From: Prosopocoilus inquinatus | Lineage: Eukaryota > Arthropoda > Insecta > Coleoptera > Lucanidae | Assembly: GCA_036172665.1 (NCBI GenBank) | Contig: CM069876.1 | Location: forward strand, 37,107,001-37,171,000 | Direction of reading: 5' to 3' | Length of the DNA: 64,000 bases | In this document: one piece after another, positions 1 to 64,000 of the stretch | How the letters are laid out: each line of letters opens with the position of its first letter | How positions within the stretch are numbered: the first letter of the stretch is position 1 | Made by a program: the position numbers and the translations under genes | The notes under the pieces: model-generated | The model's input: only the letters and a program-made list of their open reading frames with translations | Told to the model about the DNA's origin: nothing | Database searches by the model: none

Positions 1-740
1 ATTAAATTTGATCAACAATATGATGTAACGTGAGTGATTTACTTAAAAGGTTTGTGCAAAAAAAATAAAATAAGAAAAAGATAAAAACAGGAGAAACAAA
101 AACAATTTTAAAAAATTCACAGTCCAAGAGACATAAGTGCGGATTTTATATGCAATTGAACCTTAGACTGTTCCTTTCTCGTGACTATTTAGGTAAATTC
201 GCGATTTTTTTGTTTAAGCAATTTTTCTAATTGTCTTCTGAATTTAAAGAAAACTGTTTCTATCCTAATAAAAACAAGTTGTCGTATAAATCTGGGAAAT
301 TTGAAATCACTAGTAAGTAGGAGTTAAAAAAAAACTTCACTTTCTGGCAACTTTTTATTTTACTTAAAAAACCGTGATTTAACAACTTATTTTAAAAAAA
401 GTAGTTACCTACTACTAAGAAAGAGGCCTTAGACAAATTACTAAAATTAAAACATATTATAAAATAAAGTTATACGTATGTACAAATATATATTTTTTAC
501 CTTGTACAGTGAGTCCCAGAATTGGTGTTACAAGAGATGTGACGGACTTAAAAATTTCGTTTCGCAAGATAAATTTATTGCAAATGCTATTTGTTTCGTT
601 CAATGTTCTGTACCATTTATAATTTTTTAAATAAATACAATTTGTTTTATTTAATCTAAAATATGGCCATTTAATTTTAATTTAATTTAATTTTCCATAT
701 TACGAAGAAAATGGATAGTTTACCTGGAAAGGAAATAGTT
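1..740. other. AT-rich stretch without a gene
   Basis: Strongly AT-rich sequence with many short A and T runs. I see no coding frame with recognisable content, no RNA gene and no clear repeat structure here. Confidence 0.5.
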
Positions 741-1782
741 TTTGCTTCACTATTAAAGCCGACTTGTGTTTCAAAGACTGAAAACATTTTTAAAATTCTG
801 TTCACACCAAGCAGTCACACACGACCTGAAAATAAAATTCAAAAATCTTTAGACCATCGCCCCCTTGTAACATCGGTCGTGGGATACACTGTACACACAT
901 AAAAATTTTTGTTATTAACTGTAATCGGCCTAATCGGTGTTAAATGTGGATAAAGTTTTGACTGAAAAATTGTTAATTCTTATCTAATTTGGCATTATTG
1001 TTGTCTTTTCTCGACTAAATTTTGTCTAAAAGTTAGTGTTTACTCCAACAAGGACAAGCTGTATTCCTACTTTTACATGGTAAACATCGTAACTCCGTCT
1101 TTTTTAACTCTACAAACGGACCGAAAACCTGTTCCATGGCGTCTAAAAAGAGTTAGAATTAACTCCAGATTTTTATCAGTGTATAATTTTTATGCGTGCT
1201 ACCAATTCTTTAGTTTATTTTTAGCACCCAGTTAATCAATATTTCGTCTTAACTTACAACGCGATTCCGAAAAAAAAACTTAGGTCCTATAGTTTTCTTT
1301 TTCTGTCCCTTTGCCCTTTTTGATTTTTTCTTGATTGATGTTGATTTTGTTTTACTTTCCTTTGTCTTTTATTGCACCATCTCAACCGCTGCAACGCCTC
1401 ACCCGACTTTACCCTACAAATTTCTAAATAAACACAAAACAGAAAATAAGTCGCAAAAAAGGCACAGTCTCAGGTCCGACCCTACACGAATATTACAATT
1501 ACCGTAACTTAGACTGTGAAGTAGTGCATTCGCTTTAATAAAATACCTATAAAATCACCAGGCAAGGATATAAAAAGCAATTTGTTTGTTGGAACGTGAA
1601 AGTTAGGTACGTACCTAATTTTTTTAATTTGTTTTTATTACTGTTATTTTTTTTTGAAACAGGGAACAAAAGTGGTAAAGTTCGGTGAAATTGTAGAAGT
1701 CGTAAAGCTCGGTGAAATTGGAGAATTCAGTGTCGGAAACTCGTGCAAATAGTTACTAACAATAGTCATCAATCAACAAACG
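741..1782 (+). repeat. Dispersed repeat family A, copy 1
   Basis: This block matches 3,578-4,276 in the same orientation almost throughout. Shared landmarks are 'aaaataaaattcaaaaat', the 'ttgattgatgtt' segment, 'gtaacttagactgtgaag' and the end 'gtgtcggaaactc'. Copy 1 carries about 288 extra bases (roughly 895-1,182) that are absent from copy 2; they sit at a 'cactgta' junction and are flanked by 'actgta' and 'agtgta', so either a nested insertion or a deletion in copy 2 is possible. No coding capacity is recognised. Confidence 0.8.
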
Positions 1783-3577
1783 TCAACAAAACGACACGTG
1801 CGAGCTTCCCGTTCTTCTTCCTGTATCAATTCCGCCTTTCTCTGCAATACGCGTTTAATAACAAACTATTATGAAGCAGCAGCTTCCGACCCTTCCTCCC
1901 GCTGTACGTTATTTGAAATAAAAAAAGGAGGGCGCGCCAGCACCCCCGTCGCAGATTATCAAAGTTTAATCGTCGGGCTTCGATTTTCCCAATTTATATT
2001 GGCAAAGTTTTCGATGGGCAGTGTCAAAAGGCTCTGCAAGTTTTTGTTTGCATTAAGTTTTGCTTCCGACGATGATGATCATGGCGATGAAAAGTCGCGG
2101 AAAGGGCGAGGGCGAAATAAGCCGGATTTCGGCGAAAACGTCCAGCTTTGCTTTAATCCCCAGCATCGACTAAGCAGGAAATTTATTATTCGGTAATTCG
2201 AACCAAATTGGGGGCGCAGATTTGAATTCAATTAAATTACTTAGAATCACCTCTCGGAAAGCAAGCAAGCAAGCAGTGCGACAATCGAAGTTTCAGGCGT
2301 TTTCCGAATAAAAAGATGAGGATATCGGAAATGAACGCACCATTATTATAATCTTGTGTGTTTCTGATGCGTGAATTGAAGTTTCTTTCCGGGGTAAGTC
2401 ACGCCGAATGTGAGGAGGATTTTCGAGCTGGATAAATAGAAAGTGCGTCGAGTGAAGGTTATCACACCCTCGACACGGTTTTCAGGTCGATGATATTTAA
2501 GGGAAGCGAGGACAAGGAAAAGTGGAAAAACACAGAAACGTAGCAAGTTCGAAATCGTGCGTTGCTTGTAAAAACAAGAAGAGGAAACTCGTATTGCAAA
2601 TACTACAAACCCTTATTCCGGCTGTGCTTCTAAACACTTTTCAGAATTCAATTTAAAGGAAGTACTTCCTTATTAACTGTTTACAATCTACGCTGACACG
2701 CCAACTAAATAAATTCATCTGCGCTTCCACAGATAACAATTTTCTCATTTCAACGCCAAATTAGGACACGCGAACATCCTTCCGTGCCCCGATTCTCCTC
2801 TGCTAATAAAGTCCGTGAAGAATGGGATTTGCCAAGTCAGTGGAAGCTTTCAGAAGGACAAACTCGCCCGGAATAAAGGGTCTTCCGTGGTCAACTTGAA
2901 ATTGCTCCCTCATCGAATCTTCGCTCGCTTTATAAAATGAAATCGCAATAACCAACGTGTAAACAATGACCCGCACGAAGTGAATTAAAAGGGGCAGTTA
3001 CATAAGGGTAGTTACGTCCAACCGCATTCGTTTCATTCTCGTAATTGTGCAATGCATTTTGTAACATGTAACCGTTGTTTACAGGGCTTCATGTTTGTTT
3101 GCGCTTCCGGGTTTAACCTCCGGAAAAGGTCGGGGCACGTCCGGCGGTTACATTTAAGCGCGGACGAAAAATAACAACAGCGAACTTTAATGTTTATGTT
3201 ATTTATGCGAACGAATCGTTTCGTCTCTGCGACATGCCACTCTAGAGGCTATTAGCTTGCTTACAAAGCGTACATGGCGAAAACTTAAGCCCTACATTTC
3301 TTTTTTAATTAAAATAAAATTTCGAAATACTTTCTTGGCGGTGCGCGAAAGAATTCCAATTTTTAATTTAGAATGTAAACCATCCCTTGCCTGGAAGGAA
3401 GGAGGCAATTTAAGTCACTTTTAATTGCGGGTACGATTTGAATTGTACCTAAAGAATAGGCGTTGCGATTTCGAAAGGATTCAAAGGAATTAAGGGTGTT
3501 TTGCTACGGTTGAAAATTTCGTTATGTCCCCAAGATGGCTGCTGACGAGGCTAGGCGACGTCGTGACACCCTTAAAC
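1783..3577. other. Less AT-rich unique stretch, no recognised gene
   Basis: This stretch is richer in GC and freer of repeats than its surroundings. A plus-strand open frame of 132 codons (1,798-2,196) contains an acidic run followed by a basic segment. It matches no family I know, starts at a non-ATG codon and has no visible splice or promoter context. It could be a non-coding regulatory or untranslated region of a neighbouring gene. I do not call it as a gene. Confidence 0.35.
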
Positions 3578-4276
3578 TCCTTACTTACTATGTCAAGGCC
3601 GATTTGTTTTTCACAAACCGAAAATATTCTTAAAATTCCGTCACATCTGAAAATAAAATTCAAAAATTTTTAGTCCATCGCCCTCTTGTAACGTCGATCG
3701 CGGGACACACTGTATAATTTTTACCTGTCTTACGTATTCTTTAGTTTTGATTTTAGTACCCGAATCAAACAATATTTCTTTTTAACTTAGATACATCGTG
3801 ATTGCGAGAAAGAATTTAGATCCTGGTTTTCTTCTGTCCCTTCTTGATTTTTTTCTTGTTTGATGTTAATTTTGTTTTACTTTCCTCCGTTTTTTATTGA
3901 ATCATCTCAACAGCTGCAACGTCTCACCCAATTTTACCCTAAAAACAAACATAAAACCGAAAATACGCGAATATTACAGTCACCGTAACTTAGACTGTGA
4001 AGCATTATGTTCGCTTTAATAAAATATTTATAAAATCACCAAAAGGGAAAGAATGTAAAAAGGAATTTGTGCGTTGGAACGTGAAAGTTAGGTAGGCATC
4101 TAATTTTTTTTTGTTTTTATTATTATTATTATTTTTTTAAACAAGGAACAAAAGTGGTATAAAGCTCGGTGAAATGGGAGGAGTGGAAAAGCTCGGCGAA
4201 ATTAGAAGATTCAGTGTCGGAAACTCTTGCAAATAGTTACAACAACAATAAGTCATAAGTTATCAATCAACAAATA
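3578..4276 (+). repeat. Dispersed repeat family A, copy 2
   Basis: Second copy of the repeat at 741-1,782, in the same orientation about 2.8 kb away. It lacks the internal 288-bp segment of copy 1 and differs by scattered substitutions and small gaps. The end near 4,270 matches the end of copy 1 near 1,780. Confidence 0.8.
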
Positions 4277-5495
4277 GAATGTACATCGTTGTTTTATTAT
4301 CTGCCATTTTGTTTGTTTATTCAAACTGAAATGCTTCGGTGATGTCTGAACGGAAGAGATTTACTCCGTGTTCTTAAACGGGCATTCTACGCAAATCAAG
4401 GCATTCATTTATGCTTTTCAAAGCCTGACAACTTCCATAAATCAGGTGTTTATGAGTTTATGAACAGCGATTTCTGTGCGCAAATTAATCCGTAATGCTT
4501 TTTAATTAGGCATTTTATTTTGGGTTTTTCGTATTCAGGATACTTTGAAGCTGAACCTGACGAAATAAATGGTGTGGTTGATCTTCTCATACGTGTGGGT
4601 AGACCCATTACAAGTAAATAAAAATTTCCATCGACCCCAAATTTAACTAACAATTGAAAAACAATATGTGCAGATAGTGTACTAATAGCGTTGAAATTAA
4701 ATTTTGTTAAATTGCTACCCGTGATTCTATCTGACTTTATTTCAATTTTTGAAATTATGAACCGATGATCTTTTGTCTTTTCTTAATTTCATTTGACTTT
4801 ATTTTATATCTGTTTTGTTTAAACTTTCGATTAAAAATTGTCAGTGCTCTTGAATCGATTTGACTTAAGTTTCATCATATAAGTAGTATGTTTATTTTCG
4901 TTCTACCTTCTTTACCGACTATTTTTTGTTTTTTTCTCATTCCTTACCTGGGTTTATTTAATTCAGTATTTAATATAATCAGTCGTTCTTTGTTTTTTCT
5001 TTCATTGGATTTAATTTGATTTGTTTTTCGATTTTAAATATCGATTTATCATCTTTTGTTTTTTCTTTTTCTTTTGTTCGACTTTATTTGATATGATTTC
5101 ATTTTTTAATTGTCTTTTGTTTTTGTTTTTTTACTCGATTTGAGTTTAATTTATTTTCAGAACGTTTAATCTCGTGTCTCTTGACCGCCAGTTTTGTTTT
5201 CCCCTTTATTGAATTTGTCTTTGCTTTTGAATTATTAACTGATTGTCGCTTTTCTTTAATACTTACAGATTAAATTTTTGGTTGTGATAAAATTCGTCAG
5301 TTCTGATTTATTATTATAAGTTTTACGCAATTTATTATCGTCCTTCCTTCGTCGACGATCTTTTCAATTTTTATTTTATTCAATTTGACTGTATTTTCTT
5401 TATTGTTGGTCACTTTTCTTTCAGTCGAGTTGACGTAACCTAAACGCAGAGCTGACTTTATAGCTGGACATCATCTAGGAACCAACGAATCCAAC
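4277..5495. other. T-rich stretch without a gene
   Basis: The plus strand is T-rich, with recurring 'tttgttttttcttt' and 'atttgacttt' phrases but no clean period. The style resembles the T-rich blocks at 41.9-44.4 and 46.5-49.7 kb, so it may be a decayed relative. No gene is recognised. Confidence 0.4.
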
Positions 5496-5998
5496 AACAC
5501 CTAGTCGCATTCAAATAAAACGTATTGTCGGATGTTTTCTGTTTAGGTGTTGTAAACGAAATACGGGCCCCATTTTGTGGGTGTCATTTTCATTTAATTT
5601 GTGAATCGACTTTGATTTACTTTTGAGAATCTGAAATACTTACCTGACTTTGAAGGTACTATTGAATGAAGTCGCATTCAAGCTAAACGTTTTATCGGAT
5701 GTTTATTGTTGTAAGCGAACTACGAGCCCCGTTATTTGGATTTTATTTTAATTTTAATTTGTGAATTTCGACTTTGATTTACTTTTGAGTATTTGAAGTA
5801 CTTACATGACTTTGAAGGTACTATTGGATGTAGTCGCATTCAAGCCAAACGTTTTATCTGTTGTTTATTGTTGTTTACGAACTACGAGTCCCGTTATTTT
5901 TATTTGTATTTCATTTTAATATGTGAATTTCGACTTTAATTTACATTTGAGTATTTGAAGTTCTCACGAACTTTGGAGGTGCTCCTGGATGTATCCCC
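5496..5998 (+). repeat. Tandem repeat, three copies of about 165 bp
   Basis: Three head-to-tail units start at about 5,502, 5,669 and 5,831, each opening with 'gtcgcattcaa'. They continue through 'gttgtttacgaactacgag' and end with 'tgactttgaaggtactattg'. The spacing is 162-167 bp. No coding potential is seen. Confidence 0.85.
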
Positions 5999-8270
5999 AA
6001 TTTAAGTTGTTAAGATTCCTGAAGGATCCTAAAGAATTAATGTTCGCAGAAAGGAATATTCGTCGGTCGTCGTTTAAAAAATGTTTGCCGAACTACTTTT
6101 GCGGATGGGTGAGGGACGGGGATTAAATGATAAAAGAAAATTATCAATTACAAGGGCCCGTCATGTTCAAACTGAAAATTACGACTTGAGTGAGACAAAG
6201 TGTCTTTTTTTTACTCTCAAAATCTCTGGCGTTACTTAGAACTAAAATTATATGAACATTTGAAGAATTATTTTTACACTTTTTCTTAAAATTTCTAAAG
6301 CCAAAGTTTGAATGTTTCTGGTTTGAGTTAGAAATTAGCTTTTTACTCGTTTCTTAGTGGATTGAGATTTTGGCCCTTGTCCGCCTTACACAATATTTTT
6401 AGGATAACGAAATAATGCGCCAGAAATTTTTTTTATAATTGTTGCGTTATATTAATAATTAAGCAATTAACGTCTCACTACGAATTACTTCTTACTTATT
6501 CACTTTCCACTGGTTACTGACTAATTCATAATGATTGTGGATTATCGATTCCTCTTTAATACCTTTAATTTCCTATTCTATTTATTCATCTTTAAATTCA
6601 TAATGGGTTTACGCCCTCGTGGGTAGGGGTTCGGTCCAAAACTCGAAGTTCTGCAAGTGTTAGCATCAATTAACCCTTGGCTAAATTTGTTCTCTCTAAA
6701 AGTGTTCTAATTGCCTTATTCTTAATTAGAACATGTAAACGTACACGACTACATTCTGCTGCGTTTGTTTTTTTATGCAATGCGGAATGCGAGCATGTGT
6801 AACGCGGTTGACCTACTAAAACGCTTAATTGATGCTGCTGCCATAAAATTTTGTAATGCACATAACTGCGATAATTTGATGTCTATTTATCTAAATTGTT
6901 GGCTTTTTAAGTGGGAGGACGTCATACAGAAAGGAAGGTAAGCGATGAACTAATGTCTGTTGACAAGAAATGATTGATGCGAAACTTTTCGACGTCGTCG
7001 TCCCTGGAAGCAATCTAATAGCCACTACGTTATTAATCCTGTGGACCTTTCCCCGCGACGCACCTAAAAGTCAGGGCTTCTCTTTTACGTCAGCGTCGCG
7101 ACGCTATATTAAATTTACGAAAATCAGCCGAGTGAAATGGCACGGAAATGTTTCCGAAAGTGAAGCAAATGTGCAGGGAAAATTCTTGATTCAAGAAAAA
7201 AAAAAACAAATTACATTTCTGTGCTCATGGAACCATGTTAACTTCATTTCCCAATTTCTTGCCGCTAAGCAACAAAACGACGTTTATTTTCAATTCGAAT
7301 TAAGTTTTAAGTTGTAGCAAATTTCAACTGTTTTGAACTTTAGAAAAAAAAAGGTTTCAATTCAAAAACTTATTTTCAAAATTACGTTGATTGTAGTAAC
7401 TTCCTTTTAACGTGCTAGAACTCACAACAGATATTTTTACGATGATAAGTTATTTGCGAAAGCTCTATTTTACAACTTACCGGCAAGCTGAAGTGAAGCT
7501 TAGTTATTTATCCGTCGAGTCAACTATTACAACAATAACAGACTATAATTAATTTTGCAGGGCGATTAGCGAGAGTGCTCTAAAAGATTAAAACAATAAG
7601 TTTTATGACTCTTCACGGTATTAAACTGCAATAAGGAGTAAGAGAAGCGAGTAAACAAAGTACTTAGTTTTTAAGGCTCCTTTGTAGAGGACGCAATTAA
7701 ATGTGATGAATTACTGCAAAAAAATAGAAGCTTTAGAACAGAGTAGAGGATCAGAGGATCCTGGTTTTTTGTTTTTCATCTTAAACGATATTGTCTGATT
7801 TTTTTAATCTTTCTATCGAAATATTAATATCTGTTGATAAGTGGAAATAAAATGTGAATTGAAAGTTGGTATATCAAATTAATCCTTGCCTATTATTGCT
7901 TCTTGAAACACGAAGGAATTTAAAAAGTTTTAATCTGCTGGGAACACAGTATATCCATCTCAATTTTGTTATCATTATAAAATAATTACGTGTTTCTCAG
8001 TACAGGTACCATAAGTAATCATCACAGATAATCAGGTAATCACAGATCGAATGATATTTTCATTTGTTTCACTTTTGTTTCTATGCGACGAGCGGGCCGA
8101 TAATACTGAAACCGAAATGAGAACAAAAATACCTCATTACAATACAAATGAGCAAAAAGTCATTTCAGCAGTGGAAAATAGATTCTTGAATAAAATAATT
8201 ATCGGCTGGTTCAAACAATCTGCGAAAACTAAACAAGATCAAATGGTAACATCCTCTACTACATGACCTC
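5999..8270. other. Gene-less stretch
   Basis: AT-rich sequence. A 115-codon plus-strand frame at 6,970-7,317 has no recognisable domain and an ordinary composition, so I treat it as chance. No RNA gene, inverted repeat or tandem array is evident. Confidence 0.4.
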
Positions 8271-8279
8271 TAGCCTTTT

Positions 8280-11165
8280 CATATATTTACTTCAATTAAC
8301 ATGGAAAATGAGTTGCCTTTCTTCTTGTATAAACATACCTGTACTAATATTCTTCAATCAAATGCAATTACGTTGGATCTTTGTTAAGCGAAAGGATGCA
8401 TGTCTTAATAAACAATTGGAAAATGTGACCTCTTCCATTCATTCGTTTCAACGGACACGGAAAAGGGGTTGCCACTGTGCTTATATGACCTCTTTCGCGT
8501 ACCAATCATAATAGACACAGAAAATGGGAGTTGCATCTTGCCTGCACGTATACTTATTTGTTTGTATTGTGAAACTAAAAGCAATTTTCCATAAACAATT
8601 AAAAAATGTGACCTTTTCCATTTATTCGTTTCAACGGACACGGAAAAGGGGTTGCCGCTGTGCTTATATGTGCAAGCCTACGTTCATATTGTCAAATTAA
8701 ATGCAGTTACGTTCGGTCTTTGCCGAGCGAAAGGCTCCACCTCTTAAAATCTACAAGTAATTGAAAAATGTGACCTCTTTCGCGTACCAATCTTATAAAC
8801 ACAGAAAATGGGGGTTGCATCCTGCCTGTACTGTATACTTATTTGTTTGCATTGTGAAACTGAATGCGACTATTCATAAACAATTGAAAAACGTAATCTT
8901 TTCCATACATTCGCTTCAATGGACACGGAAAGAGGGTTGCCGCGCTGCTTATATGTGCATACCTATATTCATATTGTCGAATTAAATGCAGTTACGTTCG
9001 GTCTTTGCCGAGCGAAAGGCACCACCTCTTAATATCTACAGGTAATTGAAAAATGTGACCTCTTTCGCGTACCAATCTTATAAACACAGAAAATGGGAGT
9101 TACATCCTGCCTGTACTATATACTTGTTTGTTTGTATTGTGAGACTGAATGCAATTATCCATAGACAATTAAAAAATGTGACCTTTTCCATTCATTCGTT
9201 TGAACGGACCCGAAAAAGGGGTTGCCGCTCTGCTTATAAGTGCAAGCCTAAGTTCGTAATGTCAAATTGAATGCAGTTACGTTCGGTCTTTGTCGAATGA
9301 GAGGCTACACCTCTTGATATCTACAGATAATTGAAAAATGTGATCTCATTCGCATACCAATCTTATAAACACAGAAAATGGGGGTTGCATCCTGCCTGTA
9401 CTATATACTTGTTTGTTTGTATTGTGAGACTGTATGCAATTATCCATAGACAATTAAAAAATGTGACCTTTTCCATTCATTCGTTTGAACGGACCCGAAA
9501 AAGGGGTTGCCGCTCTGCTTATAAGTGCAAGCCTAAGTTCGTAATGTCAAATTGAATGCAGTTACGTTCGGTCTTTGTCGAATGAGAGGCTACACCTCTT
9601 GATATCTACAGATAATTGAAAAATGTGATCTCTTTCGCATACCAATCTTATAAACACAGAAAATGGGGGTTGCATCCTGCCTGTACTATATACTTGTTTG
9701 TTTGTATTGTGAGACTGAATGCATTTATCCATAGACAATTAAAAAATGTGACCTTTTCCATTCATTCGTTTGAACGGACCCGAGAAAGGGGTTGTAGCTC
9801 TGCTTATAAGTGCAAGCCTTAGTTCGTAATGTCAAATTGAATACAGTTACGTTCGGTCTTTGTCGAATGAGAGGCTACACCTCTTGATATCTACAGATAA
9901 TTGAAAAATGTGATCTCTTTCGCATACCAATCTTATAAACACAGAAAATGGGGGTTGCATCCTGCCTGTACTATATACTTGTTTGTTTGTATTGTGAGAC
10001 TGTATGCAATTATCCATAGACAATTAAAAAATGTGACCTTTTCCATTCATTCGTTTGAACGGACCCGAAAAAGGGGTTGCCGCTCTGCTTATAAGTGCAA
10101 GCCTAAGTTCGTAATGTCAAATTGAATGCAGTTACATTCGGTCTTTGTCGAATGAGAGGCTACACCTCTTGATATCTACAGATAATTGAAAAATGTGACC
10201 TCTTTCGCGTACCAATCTTATAAACACAGAAAATGGGGGTTGCATCCTGCCTGTACTGTATACTTGTTTGTTTGTATTGTGAGACTGAATGCAATTATCC
10301 ATAGACAATTAAAAAATGTGACCTTTTCCATTCATTCGTTTGAACGGACCCGAAGAAGGGGTTGCCGCTCTGCTTATAAGTGCAAGCCTAAGTTCGTAAT
10401 GTCAAATTGAATGCAGTTACATTCGGTCTTTGTCGAATGAGAGGCTACACCTCTTGATATCTACAGATAATTGAAAAATATGACCTCTTTCGCATACCAA
10501 TCTTATAAACACAGAAAATGGGGGTTGCATCCTGCCTGTACTATATACTTGTTTGTTTGTATTGTGAGACTGAATGCAATTATCCATAGACAATTAAAAA
10601 ATGTGACCCTTTTCCATTCATTCGTTTGAACGGACACGAAAAAGGGGTTGCCGCTCTGCTTATATGTGCAAGCCTAAGTTCGTAATGTCAAATTGAATGC
10701 AGTTACGTTCGGTCTTTGTCGAATGAGAGGCTACACCACTTGATATCTACAGATAATTGAAAAATGTGACCTCTTTCGCATACCAATCTCAATAGACACG
10801 GAAAATGGGGATTGCATCCTGCCTGTACTGTATACTTATTTGTTTGTATTGTGAAACTGAATGCAACTATTCCTAAACAATTGAAAAACGTGATCTTTTC
10901 CATACATTCGCTTCAATGGACACGGAAAGAGGGTTGCCGCGCTGCTTATATGTGCATACCTATGTTCGTAATGTTAAATTGAATGCAGTTACGTTCGGTC
11001 TTTGTCAAACGAAAGACTAGACCTCTTGATATCTGCAGATAATTGAAAAATGTGACCTCTTCCGCGTACCAATCTTAATAGGCACAGAAAATGGGGGTTG
11101 CATCCTGCCTGTAGGTATACTTATTTGTTCGTATTGTGAAACTGAATGCAATTATGTTTAGAAAT
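8280..11165 (+). repeat. 285-bp satellite array, about ten copies
   Basis: Ten head-to-tail units are marked by 'cacagaaaatggg' at roughly 8,515, 8,800, 9,085, 9,370, 9,655, 9,940, 10,225, 10,510, 10,795 and 11,083. The central units (about 9,050-10,780) are nearly identical, while the first and last units have diverged. Each unit is a diverged dimer: one half has 'tgacctctttcgcgtacc...aaatgggggttgc', the other 'tgaccttttccattcattcg...aaaaggggttgc'. The unit length is a multiple of three, so a repeated 74-codon frame appears in every copy; each ends in a stop and has no gene context. Confidence 0.95.
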
Positions 11166-12750
11166 TATTTTGCATATAATTAACTTTCGTAAGGGGGCTC
11201 TCAAAACAAAAAGTGCCAGGGACCATCACATGACTTAAGAGTAAAATGTAAGGGTAGTGTAAAATGGAATTTACACAGAAAATATTAAACTCCCGCGATG
11301 CAAAGCTTCAAGTTTTTTTCTTTTCTTTCTAAACAAATAACCTTTCGACAAACCACACAAAAGGTTTCTTCTATTTACTGCAAATAACTGCTTTAATAAC
11401 CTAAGCAAATACAATACGAAACAACAGAATCGCGTCCACTGTGAGAGTAATTATGTTGTAAAGGCGCTCGTAAATGTCGTGCTTTTACATACACGCACGT
11501 CTACCTAAATTTCATTTTAACAGCACGCAAATTGAAGTAGTCCAGAGCAATTCCGATTTACGAGATCCCAACCAGTGCAGTGTTTTCAAAATTTGTTGAA
11601 ACTACCAAATCCAGATCCCATAGATTTACGAGATCCCAACCAGCAGTGCAGTGTTTTCAAAATTCATTGGAATCACCAGATCCAGATGATCAACGAATGA
11701 AAAACGCAACAACCAACGCCACACAAGCTAATTAATTCGCCGGCGATAAATTTGATGCTGTAGCAATTTGGCTAAAAGGGCGACAGAGTTTCGTGTTGCT
11801 TGGTAACGCATCAGGTTTTAATATGAATATGCCGCAGCCCGCAACAAAATTAAAATGAGGGATGCGAGCCGACGTTTATTTTTTTTATAACTTGCTTTTG
11901 GAATGTTGGTTAATCGACAGACGGGCGCTATCAAATTCCAGGCCCTCGCAAAAAATAACCATTTTTTTTCCCTGAAACAACAACAGGAATTCGCGTGCTC
12001 GTTTATCTCGATTAGGCGAAGCGACAATTTTTCTCCGCCACGCTCAATTTCAGGAAGAAAACTTTTCAGCTTTGCATTATATTCATTTCTAATTTTGTGT
12101 ATACCTACGCAAGCGTCAGAGTAGCCCTAATAAATAAGCAGGGCAGTAATTTCATTGACCGACTGACTGATGGCAAAAAAGGTTCTGCCCTTGCGATTAA
12201 TCAGAATGAGATTCTTTGAAGTGTTCTGCTGGTGACGGGTCATTTCTTAAACAAGAGACTTCCTGATTGCCAATTAACGTCCCATGATGTCGTCAACGTC
12301 GACAGAAAAATACGAAACTTGATTAAAACTGATTTTCCTGCGCTTGGAGATGGGGGTAACTCGAGCTAACACAGTCGACCATCATATTTAACCCCCCTTA
12401 AACGCTGATGAGATCAGCTCGTCACCAACCTCATTGTTAGATAATTCATACATAATTCTACATGCAGATGATAGTTATACGCGAGGGTGACCGCCCTTTG
12501 AGCACAATAATGAATTACATTATTTTTGACTTGAGCCATATTTCAAGAAATTTGATGAGGTCATAATTGGAAAGAAAATCGAATCTCGTTTGAGGGTAGG
12601 ATGGCTCTTTCTAAAATGAGAATTCTATAGGGCGGTGGAATAAATAAAATGATAATTACGCTCTGCCACCACCGGAGTTTTAAAGTGGGTCGGATCTTTA
12701 TACTGTTACAGTTGCTTTTGCAACCTGGTTAATAGATCACGTATTCTATT
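11166..12750. other. Gene-less stretch with a short tandem duplication
   Basis: No gene is recognised. A segment of about 68 bp starting 'gatttacgagatcccaacc' at 11,555 is repeated directly at 11,623 (ends about 11,693). The rest appears to be unique AT-rich DNA. Confidence 0.5.
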
Positions 12751-12984
12751 TGAATCGATGAGTGCATAATAGTGTTCAGTCCAAATTTACTGTTTTGAGA
12801 AAACAACAAATAACTCTCTCTAGATTTTTATTTTAAATAATTATTAGCTTCAGTAGGCTTCAGACAGCCTTATCTGAAAAATTTTAAGCCAATGATTCGC
12901 GTAAAATAAAAATCTGGAAAATTATTTGTCGTTTTCTCAACACAGTAAATTTGGACTGAACACAATTATGCACTCATCGATTCA
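12751..12984. mobile_element. MITE-like element with about 100-bp terminal inverted repeats
   Basis: The left end (12,751-12,851) and the right end (12,884-12,984) are reverse complements over about 100 bp with a few mismatches. They open with 'tgaatcgatgagtgcataa' on either strand. Total length is 234 bp with a spacer of about 32 bp and no coding capacity. The DNA would fold into a long hairpin. I could not settle on a target-site duplication in the flanking T/A runs. Confidence 0.88.
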
Positions 12985-13400
12985 TTTATTTTGTGAAGTC
13001 AAGTAATCTACTACTTCTTAATTTTGTTAATTGCCCCTTTCTGAGTCGCAGACATGCGTATTTCATGTCCGGAATGTTATGTTAATTTACGATTGGCTGG
13101 TTTCTGACGTGGTACGTTCATTTCCGCTCTTACGACGGTCACCTCGGCTACTGGCATTATTGATGTAACAGTCAAAGAGTGCGCTTATTTAATGTTTTTT
13201 GTCCTGTTTTGGGAGTTAGTGTCCGAAAGGACATAATTCGGGTACGGCTTTGTCCGATTCTGAAACCACTCTGCGACGCAAGTGCGTTTTTGCACTAATC
13301 AGAAGCATGTGTCCTTACACAGGTAAGTTGTGCAAATGTGTGACATGTTGTTTTAGTCATCCTTAACACTTTCGAAAAGAAAGTAAGAATTTATCAAAAC
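12985..13400. other. Gene-less stretch
   Basis: Sequence of moderate GC content between the MITE and the retrozyme-like tandem array. No gene, RNA or repeat is recognised. Confidence 0.4.
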
Positions 13401-13699
13401 TTTTCAGCTGATAAAATGAGGGTGCGGCAAACATTTTGATTTTTCTTTTGTGCTTTAAGGAAGGCAACAATGTAAAAGAAAGATTTAGCCAATTTCCTGA
13501 AAAATGAACAAACAAAAACATTTTTTGCAATTATTTTCCGAGTTCTAGTTCATGGTATTGCCCCTTAAAGAAAAAACATTCCCGTCGGTACCGTCCTCCC
13601 CCAATCTTATACTCATTCTTTGACTGCAAACGATCGTAGGATGTCGTTGCTTAAGCTATTCATTACTATTTGCGAATATCCTTGGTCGAATCGTTTGGG

Positions 13700-13762
13700 T
13701 TTGCAGTGAAACTGATGAAGCCCTAAATAGGGGTGAAACAGCTGTACAGAGGCTAATCGAGA
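13700..13762 (+). ncRNA. Degenerate hammerhead ribozyme, copy 1
   Basis: The core CTGATGA lies at 13,712-13,718 and GAAA at 13,735-13,738. Stem II (13,719-13,734) has one G-G mismatch, a loop AAAT and four further pairs plus the closing A-U. Palindromic ACAGCTGT and cleavage triplet GUA follow (13,738-13,746). The 5' strand of stem I present in the other copies is deleted here, so this copy is probably inactive. Confidence 0.7.
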
Positions 13763-14055
13763 GAAGATTTTGCCCAGTTTTGTGAAAAAGTAAACAAGCA
13801 GAAAACATTCTTTGCAAACATTTGTGAGTTCTAGTTCATGGCATAATAGATTCCTAAAAGGGAAAAAAAACTGTCGACCCCCACCCTGCTCTTATACTCG
13901 TTGTTTACACTAATTTTAAAAAATAGTTTAAACATCCCATGATCATTTTTTGGCCTAACATTGCCAGCGATCTAAGATGTCGCTGTTTAAGACATTCATT
14001 ACTATTACACTACATTTGCGAATATCCTTGGTCGTTTTGGTTTGCAGTGGGAATG

Positions 14056-14120
14056 TCGAGCTACGTCTCTGCTGACGAAGCCCCAAGCAGGGCTGAAACA
14101 GCTGTACAGAGGCTGCTCGA
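14056..14120 (+). ncRNA. Type I hammerhead ribozyme, copy 2
   Basis: Folded by eye. Stem I outer helix: TCGAGC (14,056-14,061) with GCTCGA (14,115-14,120). Internal loop: TACGT against GCT. Inner helix: CTCTG (14,067-14,071) with CAGAG (14,107-14,111). The core CTGACGA is at 14,072-14,078. Stem II has five pairs, AGCCC (14,079-14,083) with GGGCT (14,090-14,094), and loop CAAGCA. GAAA is at 14,095-14,098. Stem III is the minimal palindrome C-A-G/C-T-G without a loop. U14,105 and A14,106 form the NUH cleavage site, with cleavage expected after 14,106. All invariant hammerhead core bases are present. A loopless stem III suggests activity as a dimer, as is known for other minimal-stem-III hammerheads. 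Confidence 0.85.
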
Positions 14121-14165
14121 GGTTTTCACTGCAATCAAAAACGATTTGCAACAAAATTTTTTATT

Positions 14166-15995
14166 ACTAATTTTAAAAGTATTTACGTATAATAAATAGT
14201 GTTTGATGTTATAGTTGACAGAACTAAAAGACTAGTTTTACATTCTGAATAGAAATTTCTGACGTAAATTTCTTTAAGATAAACTGTTACATTTGATTCT
14301 CGCATTGACCATTCCGGTCAGGTAGGCCTCCCTTTGTACGTGCGTGTAAGCGCATGTTGATTGTCGTTAGACGCGCCTCTCCCATCGTTAGATGGTATTG
14401 TGGTGTGGACAACTTTCCTTTTTTTACTTAGACGGCAAGCAAGCAAGCTGCTTGGTGTTGATTACTTTTTCAAACGCGTTGTGTGCTGAATGATATCTTT
14501 GCTTCATTTGTTGATGGATTTATGAACCTGGTGTTCGGATTCCAATTACGTTGTTGTGTTGTGTTCCATTGCGATCGCTTTTAGATCGGTTTTGAGGGAC
14601 GTGCGATTTTATTTTTGGCTTTATGTTTTGTAGCAACTTAAGCACCATTTTGTCATTTGAGTGTTTCCACGTGCGTTTACCGTTCGCGGCAGTAAATTTC
14701 CACACATTTTCTTCCTTCTAGCAAGCAATCCCGGGCGGATTTTTACCGGGCGATTCGGTATATGGTGGTTGTCACGTCGCTTAACCCGTGAACGTTGTTT
14801 TGAACTTTGAAAAACTACACGTTCCTCTCGTGCGTTATTGTTGAAAGGAAAAGAAAGGGTTGAACCGTTCTCGTTTCTGGACAGACACTGCCATTTCATC
14901 GACGATAGGCCACGGAGGGATTGAGATTGAAATACTTCCAACTTTTCTTTATTCTTCTTCGGAAAAGTATCGCGTGTCGAGATCAAACGGGCGTGCTTCG
15001 GGCCAGTGGCGTGGTCAGGTGGGCCTACCTCACTATTCACCGACGAATTCGACGGAAGGGATGATTAGCTTGCTTGTTAACGTAATATGGTTAGGGGTAT
15101 TTATTTATTTTTTTTTTTTTTGAGAATATTTACATTGTCTCGTATTTTGTTGCGTTTAACCTGCTCTGTTAACTGTTGATTTATATTTTAGCTCTAGTTT
15201 GAGAGTGGAATCATGAAAATTTGGGAAGTTTATCTCCTTTTCTTTTTGGCTGTTGGACCTGTGCGCTTCATACTATTTTTTTTATGATATTCATTTTATT
15301 ATCACGAGATTGTAAGCTATACGAGGGCACTCATGTCGATGCGCCGTCGCCCCTTTGATTGGGCTGTATAAAACTGAACTTATTTGCTATTTTTGCGGTC
15401 ATTAACCCTACTCGGGGTTGTGCTTATACTCACTTTCCCCATTTGCGTGCCTAATTAACATTATATTAGTGACCGAATCTGAAGTTGTGAAGTCTGAAAT
15501 TTTGTGATTTTGCCACCAGTCTGGTGACGTATCTAGTCTACTTTTTTCGTTTAATTCTGTTTGATAATAACTAAGTTTCTGCAGGATCCACCCCCTCAGG
15601 GATCAAAGAGACTAATAAGAAATAACTGTTGGCGATAAAATCTCGGCGAACATTTTGGAATCCTACGAAATCACATCCGCTTTCAGAAAGAGTTCGGCGA
15701 ACATTAATTCACTTAGAATTTCCTTCCTCCGCCGCACGTCATTGATTACATTCAATTGACGCCCACTATTTGGGTTCTTATTAAATTTTTGTCACCGAAG
15801 TGGCCGACTTAATTTAGATACTCCCTAAGTGAAGAACACATTTTGAACCACCCCCACTTTCTCGCGTGGTTGTTCTTACACTTCAAGAACGGTTTATCAA
15901 GCAGACGTTTACTTTACCGTATCTAAACGACTGCTTGGCTCAAGAATATTCCTGTTGTTTTGACAGAAACAAAGAAAGAATGCGCAAAAAAAAAC
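14166..15995. other. Gene-less stretch with an unrecognised minus-strand open frame
   Basis: A minus-strand frame of 139 codons (14,621-15,040) and an overlapping 61-codon frame (14,520-14,705) are basic and polar. They could be remnants of a mobile-element ORF, but I recognise no motif. 'gtcaggtaggcct' (14,319) and 'gtcaggtgggcct' (15,014) form a short direct repeat, and 'caagcaagct'/'agcttgcttg' (14,440/15,066) a short inverted one. The evidence is too weak for an element call. A 24-bp direct duplication ('aaagaaagaatgcgca') lies at 15,970-16,013, just before the LINE remnant. Confidence 0.35.
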
Positions 15996-15999
15996 CAAA

Positions 16000-18350
16000 G
16001 AAAGAATGCGCATAAGATTAAAACTTTCTGGTAGTCCAGCGATTAAAAATACATACAATTTACTTCGACGTGAAATTAAATTCGATATTAAAACAGCGTA
16101 TTCAAATTACTTAATAAAATGTGAAAATCACATAGCTGATAATTCCAGCTATTTTTGGCAATACATGGCAATTCTAAAAAGAGAAATCTACGAATACCGT
16201 CAATTATGAAATGGAATGATTGTACATATGATACAGGGAAACTGTAACTAACGGCTTTCGCAGATTATTTTAATTCTGTTTATGAAAAAAATTATAAAGC
16301 ACCAAACATTGCTGATTATACTGAACCGGTAGTTAATTACACCATAACTTTAACTTAAATTTTTGTCACGGATGTTAAACAGACTTTAAATAATTTACAT
16401 AAATTTTTACCAAGACCAGATGGTATTCCTGGATATGTGTATAAGGGGTGTGTCAACATATTAGCAAAACCATTACATAGTATTTATAATCTATGCTTAA
16501 AATATTCATGTTTTCCTAAAATTTAGAAATGTGTGCGTGTGTGTCCTATATACAAATCAGGTCATAGGAATATGATTTGCAATTACCGACCAGTAGTCAT
16601 TCTTTCGACTCCTGCTAAAATTTTCGAAACAATCATCCATCGCTCCATCTTTTTAAAGACATGAAAAATATTGTATCAATTAATCAACATGGTTTTATGC
16701 CGCAAAGATCCACTTTAACAAATATATGTACTTTTGGGCAATATATTTATAAAGCTTACAATAATAAACTCCAGGTAGATACAATATACACGGAATTCAC
16801 AAAAGCGTTTGGTAAAATCAATCACCACATACTTCTACTAAAGGCCAATAAAATGGGTTTCGGGCCTGCATTGCTACTTTTGATGCATAACTACATATGC
16901 AATCGTTCATTGTTTGTTTAAATTAATGGATATCAATCTAAATTATTTTATCCGACGTCTGGTGTCCTACAAGGGAGTAACTTAGGACCGTTACTTTTTT
17001 TACTTTACGTGAATGACATCGTTTATGAACTGAAATATTGCTATTAACATTTTACTTTTTGCAGATGATTGCTAAGATGATTGCACAAAAATATAAGCAG
17101 ACATAAACAGCATATTCAAATGGTCTGAAAAAAACTGCCTTAATTTTAATGTTAAAAAAATGTAATTTAGTTTAGTTTTGTCTGTGGAAAAGAATAATCT
17201 GATTTGAAAACAAAGATATTGTGAATGAAAACGTGGTAAGGTATCAAATTCATAATACCGCCAATTCCTAGCTGACATGATTGACATTTTTTTAAAGTAA
17301 AAAGATAAATATCCTAACTTTTTCAGTTATTAATGGGAATTTATTATTTTCGTAATATTTATTACGTTTTAGGGCAAGCAGAAAAATGAAAAATAAAACG
17401 TTTTTCCTATAGTAAACCCGATCTGCGGACACGGCGTGTAAAGCAGTATTATATTGAAGCATGAATACATACAAACACGTAGATAGTTCTTGGAAAGGCT
17501 GCAAGAGTACCCGTCGTAAATAATTTTAGGTCGGTCGGATTAATATAGTCGAGCAGTTAAGTAGTGGACAGGGGTTGTAAAGACCTGGGCGTCTTTAAAG
17601 TCCATGACTGTACATATAAATCAAATAATAACAAAGACCTATGAAATTCTAGGTTTTGTATGCAGAAATATTAAACAACTCAAAACGTCGAAGGCTTTAG
17701 ACGTCCTGTATAACTCATACGTGCGCCCTAAACTAGAATATTGTTCATTAATTTGGGCACCATATTACCTTTAAAACAGATTGCAAATTGAAAGAGTACA
17801 ATTCAGATACTTTAAACTTAAATATTACATAGATTATAAGATCTGTCGCAACCATCATATTTCGAATTACTTGAAATGTTCAATGAAATTTCTTTACATT
17901 GTAGACGGCTAATTACGGGTCAAACTTTCGTATATAAAATATCTAATGGATTAATAGATGATTCACAAACGCTAGGAAATATTTGCTTCAGGGTTCCTCA
18001 TCGAAATACTAGGAATATGGAACCTTTTTATTTACCTGTGGCTCTAAGGAATTTCTTGAAAAAAGATTCGATTTACATCGCTTGTGATACTTATAATTAC
18101 AGGACGGAATTATATATTTTGTTCCATTTATTTCGAACGAGGCGGCAACGAGTGTGTGTGCATTGATGCGTCGCTGCAGCGTTACACGTTTGCCGCTTCG
18201 TTTGTATTTAATCGAACAAAATATATAATTCCGTTCCCTGCTTATAATCAATACTGCTTTCAAATAGACGAATTCAACCTACCATTATCATCATTTAGGT
18301 CTCAAGTTACAGAGTTACTAAAACGACATAACTCAGTATAATTCGTTTAA
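16000..18350 (+). pseudogene. Decayed Jockey-like non-LTR retrotransposon (reverse transcriptase)
   Basis: Fragments of one reverse transcriptase occur in order but in different frames. They are an upstream helper region (16,006-16,209, 'YFWQYMAILK'); the finger region 'VCPIYKSGHRN..CNYRPVVILSTPAKIFE' (about 16,535-16,630); 'SINQHGFMPQRSTLTNICTF' (16,670-16,735); motif A region 'TEFTKAFGKINHH' (16,790-16,830); 'SGVLQGSNLGPLLF' (about 16,960-17,000); and 'LLFADDC' (about 17,049-17,069). A C-terminal part with 'YNSYVRPKLEYC' and 'LIWAPYY' (about 17,710-17,770) and a 3' tail (17,876-18,341) follow. Motif A should read A-F-D; here the catalytic aspartate is glycine (about 16,812). Many stops and frameshifts are present. 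About 17,230-17,520 does not fit the family and may be an insertion. A MITE is nested at 18,098-18,240. Endonuclease and ORF1 are absent, so the copy is 5'-truncated and dead. Confidence 0.85.
18098..18240. mobile_element. hAT-like MITE nested in the LINE remnant
   Basis: Inverted ends ('acaggacggaattatata' on the left, 'cagggaacggaattatata' read from the right) flank a 143-bp insert. The 8-bp direct repeat CTTATAAT lies at 18,090-18,097 and 18,241-18,248. An 8-bp duplication and CAGGG-type ends fit the hAT superfamily. The LINE reading frame is interrupted by it and resumes after 18,248 ('AYNQYCFQIDEF'), which shows the insertion came later. Confidence 0.85.
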
Positions 18351-18544
18351 TCCATTAACGGCACCAGACACTGTTTGCACTGCTGAATCCTGCATCTATA
18401 AGCACACTACAGAGAGAAAAACAAAATACGTTACGTTCTCTGTTTGATTAACTGTGTTTGACAGCGTTTCGTAAATAATGCCGAGTTTGAATTTAGACAA
18501 ATTCTTTTTTTCTATTTTATTGTATTAACTTATTTTAAATATTA
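18351..18544 (+). other. Probable LINE 3' flank or untranslated tail
   Basis: Non-coding sequence between the last reverse-transcriptase fragment and the A-rich inverted-repeat arm. It may be the 3' untranslated region of the LINE. No poly-A or simple-repeat tail could be defined cleanly. Confidence 0.35.
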
Positions 18545-19228
18545 CTCTGTAAATATAATGAGAAATTAAAAGAAATACAAGAAAGGACAAAAAGGGATAA
18601 TCTTTACAATAAAACCCAAAAGCAACCGAGAAATAAAAGAACAGCAAATTAAAACGGAGAAAACAAATTAAAAAGAAATTGAAAGAAGAGGCAAATTTAA
18701 AACAAGAAGCGAAAGGAAAATAAAACTAAAGACGAACATCAAATTGAAATGAACAATTCAATCTAATTAGAAATTGAATAGAGAAACAAATGAAAACCAA
18801 TGGGCGGAGTAAAATCAAATGAAAAATGGAAGCAAAAAATTTTAATTAAATTATTTTGACAAACAGTAAAAACAAACAAATAAATATAAAAATTTTAGAG
18901 AAATATAAATCTAGATAAACAAATAGAAAACAGATGAAGTTCAAAATGAGAGGAGACGAATGACTAATAAAAATAAATGAAATGCCCATAAAAAAACATA
19001 AAAATCTTAGGAAAAAATAAATCTAATGAGAAATTAAAAGGTAAAAAACAATAAAATAGCGACCTCTTACTATCGCTTTTTGACCTAACATTGCAGTAGG
19101 ATAGACAAATTGAAGCGGGATTTGCTCCTAATGAGTCCCCCATGCAAGGCGGCCATGCTTGCTGTCAAAGCATAATGAAATATTTTAGAAAAATTTTGTG
19201 CAAATCGTTTTTGATTGCAGTGAGAACC

Positions 19229-19293
19229 TCGAGCAGCCTCTGGACAGCTGTTTCAGCCCTGCTTGGGGCTTCCTCAGCAGAAACGTAGCTCGA
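19229..19293 (-). ncRNA. Type I hammerhead ribozyme, copy 4
   Basis: Read on the minus strand. Stem I outer helix TCGAGC (19,293-19,288) pairs with GCTCGA (19,234-19,229). The inner helix TTCTG/CAGAG (19,282-19,278 with 19,242-19,238) includes one G-U pair. The core CTGAGGA is at 19,277-19,271. Stem II AGCCC/GGGCT has loop CAAGCA. GAAA is at 19,254-19,251, followed by palindromic CAGCTG. The cleavage triplet is GUC, cut expected between 19,243 and 19,242. All core bases are intact. Confidence 0.85.
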
Positions 19294-19616
19294 CATTCCC
19301 ACTGCAGACCAAAAACGACTTGCCCAATTTATTCGCAAATGCGATGTAAGAGTGATGAACATATAAAATAGCGACCTCTTACTATCGCTTTTTGACCTAA
19401 CATTGCAGTAGGATAGACAAATTGAAGCGGGATTTGCTCCTAATGAGTCCCCCATGCAAGGCGGCCATAGGAGCAAATCCCGCTTCAATTTGTCTATCCT
19501 ACTGCAATGTTAGGTCAAAAAGCAATAGTAAGAGGTCGTTATTTTATATGTTCATCACTCTTACATCGCATTTGCGAATAAATTGGGCAAGTCGTTTTTG
19601 GTCTGCAGTGGGAATG

Positions 19617-19681
19617 TCGAGCTACGTTTCTGCTGAAGAAGCCCCAAGCAGGGCTGAAACAGCTGTCCAGAGGCTGCTCGA
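19617..19681 (+). ncRNA. Type I hammerhead ribozyme, copy 3
   Basis: Stem I outer helix TCGAGC (19,617-19,622) pairs with GCTCGA (19,676-19,681). The inner helix TTCTG (19,628-19,632) pairs with CAGAG (19,668-19,672), with one U-G wobble. The core CTGAAGA is at 19,633-19,639. Stem II AGCCC/GGGCT (19,640-19,655) has loop CAAGCA. GAAA is at 19,656-19,659, then palindromic CAGCTG. The cleavage triplet GUC lies at 19,665-19,667, with the cut after 19,667. It is in the same family as copy 2 but has A at the variable core position and C at the cleavage position. Confidence 0.87.
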
Positions 19682-21656
19682 GGTTCTCACTGCAATCAAA
19701 AACGATTTGCACAAAATTTTTTTAGTAAAAAACAATATTTGAAAGTCGAAGGACAGAAGCAAATGAAGACGAAGAACTAAAAGCAAAAGGAAAATAATAC
19801 TAAAGACAAGTATCAAATTGAATTAAAATTGAATAGAGAAATAAGTGAAATTAATGAGCAAAATAAAATTAAATGAATAATGAAAACAAATCATTCAAAT
19901 AAAATTATTAAGCAGTAAAAACAAACAAATAAATTTAATATAAAAATCTTAAGGAAAATAGATCCAATCAAAAGAAAAACAAAAAACATTTGAAAGATGA
20001 AGGAAATAGAAACTTAAAATGATAATACGCCTAATTTGTAACAAGAAATAAATAATAATAAAACACAAAAGCAAACAAAAGAAAGATGCAGGAAGCAAAT
20101 AATTTTTTTATAGAATTAAATTTAAAACAAAAAAAAAGGCAAAAGGAAAATGAAACTAAAGACGAACGTCAAATTGAATTGAACAATTGAATCTAATAAG
20201 AAACTGAATATAGAAATAATGAAAAGCAATGAGCGGAGTAAAATCAAACGAAAAATGGAAGCAAAAGATTTAAATTAAATTATTAGACAAAGAGTAAAAA
20301 CAAACAAATAAATGTGAAAAATCTTGGAGAAATATAAATCGAATGGAAAGAGCAAATTATAACACAGAAAGCAAATAAAAAAATTGAAAAAGAATTAGAC
20401 TTAAACAAACAAAAACGCGGAACGGAAATGAAAATAAAGACAAACATCAAGTAAAAAATGATATAACTGAAACTAATTTATAAAAATTGAATAGAGAAAC
20501 AAATGAAAACCTATTAGCGAATTAAAAAAAATGAAAAGTGAAAAGATCAAATCAGAAACAAAATTGGGAAGAAAAAACAAACTAAAAACTAACTTCATAC
20601 GAAAGATGAAATAAATGAAAAGCAAATAAAAAACGAAATAGTCTCTTGAGATGACCTTGGAATAGGGCAGATTATAGTTTTCACAAGCAATTAGTTTTTT
20701 AGTGAACTGTCTGAGATCATTTGAAGGGATTCGCTCAGTTCTGACGAAAAAAGGGATTTCATGAGACACCCAGATTTGATTTATCGTGGGCGTCGCGACG
20801 CAGAATCGTCGGAACGTTAACTCGGTAGAATCGCCTAATTTATTCCTTGCACAGCGGCGAGATGTGTCTCGGGAAAAAAATTTATAAAGATGAAATTTAA
20901 TTTTCTTTTCTTCTCTGAATCAATTAATTTTTTCAGTGTCCTCTTCTGAATTCACCCGTGCAATTTTTATTAAAAGATGTTCAGGGATGTTTGATAAGTT
21001 GACAATTTCTTTTTCAGTCCAGAATTTAATTCTTTTGCTGCGGTCTTTTGATTCTTTCCTCTTTTTTAGCACCATCTGCTAAAGTTCAACAGCAATATCA
21101 CTTAATACGGTGTCGGCGGAACGAAACTTCTTTATTGAAGTTTGGCGTGAAAAGGTTTCAATTTCAACGAAACTTGTATTTTCTATGAACTTCTGGTTTT
21201 TGTTTTGCTTAGTTTTCAGTACCATCTGTTGAGCTACAGCCGCAGTATAATTCGGTCAACAAACCTTCTATCTAAGTTCTGTGGTATTTTGGTTTCTACA
21301 ATTTCTTACATTCTGATTTAGGCTTAAATTTAATCCTTGGTCAATCTGCAAGCCAGAATTTTGCGAAAAAAATCTAAATATAGCAAACCATTCAAGAGGG
21401 AGGCAAAAATACAATTTTTGAACTTCTAACCTTCTAACTACTCCCTGTACCAATCTATTGTTCCTCTGCAATTAGGTCAATTGAAACGTTTCCTTATCTC
21501 AGCACATCTTTGAAAAACATGTTATAAAAAAAAGTCTTCTTTAGTATGACTGTTGAGTAATAAACTGTAATAAATGAATGATTGTGAGTGATTCTGTTAC
21601 GATTCAAAAAGAAACGAGGCGTCCGTCAAGTTACGTTGTAAGGAAAATCTAATTCG

Positions 21657-21972
21657 GGTACAAAGATCGACGTATTAAAATAGTCGGCGTCTCGTCAAAA
21701 CACATTTAATAAGAGAGCGCGTTGATTGTTTTGAATGAAAAACGATCTGCTGGTGTAGCATTGTAAGTAAGTTCAACCGATTTGGATTTCATTTGTCAGT
21801 ATGGAATCCCTGTATTAAAACGTTAATTTTGCGTACGTTCCATTGACCGAAAAGAACTTTGACCTGCGAGCTAAGCAGATGTCGGCAATTCCTGCTAAAC
21901 GATTAAACCCGCTAACTAAACAATTTTATCAGTTAAGTCTAAAAATGCGATTGTTAAATTTTGTGTAACTTC
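21657..21972 (+). repeat. Dispersed repeat family B, copy 1
   Basis: About 315 bp match 35,722-36,024 in the same orientation, with shared phrases 'catttgtcag', 'tattaaaacg', 'gcgagctaag' and 'ttaaattttgtgt'. A shorter inverted copy lies at 35,350-35,520. No coding function is recognised. Confidence 0.75.
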
Positions 21973-24300
21973 AAAAGTAAAAACCGAATTTACTTCTTTA
22001 AACCAAGGTTTGAAATGTTTTCAGCGACGCCGTAATTTTGTGTTAATTAAAAAAAAATCCAACAAATGTGTGGTTTAAAAAAAGGTAATGGAATGACAAG
22101 TTTGGTGATTAATTGAAAGAAAAAAAAAAAAAGAAAACATTCCAAAAACGTTTCTAAAAAATTAAATTCACGGTCAATCGGGGGTTCCGTTATTCAACCC
22201 TTTTCAATACCTGTATAATTTGCCTGGCGGGCATTAATTAGCTCCTCATTTCGTATGCTTTTTGATTGTAAGCAACGCTCCAACGCAGAAGCGGTATTTA
22301 CTAATGTATCCAATTACGTGTGGGTTCACCCGTTCCGAAAATAAATCCAATACGTTATTAAATTAACTCCCGTGTTTGCTACCTATAAGTGCTTAGAGAG
22401 TGGACAAAACAGGATTATCATTCTCTACCAAACGACGTTTTATGTTATACTTACAATTAAAAGAAATATCTTTGTGTAAATAATACAAGTAGGCGACCTA
22501 AAAGTCATGATCACAATAAAGCTCTTTGTGTAAACACAGGTGCGCTTCTAACAAGCTAGTTAGTATAATTATTATTTTTTCCAGGAAGTTTTGATTTATC
22601 TTTCTAGTACTAAGTATGTTATTATAATTTAATGTTATTATTCAGTTATTGTTGTGTTGACAAGTAAAGTTTTTTTTTTTAAACAAACATTAATTTAACA
22701 AATTTAATTTTTTCAACGATTTATTACCATGTTTCTTTAATTTTTTTTGCAAACTGCGCCTCGGCTGGTTTGTGGGGGTGATCATCGGGGCGATGTGGGG
22801 AGGGGCTAAATGCAAAGTAAAAAATAAACGGACGCCGTTTTACGCCAGTTTTACGAGGGAATCACCGCTTGTGGGGTCCTTAATGGTGCGGCCGGCTGAA
22901 AGTGAAAGTCTTTTAAGTTTTTTTTTTTACGCTGCGTAAAATACGCCGCGCGGAGAACAACAAATTTGCAACATCAAAGAAATTTTGGCGGCCGGAAAAT
23001 ACTTTTTTTTATGTGCAATATTACACATGTGCGCGAATTTATTTATCTCTTGCTCCATCTCTTACGGTACGTTTAATAACATTTGACTTGGTGTGCATGA
23101 TGTTGTTTGCTTATCTACCTTTTTAAATCCGAGAGAGAAAAAGAGATGGGTTTACTAAAGTTTTTTGGTGCTTTAAATACCATCATTTTGAACGCTGAAC
23201 CCCTAGAAGAATATTAATTTTTCTTCATTCTTTATTATTTTTATAACATTAAAATGATATCGAAAGGAAAAACGTTAAGCTTAGATGTTTTCAGATGTAA
23301 GGGTAATCTCTGCCGTTTTTTTTTTAATTTTAAAATTTTGTTTTTGGTTTTTTTTTGTTTTGCTCTGTACGTGAGTTAAAAACGAAACTCTTCGATTTGA
23401 ACAAAAAAAAAATAGTTACAAGTTACAAACATACTCTCACAGAAGACCGCGATGTTTAGCTCTTTTTGTAATTCGATTCTCGGTTATAGCGAAAAAGAGT
23501 TTCTGGCAATGTTCAGTAGTTAATGGTTCTTTAATTTCATTATATTTATTTATAAAGATTCTTTCATTTACTAATTTAGTTCTTCTAAAGTATAATAATT
23601 ATTTAATAAAAAAGAAACAAAAACATTCGACTTACAATAGATTAGGAAAGTGGGCGGTCCTAAAGTTGGCGCGAAATTTGAATCAAACTGAAAATACTAA
23701 CTCTATATAGAGTTCTTGTGAAAACTTTTGCTTATCACTGAAACTTATGGTGAAAAACTTCAATAAAATTATTTCAGTTGGGCTTATTTTACGTAAATAG
23801 TTAATTTATTTGTTATTAAAAATTTGTGCAAAATGTATGTCTGAGCTAAGTACAGTCGCCTGTCAACAACGTTAACAAACATAACCTAAGAGAATAAAAT
23901 AAAAATAGTTGGATGAAAATATCTATGAGAAAGTAATGTAATGTAATGTATGTATGTAAAGTAATGTCAAGTATTTTTCAAGAAAAAATATAACATACTG
24001 ACTTATAGAAGTGTGAGTTCTCGTCGCCTGAATATTTTTCAATGTTGAGTTATGTTTACATTAACCCCGGCGTTATAGCAGGAATAATTTACGACATATG
24101 TCCGACTTATTAGAGAAAGATACTAAACGACTCAGCTTCGCCTTCTGTGACGTTTACTTTTCTAGTCTATTAGTTTTAATGAATCGTCTTTAGCGTCATC
24201 TACGAGCCAATTAAGAAATGAATTTACGTACGTTTTCTTAGTAAAACAAATTCTTTGTGCTTGCATTCTGGATTCGGGGGGGGGTATTAAAAAATTTAAA
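21973..24300. other. Gene-less stretch
   Basis: AT-rich sequence with several homopolymer runs (for example poly-A near 22,120, poly-T near 22,670 and 22,920). A GC-richer island lies around 22,750-22,960. No coding exon, RNA gene or repeat pair is recognised. Confidence 0.4.
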
Positions 24301-25223
24301 AACGTTTAAAAAAATTTTCGTATTTAGTATTTAAAAATTAAATTTTTCTTTTGAGATTTTTCTATTTCTTTTTGTTTCTTCTAATATTCTTTTGATTTAT
24401 TTGAAGTTGTTACTTTTTCGTTACGAATTTTTCGATTTTTCTTTCAATTAAAAAAAAAAACTGGTTTTAAAACGTCTTCCATAATTTTTAAGATTTTTTT
24501 TAAAGTATTTTCAATTGTTAGATTTTTCTAATAATTTTTAAAAAAATTATGGAGTTTTTCAATTCTTTTCCCTAATTTTCCATTTTTTGTTCCTTTCATT
24601 TTTATGTTATTTGAATTTTTCTAAAGATTTTTTTACCGAATTTTTCGTGTTTTTTGGGTTAGGTTGACATTTGAATAATTTTCCAAAAAAAATATTGATT
24701 CAATTTTCAATACTTTTCAGCAGTCTTCGGTAATTTTGAATGAGTTTTTTTCTATATTTTTTCCTCCAAATTCATGTAATTTTTCTTTTCTCTTTTTGTT
24801 AGTTTTCGTCGCAGGGTTGGCTTTGCGTAGGTTGACTGTGCTCTCGCCTGAGTTGACGTCACTTTTCGGTTGTATGGGTTTGGGTTGGCCTTGATCCGTA
24901 ATTTTTAATTTTCTAATTCTTTTGGAAATGTTCATCAATTTAATTTTTTTTGCTTTAATTTTGTGTTTGGATTGGCCTTGATCCGTAATTTTTGATTTTC
25001 TAATTCTTTTGGAAATTTTCAATTTAAATTTTTTTGCTTTAATTTTTCCCTTTCTCCTTAAGTTTTTCAAATTCTTCCAGTCGGATTGTTTGAACAGTTT
25101 TTTTTAATTTCTTTTTTTGATTTCGTTGACCTTAAACAATATTCCAAACAATACGTTTATTATTGTTTAGATTTTCAATACTTTTCGGTAATCTTCATGA
25201 ATTTTAAGTTTTGATCTTTTTAG
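24301..25223 (-). repeat. T-rich block with an internal duplication
   Basis: The plus strand is dominated by T runs and reads as lysine-rich codons on the minus strand. A segment of about 65 bp starting 'ttggccttgatccgtaa' at 24,886 recurs at 24,972, giving a duplicated 'SKRIRK..KITDQGQ' in a minus-strand frame (24,717-25,070). The lysine-rich frame is most likely a by-product of composition. Confidence 0.55.
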
Positions 25224-26015
25224 TTGCTTTCGTCGCTGGGTTGGCGAACAAAATTATTTAAAATGTTTAAAACTTTTTCCCTAAATTTTAGAATTTTTAA
25301 ATTTTTTGTTTTTGTTTGTATTTGTTCTGTGCCAATGTGCTTCACGCGTCAAGATTTTTTTTTGTTGATTTTGCGTAAAAAAATCCTACAGGTTAATAAA
25401 TGTTATGCTTTTGTGCGCAGACGCCAGAGTACTCTCGCAGAAGGAACTTTTCCCCTGTTTTGGGCGTTGTTCTATTTACTCTTTTTAAATAAGAGAACGG
25501 CCGGTCATCTCTTCTGAGTGTTTTTGTTTTGTAAACCTTTTTTGGCGATTGCCTGGGTGATAAACTGCATTTTGGCCGTAACGAATTTTCTTCATTTTTG
25601 GGGTATCTTTTTAACGATATTGAGTTTGCCTATCCTTGGGGAGGGAGACTCCTTCATCTCCTTTTGGGGTATGCTATTGAGAAAGCGAGTTCAAGGGGTT
25701 GCCCTTGACGAAAACGTCTACGAACCCCACCTCACCTCACCACACCTCACCTTCCAGACCGTGTATTCTGGACATGATGCCTAACCACCGCTGGGTGGCG
25801 CCCTTTTCCGTAACAGTTCAAGAGTTTTCCCACGCCGTCTCCACTGAGTGGGCACCGTTACGCAATTCCGATTTTCCATCTCGTTTTCGGGAGGACGACC
25901 ACCCTGATTTCTGTGCCAAAGTAAGTTGCAGATTGGCGCAGGCCTTCTGACTTCTCCGGAGCAAGTCAAACGCCCCGAACTCTCGTTTCGAGTTGACGAA
26001 CGAGAGAAAAGTGAC
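25224..26015. other. Unrecognised open stretch
   Basis: Several overlapping frames on both strands (25,224-25,517, 25,518-25,784 and 25,699-25,950) have no recognisable domain. The part from 25,700 is GC-richer and may be mobile-element-derived. I see no splice sites or context supporting a gene. Confidence 0.3.
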
Positions 26016-26260
26016 AATCGATCTTTTTTTAAGTTACCATCGACCCCTTGGGGGAAAGAGAGACGTCAATGTCGACCCAATTGGGAACTTCTACTTTAGA
26101 GTATGTATGGTTTGAGTTGAAAATAAAATGAGTACCGACCGTTCCTTATAGGTTCATCGATCTTTTTTAAGCTTTCATCGACCCCTTGCGGGAAGGGGGA
26201 AGTCAATATCGATCCAGTTGGGAACTCCTGGTTTCCAGTATGTATGGTTTGAGTGCAAAA
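26016..26260 (+). repeat. Tandem duplication of about 137 bp
   Basis: Two head-to-tail copies (26,016-26,152 and 26,153-26,260) share 'atcgatctttttt', 'catcgaccccttg', 'ttgggaact' and 'gtatgtatggtttgag'. The second copy is shorter at its 3' end. Confidence 0.8.
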
Positions 26261-27378
26261 CATTCACGAGAATAAATAATTCTAAGCAAAGTCTACCAGA
26301 AATATTTCACGAACGAAGCTTTTGTTAAGAAGAAAAGAAAATGAGTTGCAAGCTTTCGCCTCGATTTACTTAAATGCAGAGCTAAAAAGAAGAGCTAGAA
26401 AACAGGAGAAAATTACATTATTATATTGTGGCGCTCTGTAGAGTCTTGCGTCGAAAATAATTCGAGAACGCGCCAGTTTTGCATAAATCAAGTTGCACCG
26501 TTCGTAAATGCAAATAAAATTCAAACCATCGTCTGGATAAACAACTAAATGAATGCAGCAGAATGAACGTGGCTTTCTTCGGCGCAATTTCACCGACATT
26601 AATTCACAAGAGACTAATTTAATTTCAACCTCCGCCATCAAATTTCCAACGTGCACTGCAATCTCTGTCCTCAGTCACGATGGGCATTCAAATTGCAATT
26701 CGTTCTTTCTTTTGGTGGAAACTCCTGGGATTTTTCACAGAAAAGATTGGGGAAGAAGAAAAAAAATCTAACAAGGCAGAACGAGGAAAACACTACTTTT
26801 ATTATATTCACACATTAAGAGGGGACAATAATATAAAATATTTGTAAGACACATATAATAAAAATAATCTAAGTTTATTATTTATAAAACTAGTTGCAGT
26901 TTATTAAATTGGTTAATCCATTGGTGGTATTACGTAATGATTTAATTAATGGCAAGTATTTATACTAACATCAAAAATCACAGACAGACTGGGCCTCCTC
27001 ATCTTCTTAAAAGCTAAATTATAGAGAATTGTTGCTGAGTGATGAAAGAGATGGCTTGTAGTACTTAATCCATTTCGAAATTGGTTTTTATGGCATGGCA
27101 ATGGTGATTACCGCAAATAATCGCTGAAAGGCCCTTTTATTGCCCTCAGACGGGCAACCACTCAGGTCTGGATTAAAAAATTCTCAGAATGTTGAGTTAT
27201 TATTTATGATCCTCGACCCTATTGCGGTGCGCGCCGATTGTAAAAGTAACTTCGATAAGCCATAAAAACCAATTTCAAAATGCAATACTATAACTACTTA
27301 ATATCTCGTGCGGTAGATTATGTTATTTGTCTTGTTCAAAAAAACCTGACGTTACACACAGGCCGAAAACGAAACGCT
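26261..27378. other. 3' flank of the receptor gene
   Basis: Non-coding sequence downstream of the receptor's predicted stop codon (minus strand). A candidate poly-A signal is at 27,136-27,141. The rest is AT-rich, with no gene recognised. Confidence 0.45.
27136..27141 (-). terminator. Candidate polyadenylation signal AATAAA
   Basis: AATAAA on the minus strand, about 240 nt downstream of the predicted receptor stop codon at 27,379. It is the first canonical hexamer I found after the stop. No cleavage site was verified. Confidence 0.35.
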
Positions 27379-27444
27379 TTAGACGACGGTGGGACGTCTG
27401 TGGGTGCCGTTCTCTTTGCTGTTGGTGAAACTGCTCTGGGTTCC
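27379..27444 (-). CDS. Lgr3: Receptor exon 19: C-terminal end (spliced form)
   Basis: A strong acceptor (tttaatttcag) precedes a phase-0 segment encoding 21 residues (GTQSSFTNSKEN...RRPTVV) and a TAA stop. It would be joined to exon 18 by removal of a 60-nt intron (27,445-27,504) with donor GTACGA. If that intron is retained, translation instead ends at 27,451. The donor is weak, so I cannot tell which form dominates. Confidence 0.55.
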   Translation of the reverse strand, partial: GTQSSFTNSKENGTHRRPTVV

Positions 27445-30400
27445 CTGAAATTAAAGTATTCGTTGGTTTGTCGTTGAGTTCGAAGATGTCGATGGGTATC
27501 GTACCCTATAGGTGAATCCCCGCTTGGTGCTGTTGCCCAAGGGAAACATGCCGAAACTCAGGCTGAAAGCGGAATCGCAACCGGAGTTCTGATGCTCTGG
27601 CCTTTTTCTCTTGTGGACGCAAGTGTCGACGGTTTTGCGTACCTTAAGGACAGAATCGATTAGATTAAACCCAAACGCGTTGGTTTTTGTTCCGACAACG
27701 GTTTCTGAATGGTTCGGAACTGTCAAAAACAGTTGCCCAGAAATTAGGTACGAAGTAGATTAAACCAAAACTCGTTGGCTTTGTTCTAACAACAGTTGTA
27801 AATAGTTCAGAACTGTCAAAAACAGTTGCCCAGAAATTAGATTAGAAGTAGATTAAACCAGAACTCGCTGGCTTTGTTCTAATAACAGTTTGTGAATAGT
27901 TTGGAACTGTCAAAAACAGTTGCTCAGAAATTAGATTAGAAATACATTAAACCAAAACCCGTTGGCTCTCTTCTATCAACAGTTTCTGAATAGTTTGGAA
28001 CTGTCCAAAACAGTAACCCCCCGAAGTAACGATCGATTCTAACGCTTTACTATCAAATATGCATTCATGGTTTTGACGGTTTGTAACTGGTCAGGAATTT
28101 CTATTGGAACAAACCTTACCTTACGTTGGGTTTGATATTTAAAATCGTAGGCGATTTTGTGTTTGCGCTTACAGATGCATTAACAATGAGGAAACGTAAC
28201 ATAACGAAAATATTTCGAAAAAGAAAATATGGAAAAAATCGAAGAAGAGGAAGAAAGCAAACAGAGAGATCGGTGACAAAAAAATGAATTAGAATTAGAT
28301 AAGAATTAGATTACAAATAGATTAGAATTAATAAGAAAAATCATTACGAGAATAAAGATAAGAAAAGAGGGAGCAAAGTAATAAAAACAAAAACAAAAAG
28401 GCAACTAGAGTTAGGCCAAAACCTAGGCGGCTGTTTACTACATCCACACCACGCACGGTCTATGTCGGTGTTACAGGGCCGGAGGAAGGGTATTCGGCGC
28501 CCTTATGCAAAAGAGTAACTGGCGCCCTTTTCTAAAAAAAGAAACAAATCTACGTGAATTTATATAGTTGTCTCAAAGAACAGTGTGGATCCTTTATAAA
28601 CTGACATTATTAGTTCTTACAGAGTATAAAATCGCAGAAAAGATGGGTTGAATGGAGTTCAGTTGGGCTCACGATTTTCTTTTATTTTTTGTTTTTTAAT
28701 TTTATTTTTTTGTTTCTTAATTTTATTTTTTTGCTTGGCTTAAATAAAGTTCAGTTCAATTGTTGGATCGAGTCTGGTTGACCATGAAATTTTTCTAGTT
28801 GCTCTTTAATCGTTTCCTAATTAATGTTTTGGTGTCCCTTTTGTATCGGCGCCCTCATGGCTTGGTTACTTTGCTTACTGCCTTCCCACGGCCCTGAGAG
28901 ATTATCACCAAATCTGATGATTTTTTGTTGTCGAATTATTTTTAGTGATTTTGGTGATTATACAGGGCGAGTTTTTATCTTGAGACAATGCAATATCTCG
29001 AAAACTATGCATCGGATCAAAAAATGTCGTGAACACAATTTGTTCGACCCGAAGGGGTCAATCTAATTATAACAATCGCGACCCCCGATACCCGATAGGT
29101 GGGTGGGACTGGGGGCAACTTTCAACCACCATTTTTTATTACAGATTTGGATTCTACGCTTCAAACTACGCATGGTTTATCCGAATCTTTGTTTTGGTTT
29201 CCTGAATTTTTGAAAAACCTATCTTTAACCTTACCCAGAAGCAACGACGTAGTAGTTTTCTGTTCCCATCGGGGTGCTTGTTTTAGGTGAGTCCCCTCCG
29301 CCTCTCACCATCGGGATATTTATTTGTAATATTGTTTCAGTAAGTTCACTACGTCATTGTTCCTGGGCAACGCTAAAAGTAGGTTTTGCAAAAATTCAAC
29401 ACAATCGGCCAGGAACCAAAACAAAGATTCGGACAAATCTTACGTAGTTTGAAGCGTAGAATCCGAATCTGCAATAAAAAAATGGTGGTTCCTATTTGCG
29501 ATTTGCCCCCAGCCCCACCCACTGCGAGTGGGCAGTAGGGAAATACCTGACGGATTTTAGGACAAAAAAAATTAACAATCAACGAAGATTATAGCTGAAG
29601 GAAATATAAAAACTGAAACTACACCCCTCTTTTCCCAACATTCCTTTTGCTTAAACCCAATCCAACTTTCATCCCCATTATATGAACTCTTAATTGCATC
29701 GCCCTAACATCTCTCCACCTTCTTTGTCTACTCCCAAAAGAAAAGACACTTAATGATAGCCAATACTGATTTTAGGACAAAAAATCAACGATTGAGGAAA
29801 ATTATAAGCGAAGAAAATGTAGAAATTGAAACTTCATCTGAAAAATGGCGATCTCCCCTTTTCTTCCATATTCCTTCTGATTAACCCTAGCCCGAACTAC
29901 ATTCCAATTATATGAAATTTTTAACTTCATCGCTCGAACGTCACTCCACCTTCTTTGTCTTCTCTCAGAGGAAAAGTGGCCTAATGTTAGGCCATAATCC
30001 TATTTAATTAATCCCTAAGTAATGATATCTTTATCTTTGTCGTCCCAACATCACTCCATCTTCTTTTTCTTCTCTCAAAGGAAAAGTGACCTAATGATAG
30101 GCAGTAGGGGAATACCTGTTGGATTTTAGGACAGAAATAATTAACGATTGATGAGGATCACAGGTGAAGAAAATGTAAAAACTGAAACATCATCTAAAGA
30201 AATGCGATCTCCCCTTTTCTTCCATATTTCCTCTGATTAATCCCAACCCGATCTTCATTCCAATGAAACGAAATCTTTATTTGCGTCGCCCTAACATCTC
30301 TCCACCTTCTTTGTCTTCTCCCAAAAGAAAAAAGACCGTATGATAGGCAATAGGAAAATACCAGCTGGACGAAGAAAGTGGAAAAACTGAAACTACATCT

Positions 30401-33400
30401 CATATTCCTTTTGATTAATCCCAACCCAACCTTCATTCCCGTGAATTTAAATCTTTATCTCCATCCCCTAACATCTCTGCATTTTCTTTGCCTTCTCCCA
30501 AAAGGGAATATAGGATATAAGAAAATACCAAGTGGGTTTTAGGACACGAGAAAATCAACGATATCGCGGCGACGTGAGTCGTTAGGATGAAGGATGAGAT
30601 AGAAATAGAAAATATTAAGAAGTGGAGAGGGAGAGAGAGAGCATAAGAAGGAAGACCAGGAGGGGACGAGATTAATACGAAAAGATTAAGTGATCAAAAG
30701 TATATTTAAAAATGAAAGGAATCATCAAATGGAGAAAATGAAAGAAAAAAATAGTAGGATTAAAAGAACATAGCAATAAAAGTTAAGAATTGAATGGTGG
30801 GATGAAATGACGACTCAACGCCACGAGAAGAATCCAGTATAGCTCGATGTTTTCGTCACGAATGAGATAAATCGATAATCTTACTATAAGAAACATATTT
30901 GACTTTACGTTATGTGAAACAAACGAGCATATCTTGGGGTCATTAGTTCTCTCTCTCTCTTGGCTTGATTCAAGTTTTTCATCAGTCTACACCTTCCTTT
31001 TGAAGATTCAATGAAACAGTCGCTATGTGTAAAAGTAAAATTGTGTCACATTTTTAACTACCATGAACCTCCTTTAGTTTTTATCCACGACACCTCATCA
31101 AAACACCATCACAAAGAAGCTTACCTGTTTTTTAAACATCGTCGTCGTCAAGGTATACAGCACAGGGTTGAGGGCTGAATTTATCGGCAAGATAAATATC
31201 GCCAGCCACGCGTAGAGATACTCGGAGATATGCGTGCCTGAAACAGAACCATTCCTTCTTACCCCCAACCAAATTGTTACTAGTAACCCCTACGTTCATT
31301 TAATGACAAAATAAGAAGTGAGATTACGACCCTGCATAAGAAAACATCATCAGCATCAAGTTAAAATCATGCAAGCAAAAGAGGGAAGGGGTCATCGAGG
31401 AATGTTAAATGTAACCTTGGACAGGGAGATGGGGGGAGATGTAACCATCATCAGTACTAAGTCAAAATCAAGTGATCATGCAAGCAAAAGAGGAAAAGGG
31501 TCATCGAGGAGTCTAAATGTAATGTTGGATGGGGTGACGGGGGGAGATGTAACCACCATCAGCACCAAATCAAAATCAAGTGTCATACAAGCAAAAGAAG
31601 GAAAGGATCGTCGAGGAATCTGAATGTAATCTTGGACGGGGTGATGGGGGGAAAAGAGGCGAAATTTACTAAGCCGGTTTCCAACTTGCCTGTCAAAGCT
31701 GCGAGTTTGACGATGATCACCGGCACCCAACACAAGCAGTCAGTTAATACGATCACCCCAAATCTCTGCGCCACCTTATCTCTATCCCGACTTAATTGTG
31801 TGCTCCGACAGGCAACTCCACTCGCTCTGATCTCGTGGATCATCCTGGCGTACGCGTAAAAAATGAAGACCAGCGCGACGGTGTTAAGAAAAACGAACAT
31901 GACGATGGAATACTCCCAACCCTAATAAACAAGATGGACGGTTTGAGTTGCCTAAATAGATTTATGTGAGGTAGCTGTTTGAATGGTGATCAGGATTGGT
32001 ACGAATTTTATAAGCTTTAAATCTAACTTAAGTAAATTACAAGCAACTCCTCTAAATTCTCCAGTAATATGACTGTGATCTCTTACTTTACGTAAAGCAT
32101 TTGTAAGCGTAAGTATTCCAGTGGAATCTTTGTCTTGTCCATCATCATCAAACTACTACATTATCAGAACACGGTTCACCTACCACGTGAAAGGGTTCGT
32201 GTATGTGTAAGGGTAGACACACCCCGTTGCTGTTGTAGAATTCCCTGAAATAATCCGTACTGATGTCCGTCAAGGGTACAAACGCCATGGTGGCAGCCAA
32301 CATCCACAAAAACAGAAGCATCAAGGCCGCCGTTTTATGCGACGGCTGTCTCCTGGCCAAAGGTTGGGTGACCGAAATGAAGCGATCCCACGTGACCAAA
32401 GAAAGAATCAGTACCGACGACTCGCAAGAGAGCGTGCTGAGGAAACCTGTTGGTTCAAATCTGCAATTAAACAACAACCCAAGGTATTGGGTTTACTTTG
32501 TACCACAGAGACTGCAGAGATTGCTGTGTCTCCACGAATACTCGTGCTGCAAATAGACTCCTCGGTAGTGTTGGTCCGCACCGGCGATTGTAAAGAGGTA
32601 AACCCCCATAAGAAGGTCCGATAGGGCAAGGTTTTTTATGTACAGGGAATGCACGACATTGTTGGTCGGTGAAAGAAGTCTTCCGAGCAGGACTATCATG
32701 TTCCCTACGCAACCCACCGTTGCCATAATCCATACGCTGTTTCAAGAAATTACGTGTCAATTTAAATTTCCATTTTAATCGAAACATGTAAGAGCTTCAA
32801 GATAATAAGATAGAGAGAGAGAGAAAGAGATTTCATACTACTTACCTCATCCTAAGTACGGGGTTATGGAGGAGGTGCTCGTAACTGGAAATGCCGTCTC
32901 CCTTGGGGTAGCAGACCTTGACGTGAGGCGCCGCGACGCACATCTCAAATCTACTGAAATATCTAAAACAATTTCGTGTTATTTGGGGGGAAAGAAGTTT
33001 TGATTAGGCGGCAACCGAAGTTGAAAACATTTAACGAAATGGATAAAAAAAAAGTTTGTTAAAAAATAGAAGATTGCGAGTAAATAAATACAAAATACAT
33101 GAGAATAGGGAAACCAGGAAAAAGAGAAGAATTACAATGACATCACAAATGATTTCAACCATCAACCAAGTGACCAACCAACTTGAATTACATTTTCTTT
33201 TTTTTTTGAGTAGCAACATCAAGAGGAAAAGTGAGATTGTTATTCAAATAATCTCGTATCTGTCACTGACAGTTTCTAATTTTTTGTTACCAATAGAGTA
33301 TAATGCGTTGCCTATACGACAAGGTTACGTAATTTGAAATCATTTCTGATATCCTTTTAGAAGACCTATCAGAAGAGGAAAGTTATGAAAAAATTAGAAA

Positions 33401-36400
33401 AAATATGAAAGAATGGTTATCTCTCCTTCTTTCCCATGTTTCTTTGGATTAATCTCAACCTTCATTTACATGAAATCTTTAATTTTATCTCAACTTTCCA
33501 CCTTCTTTGCTTTCTACCAAAAGAAAAGACTCTAATGATAGGTAATAGGAAAATACCAGTTGGATTTTACGTCAAAAATAAATCAACGGCAGTCCTGAAT
33601 AAGGATCGACCAACGAGGTTGAAACAGGAAGGATTACAAAATGAAGAGAAAGCACAAGAAGAAAGACCAAAAGGGGTCGAAATTCCCTCTTAAAGATCAA
33701 GTGATCGAAAGTATAAAAATCTTAGAGTACAGACAGTAAGTAATATGGAGCCTGCCCTCTTGCCCTTAGAAGCAACGTACGTTGCCTAACTTACGAATTT
33801 ATAGGATTATTATTTTTGTGATAAAAATGAAAGGATCAAGGTACGTACTTAAACATCGAAAACAAGCTTGTGTTATTTGGGGAAAGAAGTTTTGATTAGG
33901 CGGCAATCGACATTGAAAACGTTTAATGAAATGAAACACGTCGATGTCTTATTGAGGAAAGCCTTCTGTGCTTTTATCATTATAAGGAAGTCCTTTATTC
34001 CTGATTGGTAGACAGAAAAATAAAGCACATGAAAAGTAGGGAAAGTCAAAGTCACACAAATTGGGCAAGCTAATCATAGCTATGTCAAATATCTTCAGCG
34101 CTTCAATGTCCATCAGTCTCATCGTATTGAGTTAAGCTCAGTGCAAAAGAAGACTTACTGTAGTATCCACAGGCATGCACTACCAAATTGGTCCTCAATG
34201 GATTCCCTTTGTCCCTTCTGGACGGTCAGAACTGTCTAATCTCTGTTGGCTATGCAGGCAAGTGCCCGAACTGGGACGGAAAACATATCTCTAAAGGTTT
34301 GCACATAATAAAAATAACCACAGATGTTGAGAGAAGATGTATGTCTAAACTCCAAACTTGACTTACGAAAGGCCGGCAAAGGAAAAATGAAAATAAGAAG
34401 GAAGACGCAAATAATAGGGGTAGACTAAGACTGCCAAAGGATACCACCCCCAAAGGATTCCTATCAAACTTCAGCAGAGGTCGTCTGAGACGCAGTGCCC
34501 ATGAATCTTCCCTACAGGTAGCAAGGATCCCCGCTTGTTAGAAGATGGAGAGCAAAGAGAAAGTAAAAAAGGTGAGCGGAGGCAGAAAGATATTGTTGCA
34601 AGTAAAATAGAACGATATCATCCAAAACAGAACAGTCTCGATGATGATCAGATGATTTACAAAACGAAGACAAAGAAGGGCAGAAGTTTCAATACGAGGA
34701 GAAAGAATTTTTAAAAAAAGGCCGGAAATAATAGGGATGTCGAGAGGAGATGAATAATGAAACTTCAAGCTTGTCTTACGAAATGCTAGCAAAGGAAAAA
34801 GGAAGAAAGAAGACAAAATGAAAGAGGCAGACTAAGACTGCCAAAGGAGACCACCCTAAGGATGCCTACCAAACATCGGCAGGGATTACCTCAGACGTAA
34901 TGTCCCAGAATTTTCTCTGAAGGTAACAAAAATCCCCCCCCCCCTTCCTCACCTCGCAGGAGATGAAGAGGAAAAAGAAAAACTGAGAGTAGAGGCAGAA
35001 CGATATTGTTGCACAGAGCAGTATTATCTAAATGGAACAATTCAGATGATTTCCAAAGCGAAAATAAAGAAGTGTAAAAGTTTCAATACAAGGTCAAATA
35101 ATTTCTGAATAAAGAAAAGATTGGCACAGAATAGAAATAAATAAAGATATTGAGAGAAGAAGTATGTCCAAACTCTAAACTTGACTTGCAGACGATTGGC
35201 AACGGAATAATGAAAAAGAAAGAAGAAGAAAATGAGTAGCCACGTTTGAAAAATTATTATCAAAATTCGTTTTGTTTTTAGTTTTGGAATAATACAAAAT
35301 TTAAGGGGCGAGTTTTTAGGTTTCATTGACAAAGTTGCATAATGGGCATTTCGCAAGTGTGGTCGACGATATTGACTTAATCACCGCCAAAATTATCTAG
35401 TACGATATGTCGACTTCTGCTTAGCTGGCAGATCGAAATCCTTGTCAGTCGATGAAATTTGTACCCGGCGCCTCCCCATGTCACGAAATAAAGGTTGTAT
35501 TCCAGTATGCTACGAAATAAGAAAGAGAAAAGTTTACGTTTTAATTACGATAAAAAAGAATGTCTGTTGGTTTAAGGGTTTATTTTAGATTTTAGTTAGA
35601 AATTGATTAAATTTTTTAAGTTCAGAAAATTCAGACAGCAATCTCCTCATTTGGTTTACAAATTTCCCTTCTCATACTACACGGTTGCCGCAAAGTGTTT
35701 TTGCGCAGTATTCTGAAAGTCCGAGTCGAAAGATCAACGTACTAAAATTATCAACGCCTCACTAAATTGCGAATACGTTAATTGCTTCGAATATAATATG
35801 ATCTGGTGATATAGCATTCTCCAGTAAGGTTAATCGACTTGAGTGTCATTTGTCAGCACGGAATTTACTCTATTAAAACGAATTTTGCATAAGTTCCATC
35901 GACTGAAAAGGACTTTGATCGATCTGCGAGCTAAGTAGAAGTCGGTAAATCACGCTAGACAATTTTCGCAGCGATTAAGTCGATTAAACCTAAAAGCACG
36001 TGTGTTAAATTTTGTGTTACTCTAAAATTTTGATAATATGTCAAACGTGGCAATAGGAGCAAACTAATACATGTACAAATCATAACGGGAATTAGTTTGC
36101 CAAGCACCCTGTACATTAAGCAATGTTCCAAGTAATTTCATGTTACCAACCGAGATGATACGAGCGTCTCTGTGCAATCAAGAGTAAGATACGACCCCCC
36201 TTAACGTCTACAATTACACACTTACATGTACTTCAGGCTACCTAAGGGTCGCAAGATCTTCTTGTCCAACGACCGAAACGGATTCCGCTCGAAGTTCCTG
36301 CGAACACCATAACGAATTAAACAAAAAAAAAAAACAAAAAGAAGAGCAAATCTCGAGGATACAACGCCGTCAAAAGTAACGATCGCCCCCTCGACATAAA

Positions 36401-39400
36401 AACTTTCAAATCGGGCTTGAACTCACAGGGAGGTTAAGTTGATTGTGTCGTAGAAAACTCCGGGCTCGACGTCTTGCAACAGATTGTCGTTTAATGTCCT
36501 GGAAACAAGAGAGAAAGAAAGTGAATTCGGAGGCGTAGTTCCGGAATTGAAGAGAAACTATTTTTTGTTTGATGTTGCAGAAATTGAATTGTGAAGACTT
36601 TTATTTAATAGACGTTTCTGGATGAGCAAGCAAGGCACACGACTCGCAAAATTTGAAAAAGAAAAAGTTTCACTATTCTTGCGAGCAATGTACACAATGT
36701 AGATGTATGTACAACCTCAATCAAAACTAATGAAGCTGCTGTAGTCAGAGAGGGGAAATCCCGACATATCTGCACTCTAACTACAGCGTTTAGGTTTTGA
36801 ACGCTTCATTAGTTTTAATTGAGGTTGTACTTACATACAGCAAATAATAGGGCTTTCCCCTTACGTCGAAGGAAGCAAGCCACGCGTCTCTTTCAATCAA
36901 CGCATAGAAACGCCTATTAGCTAAAATGAAAGTCTTCCATCGGTATAGAATTACTACATATTGAACCACTGAAAAGTTTTACTTACAGAGACTGAAGTTC
37001 GATTAAATTGAAGAAGGTTTCGTTCTCCAGGTATTTCAATTTGTTTCCGGATAGGAATCTAGAAATAGAGGAGCTGGTTTTGAACTAAACCCACAAAATT
37101 CCCAAAGGGATTAATCAATTATTTATAAAATACATCTGACTTAAGAAGTATCTCTGTGCATCTTCGAGGAAAATCAATAAGTTTATAATACAAGGGTTTC
37201 TTAGAAATTCTATGCAAGTGAAGAGACCACAACAGAATGCGTTCAATTTTCTAATACCGTGCATTCTTATGCAGACGACAGCAGACGAGGAAAAATGAAC
37301 GCCTTTTTTTATTGTTCGAATCACCGGGGCCACCGGGGGTGGTTAGCGTCAGACTGTGAGATGTTGTCGTATAATGTTACAACACCCCAGACATCGATGC
37401 ATCTTATATAACGAAAACATCCCTCGATATGAACGCCACACACCCAGATTTGTAAACACTTTAAGATGTATAGTCTTGATTGGGTCAGTTAAGGATTGAT
37501 GTTACCGCCGCGTATTTTTTTATATTATTTTATTTAATCTCTTTATGTTTTATATTCATTTATTATACTTCTTTTGGCATGAATTTAGCGCTTAAAATAC
37601 GCTCGTGACATTTCTGAGAGTTAGAAATTTGCAGCGGACGCAGCAGCGTGTGCGACGACAATTAGAAAGCTGGCACGGCGGAGCCAGATAATAGTGAGAA
37701 TTCAAGCATTAATTACTCAGGTTTCCCAGCACGGATTTTCCTGACACTTTTCCGGCACTTCAGGCATACACTTCCCTACATTCTTACGAGATTTCAGGAA
37801 AATGCAGTGTCTGGGAAAAATGGTACTTAACGGAAACTGTTAACTGTTAACACTTTCACCCTGATTTTCAACGATCAGACGGGACTTCATACCGCGGATT
37901 CTTATACCATTCGAATCCTCTCCTCCTCTTCCTCTTTCGATTCATCTTAATTATACGCAGCAACGACAAGTAGAGAGCTAGCACGCCGGTGCCATACAAT
38001 AGCGAAAATTCAAACGTTACTTGCTCAGGTTTCCCTGTCCGGATTTTCCTGACACTTTTCCGGCATTTCAGGCATACACTTTCCTACATTCTTACGAGAT
38101 TTTAGGAAAATGCAGTGTCTGGAAAAAATGTTATTTAACGTAAACTGTTTTACACATTCACCCCGATTTTCAACGATCAGATGGGACTTCATATCGCGGA
38201 TTCTTATACCATTCGATTTTCAACAATCACACGGGACTTCATACCGCGAATTCATATATCATTCGAATCCTCTCCTCCTTCTGTTATATCGATTCATCTT
38301 AATTATACACAGCAATGACAATTAGAAAGCTAACACGACGGAGCCATACAATAGCGAAAATTCAAACGTTACTTGCTCAGGTTTCCCTGTCCGGATTTTG
38401 CTGACACTTTTCCGGAACTTCAGGCGTGCACTTCCCTACGTTCCTACGAGACTTCAGGAAAATGCAGTGTCCGGGAAAAATGTTATTTAACGTAAACTGT
38501 TTACACATTCACACCGACTTTCAACGATCAGACGGGACTTCATATCTCGGATTCTTATACCACTCGATTTTCAACGATCAGACGGGATTTCATACCGCGG
38601 ATTCTTATACCATTCGAGTCCCCTCCTCCTCCATTATCGATTCATCTTAATTTTACGCGAATCAAACACTGGTAACACCTTCAAATCGACTCCACCTGTA
38701 CGAGGCCACGCCTGTGACGTTAGAGACGGAGCCCTAGCCCCGACTAGGCTCGAGGTGGAACACATGCAGACTGCCCATCCTGGTTGTAACGTCAGAAACG
38801 GAGCCCGTTCAGAGAAAAATTCAGAATTTTCGCGAAGAAATTCGTATACAATGTGTCCCCGGATGGACTTAACTGTACCTATAAACTTCCTTGTTTCGTA
38901 TTTTAGGAAGAAGTCATTCTTCATAAAAAGTTTCGATTCTTCTAGCGAGAGCAACTACCAAAATTTCGAAATAACATACAGGCTGGTTAGAAATCAAGAC
39001 GACGTAAAATTTGGTTAAGAGTTAAAGTACTTTTCATTTGAAAGGAAAGTAAAAGTATTACATTATTGACATTACACACATTTTTCCAGTAATACTTTTA
39101 CTTTCCTTTCAAATAAAAAGTACTTTACTGTTAACCAAATTTCACGTTGTCTCGATTTCTAATCGCCCTGTACGTTATTTAGAAACTTTGGCAGTTGCTG
39201 GTAACTTGCTAGAAGAATTAAAACTTTTTATGAAGTATGACTTTTCTTCCTAAAATTTGAAACAAGGAGGTTTATAGGTATAGTTAGGTTCGTTCGAGGA
39301 CACACTGTGTGAGATGGATCGGTTGCTTCCTTCGGCAGTTCTGAACTAAACTCAGGGAAAGAGTAGGCTTTCCTCAATAGCCCTCCAACCCACCTTAACC

Positions 39401-42400
39401 TCTCCTATTAGACTCTATTATCTGACTCCACATCGCACAGGCACTTCCACTGCAACTCTGTTGTTGACGGCCAGGACTCTTCCCTGTCGTTCTAGTTGCG
39501 CATCTCTCTCCTAAAAACATCCGGACATTTCGCAGGAATCTCTAGAACCTCTGGAATCTCCGAAACCTTCAGAATCTCCGAAACCTCCAGACTATACTCT
39601 CAGACTTTAACATCGGCTGCACGTCGCACCGGCACTTCTACTGAAAACAGTCGTTGACGGCCAAAACTCTTCCCTGCCGTTCTAACTGCACACACATATC
39701 TCTCCTAAACACCTCCGGTCAATTCCCTAGAATCTCTGGAACCTTCAGAAATTCACACAACCATACTTTTGCATTAATTTGCAAACATTTTCTTTATTTT
39801 ATTTTTACTTGTAAATATCCCTTTTTCTCCTTTTTATCTCTTGTTAATAAACTCAACTTAGAATACAAACCGTGTTCATTGGAAAGAATTTAACTAACTA
39901 ACCATAAAAAAACCAATCCAAATTCACTCCTTTGTTAGTTGTTAGGAGCAAGCCGAGAATTCGTCAACGTTGCAAATATACATAACAAACAACCAATAGC
40001 AGCAAAGGGCAATGAACACCACCGATAACATTGACGTTACCACACGATGTTAAATTCAATTATTATTTTAATAACGTGCATTGCTCTGATTACTGGTTTT
40101 AACCAATAGGAAGTATTGTTTCCTCAAAGCATATTCCGGGCGAAATTATTGGGCAGCAAGACTTGGCTGAAGATATACAAATAAGGGTGTTAAGGCCAAA
40201 GAGAGCGTGTGGCGGACATGGTCGTCGACAAGCGAGATCTCTCTCGAACCGATTTGAATAATTATGAACTAACGCGGGGTCGCAAGGCATTCTAACCTCT
40301 TTATTCTAGTATTTTGACCAATCAAGTCTTAGATACAACGTGTTTGTATGTATGCATTGGTAAAAAAATACCACTTAACGATTTTCGTTATCTAACGTCG
40401 TCGTTAGGAATTATAGAATAAGGGCGTAAGCCCCACCCATTTTGATAATTAGACTCATATTCATTTGCATGCATTGATTGGTCAAGAAATACCACGTAAC
40501 GATTTTCATTATCTAACGTTGTCGTTGGGAGTTATAGAATAAGGCGTAAGCCCCGCCCATTTGGAAATTAGACTCATATTCGCGCTATCATTAGCTGACT
40601 TGTTTTAATGTATACATATTTGTAACTTGTAACCAACTTTGTATCTTTAATCATATCAATATTAATCAAGGAAATTATTTTCTGTGCTTTAATTATTGTT
40701 CTCTGATTAAGGACTGAACGTTATTGCCGATTAACTTTCGAACTGTGCCGATAAATAAAAATAAAATTACATTTTTGCTCTTCGCTGTTGAGTTACATTA
40801 GCCGCGTAAAAGAACTGACCAATAGCGTCTCGCAAAGACTTGCTCCAACAGCTGGATCGCAGTGGTAACATTGATTTCTTTTCTACCTCGGTTCGCGTAT
40901 TGGGGAAAACTCGCTCATTGGTTTTTAAAACTGCTACATTCGCTGGACTAAAGACAAAATGATTTCATTAGTTTACGGTGTTTTTTAGAGAACCGCCAAT
41001 TTTTTAGCAACTTTTTGTCAAATCCCTTAACGACTCCCGCAGTTTAAGGGTTAATAGGCCCTTACTTCCATTACCATCACATTGATACAGAGTCATTCCC
41101 CAGTGGTTTTAGCACACAGACAGATGCTTAATTAATTTACATGCTGGACAATTTTTTTTTAATTAATTTATCGTCGACAGACGCCCGTCGAGATTACAAT
41201 GTATAACACAAATGAATAAATTCATTCTATCAAGTTGGCCCGTAGTGGTTTAAGGCAGAGCAACAAAGAGCACCTAACTCGCAATATGTTAAAAAGATAA
41301 CCTAACTCGCAGTATGTTAAGAAGAGAACCCACCTTGCAGTATGTTAAAAAGAGATACCAAGAGTATAGTGGAGGAGGTTACGTGTTTTAGCAAAGATAG
41401 TAGATACGTGAATAATATAATCATTCGGAGGAATGAATATTTTCATTCAGGCGGTAACAAATAAATTAAGAGCTGCTTGTATGTATGTACAGAATTGCCA
41501 CAGTAACACTATTTAAGCATTTAAATGTTTTCAACGGTATTAAGCAAAGACATAATAACGTTCATTCGTTTTAGCGGGTTAGATGCGATTACATCCGTGC
41601 ATGCATTATGTAATATACTGAACTTTGGTCGTCGAGTTAAGGCCATTTTCTTAGTCGAGGTTTAACGTTAAGCTTCAATTGTATTCCCAGAGTGACAATT
41701 AAATGGACAATTGTTTCTATGGGAGTAAAACAGAGCTTAATGTCGACTGAGGAAATGGCCCTAGATGATCAGAGTTTGCCCACTTATCTTTAGTGCTCTT
41801 TATGAAACCGCTGTGGGTTAACTTGAAACTCCTCAAACGGTATTTGTATTTGCTGGGCGAAATTCCGCCATTTGGGGTACATTTTAGACATACCTGGCGT
41901 TCAAAATTTTATTTGGCGCCTGGCACCTGATTTAGGATACTTTTGGGTGTTATTTTCGATCGGAGATCACTTACGATCATTCATTTATTTATTTATTTTT
42001 TGTCTAACCATTCTTCTTTTGCTTTTGTATTTTTTTTTCCTTCTTTTTAGTAGAATCAGTTTTCGCTTTTTATAGACTCCTTTTTACAGTTCTCTTTCTG
42101 TTTTCTTGCAAAAACTCATCGATTTAAATTTTTTTGTCCATCGTGCTACTTTTTTTACTGTTTTGAATCTAGAGATTCATTTGTTTTTTGTTCATTTTAG
42201 TCGTTCTTCTTTTGCCTTTTCTTTATATTCCTTATGTTCTCGTATTGTGTATTTCTCGTTTGTTTTTCTTATAGAATTGATTTCTTTCATTTTTTTGACA
42301 GCTTTTTTGTTGTTCGCCGTATTTTTTTCTTTTGTTTTACGTACTGTATTTCGTCGTTCATTTCTTTTTCGTTTTTGTATCCTACAATTTAGAAAAGAAA

Positions 42401-45400
42401 GTTATTTTTCGTTCGTTCCTTTTTCTATTTTTGTTATCGTATTTTGTATTTTTTTCTTTTTCTTATCAAGTTGATTTCTTGCATTTCTTGATCCTCTTTT
42501 GTAATTCGTCGTTTTTTTTTCTTTTGTTTTACGCGCTGTATTCCGTCGTTCATTCGTATTATTCATATTTTGAATCGTTCGAGACGAGAGAAACTTGTGT
42601 TTCGTTCAACGTTGTTGTCAATCTTTACTCGTTCTTCTTTTGTTTTTTCCTCTGTTCTTTGTTTTCTCTTCTCTTTTTTTTAGCAATTGATTTCTTCTAT
42701 TTTTTTGACACTTTTTTGTAGTTTGTCATTTTTCTTCTTTTGTTTTACGCACTGTATTCCATCGTTCATTTCTTTTTCATATTTTTATCCTATTATTGAC
42801 ATTTTACAGTTTAGAAAATAAAAGTTTTTTGATTCGTCCAAGGAACTTGTTTTTCGTTCAACAGTTTCCAATTTTTTATGTTATCGTATTTTGTATTTTT
42901 TCCTTTTTCTTATCGAATTGACTTCTTGCATTTCTTGACCCTTTTTTGTAGTTCGTCGTTTTTCTTTCTTTTGTTTTACGCACTGTATTCCGTCGTTCAT
43001 TCGTATTTCGCTTTTAAATCCTGCAGTTTGGAAAATAGAAGATTTTCTACGAATATTTTGATTCGTCCGAGATGAGAGAAACTTGTTATTCGTTCAACTT
43101 GGTGTTGTCAATTTTTACTCGTTCTTCTTTTGTTCTCTTTGTCTGTCCTTTGTTTTCTCTTCTCTTTTTCTTGGCACTTTCTTTTGATTTCTTCTATTTT
43201 TTTGACAATTTTTTTGTAGTTTGTCATTTTTCTTCTTTTGTTTTACGAACTGTATTCCATCGTTCATTTCTTTTTCATATTTTTATCCTATTATTGACAT
43301 TTTACAGTTTAGAAAATAAAAGTTTTTTGATTCGTCCTGGGGACTTGTTTCTTGTTCAGCATAGTGTTGTCAATCTTTAATTCTTCTTCTTTTGTTTCTT
43401 TTTCTGTTCTTTGTTTTCGTACTGTCAATTTCTCTTTTATTTTTTTTTACCGAATTGATTTCTTGCGTTTTTTTGTAGTTCGTCGTTTTTCTTTCTGTTT
43501 TACGCACTGTATTTCGTCGTTCACTTTTTTTCGTTACTTTTATCGTATTATTGGCCTCTCACAGTTAATAAATAATTAATAAAAATTCTCTGTGAATTTT
43601 TTGATTCGTCCGAGAAGCTTGTTTGCTTAGTTCAGCTTAGTGTTGTCAGTCTTTAATCGTTTTTCTTTTCTTTTTTTTCTGTTCTTTATGTTTTCGTACT
43701 GTGAGTTTCCCTTTTGTTTTTCTTATCGAATTCGATATCTTGCATTTTTTGGCACTTTTTTGTAGTTCATCGTTTTTTTTTTCCTTTAATTTATGCAGTG
43801 TATTTCGTTGTTCATTTCTTTTTCCTTTTTTGATTCTGCTATTGACATTTTACAATTTAGAAAATAGTGATTTTCTATGAATTTTTTGATTCGTCCAAGA
43901 AACTTGTTTTTCGTTCAGCTTGGCGTTGTCAATCTCTAGTCGTTCTTCTTTTGTTTTTCTTTTCTGTTCTTTTGTTTTCGTACTGCATATTTCTCTTTTG
44001 TTTTTTTTTACAGAATTGATTTCTTTCATTTTTTGACACTTTTTTGTAGTTCTTCGTGTTTTCTCTTTTGTTTTACGCACTGTATTTCGTCGTTCACTTC
44101 TTTTTCGTTATTTTTATCGTATTATTTTAACTAATGACAGTTGAGAAAATAAAGATTTTCTACGAACTTTCTGATTGGTCTGATAAACTTGTTTTACATT
44201 CAGCTTGTCGTGCTGTCACTCTTCTTTTGTTTTATTGCTCATCTCAGGCCTTGCATTTCGTTGCTGTTTCTTTTGTTTTATTTGTTCTGGGTTTTGACAG
44301 CTCAAATCAGCGATTATTTTGTTTTTCTCATTCTTCGTATATCTTTGTTTTCCTGTTGAAAATTCCTTTGTTTCTTTCTGCTACACTTTTTAACTGAAAA
44401 AATACGACGTTTCTAATGTAAAGTTTTTAGAACAGGTGATTGGTTTGGGTTATTGGTTTGTAAGTGACAGCGAAGAATGGTAGACATTGACAGTTTCCAG
44501 TTGTTCTGTTTTTCTCACTCTTAGGTACTCAAACAGAGTTTTTCTCTCTCACATTTCTACCACTTGCTATTATTATTATTATATATCGCACCTATTTAAC
44601 AAACAGTGTCATTTTGGAGAAAAGAAATTAATATTAATATTATTTTCTTGTTGTATGAACTTTAGAAAAAATTAGCGTCTTTTGGCTACTTGCTATTAAC
44701 AAGTTGGCGACTTTGGGGCATATTCTGTAACTTATTAGCAGGTCGTTAAAATTTAGAGGTCCTTTAAAATTTAACATATAGTTCTACGGTTGGTTGTTAC
44801 CGTAGCAACAAAATTTAACAGCCCTTTAAATTTGACGCTTTTGATACAGAATAGGCCCTCATGCAATCTGGACTGAAATATCCTTAAAGCTGAGATGCTT
44901 GGTGATTTGTTCATCGAGATGATTGTGCTTGTGTTCGTTGATATGTTTGATAGGTTGGCGCGGAAACATTTTCATTAAGTAATTGCCACATAAGTCGACG
45001 TCGAAGACGTATATGATTAAAAATTATTTTGGTCGAGGGCAGTCAAGGATTTTCAAATTATTTAGGTTCGTGAATTGTATTAAAATTTGTGAAACAATCT
45101 GAGGAAATGCACTCGCTGTTATTTCTTGGTTTTACTTGCTGTTAATAGTTTCTTGAGTTTATTTCACGACGGTCCTTGCTCTCTCAGTTCCCATATTTCA
45201 ACAAGCAACATCAACTCTCTGACTTTGATGTATTAACACCTAAGAAACTGTTAAAAGCCCGGCTTGAAAGATAAAAGAGATTTTGGTTTTTTTGTGGAGC
45301 GTTTATTCATTGATTTTCGATTAATGTTAAAATCGTATTTTGATCGTCTAATTCCATTTCTAACTGAAAAGTAGCACGTCAGTGCTGCTTTCGACGTTTC

Positions 45401-48400
45401 TGCACCGGAATTTATTAAATTTAACGTCCTTTGCCACTGGAGTGTTATTTCATTTGTGCTACTAAAAGGCTAAAGTTTCTCCTCAAATAAACTGGAAGCT
45501 CATTTTTTAAAGCCGACGCTTTTCCGACATCATTGATTTGCCGTGTTTTCTTTTTACTGGTTGTCATTGTGTGTTGTGCTGAATCGCAAGGAACCACGTT
45601 TTCTTGAAAGGGATTATTTTTTTTATGACATGTCTTTCAAAGATGTGCTGAAATAAGGAAACGTTTCAATTGACCTAATTGCAGATGAACAATAGATCGA
45701 TACAGGGAGTAGTTAGAAGTTTAGAAGTTAAAGAATTGTATTTTTGCCTCCCTCTTGAATGGTTTGCTATATTTAGATTTTTTTCGCAAAATTCTGGCTT
45801 GCAGATTGACCCAGGATTAAATTTAAGCCTAAATCAGAATGTAAGAAATTGTAGAAACCAAAATACCACAGAACTTAGATTGAAGGTGTGTTGACCGAAT
45901 TATACTGCGGCTGTAGCTCAACAGATTGTACTGAAAACTAAGCAAAACAAAAACCTTAAGTTCATAGAAAATACAAGTTTCGTTGAAATTGAAACCTTTT
46001 CACGCCAGACTTCAATAAATAAGTTTCGTTCCGCCGACACCGTATTAAGTGATATTGCTTTTGAACTTTAACAGATGGCGCTAAAAAAGAGGAAAGAATC
46101 AAAAGACCGCCGCAAAAGAATTAAATTCTGGACTGAAAAAGAAATTGTCAACTTATCAAACATCCCTGAACATCTTTCAATAAAAATTGCACGGGTGAAT
46201 TCAGAAGAGGACACTGAAAAAATTATTTGATTCAAAGAAGAAAAGAAAATTAAATTTCATCTTTATAAATTTTTTTCCCGAGACACATCCCGCCGCTGTG
46301 CAAGGAATAAATTAGGCGGTTCGACCGAGTTAACGTTCCGACGATTCTGCGTCGCGACGCTCACGATATACCAAATCTGGGTGTCTCATGAAATCTCTTT
46401 TTTCGCCAGAACTGAGCGAATCCCTTCAAATAATCCCAGACAGTTCACTAAAAAACTAATTGTTTGTGAAAACTATAATCTGCCCTATTCCAAGGTCATC
46501 TCAAGATTTCGTTTTTTATTTGCTTTTCATTTATTTCATCTTTCGTATGAATTTAGTTTTTAGTTTGTTTTTTCTTCCCAATTTTGTTTCTGATTTGTTT
46601 CATTTTATTTAAATTCGCTCATAGGTTTTCATTTGTTTTTCTATTCAGTTTCTAAAAATTAGCTTCAGTTGTATCATTTTTCACTTGATGTTTGTCTTTA
46701 TTTTCATTTCCTTTTGCGTTTTTGTTTTAAGTCGAATTATTATTATTAGTATTAATTCAATTTGATTTGATGTTCGTCTTTAGTTTTATTTTCCTTTTGC
46801 CCTTTTTGTTTTAAATTTAATTCTTTAAAAAAAATTATTAGCTTCCTGCGTCTTAATTTGCTTTTCTTTTCTTCGTTTGCTTTTGTGTTTTATTATTATT
46901 TATCTATTGTTACAAATTAGGTGTATTGTGATTTTAATTTTCGTTTTCTTCCTTCATCTTTCAAATGTTTTTTGTTTTTCTTTTGATTGGATTTATTTTC
47001 CCTAAGATTTGAATATTAAATTTATTTGTTTGTTCTTACTGCTTAATAATTTTATTCAAATGATTCGCTTTCATTATTCATTTAATTTTATTTCGCTCAT
47101 TAATTTCACTTGTTTCTGTATTCAATTTTAATTCAATTTGATATTTGTCTTTACTTTTATTTTCCTTTTGTTTTTAGGTCTTCGTTTTCATTTGCTTTTG
47201 TCTTTCGACTTTCAAATATTTTTTTACCTTTTAATTTCTCATTAGATTTATTTTTTCCTAAGATTTTTGTGTTTTTTTATCGGCACTCCATTTATTTTTG
47301 TTAGTCATTAGTCTCCTTTCATTTTGTAATTCATCAGTTTTTTATTTGTTTATTTATCTAGATTTATATTTCTCTAAGATTTTTATATTTATTTGTTTTT
47401 ACTGTTAGTCAAAATAATTTAATTTAAATTTTTTGCTTCCATTTTTCATTTGATTTTACTCCGCCCATTGGTTTTCATTTGTTTCACTATTCAATTTCGA
47501 ATTAGATTCAATTGTTCATTTCAATTTGATTTGCGTCTTTAATTTTATTTTTATTTCGCTTTTTGTTTTAAATTTGTCTCTTCTTTTAATTGTTTTCTGC
47601 GTCTTAATTATTTTTTCTCGGTTGCTTTTGAGTTTTATTGTAATTATTATTCCTTTTTGTCCTTCGTCTTTCAAATATTTCTTGTATTTCTTTTCATTTA
47701 TTTCTCATTACTTTTATTTTTTCCTACGATTTTGATTTGATTTGTTTATTTTTATATTTGACATTAATATTTAAATTTTTTGCTTTCCTGCGTTTATTCG
47801 CACTCAATTGGATTTTTGTCTGTCATTATTATTTTTTCTTTCATTTTTAATGTCTTTCATTTGTTTTTTATTTCTTTATCTAGTTCCTTTTTTTCTATTC
47901 GTATGTCTATAAAATTGGTTTTCGTTTTTATTGGTTCTCCTCTATTTCAATTTGTTTTCTGCATTTTATTTGTCCATATTTATTTTTAGTTTGTCTTTTC
48001 ATCACTAACTGTTTTATTTCTTTGCTTGTTTTACTTTTGAATATAAATGTTTGATTTTTTTTTGCTTTCCTGCGTTTGTTCATAATTTGTTTGTTTTTGT
48101 TTGTTATTGGTGGTGGTGGTTTTCTAACCTGAAACATTTTTCTTAATTTTCAAGTCAGTTTTGCTTGAACGTTTGCAATTAAAGACATCTATTTCCAATA
48201 GTCTCTTTTTGTTCTCTTGTTCTTTGTTAAAATGTATTTATTTTATTAATTCTTTTCGCTTCAAGTTTCGCTAATCTTTTCGTTTTCCATTTGCTTTTTT
48301 TTTAGTTATGCTTTTTTTAATTGAGTTTCCTTAATCTGCTCTTTGCACTTTAGTTTGCTTTATTGATCTTCTGTTTTTCTTTCTTGTTTTTTATTACTTT

Positions 48401-51400
48401 TTTTTATTAGTTCTTTGATTTTTATTGCATTATAAAATTTGTTTACAATGAATCAGTATCTTTACATTTTGTTTCATGTTCCATTAGATTCGAAATCGCT
48501 CTTTTCATAGTTCATTTGTTTTTGTTCACATAATCTGTACCTTTCTCAAATTCTTGCTTTAATATTTGCCATTGGGGAAATCAGTTTTCATTTTGTTCCC
48601 AACTCTTTTCTTAATTTCATCATTTCTCTTCGTATTTCTTTACCTTTTTGTTTTTTATTGGTTTTTCCATTTTGACACTTTTTCTTACTTTTTAAACAGC
48701 CGCTTCGTTTTATGTATTTATTTACAGATTAAATTTTAATGATTCATTAAAAATCTTATTTTTTCGTCGTTTCTTTCTGGCTTTTATTTTATTCCGTCCT
48801 TCATTTTTCAATAATTTCTTATATTTTTGACCAGTTTATTTATTTATTGCCTTTATTTCATTGAATGTGTACTCTTCCTTTTTATTCCATCACAGCTTTC
48901 ACTTTTCGCATATTCTTGATTTGCGATTTCCTTCGTACTTATATTTATTTATTAATTAAAAATAATTCATTTTTCCTTATTTTCACTGGTTTCTTGTATT
49001 TTTTCATACTTAATTTATTTACTTATTGCTTTTGTTTCATTATTTTGCACACTTTCTATTTATTCAGCCGTTTTCTTTACTTTCCGCTTAGTTTCTGCTT
49101 TGCGTGCATTCCATTTGTTTCTTGCACGTGTGTTGTTTCTTCATTTGTTTTTATTTTCGTTCCTGTACTCGTCAGCCCTCGCTAGCCTTCGTGACAGAAG
49201 TATCCAGTCACAGAAGTAGAAGAGAGCGCGAAGTTTCAATAATTGATTCGAAAAACGCCAGTGAACGAACTGATACAGCGAATAGAGAACAGTGAAATAA
49301 TTTAAATATTATCGGGTAATTAATAAATTATCATATCATACAGAGTGAGTATAAATAAGTAATTTATGCTTTTATTTCATTCATTTTGCACTCTTTCCAT
49401 TTATTCCGCCGTTTTCTTTACTTTCCGCTTAGTTTCTATTTTGCGTGTATAAATTTCTTTTTGCACTTGTTTTGTTTCTTCACTTGTTTTTACTTTCGTG
49501 CTGTTCTCGTTAACACTCGTTAGCCTTCGTGACAGAAGTGTCCAGTCACAGAAACGGAAGAGAGCGCGAAGTTTAAATAATTGATTTGAAAACGCGAGTG
49601 TACGAACTGACAGCGAATAGAGAGACGTGAAATATTTTTTTAAATATTAAATATTAATAAATTATCATATCATACAGGGTGAATATGAATAAATACCCCT
49701 ATTTAATTATGTTTATTTTAATCGAAAACCCGAATGCCTAAAACTGTGATGGCAATAATACTGTTTGAGATCTTTTTTTTAACTTCTGTTACCTTTTACC
49801 TTCTGGTAGACGTACACCTAAAACAAATCAAGCAGCAAACTCACGCTCAGCTTCCACAAGAAAGCAGGAAATTAATTAGAAAAATCAAATAACTCTTAAA
49901 GAAGGCAATAAAGAGCGTATGGACCATTCCTTATTACGTGTAATTAACATTCCGCCGTAATTAATTTCTACGAACGTGAAGGAAAGAAACCTTACATCTA
50001 GAACTTCCACGTGCCCCCCCCTCCAACCCCTTCAACACGAAGAAAACACATAAAATTAATTAATTTAAAATAATACTTACAGGCTCTTCAAATCAAGTAA
50101 CGACGCGAAGCTCTTCCTCTCGACGGCATCGATTTGATTATCTGCGAGCGACAGAAGGACCAAGGGAATGTTCGGGAAGAATTCTTTTTTGATTGAGCTG
50201 AGATGATTTCCTCGCAGTTCTCTAAAAGAGAAAATAATAATGAGCGAGTCGCACAATTCCCTCTTGGAAGAGGTCGACGACACTCGTTCTTTCTGTCCAC
50301 TTGATGAGGGTGTCGATTGCTCCCTATGAGCAAGCTGGAAACGTCATATAGTTAATTAACATCGTCAATTCGTCGCACTGGGGTGTTTTATCAGCGTCAC
50401 CAATGATTATAAGAACGAACTTAATAGGGGAATGATTTACTATTCTAAATGAGGAATTTCTGTTTTAGTTTAAACTATCAGTTTGGGAGTGGTGGGAGAA
50501 TGAGAATGATGAGAACGGGAGCTTTGTAGAATACTTTTATTTGGGGGGGTAAACAATGAAAAGAAAAAAATAATTCAATTCAGGACTAAAAGATAAATTA
50601 ATTTAAATTATAAATAAGCCGCTTGTGTTCTGATTTGTTTACTCCAACGGCGAATCGAGGAATCGATTAACACTTTCTAACTTAATTAAACTTTGCGGGG
50701 GGTAAGTTCACAAAGGCAAAGTTCACAAGTGAGGTGCGTAATCGAAAGCGGCAATTTTTGTTTACATTAAATTTCGCTTTCCTCCCCCCCAAAAAAAACA
50801 CAGTAAAGTGACGCTGCTGAAAATCCCCCAACGTGATTTACTTGATCCCCAGAGCAAACAGCGACGAACGCGATCGCTTCTTAAGGCCCAAAGAAATATA
50901 CACATTTACTTTCTTCCTAAACTGTTTTATATTCAAAACATGGCATTAATTGAATTGATTAACAAATAAAAAGCAAACTTACAAAATTGTCAGGTTCTTC
51001 AAAGGCCTAAGTGTTTCGGCGTCGATGGTGGTAAGCCTGTTATTGCTCAAATCCCTGCAACAAAACAAACCAGATGGCGTTTTTATGAACGTATAAAACT
51101 TTCGGTGTGTTGTTAGCAGTGTATTCAATCAACAATCTAATTGATTAATTGAAAAGTATTTTTGGAAACGTCTGAGTTACTTCCAGTTTCGGAATAGACG
51201 TCTTTTCCGTTTGTTTAAATTTTTGACAATTTAAACGCCCTGAAAATCGTTCGATACATATTTATTCGAAAATTTAATTTAATTTTTGATTCAAGATTAC
51301 TACAATTTATTTTATTTTAATATAAACTTTCGCAGTAGGTAAGAGCTGGACAGGAAACGTCACAGTCTAAACAATAATTTAAGATCGCCTTACCCGTAGA

Positions 51401-54400
51401 AACGTGCGACTATATTCCCTTCTCCGCGCCGTACTAAATTAATTTTAAAGCTCGTTAAAGTTGCCCCCGATTTAGACAGCCTTTCTAGCGCTATAATCGA
51501 GGAGAGGATGCCACTTTATTTTAAGCACATAGGCACGGCGACTAAAGAGAATGCAAAACTAAGACGTGTCCACCCAACCGTTTAACCATGCGGTTGTTTT
51601 TGCAATAGCAGTTTAATCTCCTAGAAACACCTTCAGGGCAACATGAGTCAGTATGTGTTTGTACACGCAGAGAAAAGTAGCGTTGATGCCCAGAATCTAA
51701 TAGAAAACCTCCAGAATCTCTGTTACTACGTTCTGCCTAAACAGGTACAGTAATTATTATCTTTTATATCATGTTCCCTCTTCTTATTGTCTTGTATCCA
51801 TTTCAATTGGTGCTCAATAAATCCATTGCAGCACATGAGGGATTTTATTTATTGTACAGTTTCTGAGCTCAAAGACCCCCTTTGAAATAGTTATTAATTA
51901 GACAGACAAAATTAAAGAAAGGTCTCCTAACATTATTTGGCAACAGCCGAGTCGGTGGGATTTAACTCGAAGCATTCAATAAAAATCGGCGTATCACAAC
52001 AACTCAAAGCTTAACTTGCAAAGAAATTTTGCCTCATAAGTTAACAATTTCTTTAAATTTTCTTTGTCATATCTTCTCCGTCCTCCTCTGGTTTATTTCA
52101 AGACAGCCACTCCCTATGGTGGTGTAAGGTGTAAACGTGTAGACAGGGGTCGAAAAGGCGGCAGATTAAAAGAAAAAAAGAAATTCTATCCCAAGCTATA
52201 ATAATAATGGTTAGAAACACACTTTTCACCCCTTTTGTCTCCAGTCCTTTTTGTGGTTCGTGCAAAATTGCACCTCAAACTTATTTGTTTATGACATGAC
52301 CTGGCTCTCGAAAATAATGCCAAAAACCGATTTCTACTTCGTTTCCTCCGATTGCTGGACGGCGCCTTCTTGTATTTTCAAAATTGTCGAATTTGGTTCG
52401 CTCTTTCTCTCTCTCCCTCTTTCTTTCTCTTTTTGTTTGTTTAATCGTCCTTCCTTTTAACAATTATTGAAATAAAAATACAAAATCTTTATATAACACA
52501 TATACAGTATATGTAAAAAGTATTACACCAAACTAAACTTAGGTTGCCAAAATTCAAAATGGCGGTCTTTGACAAACACCAGTCTCGCAAAACAAATGAA
52601 ACTCATATCAAAATATGAGTATTTTATACTTAATTTACGTCGCCAAACGTCAAATGTAAATATCAAACCGTTGCTGCATAATCCAATTTGGTTCAATACT
52701 TTTCACGCACCCTGTATTGAAATATAAGAGAATTTTACACGAACCAAAACTAAACGACATTACTGTACCAACAGAAAATTTATAATTTCGCAAGATAATT
52801 AGAATTTTTGCAGTCAAATTAAAGTTTGAAAATAGATAGCTCTAGAGAAAGAAAAGAAACGAAGAAATCTGTACACTTTTAAAGCTTTTGTTAGTTCCGG
52901 TCTTGAATTTTTCTTTGGAACGTTGAATTTAAATTACGGTTACGATTAAAATCCTTACACTTTTAAAGCTGGCGTTAATTGCCAAGGTTATAAAAAAATC
53001 TAGTGTTATTATTTTGTTATCTACTTGCTAAGATAGTGAAACGTAACCATTATTGGAGTAATTCTGATGACTTTAAATTGATTTTTAATATTTTTCGTTT
53101 AGTATTTGATTTCTTGCATCAAATGTCTTTGCATTGCATTTTAAGATATCATGGGCTTATAATGTGTGAGGGAGATGCATTTCGTGTATATTTGTATGTT
53201 AACAATTTTAATATATGCAATAACTGCAAAGTCTCTTGCTCTTACAGAAATGGAGAAGAAGAATGTGACAAGAATAATAAATAAATAATAATAATAAATT
53301 TTGAAGAAATTATTAACTTAATTTATCAAGTTGGGATCAATAAATATGCAGCCGAGCTTCGCCTTGTCTCCTTTATCATCATACATCGTTAATTTAAATG
53401 TCGTACATACTACATCCCGTTGCATGAAACACCTGCGCAACGCAAAACAAATTTGTGGGAACTTTGTCATTCGGTTCGTTCCCTAATTCCTATGAAAACT
53501 CTGCGTTTTAGATATAACTTAAATAGTTACGTGTTAGTTAGAGCATATAAGGTGTCTACTTCATTTGTAAAGTGTAATAATTGTAAGCTATTTATATTAA
53601 TATTGTATCGAGCGGTCGTGATGTGTGAAAATTCCCGTATGTGATTCGTCGCTAAATTTAGAAAATAACGCATATAACAGTGCCCCGCGGCGAGCTTTCG
53701 TGGAGTCGCTGCCAACATCACACCCGGTAAAGCACGCCTCGAGTACTGAAAGCTCTGGAAAACTCTGTTGCCTACGCCCTAAAAATACTCTGGCATTCCT
53801 TAGCTCTACGGGGCTCCGGCATCCGTATAAAACCAAACCGATAGCAGAGCAAGCAAAAACTTGGGGTTTAGACTAATTTGATTATATAGCCTATATTAAT
53901 TTAATGTATTACACAGGCCTACAAAAAAAAATTATTGTTTGGTGCGGTTTAGTTTGTACCAACTGTCGATAAGGTAGATAACATTCTATCAATTAATGCT
54001 AATTGATGCTAATAAGTGACATCTGTCAGCTCAGTTTTAACGCTGCTCTCATTTTATCAGTTTTTGAATTTTCTTCGAAGAAATGAATAGTTACAAATTA
54101 TTAATTATCGCTTGGATTTAATAATTTTTGTGATGGCTGGTAAGTTGAGACGTTATTTAAATGATCCTGATAAATTTTGTTATATTTGTGGTGAATACTT
54201 CGTGTTATATTTGTGGTGAATAATTCAACATCAAAATTCATCATGAAGACAAACCGTGGGTGCCCCACACCGTCTGCAAAACATGCGACTAAACATCTGC
54301 GACAATGGGAGGAAGGTTGTGGAAAATCTTTGAAATTTGGAGTACCCATAATTTGGAAAGAACAAAAAAATCGTCATGGCGACTGCTATTTCTGTGTGGT

Positions 54401-57400
54401 GAATATAGTAGGTATTAATAAAAACAATCGCCACAAATGGCCATACTCTGATACTCCTTCAGCAAGAAGACCTGTTACACATTCAGAGAGAATTCCAAGT
54501 CCTTGTTATTGATCAGCTACCACAGTTTTACGCGGTTAAAGATGAAGAGTTTAATGCTAATCGAAATGACAACAATGATGATAACAGTGACTACTCTGGT
54601 CACTCATCTAAATTTAATCAAAATGAGCTGAATGATCTCATCAGTGATTTGGACCTTTCAAAGGAGCATGCTGAATTGTTAGCGTCAGGACTAAAAGAAA
54701 AAAATTGTCTATCTCGCAATGTGAAAGTTACCGTAACAAAGAACAATAACTATTGCCGTTTTTTTCTGGAAATAAAAATTTAGTTTATTGCAACGATGTT
54801 ATTGGTCCGGTAAAATACATGGGCTTGGAAAATTATAAGGCGAGTGATTGGCATCTTTTCATTGACAGCTCTAAAAGGAGTCTAAAATGTATACTTTTAC
54901 ATAATTGAAACAAACATGTTTCGATCCAAATTCCGATCGCCCACTCTACCCGTACGAAAGAACCATACCAACAGATTTCGATAGTTTTACAGAAAGTAGC
55001 AGATATTCTCGAAAACTTAGAAGATCATGGTTGTTTAGTGTTGAAGGGATTTAAATCTAGAGTACTTCGCATAGTTGTCAATACTTTACAGAATGTTCCC
55101 AAATAACATCATGATAATTCATGACCTGAAAATCAAAAGAGGGACTTTCCCGGAAAAATTAATTTTAGAAAGACATGTCACAATAACTTTCTGGCAAACA
55201 ATCTAACGATTCGACGAATTTGAAAGGTAGCGTCCAAAAGGTCTACCTGCTGCCGCTTCTAGATTTTAATCGCTACAAAGACCAAGATCTACAATTTAAT
55301 TATTTTTCATTAAGCAATACTGTACGAAGATCTACTAATGGACGGCTTCCTACTGTAAGAATACAAATTTTGGTAATTTTGGTACACTTAAATGCACCGA
55401 ATAGGCACACAAAGTAATAGGATTGTTAAAATAATTTACGGCGTTCTTACTATATGATGCAATGTGGCGATATAATCCGGAGGACGAGGTACAACTGGTC
55501 AACTAGTTACTCTAAAAATCTTTACATATTGAAACAAGAAGAGTTGATTGCATAACTGTAATTTTTATTGCGATAATATTACTTCTGTTTTTTGTTATAC
55601 TGAATGACACCATTCCTAAAGCTGAATTGTCTCCGCAACTCTCGCGTTTGCATTCACGCTACGCACTAATATCTTATATTGCCCGCGTCATTAGAATTTG
55701 AACCGCGCAAAATACAGGGCGTCATCAAATAAGTTTAACATATTAAAACTGTAAGTTCTTCATTCAGAAGACTTAAGAAAACGAATTCTGCATATCTTAA
55801 TTTTTTTGGTGAAAAATGTAAGAAATTAAAGCCCCACAAGAGCCCGGAGTCGTTTTGTTTGCGAATCTCTGACCGATCGTGTGTGGATTTTTCTAAGCGA
55901 AACATTACATTATAAAGAAAACATAAAGCAATAAATCGTCATCGAAATGAAGGGCACTGGGTCAGAACATCTATCACGTTTGTGGCAATACTTACTGGAT
56001 TAATTAAGTTAATTTTCTGCTGACAAAAGTGTAACAATAAAAAAAGAGGAAATAAAAACGGTGACATTCTAAAAATTATCGTAAGAAACGCACGTCGGTA
56101 TTCATCATCCCTGCATTTATGGTTTGATTATTTTGTTTTGCTTACAGTGTACAAATAAATGACATCGAGGAGTATCTGACAAAGAACGTATCTTTTACTT
56201 AAATTATTGTCGAATGCTTGTTCATTTTACGTATTTATTTATTTATTTATTTAGTCTTGTCGTTATTGAAGACTCTTTAGTTATTCAATAAAGAATAAAG
56301 TTTATGTTTATGTGATTCATAGTAAGATCTAATTATTGTTGATTATTTAATAACACAAATTTAATTCCATAATCAGTGAGAGTAGATTTAAAATGGTCTT
56401 CTTTAGTCAACTTGCACACGTGGGCAACCACCGGGATACTATGAATTTGATAATGAGTTTACATAAAACATCACGGCTTTTAAAAATACGATCAAGCAGT
56501 TGACGTTGACTTTTGCTGGAGTTTTATTTTATGATGTCTTTACGCACGATCGACCAGAAGTTCTCAAACAAATGTACCAACACTCCTTCAGTACGTCATT
56601 TTTTTCTTTTTGCGTTAGACCTTTGATAATTGCGGCATTAATTTTCAGTATTTATATGTGAAACTAATTTAATTACCAATATATGGCCCCGACCCGTAGT
56701 TGTGCTGCTTTGCGAAACAAGTCAACATGATTGATATAAACCCACCCCATGACATAAAGCAAGAGATTAAGTACTTGCGGGATACGAGAAAAACCTAGTT
56801 CTTTGTTACTTGATGTCTCGTTCAAATTTCCTCGTCGATACATTTTTCTAAGTTTTAAATTTTCTATCAGTCAATTTTTCTAGTTTTGTAACATACCAAG
56901 AAATATGTAGACCTACGTTTAGTGAGCAAAATAAAATTGTTGCCACATAAAAACTTGAGAAGCTAACAAAGGCTTTAAGAAGCGTACAGATTTCTTCGTC
57001 CCTCTTCTCTCTTTATCATAATCTGTTTCGTTTATTTTTATTTGTTAAAGGTTTAGTTTTGTTTATGTCCCAGGAATTGAATGAAGAAAATGTAGCTTAC
57101 GAAGTGCAGCCACATGGAGAATTGTTGCATTAATAGTTTTATTTAGTGGCGTAAATTAAAAAAAGGGATACAATAGTTGCCGAAACTTGCGATTAATCTC
57201 TTCAACCGCAGATGTGGCGCATTTCACATCCGCGTAGTGTTTATTTAATATTTCAGAGGGAGGCATATATCGGGGATGTGTTAAATTCCATCGACGTGCA
57301 GAGATTGTTATCTTTCCGCTTTGATAAACAACGCAAACGAATCGCATCGCAAACAGCGAAAAGCAAACTTTGCGTATTTGTTGCCGTTTATTAGCACCGG

Positions 57401-60400
57401 CAAAAACGTGTTCATTTTCAACCAAGCGTTCAAACTACAATATTGAAATGCAAGCCATCAGAGTCCTCCTCGTTAAGCGGATGGTCTCGAAACGAGAAAA
57501 TAATGAACATTGACATTTAGTTTTTTCTTTTTTCTTTTTAATGAACCCAGGTTTAAAGTTAGGAATAAGCATTTTTCATTTAATTTCAAAAAACGTAGAT
57601 AGCAATTAAAAAGAAATACGGTAATAGTAAGGTAGTAAGGTGATAAAAACATTTAAAAAAATGTAATCGGAATGGAAACGAGAAAAACAGGACGCCTAAC
57701 TTCGAAATGAAAATAAGAAAACTTTATTCTCAGCTTAATTCAACCCCCTCCCTCAGTCTCCCCGACCAGGCAATACGTTGCTTTGACAATAAAAACCCCC
57801 TTCATACGGAACAGGTCAATTAGTATTTAGGATTCACTCTTAGCAACGAATTCCCAAACTACGACGCCAACGACAGCAACGGTGCGACGATACCCTAGTT
57901 TTTCTTATAACCAGGTTCCTGTTCAGAGATTATTTTCCCCACGACCGTCTCCACTGACTAGATTGGACGCATCCCTGCTCTTTACTGGTAGGCCCGACCG
58001 ATGTTGATATTTTTCTGAAGACTTGTTACGCCTTTTTTCCCCCGAAAGCTTATTTACAAACAGGCAACTGACGTAACAGTTTACGAAAGGAAACAAAATA
58101 AAAATAAAAAAATGACAGGCAACAGCGTTTGTGACTTGGCCACACTGGTGCCCCAGCCGCGCTCCGACCTACGTAACCTTAAAGAAAACTTTTGAATAAA
58201 CTTTAATACTTCAAGGTAAATGCTTCGCGCCTACACTTCCGCCAAGTGTTTATTTAATGTTCCAAAGGGCGGCGCTGAATACCGAGCGGGCGTCAGACCC
58301 TGCATTATCCTTCCGCTTTGATAAGCAACGGAAACGAATCTCGCGGAAACCGGAAACCGATCCACTTTACCCTCTGATCGTTATTGTATCGCTTAGCAAC
58401 TCGAACGCATGCATAACAAGCACTCTCAAGCATCACTTACAGCTCAATCAGCTCCGGTAGTTCCCGGAAAGCGAGCGGGTTTATCTCCACGATTTGATTA
58501 TGGCTGAAAACTCTGCAAAAAAAAAGGTCGTTTTTAACGGCGATTACCGAAATTGCTGCGCGTTGGGTTGGATCTTACAGGATCTCGAGGTGGTTCCCGC
58601 TCGCGAACAAACCCGCAGGAAAGTATTTGAGTTTGTTGTTGTCTACGTGCCTGAAATTAAAATTATCAGTTTATCAGTAGTAGGCGGACGAAATAGGCAA
58701 TGGTGCTTATTTTGTCCGCCCATTGCTTGTCACTTACAGGGCTCGTATGTTTGGGAGGTGATGAAATGATCCTTCTTCAATTTGTTGGACGTTGCAATGG
58801 CCGAACACTCTGAAACCAAAATTACAATGTAAAACGTGTCGGGTTGAAAAGGTGACAGAATAAAAACGAACAAGGGTAGCTGCCTCAACCAGGTCAGGAA
58901 ACGAAATAACCCAATTTTCATCCCTTTTTGTCACAATTCTTTCAGCACTCCGCGCAAAGTTTTACCTCGATTTTCTTTGTTAGTAGTATTACGAATTTCG
59001 GAAGGAAGCCAGAAATCGAATTCTACTTCATTCACTTCACAATTAAAAAACGGAAAAGTTATTAATTTAAATTAAATGACATGGTTAAGTTTATATAAAA
59101 AAATCAAGTTTAACAACGAAAATATAGCTGAAGCTAGAGTATGGTTCGAAGAGAAAAGGGCGAATAAATCAGTACTCACATAAAAAGAAGCCCTTGTTAG
59201 ATGCTAGCTTATTTTTTTATGCACATAATAGGTTTCTTCAATTCGCCAATGCCGCGCTGAAATCTTTATTGGGGCACTCAATTTAAATTGAATTAACTAC
59301 AATTCGGTTTCAGTTTTATAAATTGTTTATGGTAAACTAGAAATAACACCGTGAAGAGTTTTTTCTTCATTCGCGCAAGCGATAATTACAAATCAGAACG
59401 AGGAAAAAGGAATGCGTTAAGTCATCCAAATCAAGAACTCCTGAACTTCTTGAACTTTAGATGTGCTGAGCATCTCTTAAAGAGTTGGGTTGGGTTAGGA
59501 ATTAAATAAAATTCGGTTATGATTAAATTGTTTACCGTAAACTAGAGAATCACACCGTGAAGAATTGTTTCTTCTTTCCCGAATTCAATTACAAACTGAG
59601 GAAAATGACTGATAAAAATTTTAAATATAAAAAATCTCAACGAGGAAAAGTAAACGCGTTAATAGTCAGCCAAATCAAGAACTCCTGAACTTCTTGAATT
59701 TTAGAAGCGCGCAGCATTTTTTAAAGGGTTTTTTCTACTCGATTTCTATGGTAGTGGGTGGTGGCATCATAAATGTGTGGAAGTTTTCCAGCAATTGCAC
59801 AATCGATCGTAAAGTAGAGAATCACACCATGAAGAATTGTTTCTTCTTTCCCGAATTCAATTCCAAACTGAGGAAAATGGCGCGCAGCATTTTTAAAGGG
59901 GTTTCTCTACTCGATTTCTATGATAGTGATTGGTTCGCCTCCAACCTGAATGTGAGCCCTATGATGCAAAATATTTCATTTCGATATAAATTATTTTTTT
60001 GTATTTGTGGTCAGTGGATCAATAAACATATTATTATATTATATTATTATATTAAATGTGTGGAAGTTTCCCAGCAATTGCACAATCGATCGTAATATAA
60101 TTGTCTTGTAGCTGCGAGCTCGCTTCGTTTTTCATGACGCTGAGGTGTAATTAAATTTTGCAGAATTTGACAGCGAGATGCTATTCTTCAAGACTGACCT
60201 TGCACGTATTCTGTTTTCACAACACATCACGGCGGTTTAATTTCTGATATTTATCTTATTTACGAGTACTGAAATATTCGAATCCTTACATCAACGATTT
60301 CACGTCGCCTGAATAAAACAAAAGGAGGCGATTTCCCCGGCGCGACGTATATTTTACATAATGGGACGCTTTGTTTACATTTACGACACCATCAGACGTC

Positions 60401-61061
60401 TTTTTTCTCCGCACATCTTACTTAAATTTCACTCGCGAGGCAAGAAACAAACAACTTACACGATATTAACCCCATCTGGAATCGATTGAAGAACGCCCGG
60501 AGTCATCACTTTGAAGTTATTCCCGGTGAAGTCCCTGAAAGAATTTTCTTTTTTTAATTTTCGCTTTTATTTATTTAACTGGGTTTTGAGCTTACAGAAG
60601 GTCGATTTCGTTCCGTGGTAGATCGCCGGGGACCAGCGTGAAGTTCCCGTGGTGGCAGAGGATGTCCCTGTGTCGGCAAACGCACCTACCCTGATACGAG
60701 GGGAAAACTGAAAGCATTTTTTCCGTTTAATACAATGTTTGATGCAATTTGGAGGTTAAGTTGGATTTACCGCAGTTTGGATCGAGGTCGTCATGTTCGG
60801 CCGAGGGCCTCTTCCTCAGCAGGTGATCCCAGTAGCTCGAATCCCATACGTCGTCTGCAAAAAAAAAATTTTTTCTAAGCACTAGGAAGATAACTAAGAC
60901 CTCGCGTCGATGCTTACTGCATTCATCGTCGTCTTCGTCTGTGCCTTGGGGACAATCGTCGATGCCATCGCAGTTGTTCAACTGGTGAATGCAGATGTCG
61001 GAGCTGTTTAGACACAAGAAGTGTCCTTCAGGACATTTGCCGGCGATGGCTTTGACATTAA
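27379..61061 (-). CDS. Lgr3: Relaxin receptor-like LGR GPCR gene (span, 5' incomplete)
   Basis: Nineteen exons with matching phases encode about 740 residues, close to vertebrate RXFP1/2 (about 750). The order is LDLa module, linker, LRR N-cap, ten LRRs, hinge, seven transmembrane segments and tail. Family hallmarks are a single LDLa with six cysteines, 'APHV' plus the cysteine-rich hinge, a DRF triplet in place of DRY after TM3, 'CWVP' in TM6, and 'ILPINSALNPVLYTLTT' in TM7. Receptors of this family sit in the plasma membrane and bind insulin/relaxin-like peptides; RXFP1/2 raise cAMP, and Drosophila Lgr3 is the Dilp8 receptor. Orthology to Lgr3 rather than Lgr4 is my inference from the transmembrane style (IKNLALSDLLMG, TWDRF). 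The start codon and signal peptide exon were not found; they should lie upstream of 61,062. The introns are unusually rich in repeats. Confidence 0.85.
27505..27642 (-). CDS. Lgr3: Receptor exon 18: cytoplasmic tail
   Basis: Begins in phase 0 after acceptor 'gtccttaag', continuing the phase-0 end of exon 17. It encodes a basic start (VRKTVDTCVHKRKR) expected after TM7/helix 8, then 'FSLSFGMFPLGNSTKRGFTYR'-type sequence. The frame stays open past the proposed donor to a stop at 27,451-27,453, giving an alternative tail ending 'TTNQRIL'. It is assigned to this gene because phase, strand, hydrophilic character and position all fit; the tail is not conserved enough for a family match. Confidence 0.65.
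27655..28015 (-). repeat. Tandem repeat, four copies of about 95 bp
   Basis: Units start at about 27,663, 27,758, 27,851 and 27,945 ('gattaaacc'), each with 'gttggct..gttct', 'aacagtt', 'ggaactgtcaaaaacagtt' and 'cagaaattag'. The array lies in the intron just upstream of exon 18, and its first unit abuts the acceptor. Confidence 0.9.
28016..29098. other. Intronic sequence, nothing recognised
   Basis: Part of the receptor intron between exons 17 and 18. AT-rich, with purine-rich stretches around 28,200-28,400. No exon-like frame or repeat is recognised. Confidence 0.4.
29099..29527. mobile_element. Foldback element with about 110-130-bp arms
   Basis: The left arm 29,099-29,206 and right arm 29,398-29,527 are near-perfect reverse complements; both contain 'ggattctacgcttcaaacta' and 'gaatctttgttttgg'. 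A spacer of about 190 bp separates them. No transposase is present. The right arm runs directly into the tandem array that follows, so it may be inserted in the first unit of that array. Confidence 0.85.
29528..30560 (+). repeat. Irregular tandem repeat, four to five copies of about 200-230 bp
   Basis: Units are marked by 'ggattttaggac' at about 29,552, 29,768, 30,122 and 30,534. Each carries 'ccttctttgtcttctc' and 'taatgatagg'. An extra partial unit lies around 29,997-30,115. A related single copy lies in another intron of the same gene (33,336-33,600). Confidence 0.85.
30561..31124. other. Intronic sequence, nothing recognised
   Basis: Remainder of the intron before exon 17. Purine-rich with a short GA repeat near 30,630 and a CT repeat near 30,950. 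No exon-like frame. Confidence 0.4.
31125..31237 (-). CDS. Lgr3: Receptor exon 17: TM7
   Basis: The acceptor 'tctgtttcag' is followed by 113 bp coding for the end of extracellular loop 3 and TM7 (WLAIFILPINSALNPVLY). 'LTTTMFKKQ' follows, and the exon ends in phase 0 at a GTAAGC donor. The NPVLY motif corresponds to the family NPxxY. The first codon is completed by the single G left from exon 16 across the GC-AG intron. Confidence 0.93.
31340..31665 (+). repeat. Tandem repeat, three copies of about 107 bp
   Basis: Three units (starts about 31,343, 31,448 and 31,555) share 'aagtcaaaatcaag', 'gcaagcaaaagag', 'gtcatcgagga' and 'ggggggagatgtaacc'. They fill most of the intron between exons 16 and 17 and stop about 25 bp short of the exon 16 donor. 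Confidence 0.9.
31690..31921 (-). CDS. Lgr3: Receptor exon 16: TM5-TM6
   Basis: Acceptor 'gtttattag', 232 bp, phase 0 to phase 1. Encodes TM5 (YSIVMFVFLNTVALVFIFYA), the third intracellular loop with 'QLSRDRDKVAQRF', and TM6 with 'LTDCLCWVPVIIVKL'. CWVP matches the class A CWxP toggle motif. The donor is AG|GCAAGT, a perfect GC-type donor, instead of GT. Confidence 0.93.
32184..32446 (-). CDS. Lgr3: Receptor exon 15: TM3-TM4 and second extracellular loop
   Basis: 263 bp, phase 1 to phase 0. Encodes TM3 (GFLSTLSCESSVLILSLVTW) followed by DRF in the place of DRY, then TM4 (ALMLLFLWMLAATMAFVPL) and an extracellular loop containing 'NSNGVCLPLH'. This matches the 'GTNGVCFPLH'-type loop of RXFP receptors. 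The acceptor used here, 'gaaccaacag', keeps the frame. An upstream acceptor-like 'tttaattgcag' 14 nt earlier would shift it. Confidence 0.92.
32504..32736 (-). CDS. Lgr3: Receptor exon 14: TM1-TM2
   Basis: 233 bp after acceptor 'ttcttgaaacag'. Encodes TM1 (WIMATVGCVGNMIVLLGR), the first intracellular loop, TM2 (IKNLALSDLLMGVYLFTIAG) and the first extracellular loop. That loop has 'HYRG' and 'HEYSWRHS' and ends at the TM3 cysteine. 'MGVYLF' and 'YRG.Y..H...W' are characteristic of the relaxin receptor group. The donor is 'gtg|gtacaaag'. Confidence 0.93.
32846..32962 (-). CDS. Lgr3: Receptor exon 13: hinge after the LRRs
   Basis: 117 bp. With acceptor 'ttgttttag' it opens 'YFSRFEMCVAAPHVKVC' and continues 'PKGDGISSYEHLLHNPVLRM'. 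This aligns with the RXFP hinge ('IYFK.F..C.YAPHVR.C', 'DGISS.E.LL'). A second acceptor (cag) nine bases further in, at 32,954-32,956, would remove three residues (YFS) without changing the frame; homology favours the first. Donor GTAAGT. Confidence 0.92.
32963..33335. other. Intron sequence next to exon 13
   Basis: The first part (about 32,955-33,041, including the exon 13 acceptor region) is duplicated in the same orientation at about 33,850-33,940. Shared phrases are 'gtgttatttgggg', 'aaagaagttttgattaggc' and 'ggcggcaa'. The rest is AT-rich, with nothing recognised. Confidence 0.6.
33336..33600 (+). repeat. Dispersed copy of the 29.5-30.5 kb tandem unit
   Basis: One diverged unit of the array at 29,528-30,560, in the same orientation and now in the intron between exons 12 and 13. 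It contains 'tctccttctttcccat', 'ccaccttcttt', 'ctaatgataggtaatagg' and 'aaataccagttggattttac'. Confidence 0.75.
34300..35240 (+). repeat. Tandem repeat, about 2.3 copies of about 410 bp
   Basis: Landmarks recur at about 410-bp spacing: 'agactaagactgccaaagg' (34,422 and 34,829), 'ggcagaa.gatattgttgca' (34,580 and 34,996), and 'aaacttgactt' near 34,350 and 35,178 with a diverged 'caagcttgtctt' at 34,768. Intronic and non-coding. Confidence 0.8.
35350..36024. mobile_element. Dispersed repeat family B, copies 2 (+) and 3 (-), facing each other
   Basis: The segment 35,722-36,024 (+) matches 21,657-21,972. The segment 35,350-35,520 is an inverted version of its 3' half: both contain 'catcgactga', 'aaggattt/aaggacttt', 'gagctaag/cagctaag' and 'ctagacaatttt/ctagataatttt'. 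Together they form a foldback with a loop of about 360 bp in the intron between exons 12 and 13. On the minus strand an acceptor-like site with a short open frame occurs here, but it is part of the repeat. Confidence 0.7.
36226..36297 (-). CDS. Lgr3: Receptor exon 12: LRR 10
   Basis: 72 bp, phase 2 to phase 2, acceptor 'ggtgttcgcag', donor GTAAGT. Encodes one 24-residue leucine-rich repeat (NFERNPFRSLDKKILRPLGS..), the last before the hinge. Phase-2 boundaries at the same position in every LRR exon indicate descent by exon duplication. Confidence 0.9.
36427..36498 (-). CDS. Lgr3: Receptor exon 11: LRR 9
   Basis: 72 bp, phase 2 to phase 2, acceptor 'cttgtttccag', donor GTGAGT. Encodes one leucine-rich repeat (TLNDNLLQDVEPGVFYDTIN..). 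It sits 129 bp upstream of LRR 10 in the direction of transcription. Confidence 0.9.
36705..36838. mobile_element. Short MITE-like inverted repeat
   Basis: The ends 'gtacaacctcaatcaaaact' and 'agttttaattgaggttgtac' are reverse complements with one mismatch, and pairing extends inward through 'aatgaagc...gcttcatt'. Length is about 134 bp. It lies in the intron between exons 10 and 11, and no coding sequence is present. Confidence 0.85.
36987..37058 (-). CDS. Lgr3: Receptor exon 10: LRR 8
   Basis: 72 bp, phase 2 to phase 2, acceptor 'ctctatttctag', donor GTAAGT. Encodes one leucine-rich repeat (FLSGNKLKYLENETFFNLIE..). The preceding intron, 37,059-50,080, is the largest mapped in the gene (13 kb) and carries the T-rich blocks and the right arm of the large inverted repeat. 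Confidence 0.9.
37059..37629. other. Intronic sequence, nothing recognised
   Basis: Start of the 13-kb intron between exons 9 and 10. No exon-like frame or clear repeat is recognised. Confidence 0.4.
37630..38655 (+). repeat. Tandem repeat, three copies of about 307-352 bp
   Basis: Units are marked by 'ctcaggtttccc' at about 37,717, 38,024 and 38,376. Each contains 'cttttccgg', 'aggaaaatgcagtgtc' and 'cgatcagacgggacttcata'. A sub-duplication of the 'ttcaacgatcagacggg' part is present within the second and third units. Confidence 0.9.
38848..39310. mobile_element. Foldback element with arms of about 215 bp
   Basis: Left arm 38,848-39,062 and right arm 39,090-39,310 are reverse complements over nearly their whole length. 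Shared phrases are 'aggaaagtaaaagtatta', 'aaatttggttaa', 'cttcataaaaagtttt' and the outer 'gtgtcc'. The spacer is about 27 bp. 'tacagg.c..ttagaaatc' within the arms resembles mariner-type ends, so a smaller element may be nested at 38,979-39,172. Confidence 0.88.
39430..39760 (+). repeat. Tandem duplication of about 180 bp
   Basis: Two copies share 'gttgacggcca..actcttccct', 'gcacttc.actg' and 'atctctctcctaaa'. They start at about 39,430 and 39,610. Inside, a shorter motif 'aatctccgaaacct' repeats. Confidence 0.75.
39761..40335. other. Intronic sequence, nothing recognised
   Basis: AT-rich intron sequence with no recognised exon, element or array. Confidence 0.35.
40336..40585 (+). repeat. 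Tandem duplication of about 120 bp
   Basis: Two copies share 'taacgattttc.ttatctaac', 'gttatagaataag' and 'gcgtaagcccc.cccatttt'. They start at about 40,345 and 40,465. The second copy ends near 40,585. Confidence 0.85.
40586..41985. other. Intronic sequence with short repeats and one MITE
   Basis: Mostly unique. A short tandem repeat of about 30 bp in three copies ('gcagtatgttaa.aagaga') occupies about 41,263-41,365. The inverted-repeat element at 41,638-41,762 is listed separately. Confidence 0.55.
41638..41762. mobile_element. MITE-like element of about 125 bp
   Basis: The ends 'aggccattttcttagtcga' and, read from the right, 'agggccatttcctcagtcga' are inverted repeats. Further inward matches occur around 'ttaagctt/ttaagctc'. 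Located in the 13-kb intron; no coding sequence. Confidence 0.75.
41986..44400 (+). repeat. T-rich higher-order tandem block
   Basis: A phrase like 'ttttacgcactgtattccgtcgttc' recurs at about 42,337, 42,530, 42,742, 42,973, 43,243, 43,499, 43,789 and 44,071. The intervals are 190-290 bp. Intervening text ('ttttgttttt', 'gaaaataaaagttttttgattcgtcc', 'cttgtttttcgttca') is also repeated. Long plus-strand frames here are rich in F, S, L and V because of the T bias and are not genes. Confidence 0.85.
44716..44861. mobile_element. MITE-like element of about 146 bp
   Basis: The left end 'ggggcatattctgta' and the right end read inward 'gagggcctattctgtat' are inverted repeats. A second inverted pair lies around 'taaaatttagaggtcctttaa'. 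Located in the 13-kb intron between the T-rich block and the right inverted-repeat arm. Confidence 0.75.
44862..45614. other. Intronic sequence, nothing recognised
   Basis: Intron sequence before the right arm of the large inverted repeat. No exon or element recognised. Confidence 0.35.
45615..47715 (+). repeat. Large inverted repeat, right arm
   Basis: Inverted copy of 18,545-21,533. In order on the plus strand it carries the frame ending 'NCRNQNTTELRLKVC' (45,679-45,894), 'KFIENTSFVEIETFSRQ' (about 45,960-46,010) and 'KRIKFWTEKEIVNLSNIPEH' (46,075-46,231). 'RIPSNNPRQFTKKLIVCENY' (about 46,420-46,480) comes next, followed by the T-rich part. It has an uninterrupted 'aaatattttttttacc' near 47,215-47,228 where the left arm holds the retrozyme insertion. 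Similarity is high in the coding-like part and somewhat lower in the T-rich part. Confidence 0.85.
47716..49017 (+). repeat. T-rich low-complexity block
   Basis: Continues the T-rich style of the arm ('ttcatttgttttt', 'cctgcgttt', 'tttatttctttatct'). A clear period could not be assigned by eye. Frames here are compositional. Confidence 0.6.
49018..49692 (+). repeat. Tandem duplication of 338 bp
   Basis: Two adjacent copies: 49,018-49,355 and 49,356-49,692. Shared phrases are 'ccgttttctttactttccgc', 'gccttcgtgacagaagt', 'agagagcgcgaagttt', 'aataaattatcatatcatac' and 'cagagtga/cagggtga'. The marker 'gtgacagaag' lies at 49,191 and 49,529. Confidence 0.9.
49693..50080. other. Intronic sequence, nothing recognised
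   Basis: End of the 13-kb intron, immediately downstream of exon 9 in the direction of transcription. No element recognised. Confidence 0.4.
50081..50221 (-). CDS. Lgr3: Receptor exon 9: LRRs 6 and 7
   Basis: 141 bp, phase 2 to phase 2, acceptor 'ttctcttttag', donor GTAAGT. Encodes two repeats in one exon (ELRGNHLSSIKKEFF.. and SLADNQIDAVERKSF..). This suggests loss of an intron between two ancestral 72-bp exons. The first repeat is one residue shorter than the usual 24. Confidence 0.9.
50222..50982. other. Intron between exons 8 and 9
   Basis: About 760 bp of intron. No repeat, element or exon-like frame recognised. Confidence 0.5.
50983..51054 (-). CDS. Lgr3: Receptor exon 8: LRR 5
   Basis: 72 bp, phase 2 to phase 2, acceptor 'gttttgttgcag', donor GTAAGT. 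Encodes one canonical repeat (DLSNNRLTTIDAETLRPLKN..). This is the best match in the set to the LxLxxNxL consensus. Confidence 0.9.
51055..52504. other. Intronic sequence, nothing recognised
   Basis: Part of the 7.4-kb intron between exons 7 and 8. A pyrimidine-rich tract lies near 52,395-52,445. No exon-like frame recognised. Confidence 0.4.
52505..52714. mobile_element. Mariner-type MITE with TA duplication
   Basis: The ends 'cagtatatgtaaaaagtatt' and (from the right) 'cagggtgcgtgaaaagtatt' are inverted repeats of about 30 bp flanked by TA on both sides (52,503-52,504 and 52,715-52,716). Length is 210 bp with no coding sequence. CAGGGTG-type ends with a TA target fit the Tc1/mariner superfamily. 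Confidence 0.8.
52717..54130. other. Intronic sequence, nothing firmly recognised
   Basis: Contains a 93-codon plus-strand frame (53,003-53,284) and a GC-richer segment (53,640-53,870) open on both strands. I recognise neither, and both may be mobile-element remnants. Confidence 0.3.
54131..55420 (+). pseudogene. Broken copy of a dispersed arthropod mobile-element-type gene
   Basis: Starts at an ATG near 54,132 with 'GKLRRYLNDPDKFCYICGEY', a C-x2-C segment. Then, in shifted frames, come 'DKPWVPHTVCKTC' (about 54,247-54,288) and 'GCGKSLKFGVPIIWKEQKN' with 'DCYFCVVNI' (54,316-54,410). 'SARRPVTHSERIP', 'ELNDLISDLDLSKEHAELLA' (about 54,630-54,690) and 'WHLFIDSSKRSLKC' (about 54,850-54,890) follow. 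From memory, this order is that of an uncharacterised zinc-binding protein found in many scattered copies in insects and other arthropods, whose function is not known to me. Several frameshifts and stops make this copy dead. A 23-bp tandem duplication ('tgttatatttgtggtgaata') at 54,179-54,222 contributes to the first frame break. Confidence 0.75.
55421..57215. other. Intronic sequence, nothing recognised
   Basis: AT-rich intron sequence. It may include the decayed 3' part of the preceding pseudogene. No other element recognised. Confidence 0.35.
57216..58362 (+). repeat. Direct repeat pair about 1 kb apart
   Basis: The segment about 57,220-57,370 is repeated at about 58,225-58,360. Shared phrases are 'gtgtttatttaat.tt', 'ctttccgctttgataaacaa' (with one change) and 'cgcaaacgaatc/cggaaacgaatc'. 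The intervening kilobase is unrelated and non-coding. It lies close to exon 7, within the same intron. Confidence 0.7.
58441..58512 (-). CDS. Lgr3: Receptor exon 7: LRR 4
   Basis: 72 bp, phase 2 to phase 2, acceptor 'ttttttgcag', donor GTAAGT. Encodes one repeat (VFSHNQIVEINPLAFRELPE..). It is 66 bp from exon 6, a typical short insect intron. Confidence 0.9.
58579..58650 (-). CDS. Lgr3: Receptor exon 6: LRR 3
   Basis: 72 bp, phase 2 to phase 2, acceptor 'attttaatttcag', donor GTAAGA. Encodes one repeat (HVDNNKLKYFPAGLFASGNH..). It is separated from exon 5 by an 87-bp intron. Confidence 0.9.
58738..58809 (-). CDS. Lgr3: Receptor exon 5: LRR 2
   Basis: 72 bp, phase 2 to phase 2, acceptor 'attttggtttcag', donor GTAAGT. 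Encodes one less regular repeat (VFGHCNVQQIEEGSFHHLPN..). Confidence 0.88.
58810..59324. other. Intron between exons 4 and 5, first part
   Basis: AT-rich intron sequence with nothing recognised before the tandem array. Confidence 0.4.
59325..60095 (+). repeat. Tandem repeat, about three copies of 200-280 bp
   Basis: Units start near 59,332, 59,535 and 59,811 ('gtaaactag/gtaaagtag'). They share 'aatcacacc.tgaagaattg', 'cttctttcccgaattcaatt' and 'gcgcagcattttt.aaa'. 'ggaagttt.ccagcaattgc' repeats at 59,777 and 60,061. An ATT/ATA low-complexity patch lies at 60,028-60,056. Confidence 0.85.
60460..60534 (-). CDS. Lgr3: Receptor exon 4: LRR 1
   Basis: 75 bp, phase 2 to phase 2, acceptor 'aaattctttcag', donor GTAAGT. 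Encodes the first repeat after the cap (DFTGNNFKVMTPGVLQSIPD..), one residue longer than the others. Confidence 0.9.
60596..60707 (-). CDS. Lgr3: Receptor exon 3: LRR N-terminal cap
   Basis: 112 bp, phase 1 to phase 2, acceptor 'atgctttcag', donor GTAAGC. Encodes a cysteine-rich LRRNT cap (GRCVCRHRDILCHHGNFTLV) followed by 'VPGDLPRNEIDL'. The pattern C-x-C-x6-C matches the N-cap that precedes LRRs in RXFP receptors. Confidence 0.92.
60771..60854 (-). CDS. Lgr3: Receptor exon 2: linker between LDLa and LRR cap
   Basis: 84 bp, phase 1 to phase 1, acceptor 'ttttttttgcag', donor GTAAAT. Encodes 'DVWDSSYWDHLLRKRP' and an acidic segment ending in a cysteine. In RXFP1/2 the matching linker helps hold the ligand and position the LDLa module for activation; the same role here is inference. 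Confidence 0.9.
60918..61061 (-). CDS. Lgr3: Receptor exon 1 (first one seen): LDL-receptor class A module
   Basis: 144 bp, acceptor 'ttctatttcag', donor GTAAGC. Encodes 'CPEGHFLCLNSSDIC' then 'NNCDGIDDCPQGTDEDDDEC'. This has all six cysteines and the calcium-binding D-G-x-D-D-C-x2-G-x-D-E pattern. In RXFP1/2 the LDLa module is required for signalling after ligand binding. It begins mid-codon, so at least one upstream exon (start codon, signal peptide) is missing from the model. Confidence 0.93.
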
Positions 61062-62325
61062 CTGAAATAGAAAAGAAAAAAGAATTTTTACTTGATTCTA
61101 GAACCTACACACAAAAAAGATAAATGAAAAGGGCCTCAAACCCCACACTTGCGGTACACCCAACCGTAAGATAAAAGACGCGATGAATTTTAACATCGCG
61201 TCGTGTCGGTAAAATAAACGAATTAAAGAGAAAATTGCTGTATTTTTAGGCTAGCATAAATAAGGGAGAAGCACGTCTCAAGGACATTTGCTTGCTGGCT
61301 TTTATATTAATTTCAACAGAAAGAAGGAAAGTAAATACTTTTCCTGTAATTGTAACGTGTGCCCTAAATTATGCAGAAGCGGAAACTTAGTCTTTAATAT
61401 TTACAGATTAAATTTTAATACCGATTTGTCTTATTCTTATTTTTTCTCATCTTTATTTTCTTCATCCAAGACCGCCTTTTGTTGTTTTTATCTTAATAGA
61501 TTAGACGGCATTTAATTTTTATTTTGATCATCAATTAATCTTCATTTCTTTCTTCTTTTATTCGAGTTTATTTTATTTAATTATTAGATAACAAGTAGCT
61601 GTCACCTAGTGACCGATTGCTTATTAAGTACAAAACCTACTAGCCCGGTATAATTCGGACTTTGCCCGATTTATTTAACATTTTTGTTGCTTTATTTATG
61701 TGGTTATATTTTTATTTCACACTTTCAAACAAATATTTAAAAAATTGAAACATCGCAAACAATAGTTGTGTTGCAAAAATTATTTTACCTACTTTTTTTT
61801 ATTTTATTGAGGGCCGATTTCATCATAATCGAATTAAAGGAGACTTTAAAACTAAAAGTCACATTCTGAAGAATAAATGACTAGGTTTTCATATCTTTCT
61901 GTACATATGACTGTGACTATTTTTAATTTTAAAATTGCCTTTAGTTCGATAATGAAATCGGGCCTGTTATTTATAACGCACAAAAAGAAAAACCTTATCC
62001 CTTATCGCAAGGGCTTCGCAATATTAAGGCCGTCTCTGAAAACTAACGAAAGATTAAATTAAACATATTTAAAAAAAAATGTGTATTCGTGGTGGGAAAT
62101 TATATAATCTTATGCACTTCAAGAAAAAAAATATCGTAACGAGATTATTATAAATTAAAGAGCGCCTATTTTGAATCCGGGATAGTTACGGACGTGGACG
62201 GTTACGAACCCGAAACATTTACGTATCTCGGCGTGTCTTATTGAAGTGTTATTTCGCACCCGAATCGCTAGGATTCAACTAAACAGCAGGTGTGTGGCCG
62301 GCCGTTGTTAATCACGTCGCACCAC
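61062..62325. other. Upstream intron or 5' flank, first part
   Basis: The part at about 61,265-61,312 resembles the 5' end of exon 1 and its acceptor ('aaggacatttgc', 'ggctttt.atatta'), an apparent decayed partial duplicate. The part at 61,105-61,172 ('agaacctacacac...cttgcggtacacc') recurs at 63,632-63,720. The signal-peptide exon was not found. Confidence 0.5.
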
Positions 62326-63430
62326 GCTACCGTTTTTTTTTCTTTCGGCGACAGATTCGTTTATCGCGGACACGTATCTTGGAGTAGAGATGGGCAATTC
62401 GGATCATTTCCAAAATCCATCTCAGTGAATCTGGATGCAGTATAAAGATCCGGATCATTGATCTATCTCGAATTCGAAGAATCTGTACATAAATTAAAAC
62501 CGTTCGCCCGTTCGGTTTTACATATCATGCCACCTTACGACCAGGTTAAAAACTAATCAAATGATGACTCTAGTCAATCAAATCGTGTTAAAGGTTAGAA
62601 TACTGTATTATACGCTACTGCAATTATTTATTAACTTTTGTAAGTAATTTCTTACGTTTCTGTGATCTATTGGTTCTTTTCTTAATTTCAAAAAATTGAC
62701 GAATTGGAACTGTTTCTTAAAAAAAAAAAAGCTTAAATCAAATCAAAGAATGAACATTAACTGACACTAAATACTCAAACTTAATGACTATTAACATTGA
62801 TAACTAGTATTGATGCTCAATCTCATGGCACGGACTGTCTTCACAAACCCGATTATTATTACTTAAGGGTAGTAAAATAATTTTAAATTTGAATGTAAAA
62901 ATGTTGTAATTTTACTGTCACTATCACACTATGTTTCAATCAATCGCAAGCCAGTCGTTCGATCGACTTGCGAGTCCTGCGGTAACTGTAAGCCGTGAGA
63001 TGGATCCCAAAATTCTCGGATCCGTCTCACATGAATCTCTTGAAAGATCCAGATCGATGAACCGGTTTAGTCTTGAACGATCCATGTGTATTTTCGAGCG
63101 ACTTTGGGAGCTGGAGATACGGTGGTCTCGAACCACGTTGTACGTTGTTACATTTCTTTTTTCTTTCGGCGTCAGATTCGTTTATTGTGGGGGCATATTT
63201 GAGAGCAACTGTGGCAGCTGGAGAAAGGTGAACGCGAACTATATCTTCCGAGATGCGACATTCGGCCGGTCCACTTCATGTACCTGTAGGGGAGGTTGCA
63301 GTTACTTCAACGAAACGAAGGACAGCGACGTTGGAAGCGGGGTGGACTGCACGCACCTCCTATTTACGGAATTTTGCCAAGCTAATAACGTACTCAGCCG
63401 ACCGTACTCTGTACTGTATCCCTTTTAGCT
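62326..63430. repeat. Region bounded by a short direct repeat, unrecognised open frame
   Basis: 'ttctttcggcg.cagattcgt' occurs at about 62,338 and 63,160. Segments with 'ggatc/gatcc' phrases (62,395-62,500 and 62,995-63,095) are related to each other. A 165-codon plus-strand frame (62,931-63,428) spans part of this. I see no domain, and its middle is made of the repeated segment, so I consider it mobile-element-derived or accidental. Confidence 0.45.
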
Positions 63431-64000
63431 TAACTATTACTTTATTATTTCTCCCTTTTTAAACGCAAATAATTCCGGCGCAATAAATTAAATCACAAAC
63501 ATTAATTATTCAGGGTTAGATTAATTTGATCGTAGTAGGTCACTGTTTAATCAGTACTGTACTTTCGCGTTTACCGTAAACCCCCCTCACCATCTACGAA
63601 TTAATAGATTACACGATTCTTGGGGCACATATTAGAACCTACACACCAAAAAAAAAAAAAAAACAATAATAATTTGAATAAATTAAATAGGTCACAGAAG
63701 TAACCCTTGCGGTACACCTCCGAGCTTAATGAATTTGAAGAATTGAAAACAAATAAAAATCGGTAGTTTTTCCGGAAAATGTAAACAAACGTGCAAACCA
63801 CGCGTGAAAAATGAAACGTCTTTTTCCCAAACGGGGGATGAACAGGGCGAGTGAATGTCATTGATCGCTCCGCGCGCCGAAAACCCGTTTCGTATTTATT
63901 TTGCCTTGTCCCCTTCGATATTTCATCTCGGCAGGCGAAATCACGTAAACACTGATTTATATTGGACGTGCCCTTGTCGTGTGTCACACTCTAGCGGCGC
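63431..64000. other. Window end, nothing firmly recognised
   Basis: Contains the second copy of the 'cttgcggtacacc' segment and a poly-A tract near 63,650. A 128-codon minus-strand frame (63,601-63,987) has no recognisable domain. It could lie in or near the missing 5' part of the receptor gene. Confidence 0.35.

Follow-up and report, generated by a model that had tools for sequence, protein, structure and literature searches.

Within the window, by which we mean the whole 64,000-nucleotide stretch of the Prosopocoilus inquinatus genome analysed here, four copies of a short repeat carry a hammerhead ribozyme or its remnant (table 1). Copy B holds a complete type I hammerhead: the core CTGACGA (14072–14078, plus strand), a five-pair stem II (AGCCC/GGGCT) with loop CAAGCA and then GAAA, the palindrome ACAGCTGT, and a two-part stem I closed by TCGAGC/GCTCGA. 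An earlier note, made from the letters of this DNA alone, had claimed the core, stem II, loop, GAAA, the stem I closing pair and a cut at 14,106 for this copy, and all were found as stated, together with the loopless palindromic stem III. Copy A has a decayed core at 13712, 360 nt upstream of copy B, with its predicted cut at 13746/13747. It lacks the 5' strand of stem I and has a G-G mismatch in stem II, in keeping with the description of the first copy as decayed in stem I and the second as intact. A scan of the window revealed two further complete copies, D at 19277 (minus strand) and C at 19633 (plus strand), the former 93% identical to B over 129 nt. The tandem pair of ribozymes reported at 13,746 and 14,106 is therefore there, and these two complete copies had been missed. 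The reported 360-nt monomer holds in so far as the cores of A and B lie 360 nt apart; A/B is a decayed, older copy, and the young copies have a 312-nt unit. The proposed start at 13405 finds no support, given that the internal repeat begins at about 13480 and that, among 63 genomic matches listed, only the locus itself begins before 13932.

Table 1. Positions of the hammerhead copies, the two-armed insertion and its target site within the window.
Feature	Position	Strand	Comment
Unit A, first and decayed unit of the old direct dimer	13480..13761	+	ribozyme remnant 13712-13761
Unit B, second unit: stretch common to other genomic copies	13966..14163	+	3' end (T1) inferred from where matches stop
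Extended hairpin of B	14030..14146	+	fold z -7.7
Type I hammerhead of B	14066..14112	+	predicted cut 14106/14107
Left target-site duplication GTAAAAAACAATA, 13 bp	19041..19053	+	
Head-to-head insertion, 671 bp	19054..19724		D arm + C arm
D arm, ~1.3 units of 312 nt	19054..19467	-	outer end type T2
Type I hammerhead of D	19237..19283	-	predicted cut 19243/19242
C arm, part of a unit	19468..19724	+	outer end type T1
Extended hairpin of C	19588..19709	+	fold z -7.9
Type I hammerhead of C	19627..19673	+	predicted cut 19667/19668
Right target-site duplication GTAAAAAACAATA, 13 bp	19725..19737	+	
Empty site GTAAAAAAATA in the inverted duplicate of the flanks	47217..47227	-	2 nt shorter than the duplicated target

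The hammerhead in the window is confirmed as real, and the probability of its chance origin is small. A core with stems II and I of at least 5 pairs each turned up once in 469 dinucleotide shuffles of the window; the real window has three occurrences, which are copies of one another and all have an inner stem I of 7 bp. The covariance-model check suggested by the earlier note gave a divided answer. No hammerhead match was returned by Rfam at the gathering score for the whole window, or at E≤5 for positions 13300–14300 (1001 nt). When 85 nt were given, RF00163 (Hammerhead_1) was the top family for B (20.3 bits, E 0.0051), C (23.8 bits, E 0.00034) and D (23.1 bits, E 0.00057), aligned over its full length (1–45/45). 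By score all three lie under the curated 34 bits; by structure they have the conserved core and the three stems in type I order. In the alignments of B and C, the loopless palindromic stem III is a feature of Rfam's own type I consensus.

Stem I runs on outwards, so that the ribozyme forms the tip of a hairpin of 117–124 nt. Between B and C, 109/114 positions are conserved in this hairpin compared with 47/68 in the stretch upstream (p 1.4e-6). Counting against the ribozyme reading, the active fold is 5–6 kcal/mol worse than the best predicted fold. Among genomic copies, the core motif is intact in 42/53 hairpins and G8 is changed to A in 4/48 copies, and the family is therefore partly dead.

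Copies D and C are the two arms of one head-to-head insertion, bordered by 13-bp direct repeats whose sequence the window has at no other place. Its surroundings have an inverted duplicate at 45617–47703, where the target is present once and without the insert. This duplicate pair (18551–21533 / 45617–47703), the source of the empty site, is about 85–94% identical. The two arms differ at 4/257 positions whereas the duplicated flanks next to the insertion differ by 13–15%, so the flanks were probably duplicated before the insertion took place. Within the D arm, which crosses the ribozyme cut site, 103/104 overlapping positions are identical between units. The A/B locus has no head-to-head arm, and a search there for a target-site duplication gave nothing convincing (the best candidate is a 9-nt repeat with one mismatch); the locus represents an old direct dimer in which no duplication can be seen. 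Upstream of it lies a 68-nt inverted repeat (12751–12818 / 12917–12984), 93% complementary.

The 650-Mb genome that holds the window was searched for further copies. With the stretch delimited by the earlier note as query, the best 40 of 2669 first-look candidates were scored and gave 63 matches; with the 312-nt unit, the best 40 of 877 gave 177 (the candidate numbers are not verified copy numbers). Among the matches listed for the 312-nt unit, the best are 98–99% identical and often in tandem. Further tandem copies of the unit, which the earlier note had proposed to look for, are thus present, and at the level of genomic sequence the matches show a dispersed, multicopy family.

Two samples of insertions were read. 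The first comprised the 39 loci that the 40 scored out of 2669 candidates yielded once the A/B locus was set aside, plus the C/D insertion of the window; drawn from the best-scored candidates, it is biased towards likeness to the query. Its 49 clusters were reduced to 40 by removing 4 cut by locus edges and 5 judged to be copies of a passenger insertion in L015 (those in L020, L022, L026, L027 and L041). These six loci share the same retrozyme insertion and the same flanking repeat, probably a passenger multiplied inside another repeat. The second sample comprised 20 loci of high identity out of at least 37 other places among the matches listed for the 312-nt unit: 17 were taken in list order, and L079–L081 as large arrays already visible. 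Dropping 3 of 27 clusters at edges left 24, some of which are older neighbours (81–95% identity).

In the first sample, 29/40 clusters are head-to-head, with a minus arm followed by a plus arm; the remaining 11 are plus only (5), minus only (5) or mixed (1, plus-minus-plus), and no two-armed cluster is tail-to-tail. The outer ends fall mostly at two places of the unit. T1 lies at unit position 279–302, 52–75 nt past the ribozyme cut, and T2 at 106–126, about 190–210 nt past it. One outer end of each kind was found in 25/29 head-to-head clusters, where uniformly placed ends would give such a pair in 2%; the exceptions are L012, L018 and L034, which have T1 twice, and L036, with T1 and another point. 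An exact direct repeat of at least 10 nt adjoins the boundaries in 15/29 head-to-head clusters compared with 0.9% of 861 shifted boundaries; the other 14 have none.

The second sample gave a cleaner result. Here 13/24 clusters are head-to-head, with arms 98.0–98.7% identical to the unit, and all 13 have T1 and T2 ends and an exact direct repeat of 11–14 nt (null 3/420), one of the 13 duplications (L063) being a simple repeat. When L079–L081 are left out, 10/21 are head-to-head and 10/10 have both ends. The other 11 clusters are plus only (7), minus only (3) or mixed (1). Arrays of other forms also occur: in L064 and L065 about 5 and 4 units, respectively, follow one another in direct orientation only, and the arrays begin and finish at one and the same point close to T2; L078 is a minus-plus-minus-plus array.

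Taken over both samples, T1 and T2 ends are paired in 38/42 head-to-head clusters. Inner junctions vary among the insertions of the first sample and the duplicated repeats vary in both samples, so these are separate insertion events. The longest arms run for 6.85 head-to-tail units of 312 nt across uncut ribozyme sites, and the template was therefore circular or multimeric. That is, reverse transcription may have copied a circle or a long uncut multimer; the DNA fits both equally. Folded as a circle, a single 312-nt unit, not tuned to the observed ends, is predicted to be 68% paired (z −8.2). T2 and T1 fall at the two most open 12-nt windows of this fold, with starts at 104 and 286, respectively. 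The 360-nt unit of the A/B locus folds at chance level (z 0.07).

No reverse transcriptase (RT) or GIY-YIG domain was found in the window (Pfam, 15 of 24 frames of at least 110 aa). In a GIY-YIG search of the genome, 150 of 2232 candidates were scored and all of those listed exceeded the curated cut-off; among scored neighbours within 8 kb, 46/47 pairs are arranged minus-then-plus and one minus-minus. Three loci (L054, L055, L056) have open frames of 788 aa. The one tested by domain search contains RVT_1 and GIY-YIG, by which its carrier is identified as a Penelope-like element. A further GIY-YIG match, in L052, has a frame unlike the 788-aa one and possibly represents a second Penelope-like family.

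Six loci of the Penelope-like element served for comparison with the retrozyme. All six are head-to-head and pair a short with a long outer end, the two lying 40 nt apart; exact repeats of 12–13 nt border each insertion. One was picked for its long frame and five because they were already visible as pairs, so that their end types and duplications count as independent evidence and their head-to-head form does not. The short end comes 46 nt after the supposed cut of a core that resembles a hammerhead. By eye, a core-like CTGAAGA...GAAA and the palindrome TACGTA can be seen in the element, in which Rfam recognised no hammerhead. As read from these insertions, the retrozyme and the Penelope-like element show a common form: head-to-head arms, two kinds of end and the same repeat length.

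We put the probability at roughly 0.8 that the element is a non-coding retrozyme of the animal type, about 312 nt long (360 nt in an older variant), with a type I hammerhead and mobilised by Penelope-type machinery. The retrozyme-like organisation put forward in the earlier note is borne out by the type I hammerhead, the 312–360-nt unit, the head-to-tail arrays, the dispersed copies and the precise insertions. Against the reading as a whole stand the Rfam scores under the curated threshold, the clusters of other forms (11/40 and 11/24, pure direct arrays included), the A/B locus, the 14 head-to-head clusters of the first sample that lack an exact repeat, and the failure to detect any sequence common to the retrozyme and the Penelope-like element. 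Since many copies share their unusual two-armed mode of insertion with a Penelope-like retrotransposon of this genome, copying of the retrozyme into the genome by Penelope-type enzymes is suggested. In such a process, multimeric transcripts would cut themselves at the hammerhead, perhaps as dimers via the ACAGCUGU palindrome, and a host ligase would close the circles. A Penelope-type reverse transcriptase/GIY-YIG endonuclease would then cut both target strands, and each target 3' end would serve as primer at T1 or T2, the two open U-rich stretches of the predicted circle. Synthesis would run round the circle for a variable length, after which the two cDNAs would be joined head-to-head. A long uncut multimer would be an equally suitable template.

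Published work on Penelope-like elements is consistent with several of these steps; here and below, statements drawn from cited papers refer to the accessible parts of those papers. In vitro, the Anolis Penelope-like protein cleaves the two target strands and extends each of them; it initiates synthesis at internal sites of the RNA, which match the ends of genomic copies, and does not need hammerhead cleavage (PMC11167929). Rotifer Penelope elements have inverted pLTRs, an optional tail and duplications of 8–10 bp, sometimes none (PMC3846280). The ribozyme's presumed part, which is to cut multimers and supply ends for the ligase, is taken by analogy from its class (PMC7229834).

A broader proposal, which we favour with less assurance, is that animal retrozymes are parasites of Penelope-like elements. 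A folded RNA circle would offer two open U-rich stretches, one to be primed by each strand of a staggered target cut; reverse transcription rolling on from the two starts would account for head-to-head insertions whose ends are fixed and whose tandem arms are long. If this is true, the two ends are a genomic signature that names the mobilising enzyme in other species.

The class itself is already known; what is new is evidence on the retrozyme's mobiliser. For animal retrozymes, the accessible part of PMC7761336 describes the repeats as lacking a motif that would indicate their autonomous partner. Penelope-like elements were put forward as a strong candidate on the basis of shared features and co-occurrence (PMC7229834). 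Here the insertions themselves take the form of a Penelope-like element of the same genome in which open frames of 788 aa persist, and they locate the start points of synthesis within a few bases; the question of the partner thereby becomes directly testable in vitro. Our search of titles and abstracts returned no head-to-head retrozyme insertions, and a literature search combining Penelope, head-to-head and hammerhead returned no paper; neither result implies absence from print.

The alternative that survives best, though we consider it unlikely, keeps the same mechanism and differs in origin: the element would be a shrunken Penelope-like element, made of a pLTR and the start of the reading frame, instead of an independent lineage that borrows the enzyme. 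Reduction of Penelope-like elements to retrozymes has already been proposed (PMC11722881), and in the Anolis Penelope the hammerhead overlaps the start of the frame, with synthesis starting 111–118 nt into it (PMC11167929). In the present family a frame crosses the ribozyme, and the distance between its ATG and T1 is 111 nt in both B and C (with the end of B as inferred in table 1). This ATG is absent in 20/48 copies. At the sequence level, the Penelope-like insertions read contain no significant similarity to the retrozyme. Immediately after the cut there is a 21-nt resemblance, equalled by 7/1000 shuffles for C and 49/1000 for B; we treat it as no more than a lead, because over the whole ribozyme regions the likeness does not exceed that of shuffles (281/500 and 144/500). 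We regard the frame as unnecessary, although it may be a relic of a Penelope start.

It is considerably less probable that one or several LINEs are the mobiliser and that the head-to-head form is ordinary twin priming. Twin priming is a minority outcome of LINEs. In addition, the two arms overlap the same stretch of template, and the insertions use two fixed end points inside the RNA in 38/42 head-to-head clusters. The 11–14-nt duplications fit LINE-type target-primed reverse transcription as well, and hammerhead repeats of Nematostella with 15-bp duplications have been likened to LINEs (PMC4918200).

More improbable still is a foldback DNA transposon or the amplification of a satellite with the hammerhead as a bystander. 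Inverted arms and tandem units occur in both; against this, the two outer ends differ in sequence, junctions are not constant among copies, each insertion has its own duplication and the hairpin is more conserved than its flank. Finally, we dismiss a protein-coding exon with a coincidental ribozyme fold: 4/5 variable sites among B, C and D fall at third codon positions of the frame that crosses the ribozyme, and 41/48 copies are open over 96 nt, yet N7 and H17, which a hammerhead leaves free to vary, are two of these sites, the ATG is often lost, and the shuffle test leaves little room for a chance fold. The frame has no relative in Pfam and no match in the PDB, and a longer frame of 113 aa has no protein match at E≤0.001 among 6 candidates. 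The earlier statement that the repeat is not protein-coding is in line with these searches and with the lost ATG, the frequent openness of the frame notwithstanding.

Metazoan non-LTR retrozymes are recognized by tandem units of 150–450 bp with a type I hammerhead, a lack of coding capacity, a GC content below 50% and duplications longer than 4 bp. The present family has 312-nt units in arms of up to 6.85 units, a frame without relatives that has often lost its ATG, 43.5% GC in the C/D insertion, and duplications of 13 bp in the window and 11–14 nt in all 13 head-to-head clusters of the second sample. The last figure also separates it from plant LTR retrozymes, which have a 4-bp target-site duplication. 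As for Penelope-type integration, it has the head-to-head arms, the two kinds of outer end and the short duplication. A Penelope-like element would have its own RT and GIY-YIG frame; the 312-nt unit has none, and these domains occur only in the separate 788-aa frame.

Like the metazoan non-LTR retrozymes of PMC7229834, the family has a type I hammerhead, short units (170–400 nt there) in head-to-tail arrays, a GC content below 50%, long duplications and a folded circle (here predicted). RNA circles and cleavage were demonstrated for those retrozymes and are predicted for this family; the accessible part of that paper does not mention two-armed insertions with head-to-head orientation and a pair of fixed ends. 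With Penelope-like elements (PMC3846280, PMC11167929) it shares head-to-head arms, two kinds of end (there made by an optional tail), short duplications, partial tandems and a hammerhead, and it differs from them in encoding neither reverse transcriptase nor GIY-YIG endonuclease. The hammerhead repeats of newt and axolotl are alike in their weak helix III, palindromic loop favouring dimers and 330–350-nt tandem units; they are from vertebrates, and their insertion form is not described in what could be consulted of PMC7229834. The Dolichopoda pDo500 hammerheads also come from an insect repeat and have a proposed extended stem I, although the accessible text describes them as satellite DNA, without insertion anatomy (PMC2837043). 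The hammerhead pattern had 0 matches in collections of genome contigs and viral contigs, and none in phage records.

CpG is not depleted in the window, which also holds other repeats and some coding frames. A 285-bp tandem array of 9.4 copies (8486–11155) has no hammerhead core; folded as a circle, its plus strand is not unusual (z −0.8) and its minus strand somewhat so (z −2.4). A 338-bp tandem repeat of 1.9 copies (49027–49682) has a circular fold that is not unusual. Relaxin-receptor-like frames of the rhodopsin type, together with a separate LDL-receptor class A frame, lie on the minus strand (31583–31921, 32148–32492 and 60727–61104). The relaxin-receptor-like frame at 32148–32492 has 22 relatives, of which those from the beetles Aromia, Diabrotica and Rhamnusium are 66–76% identical.
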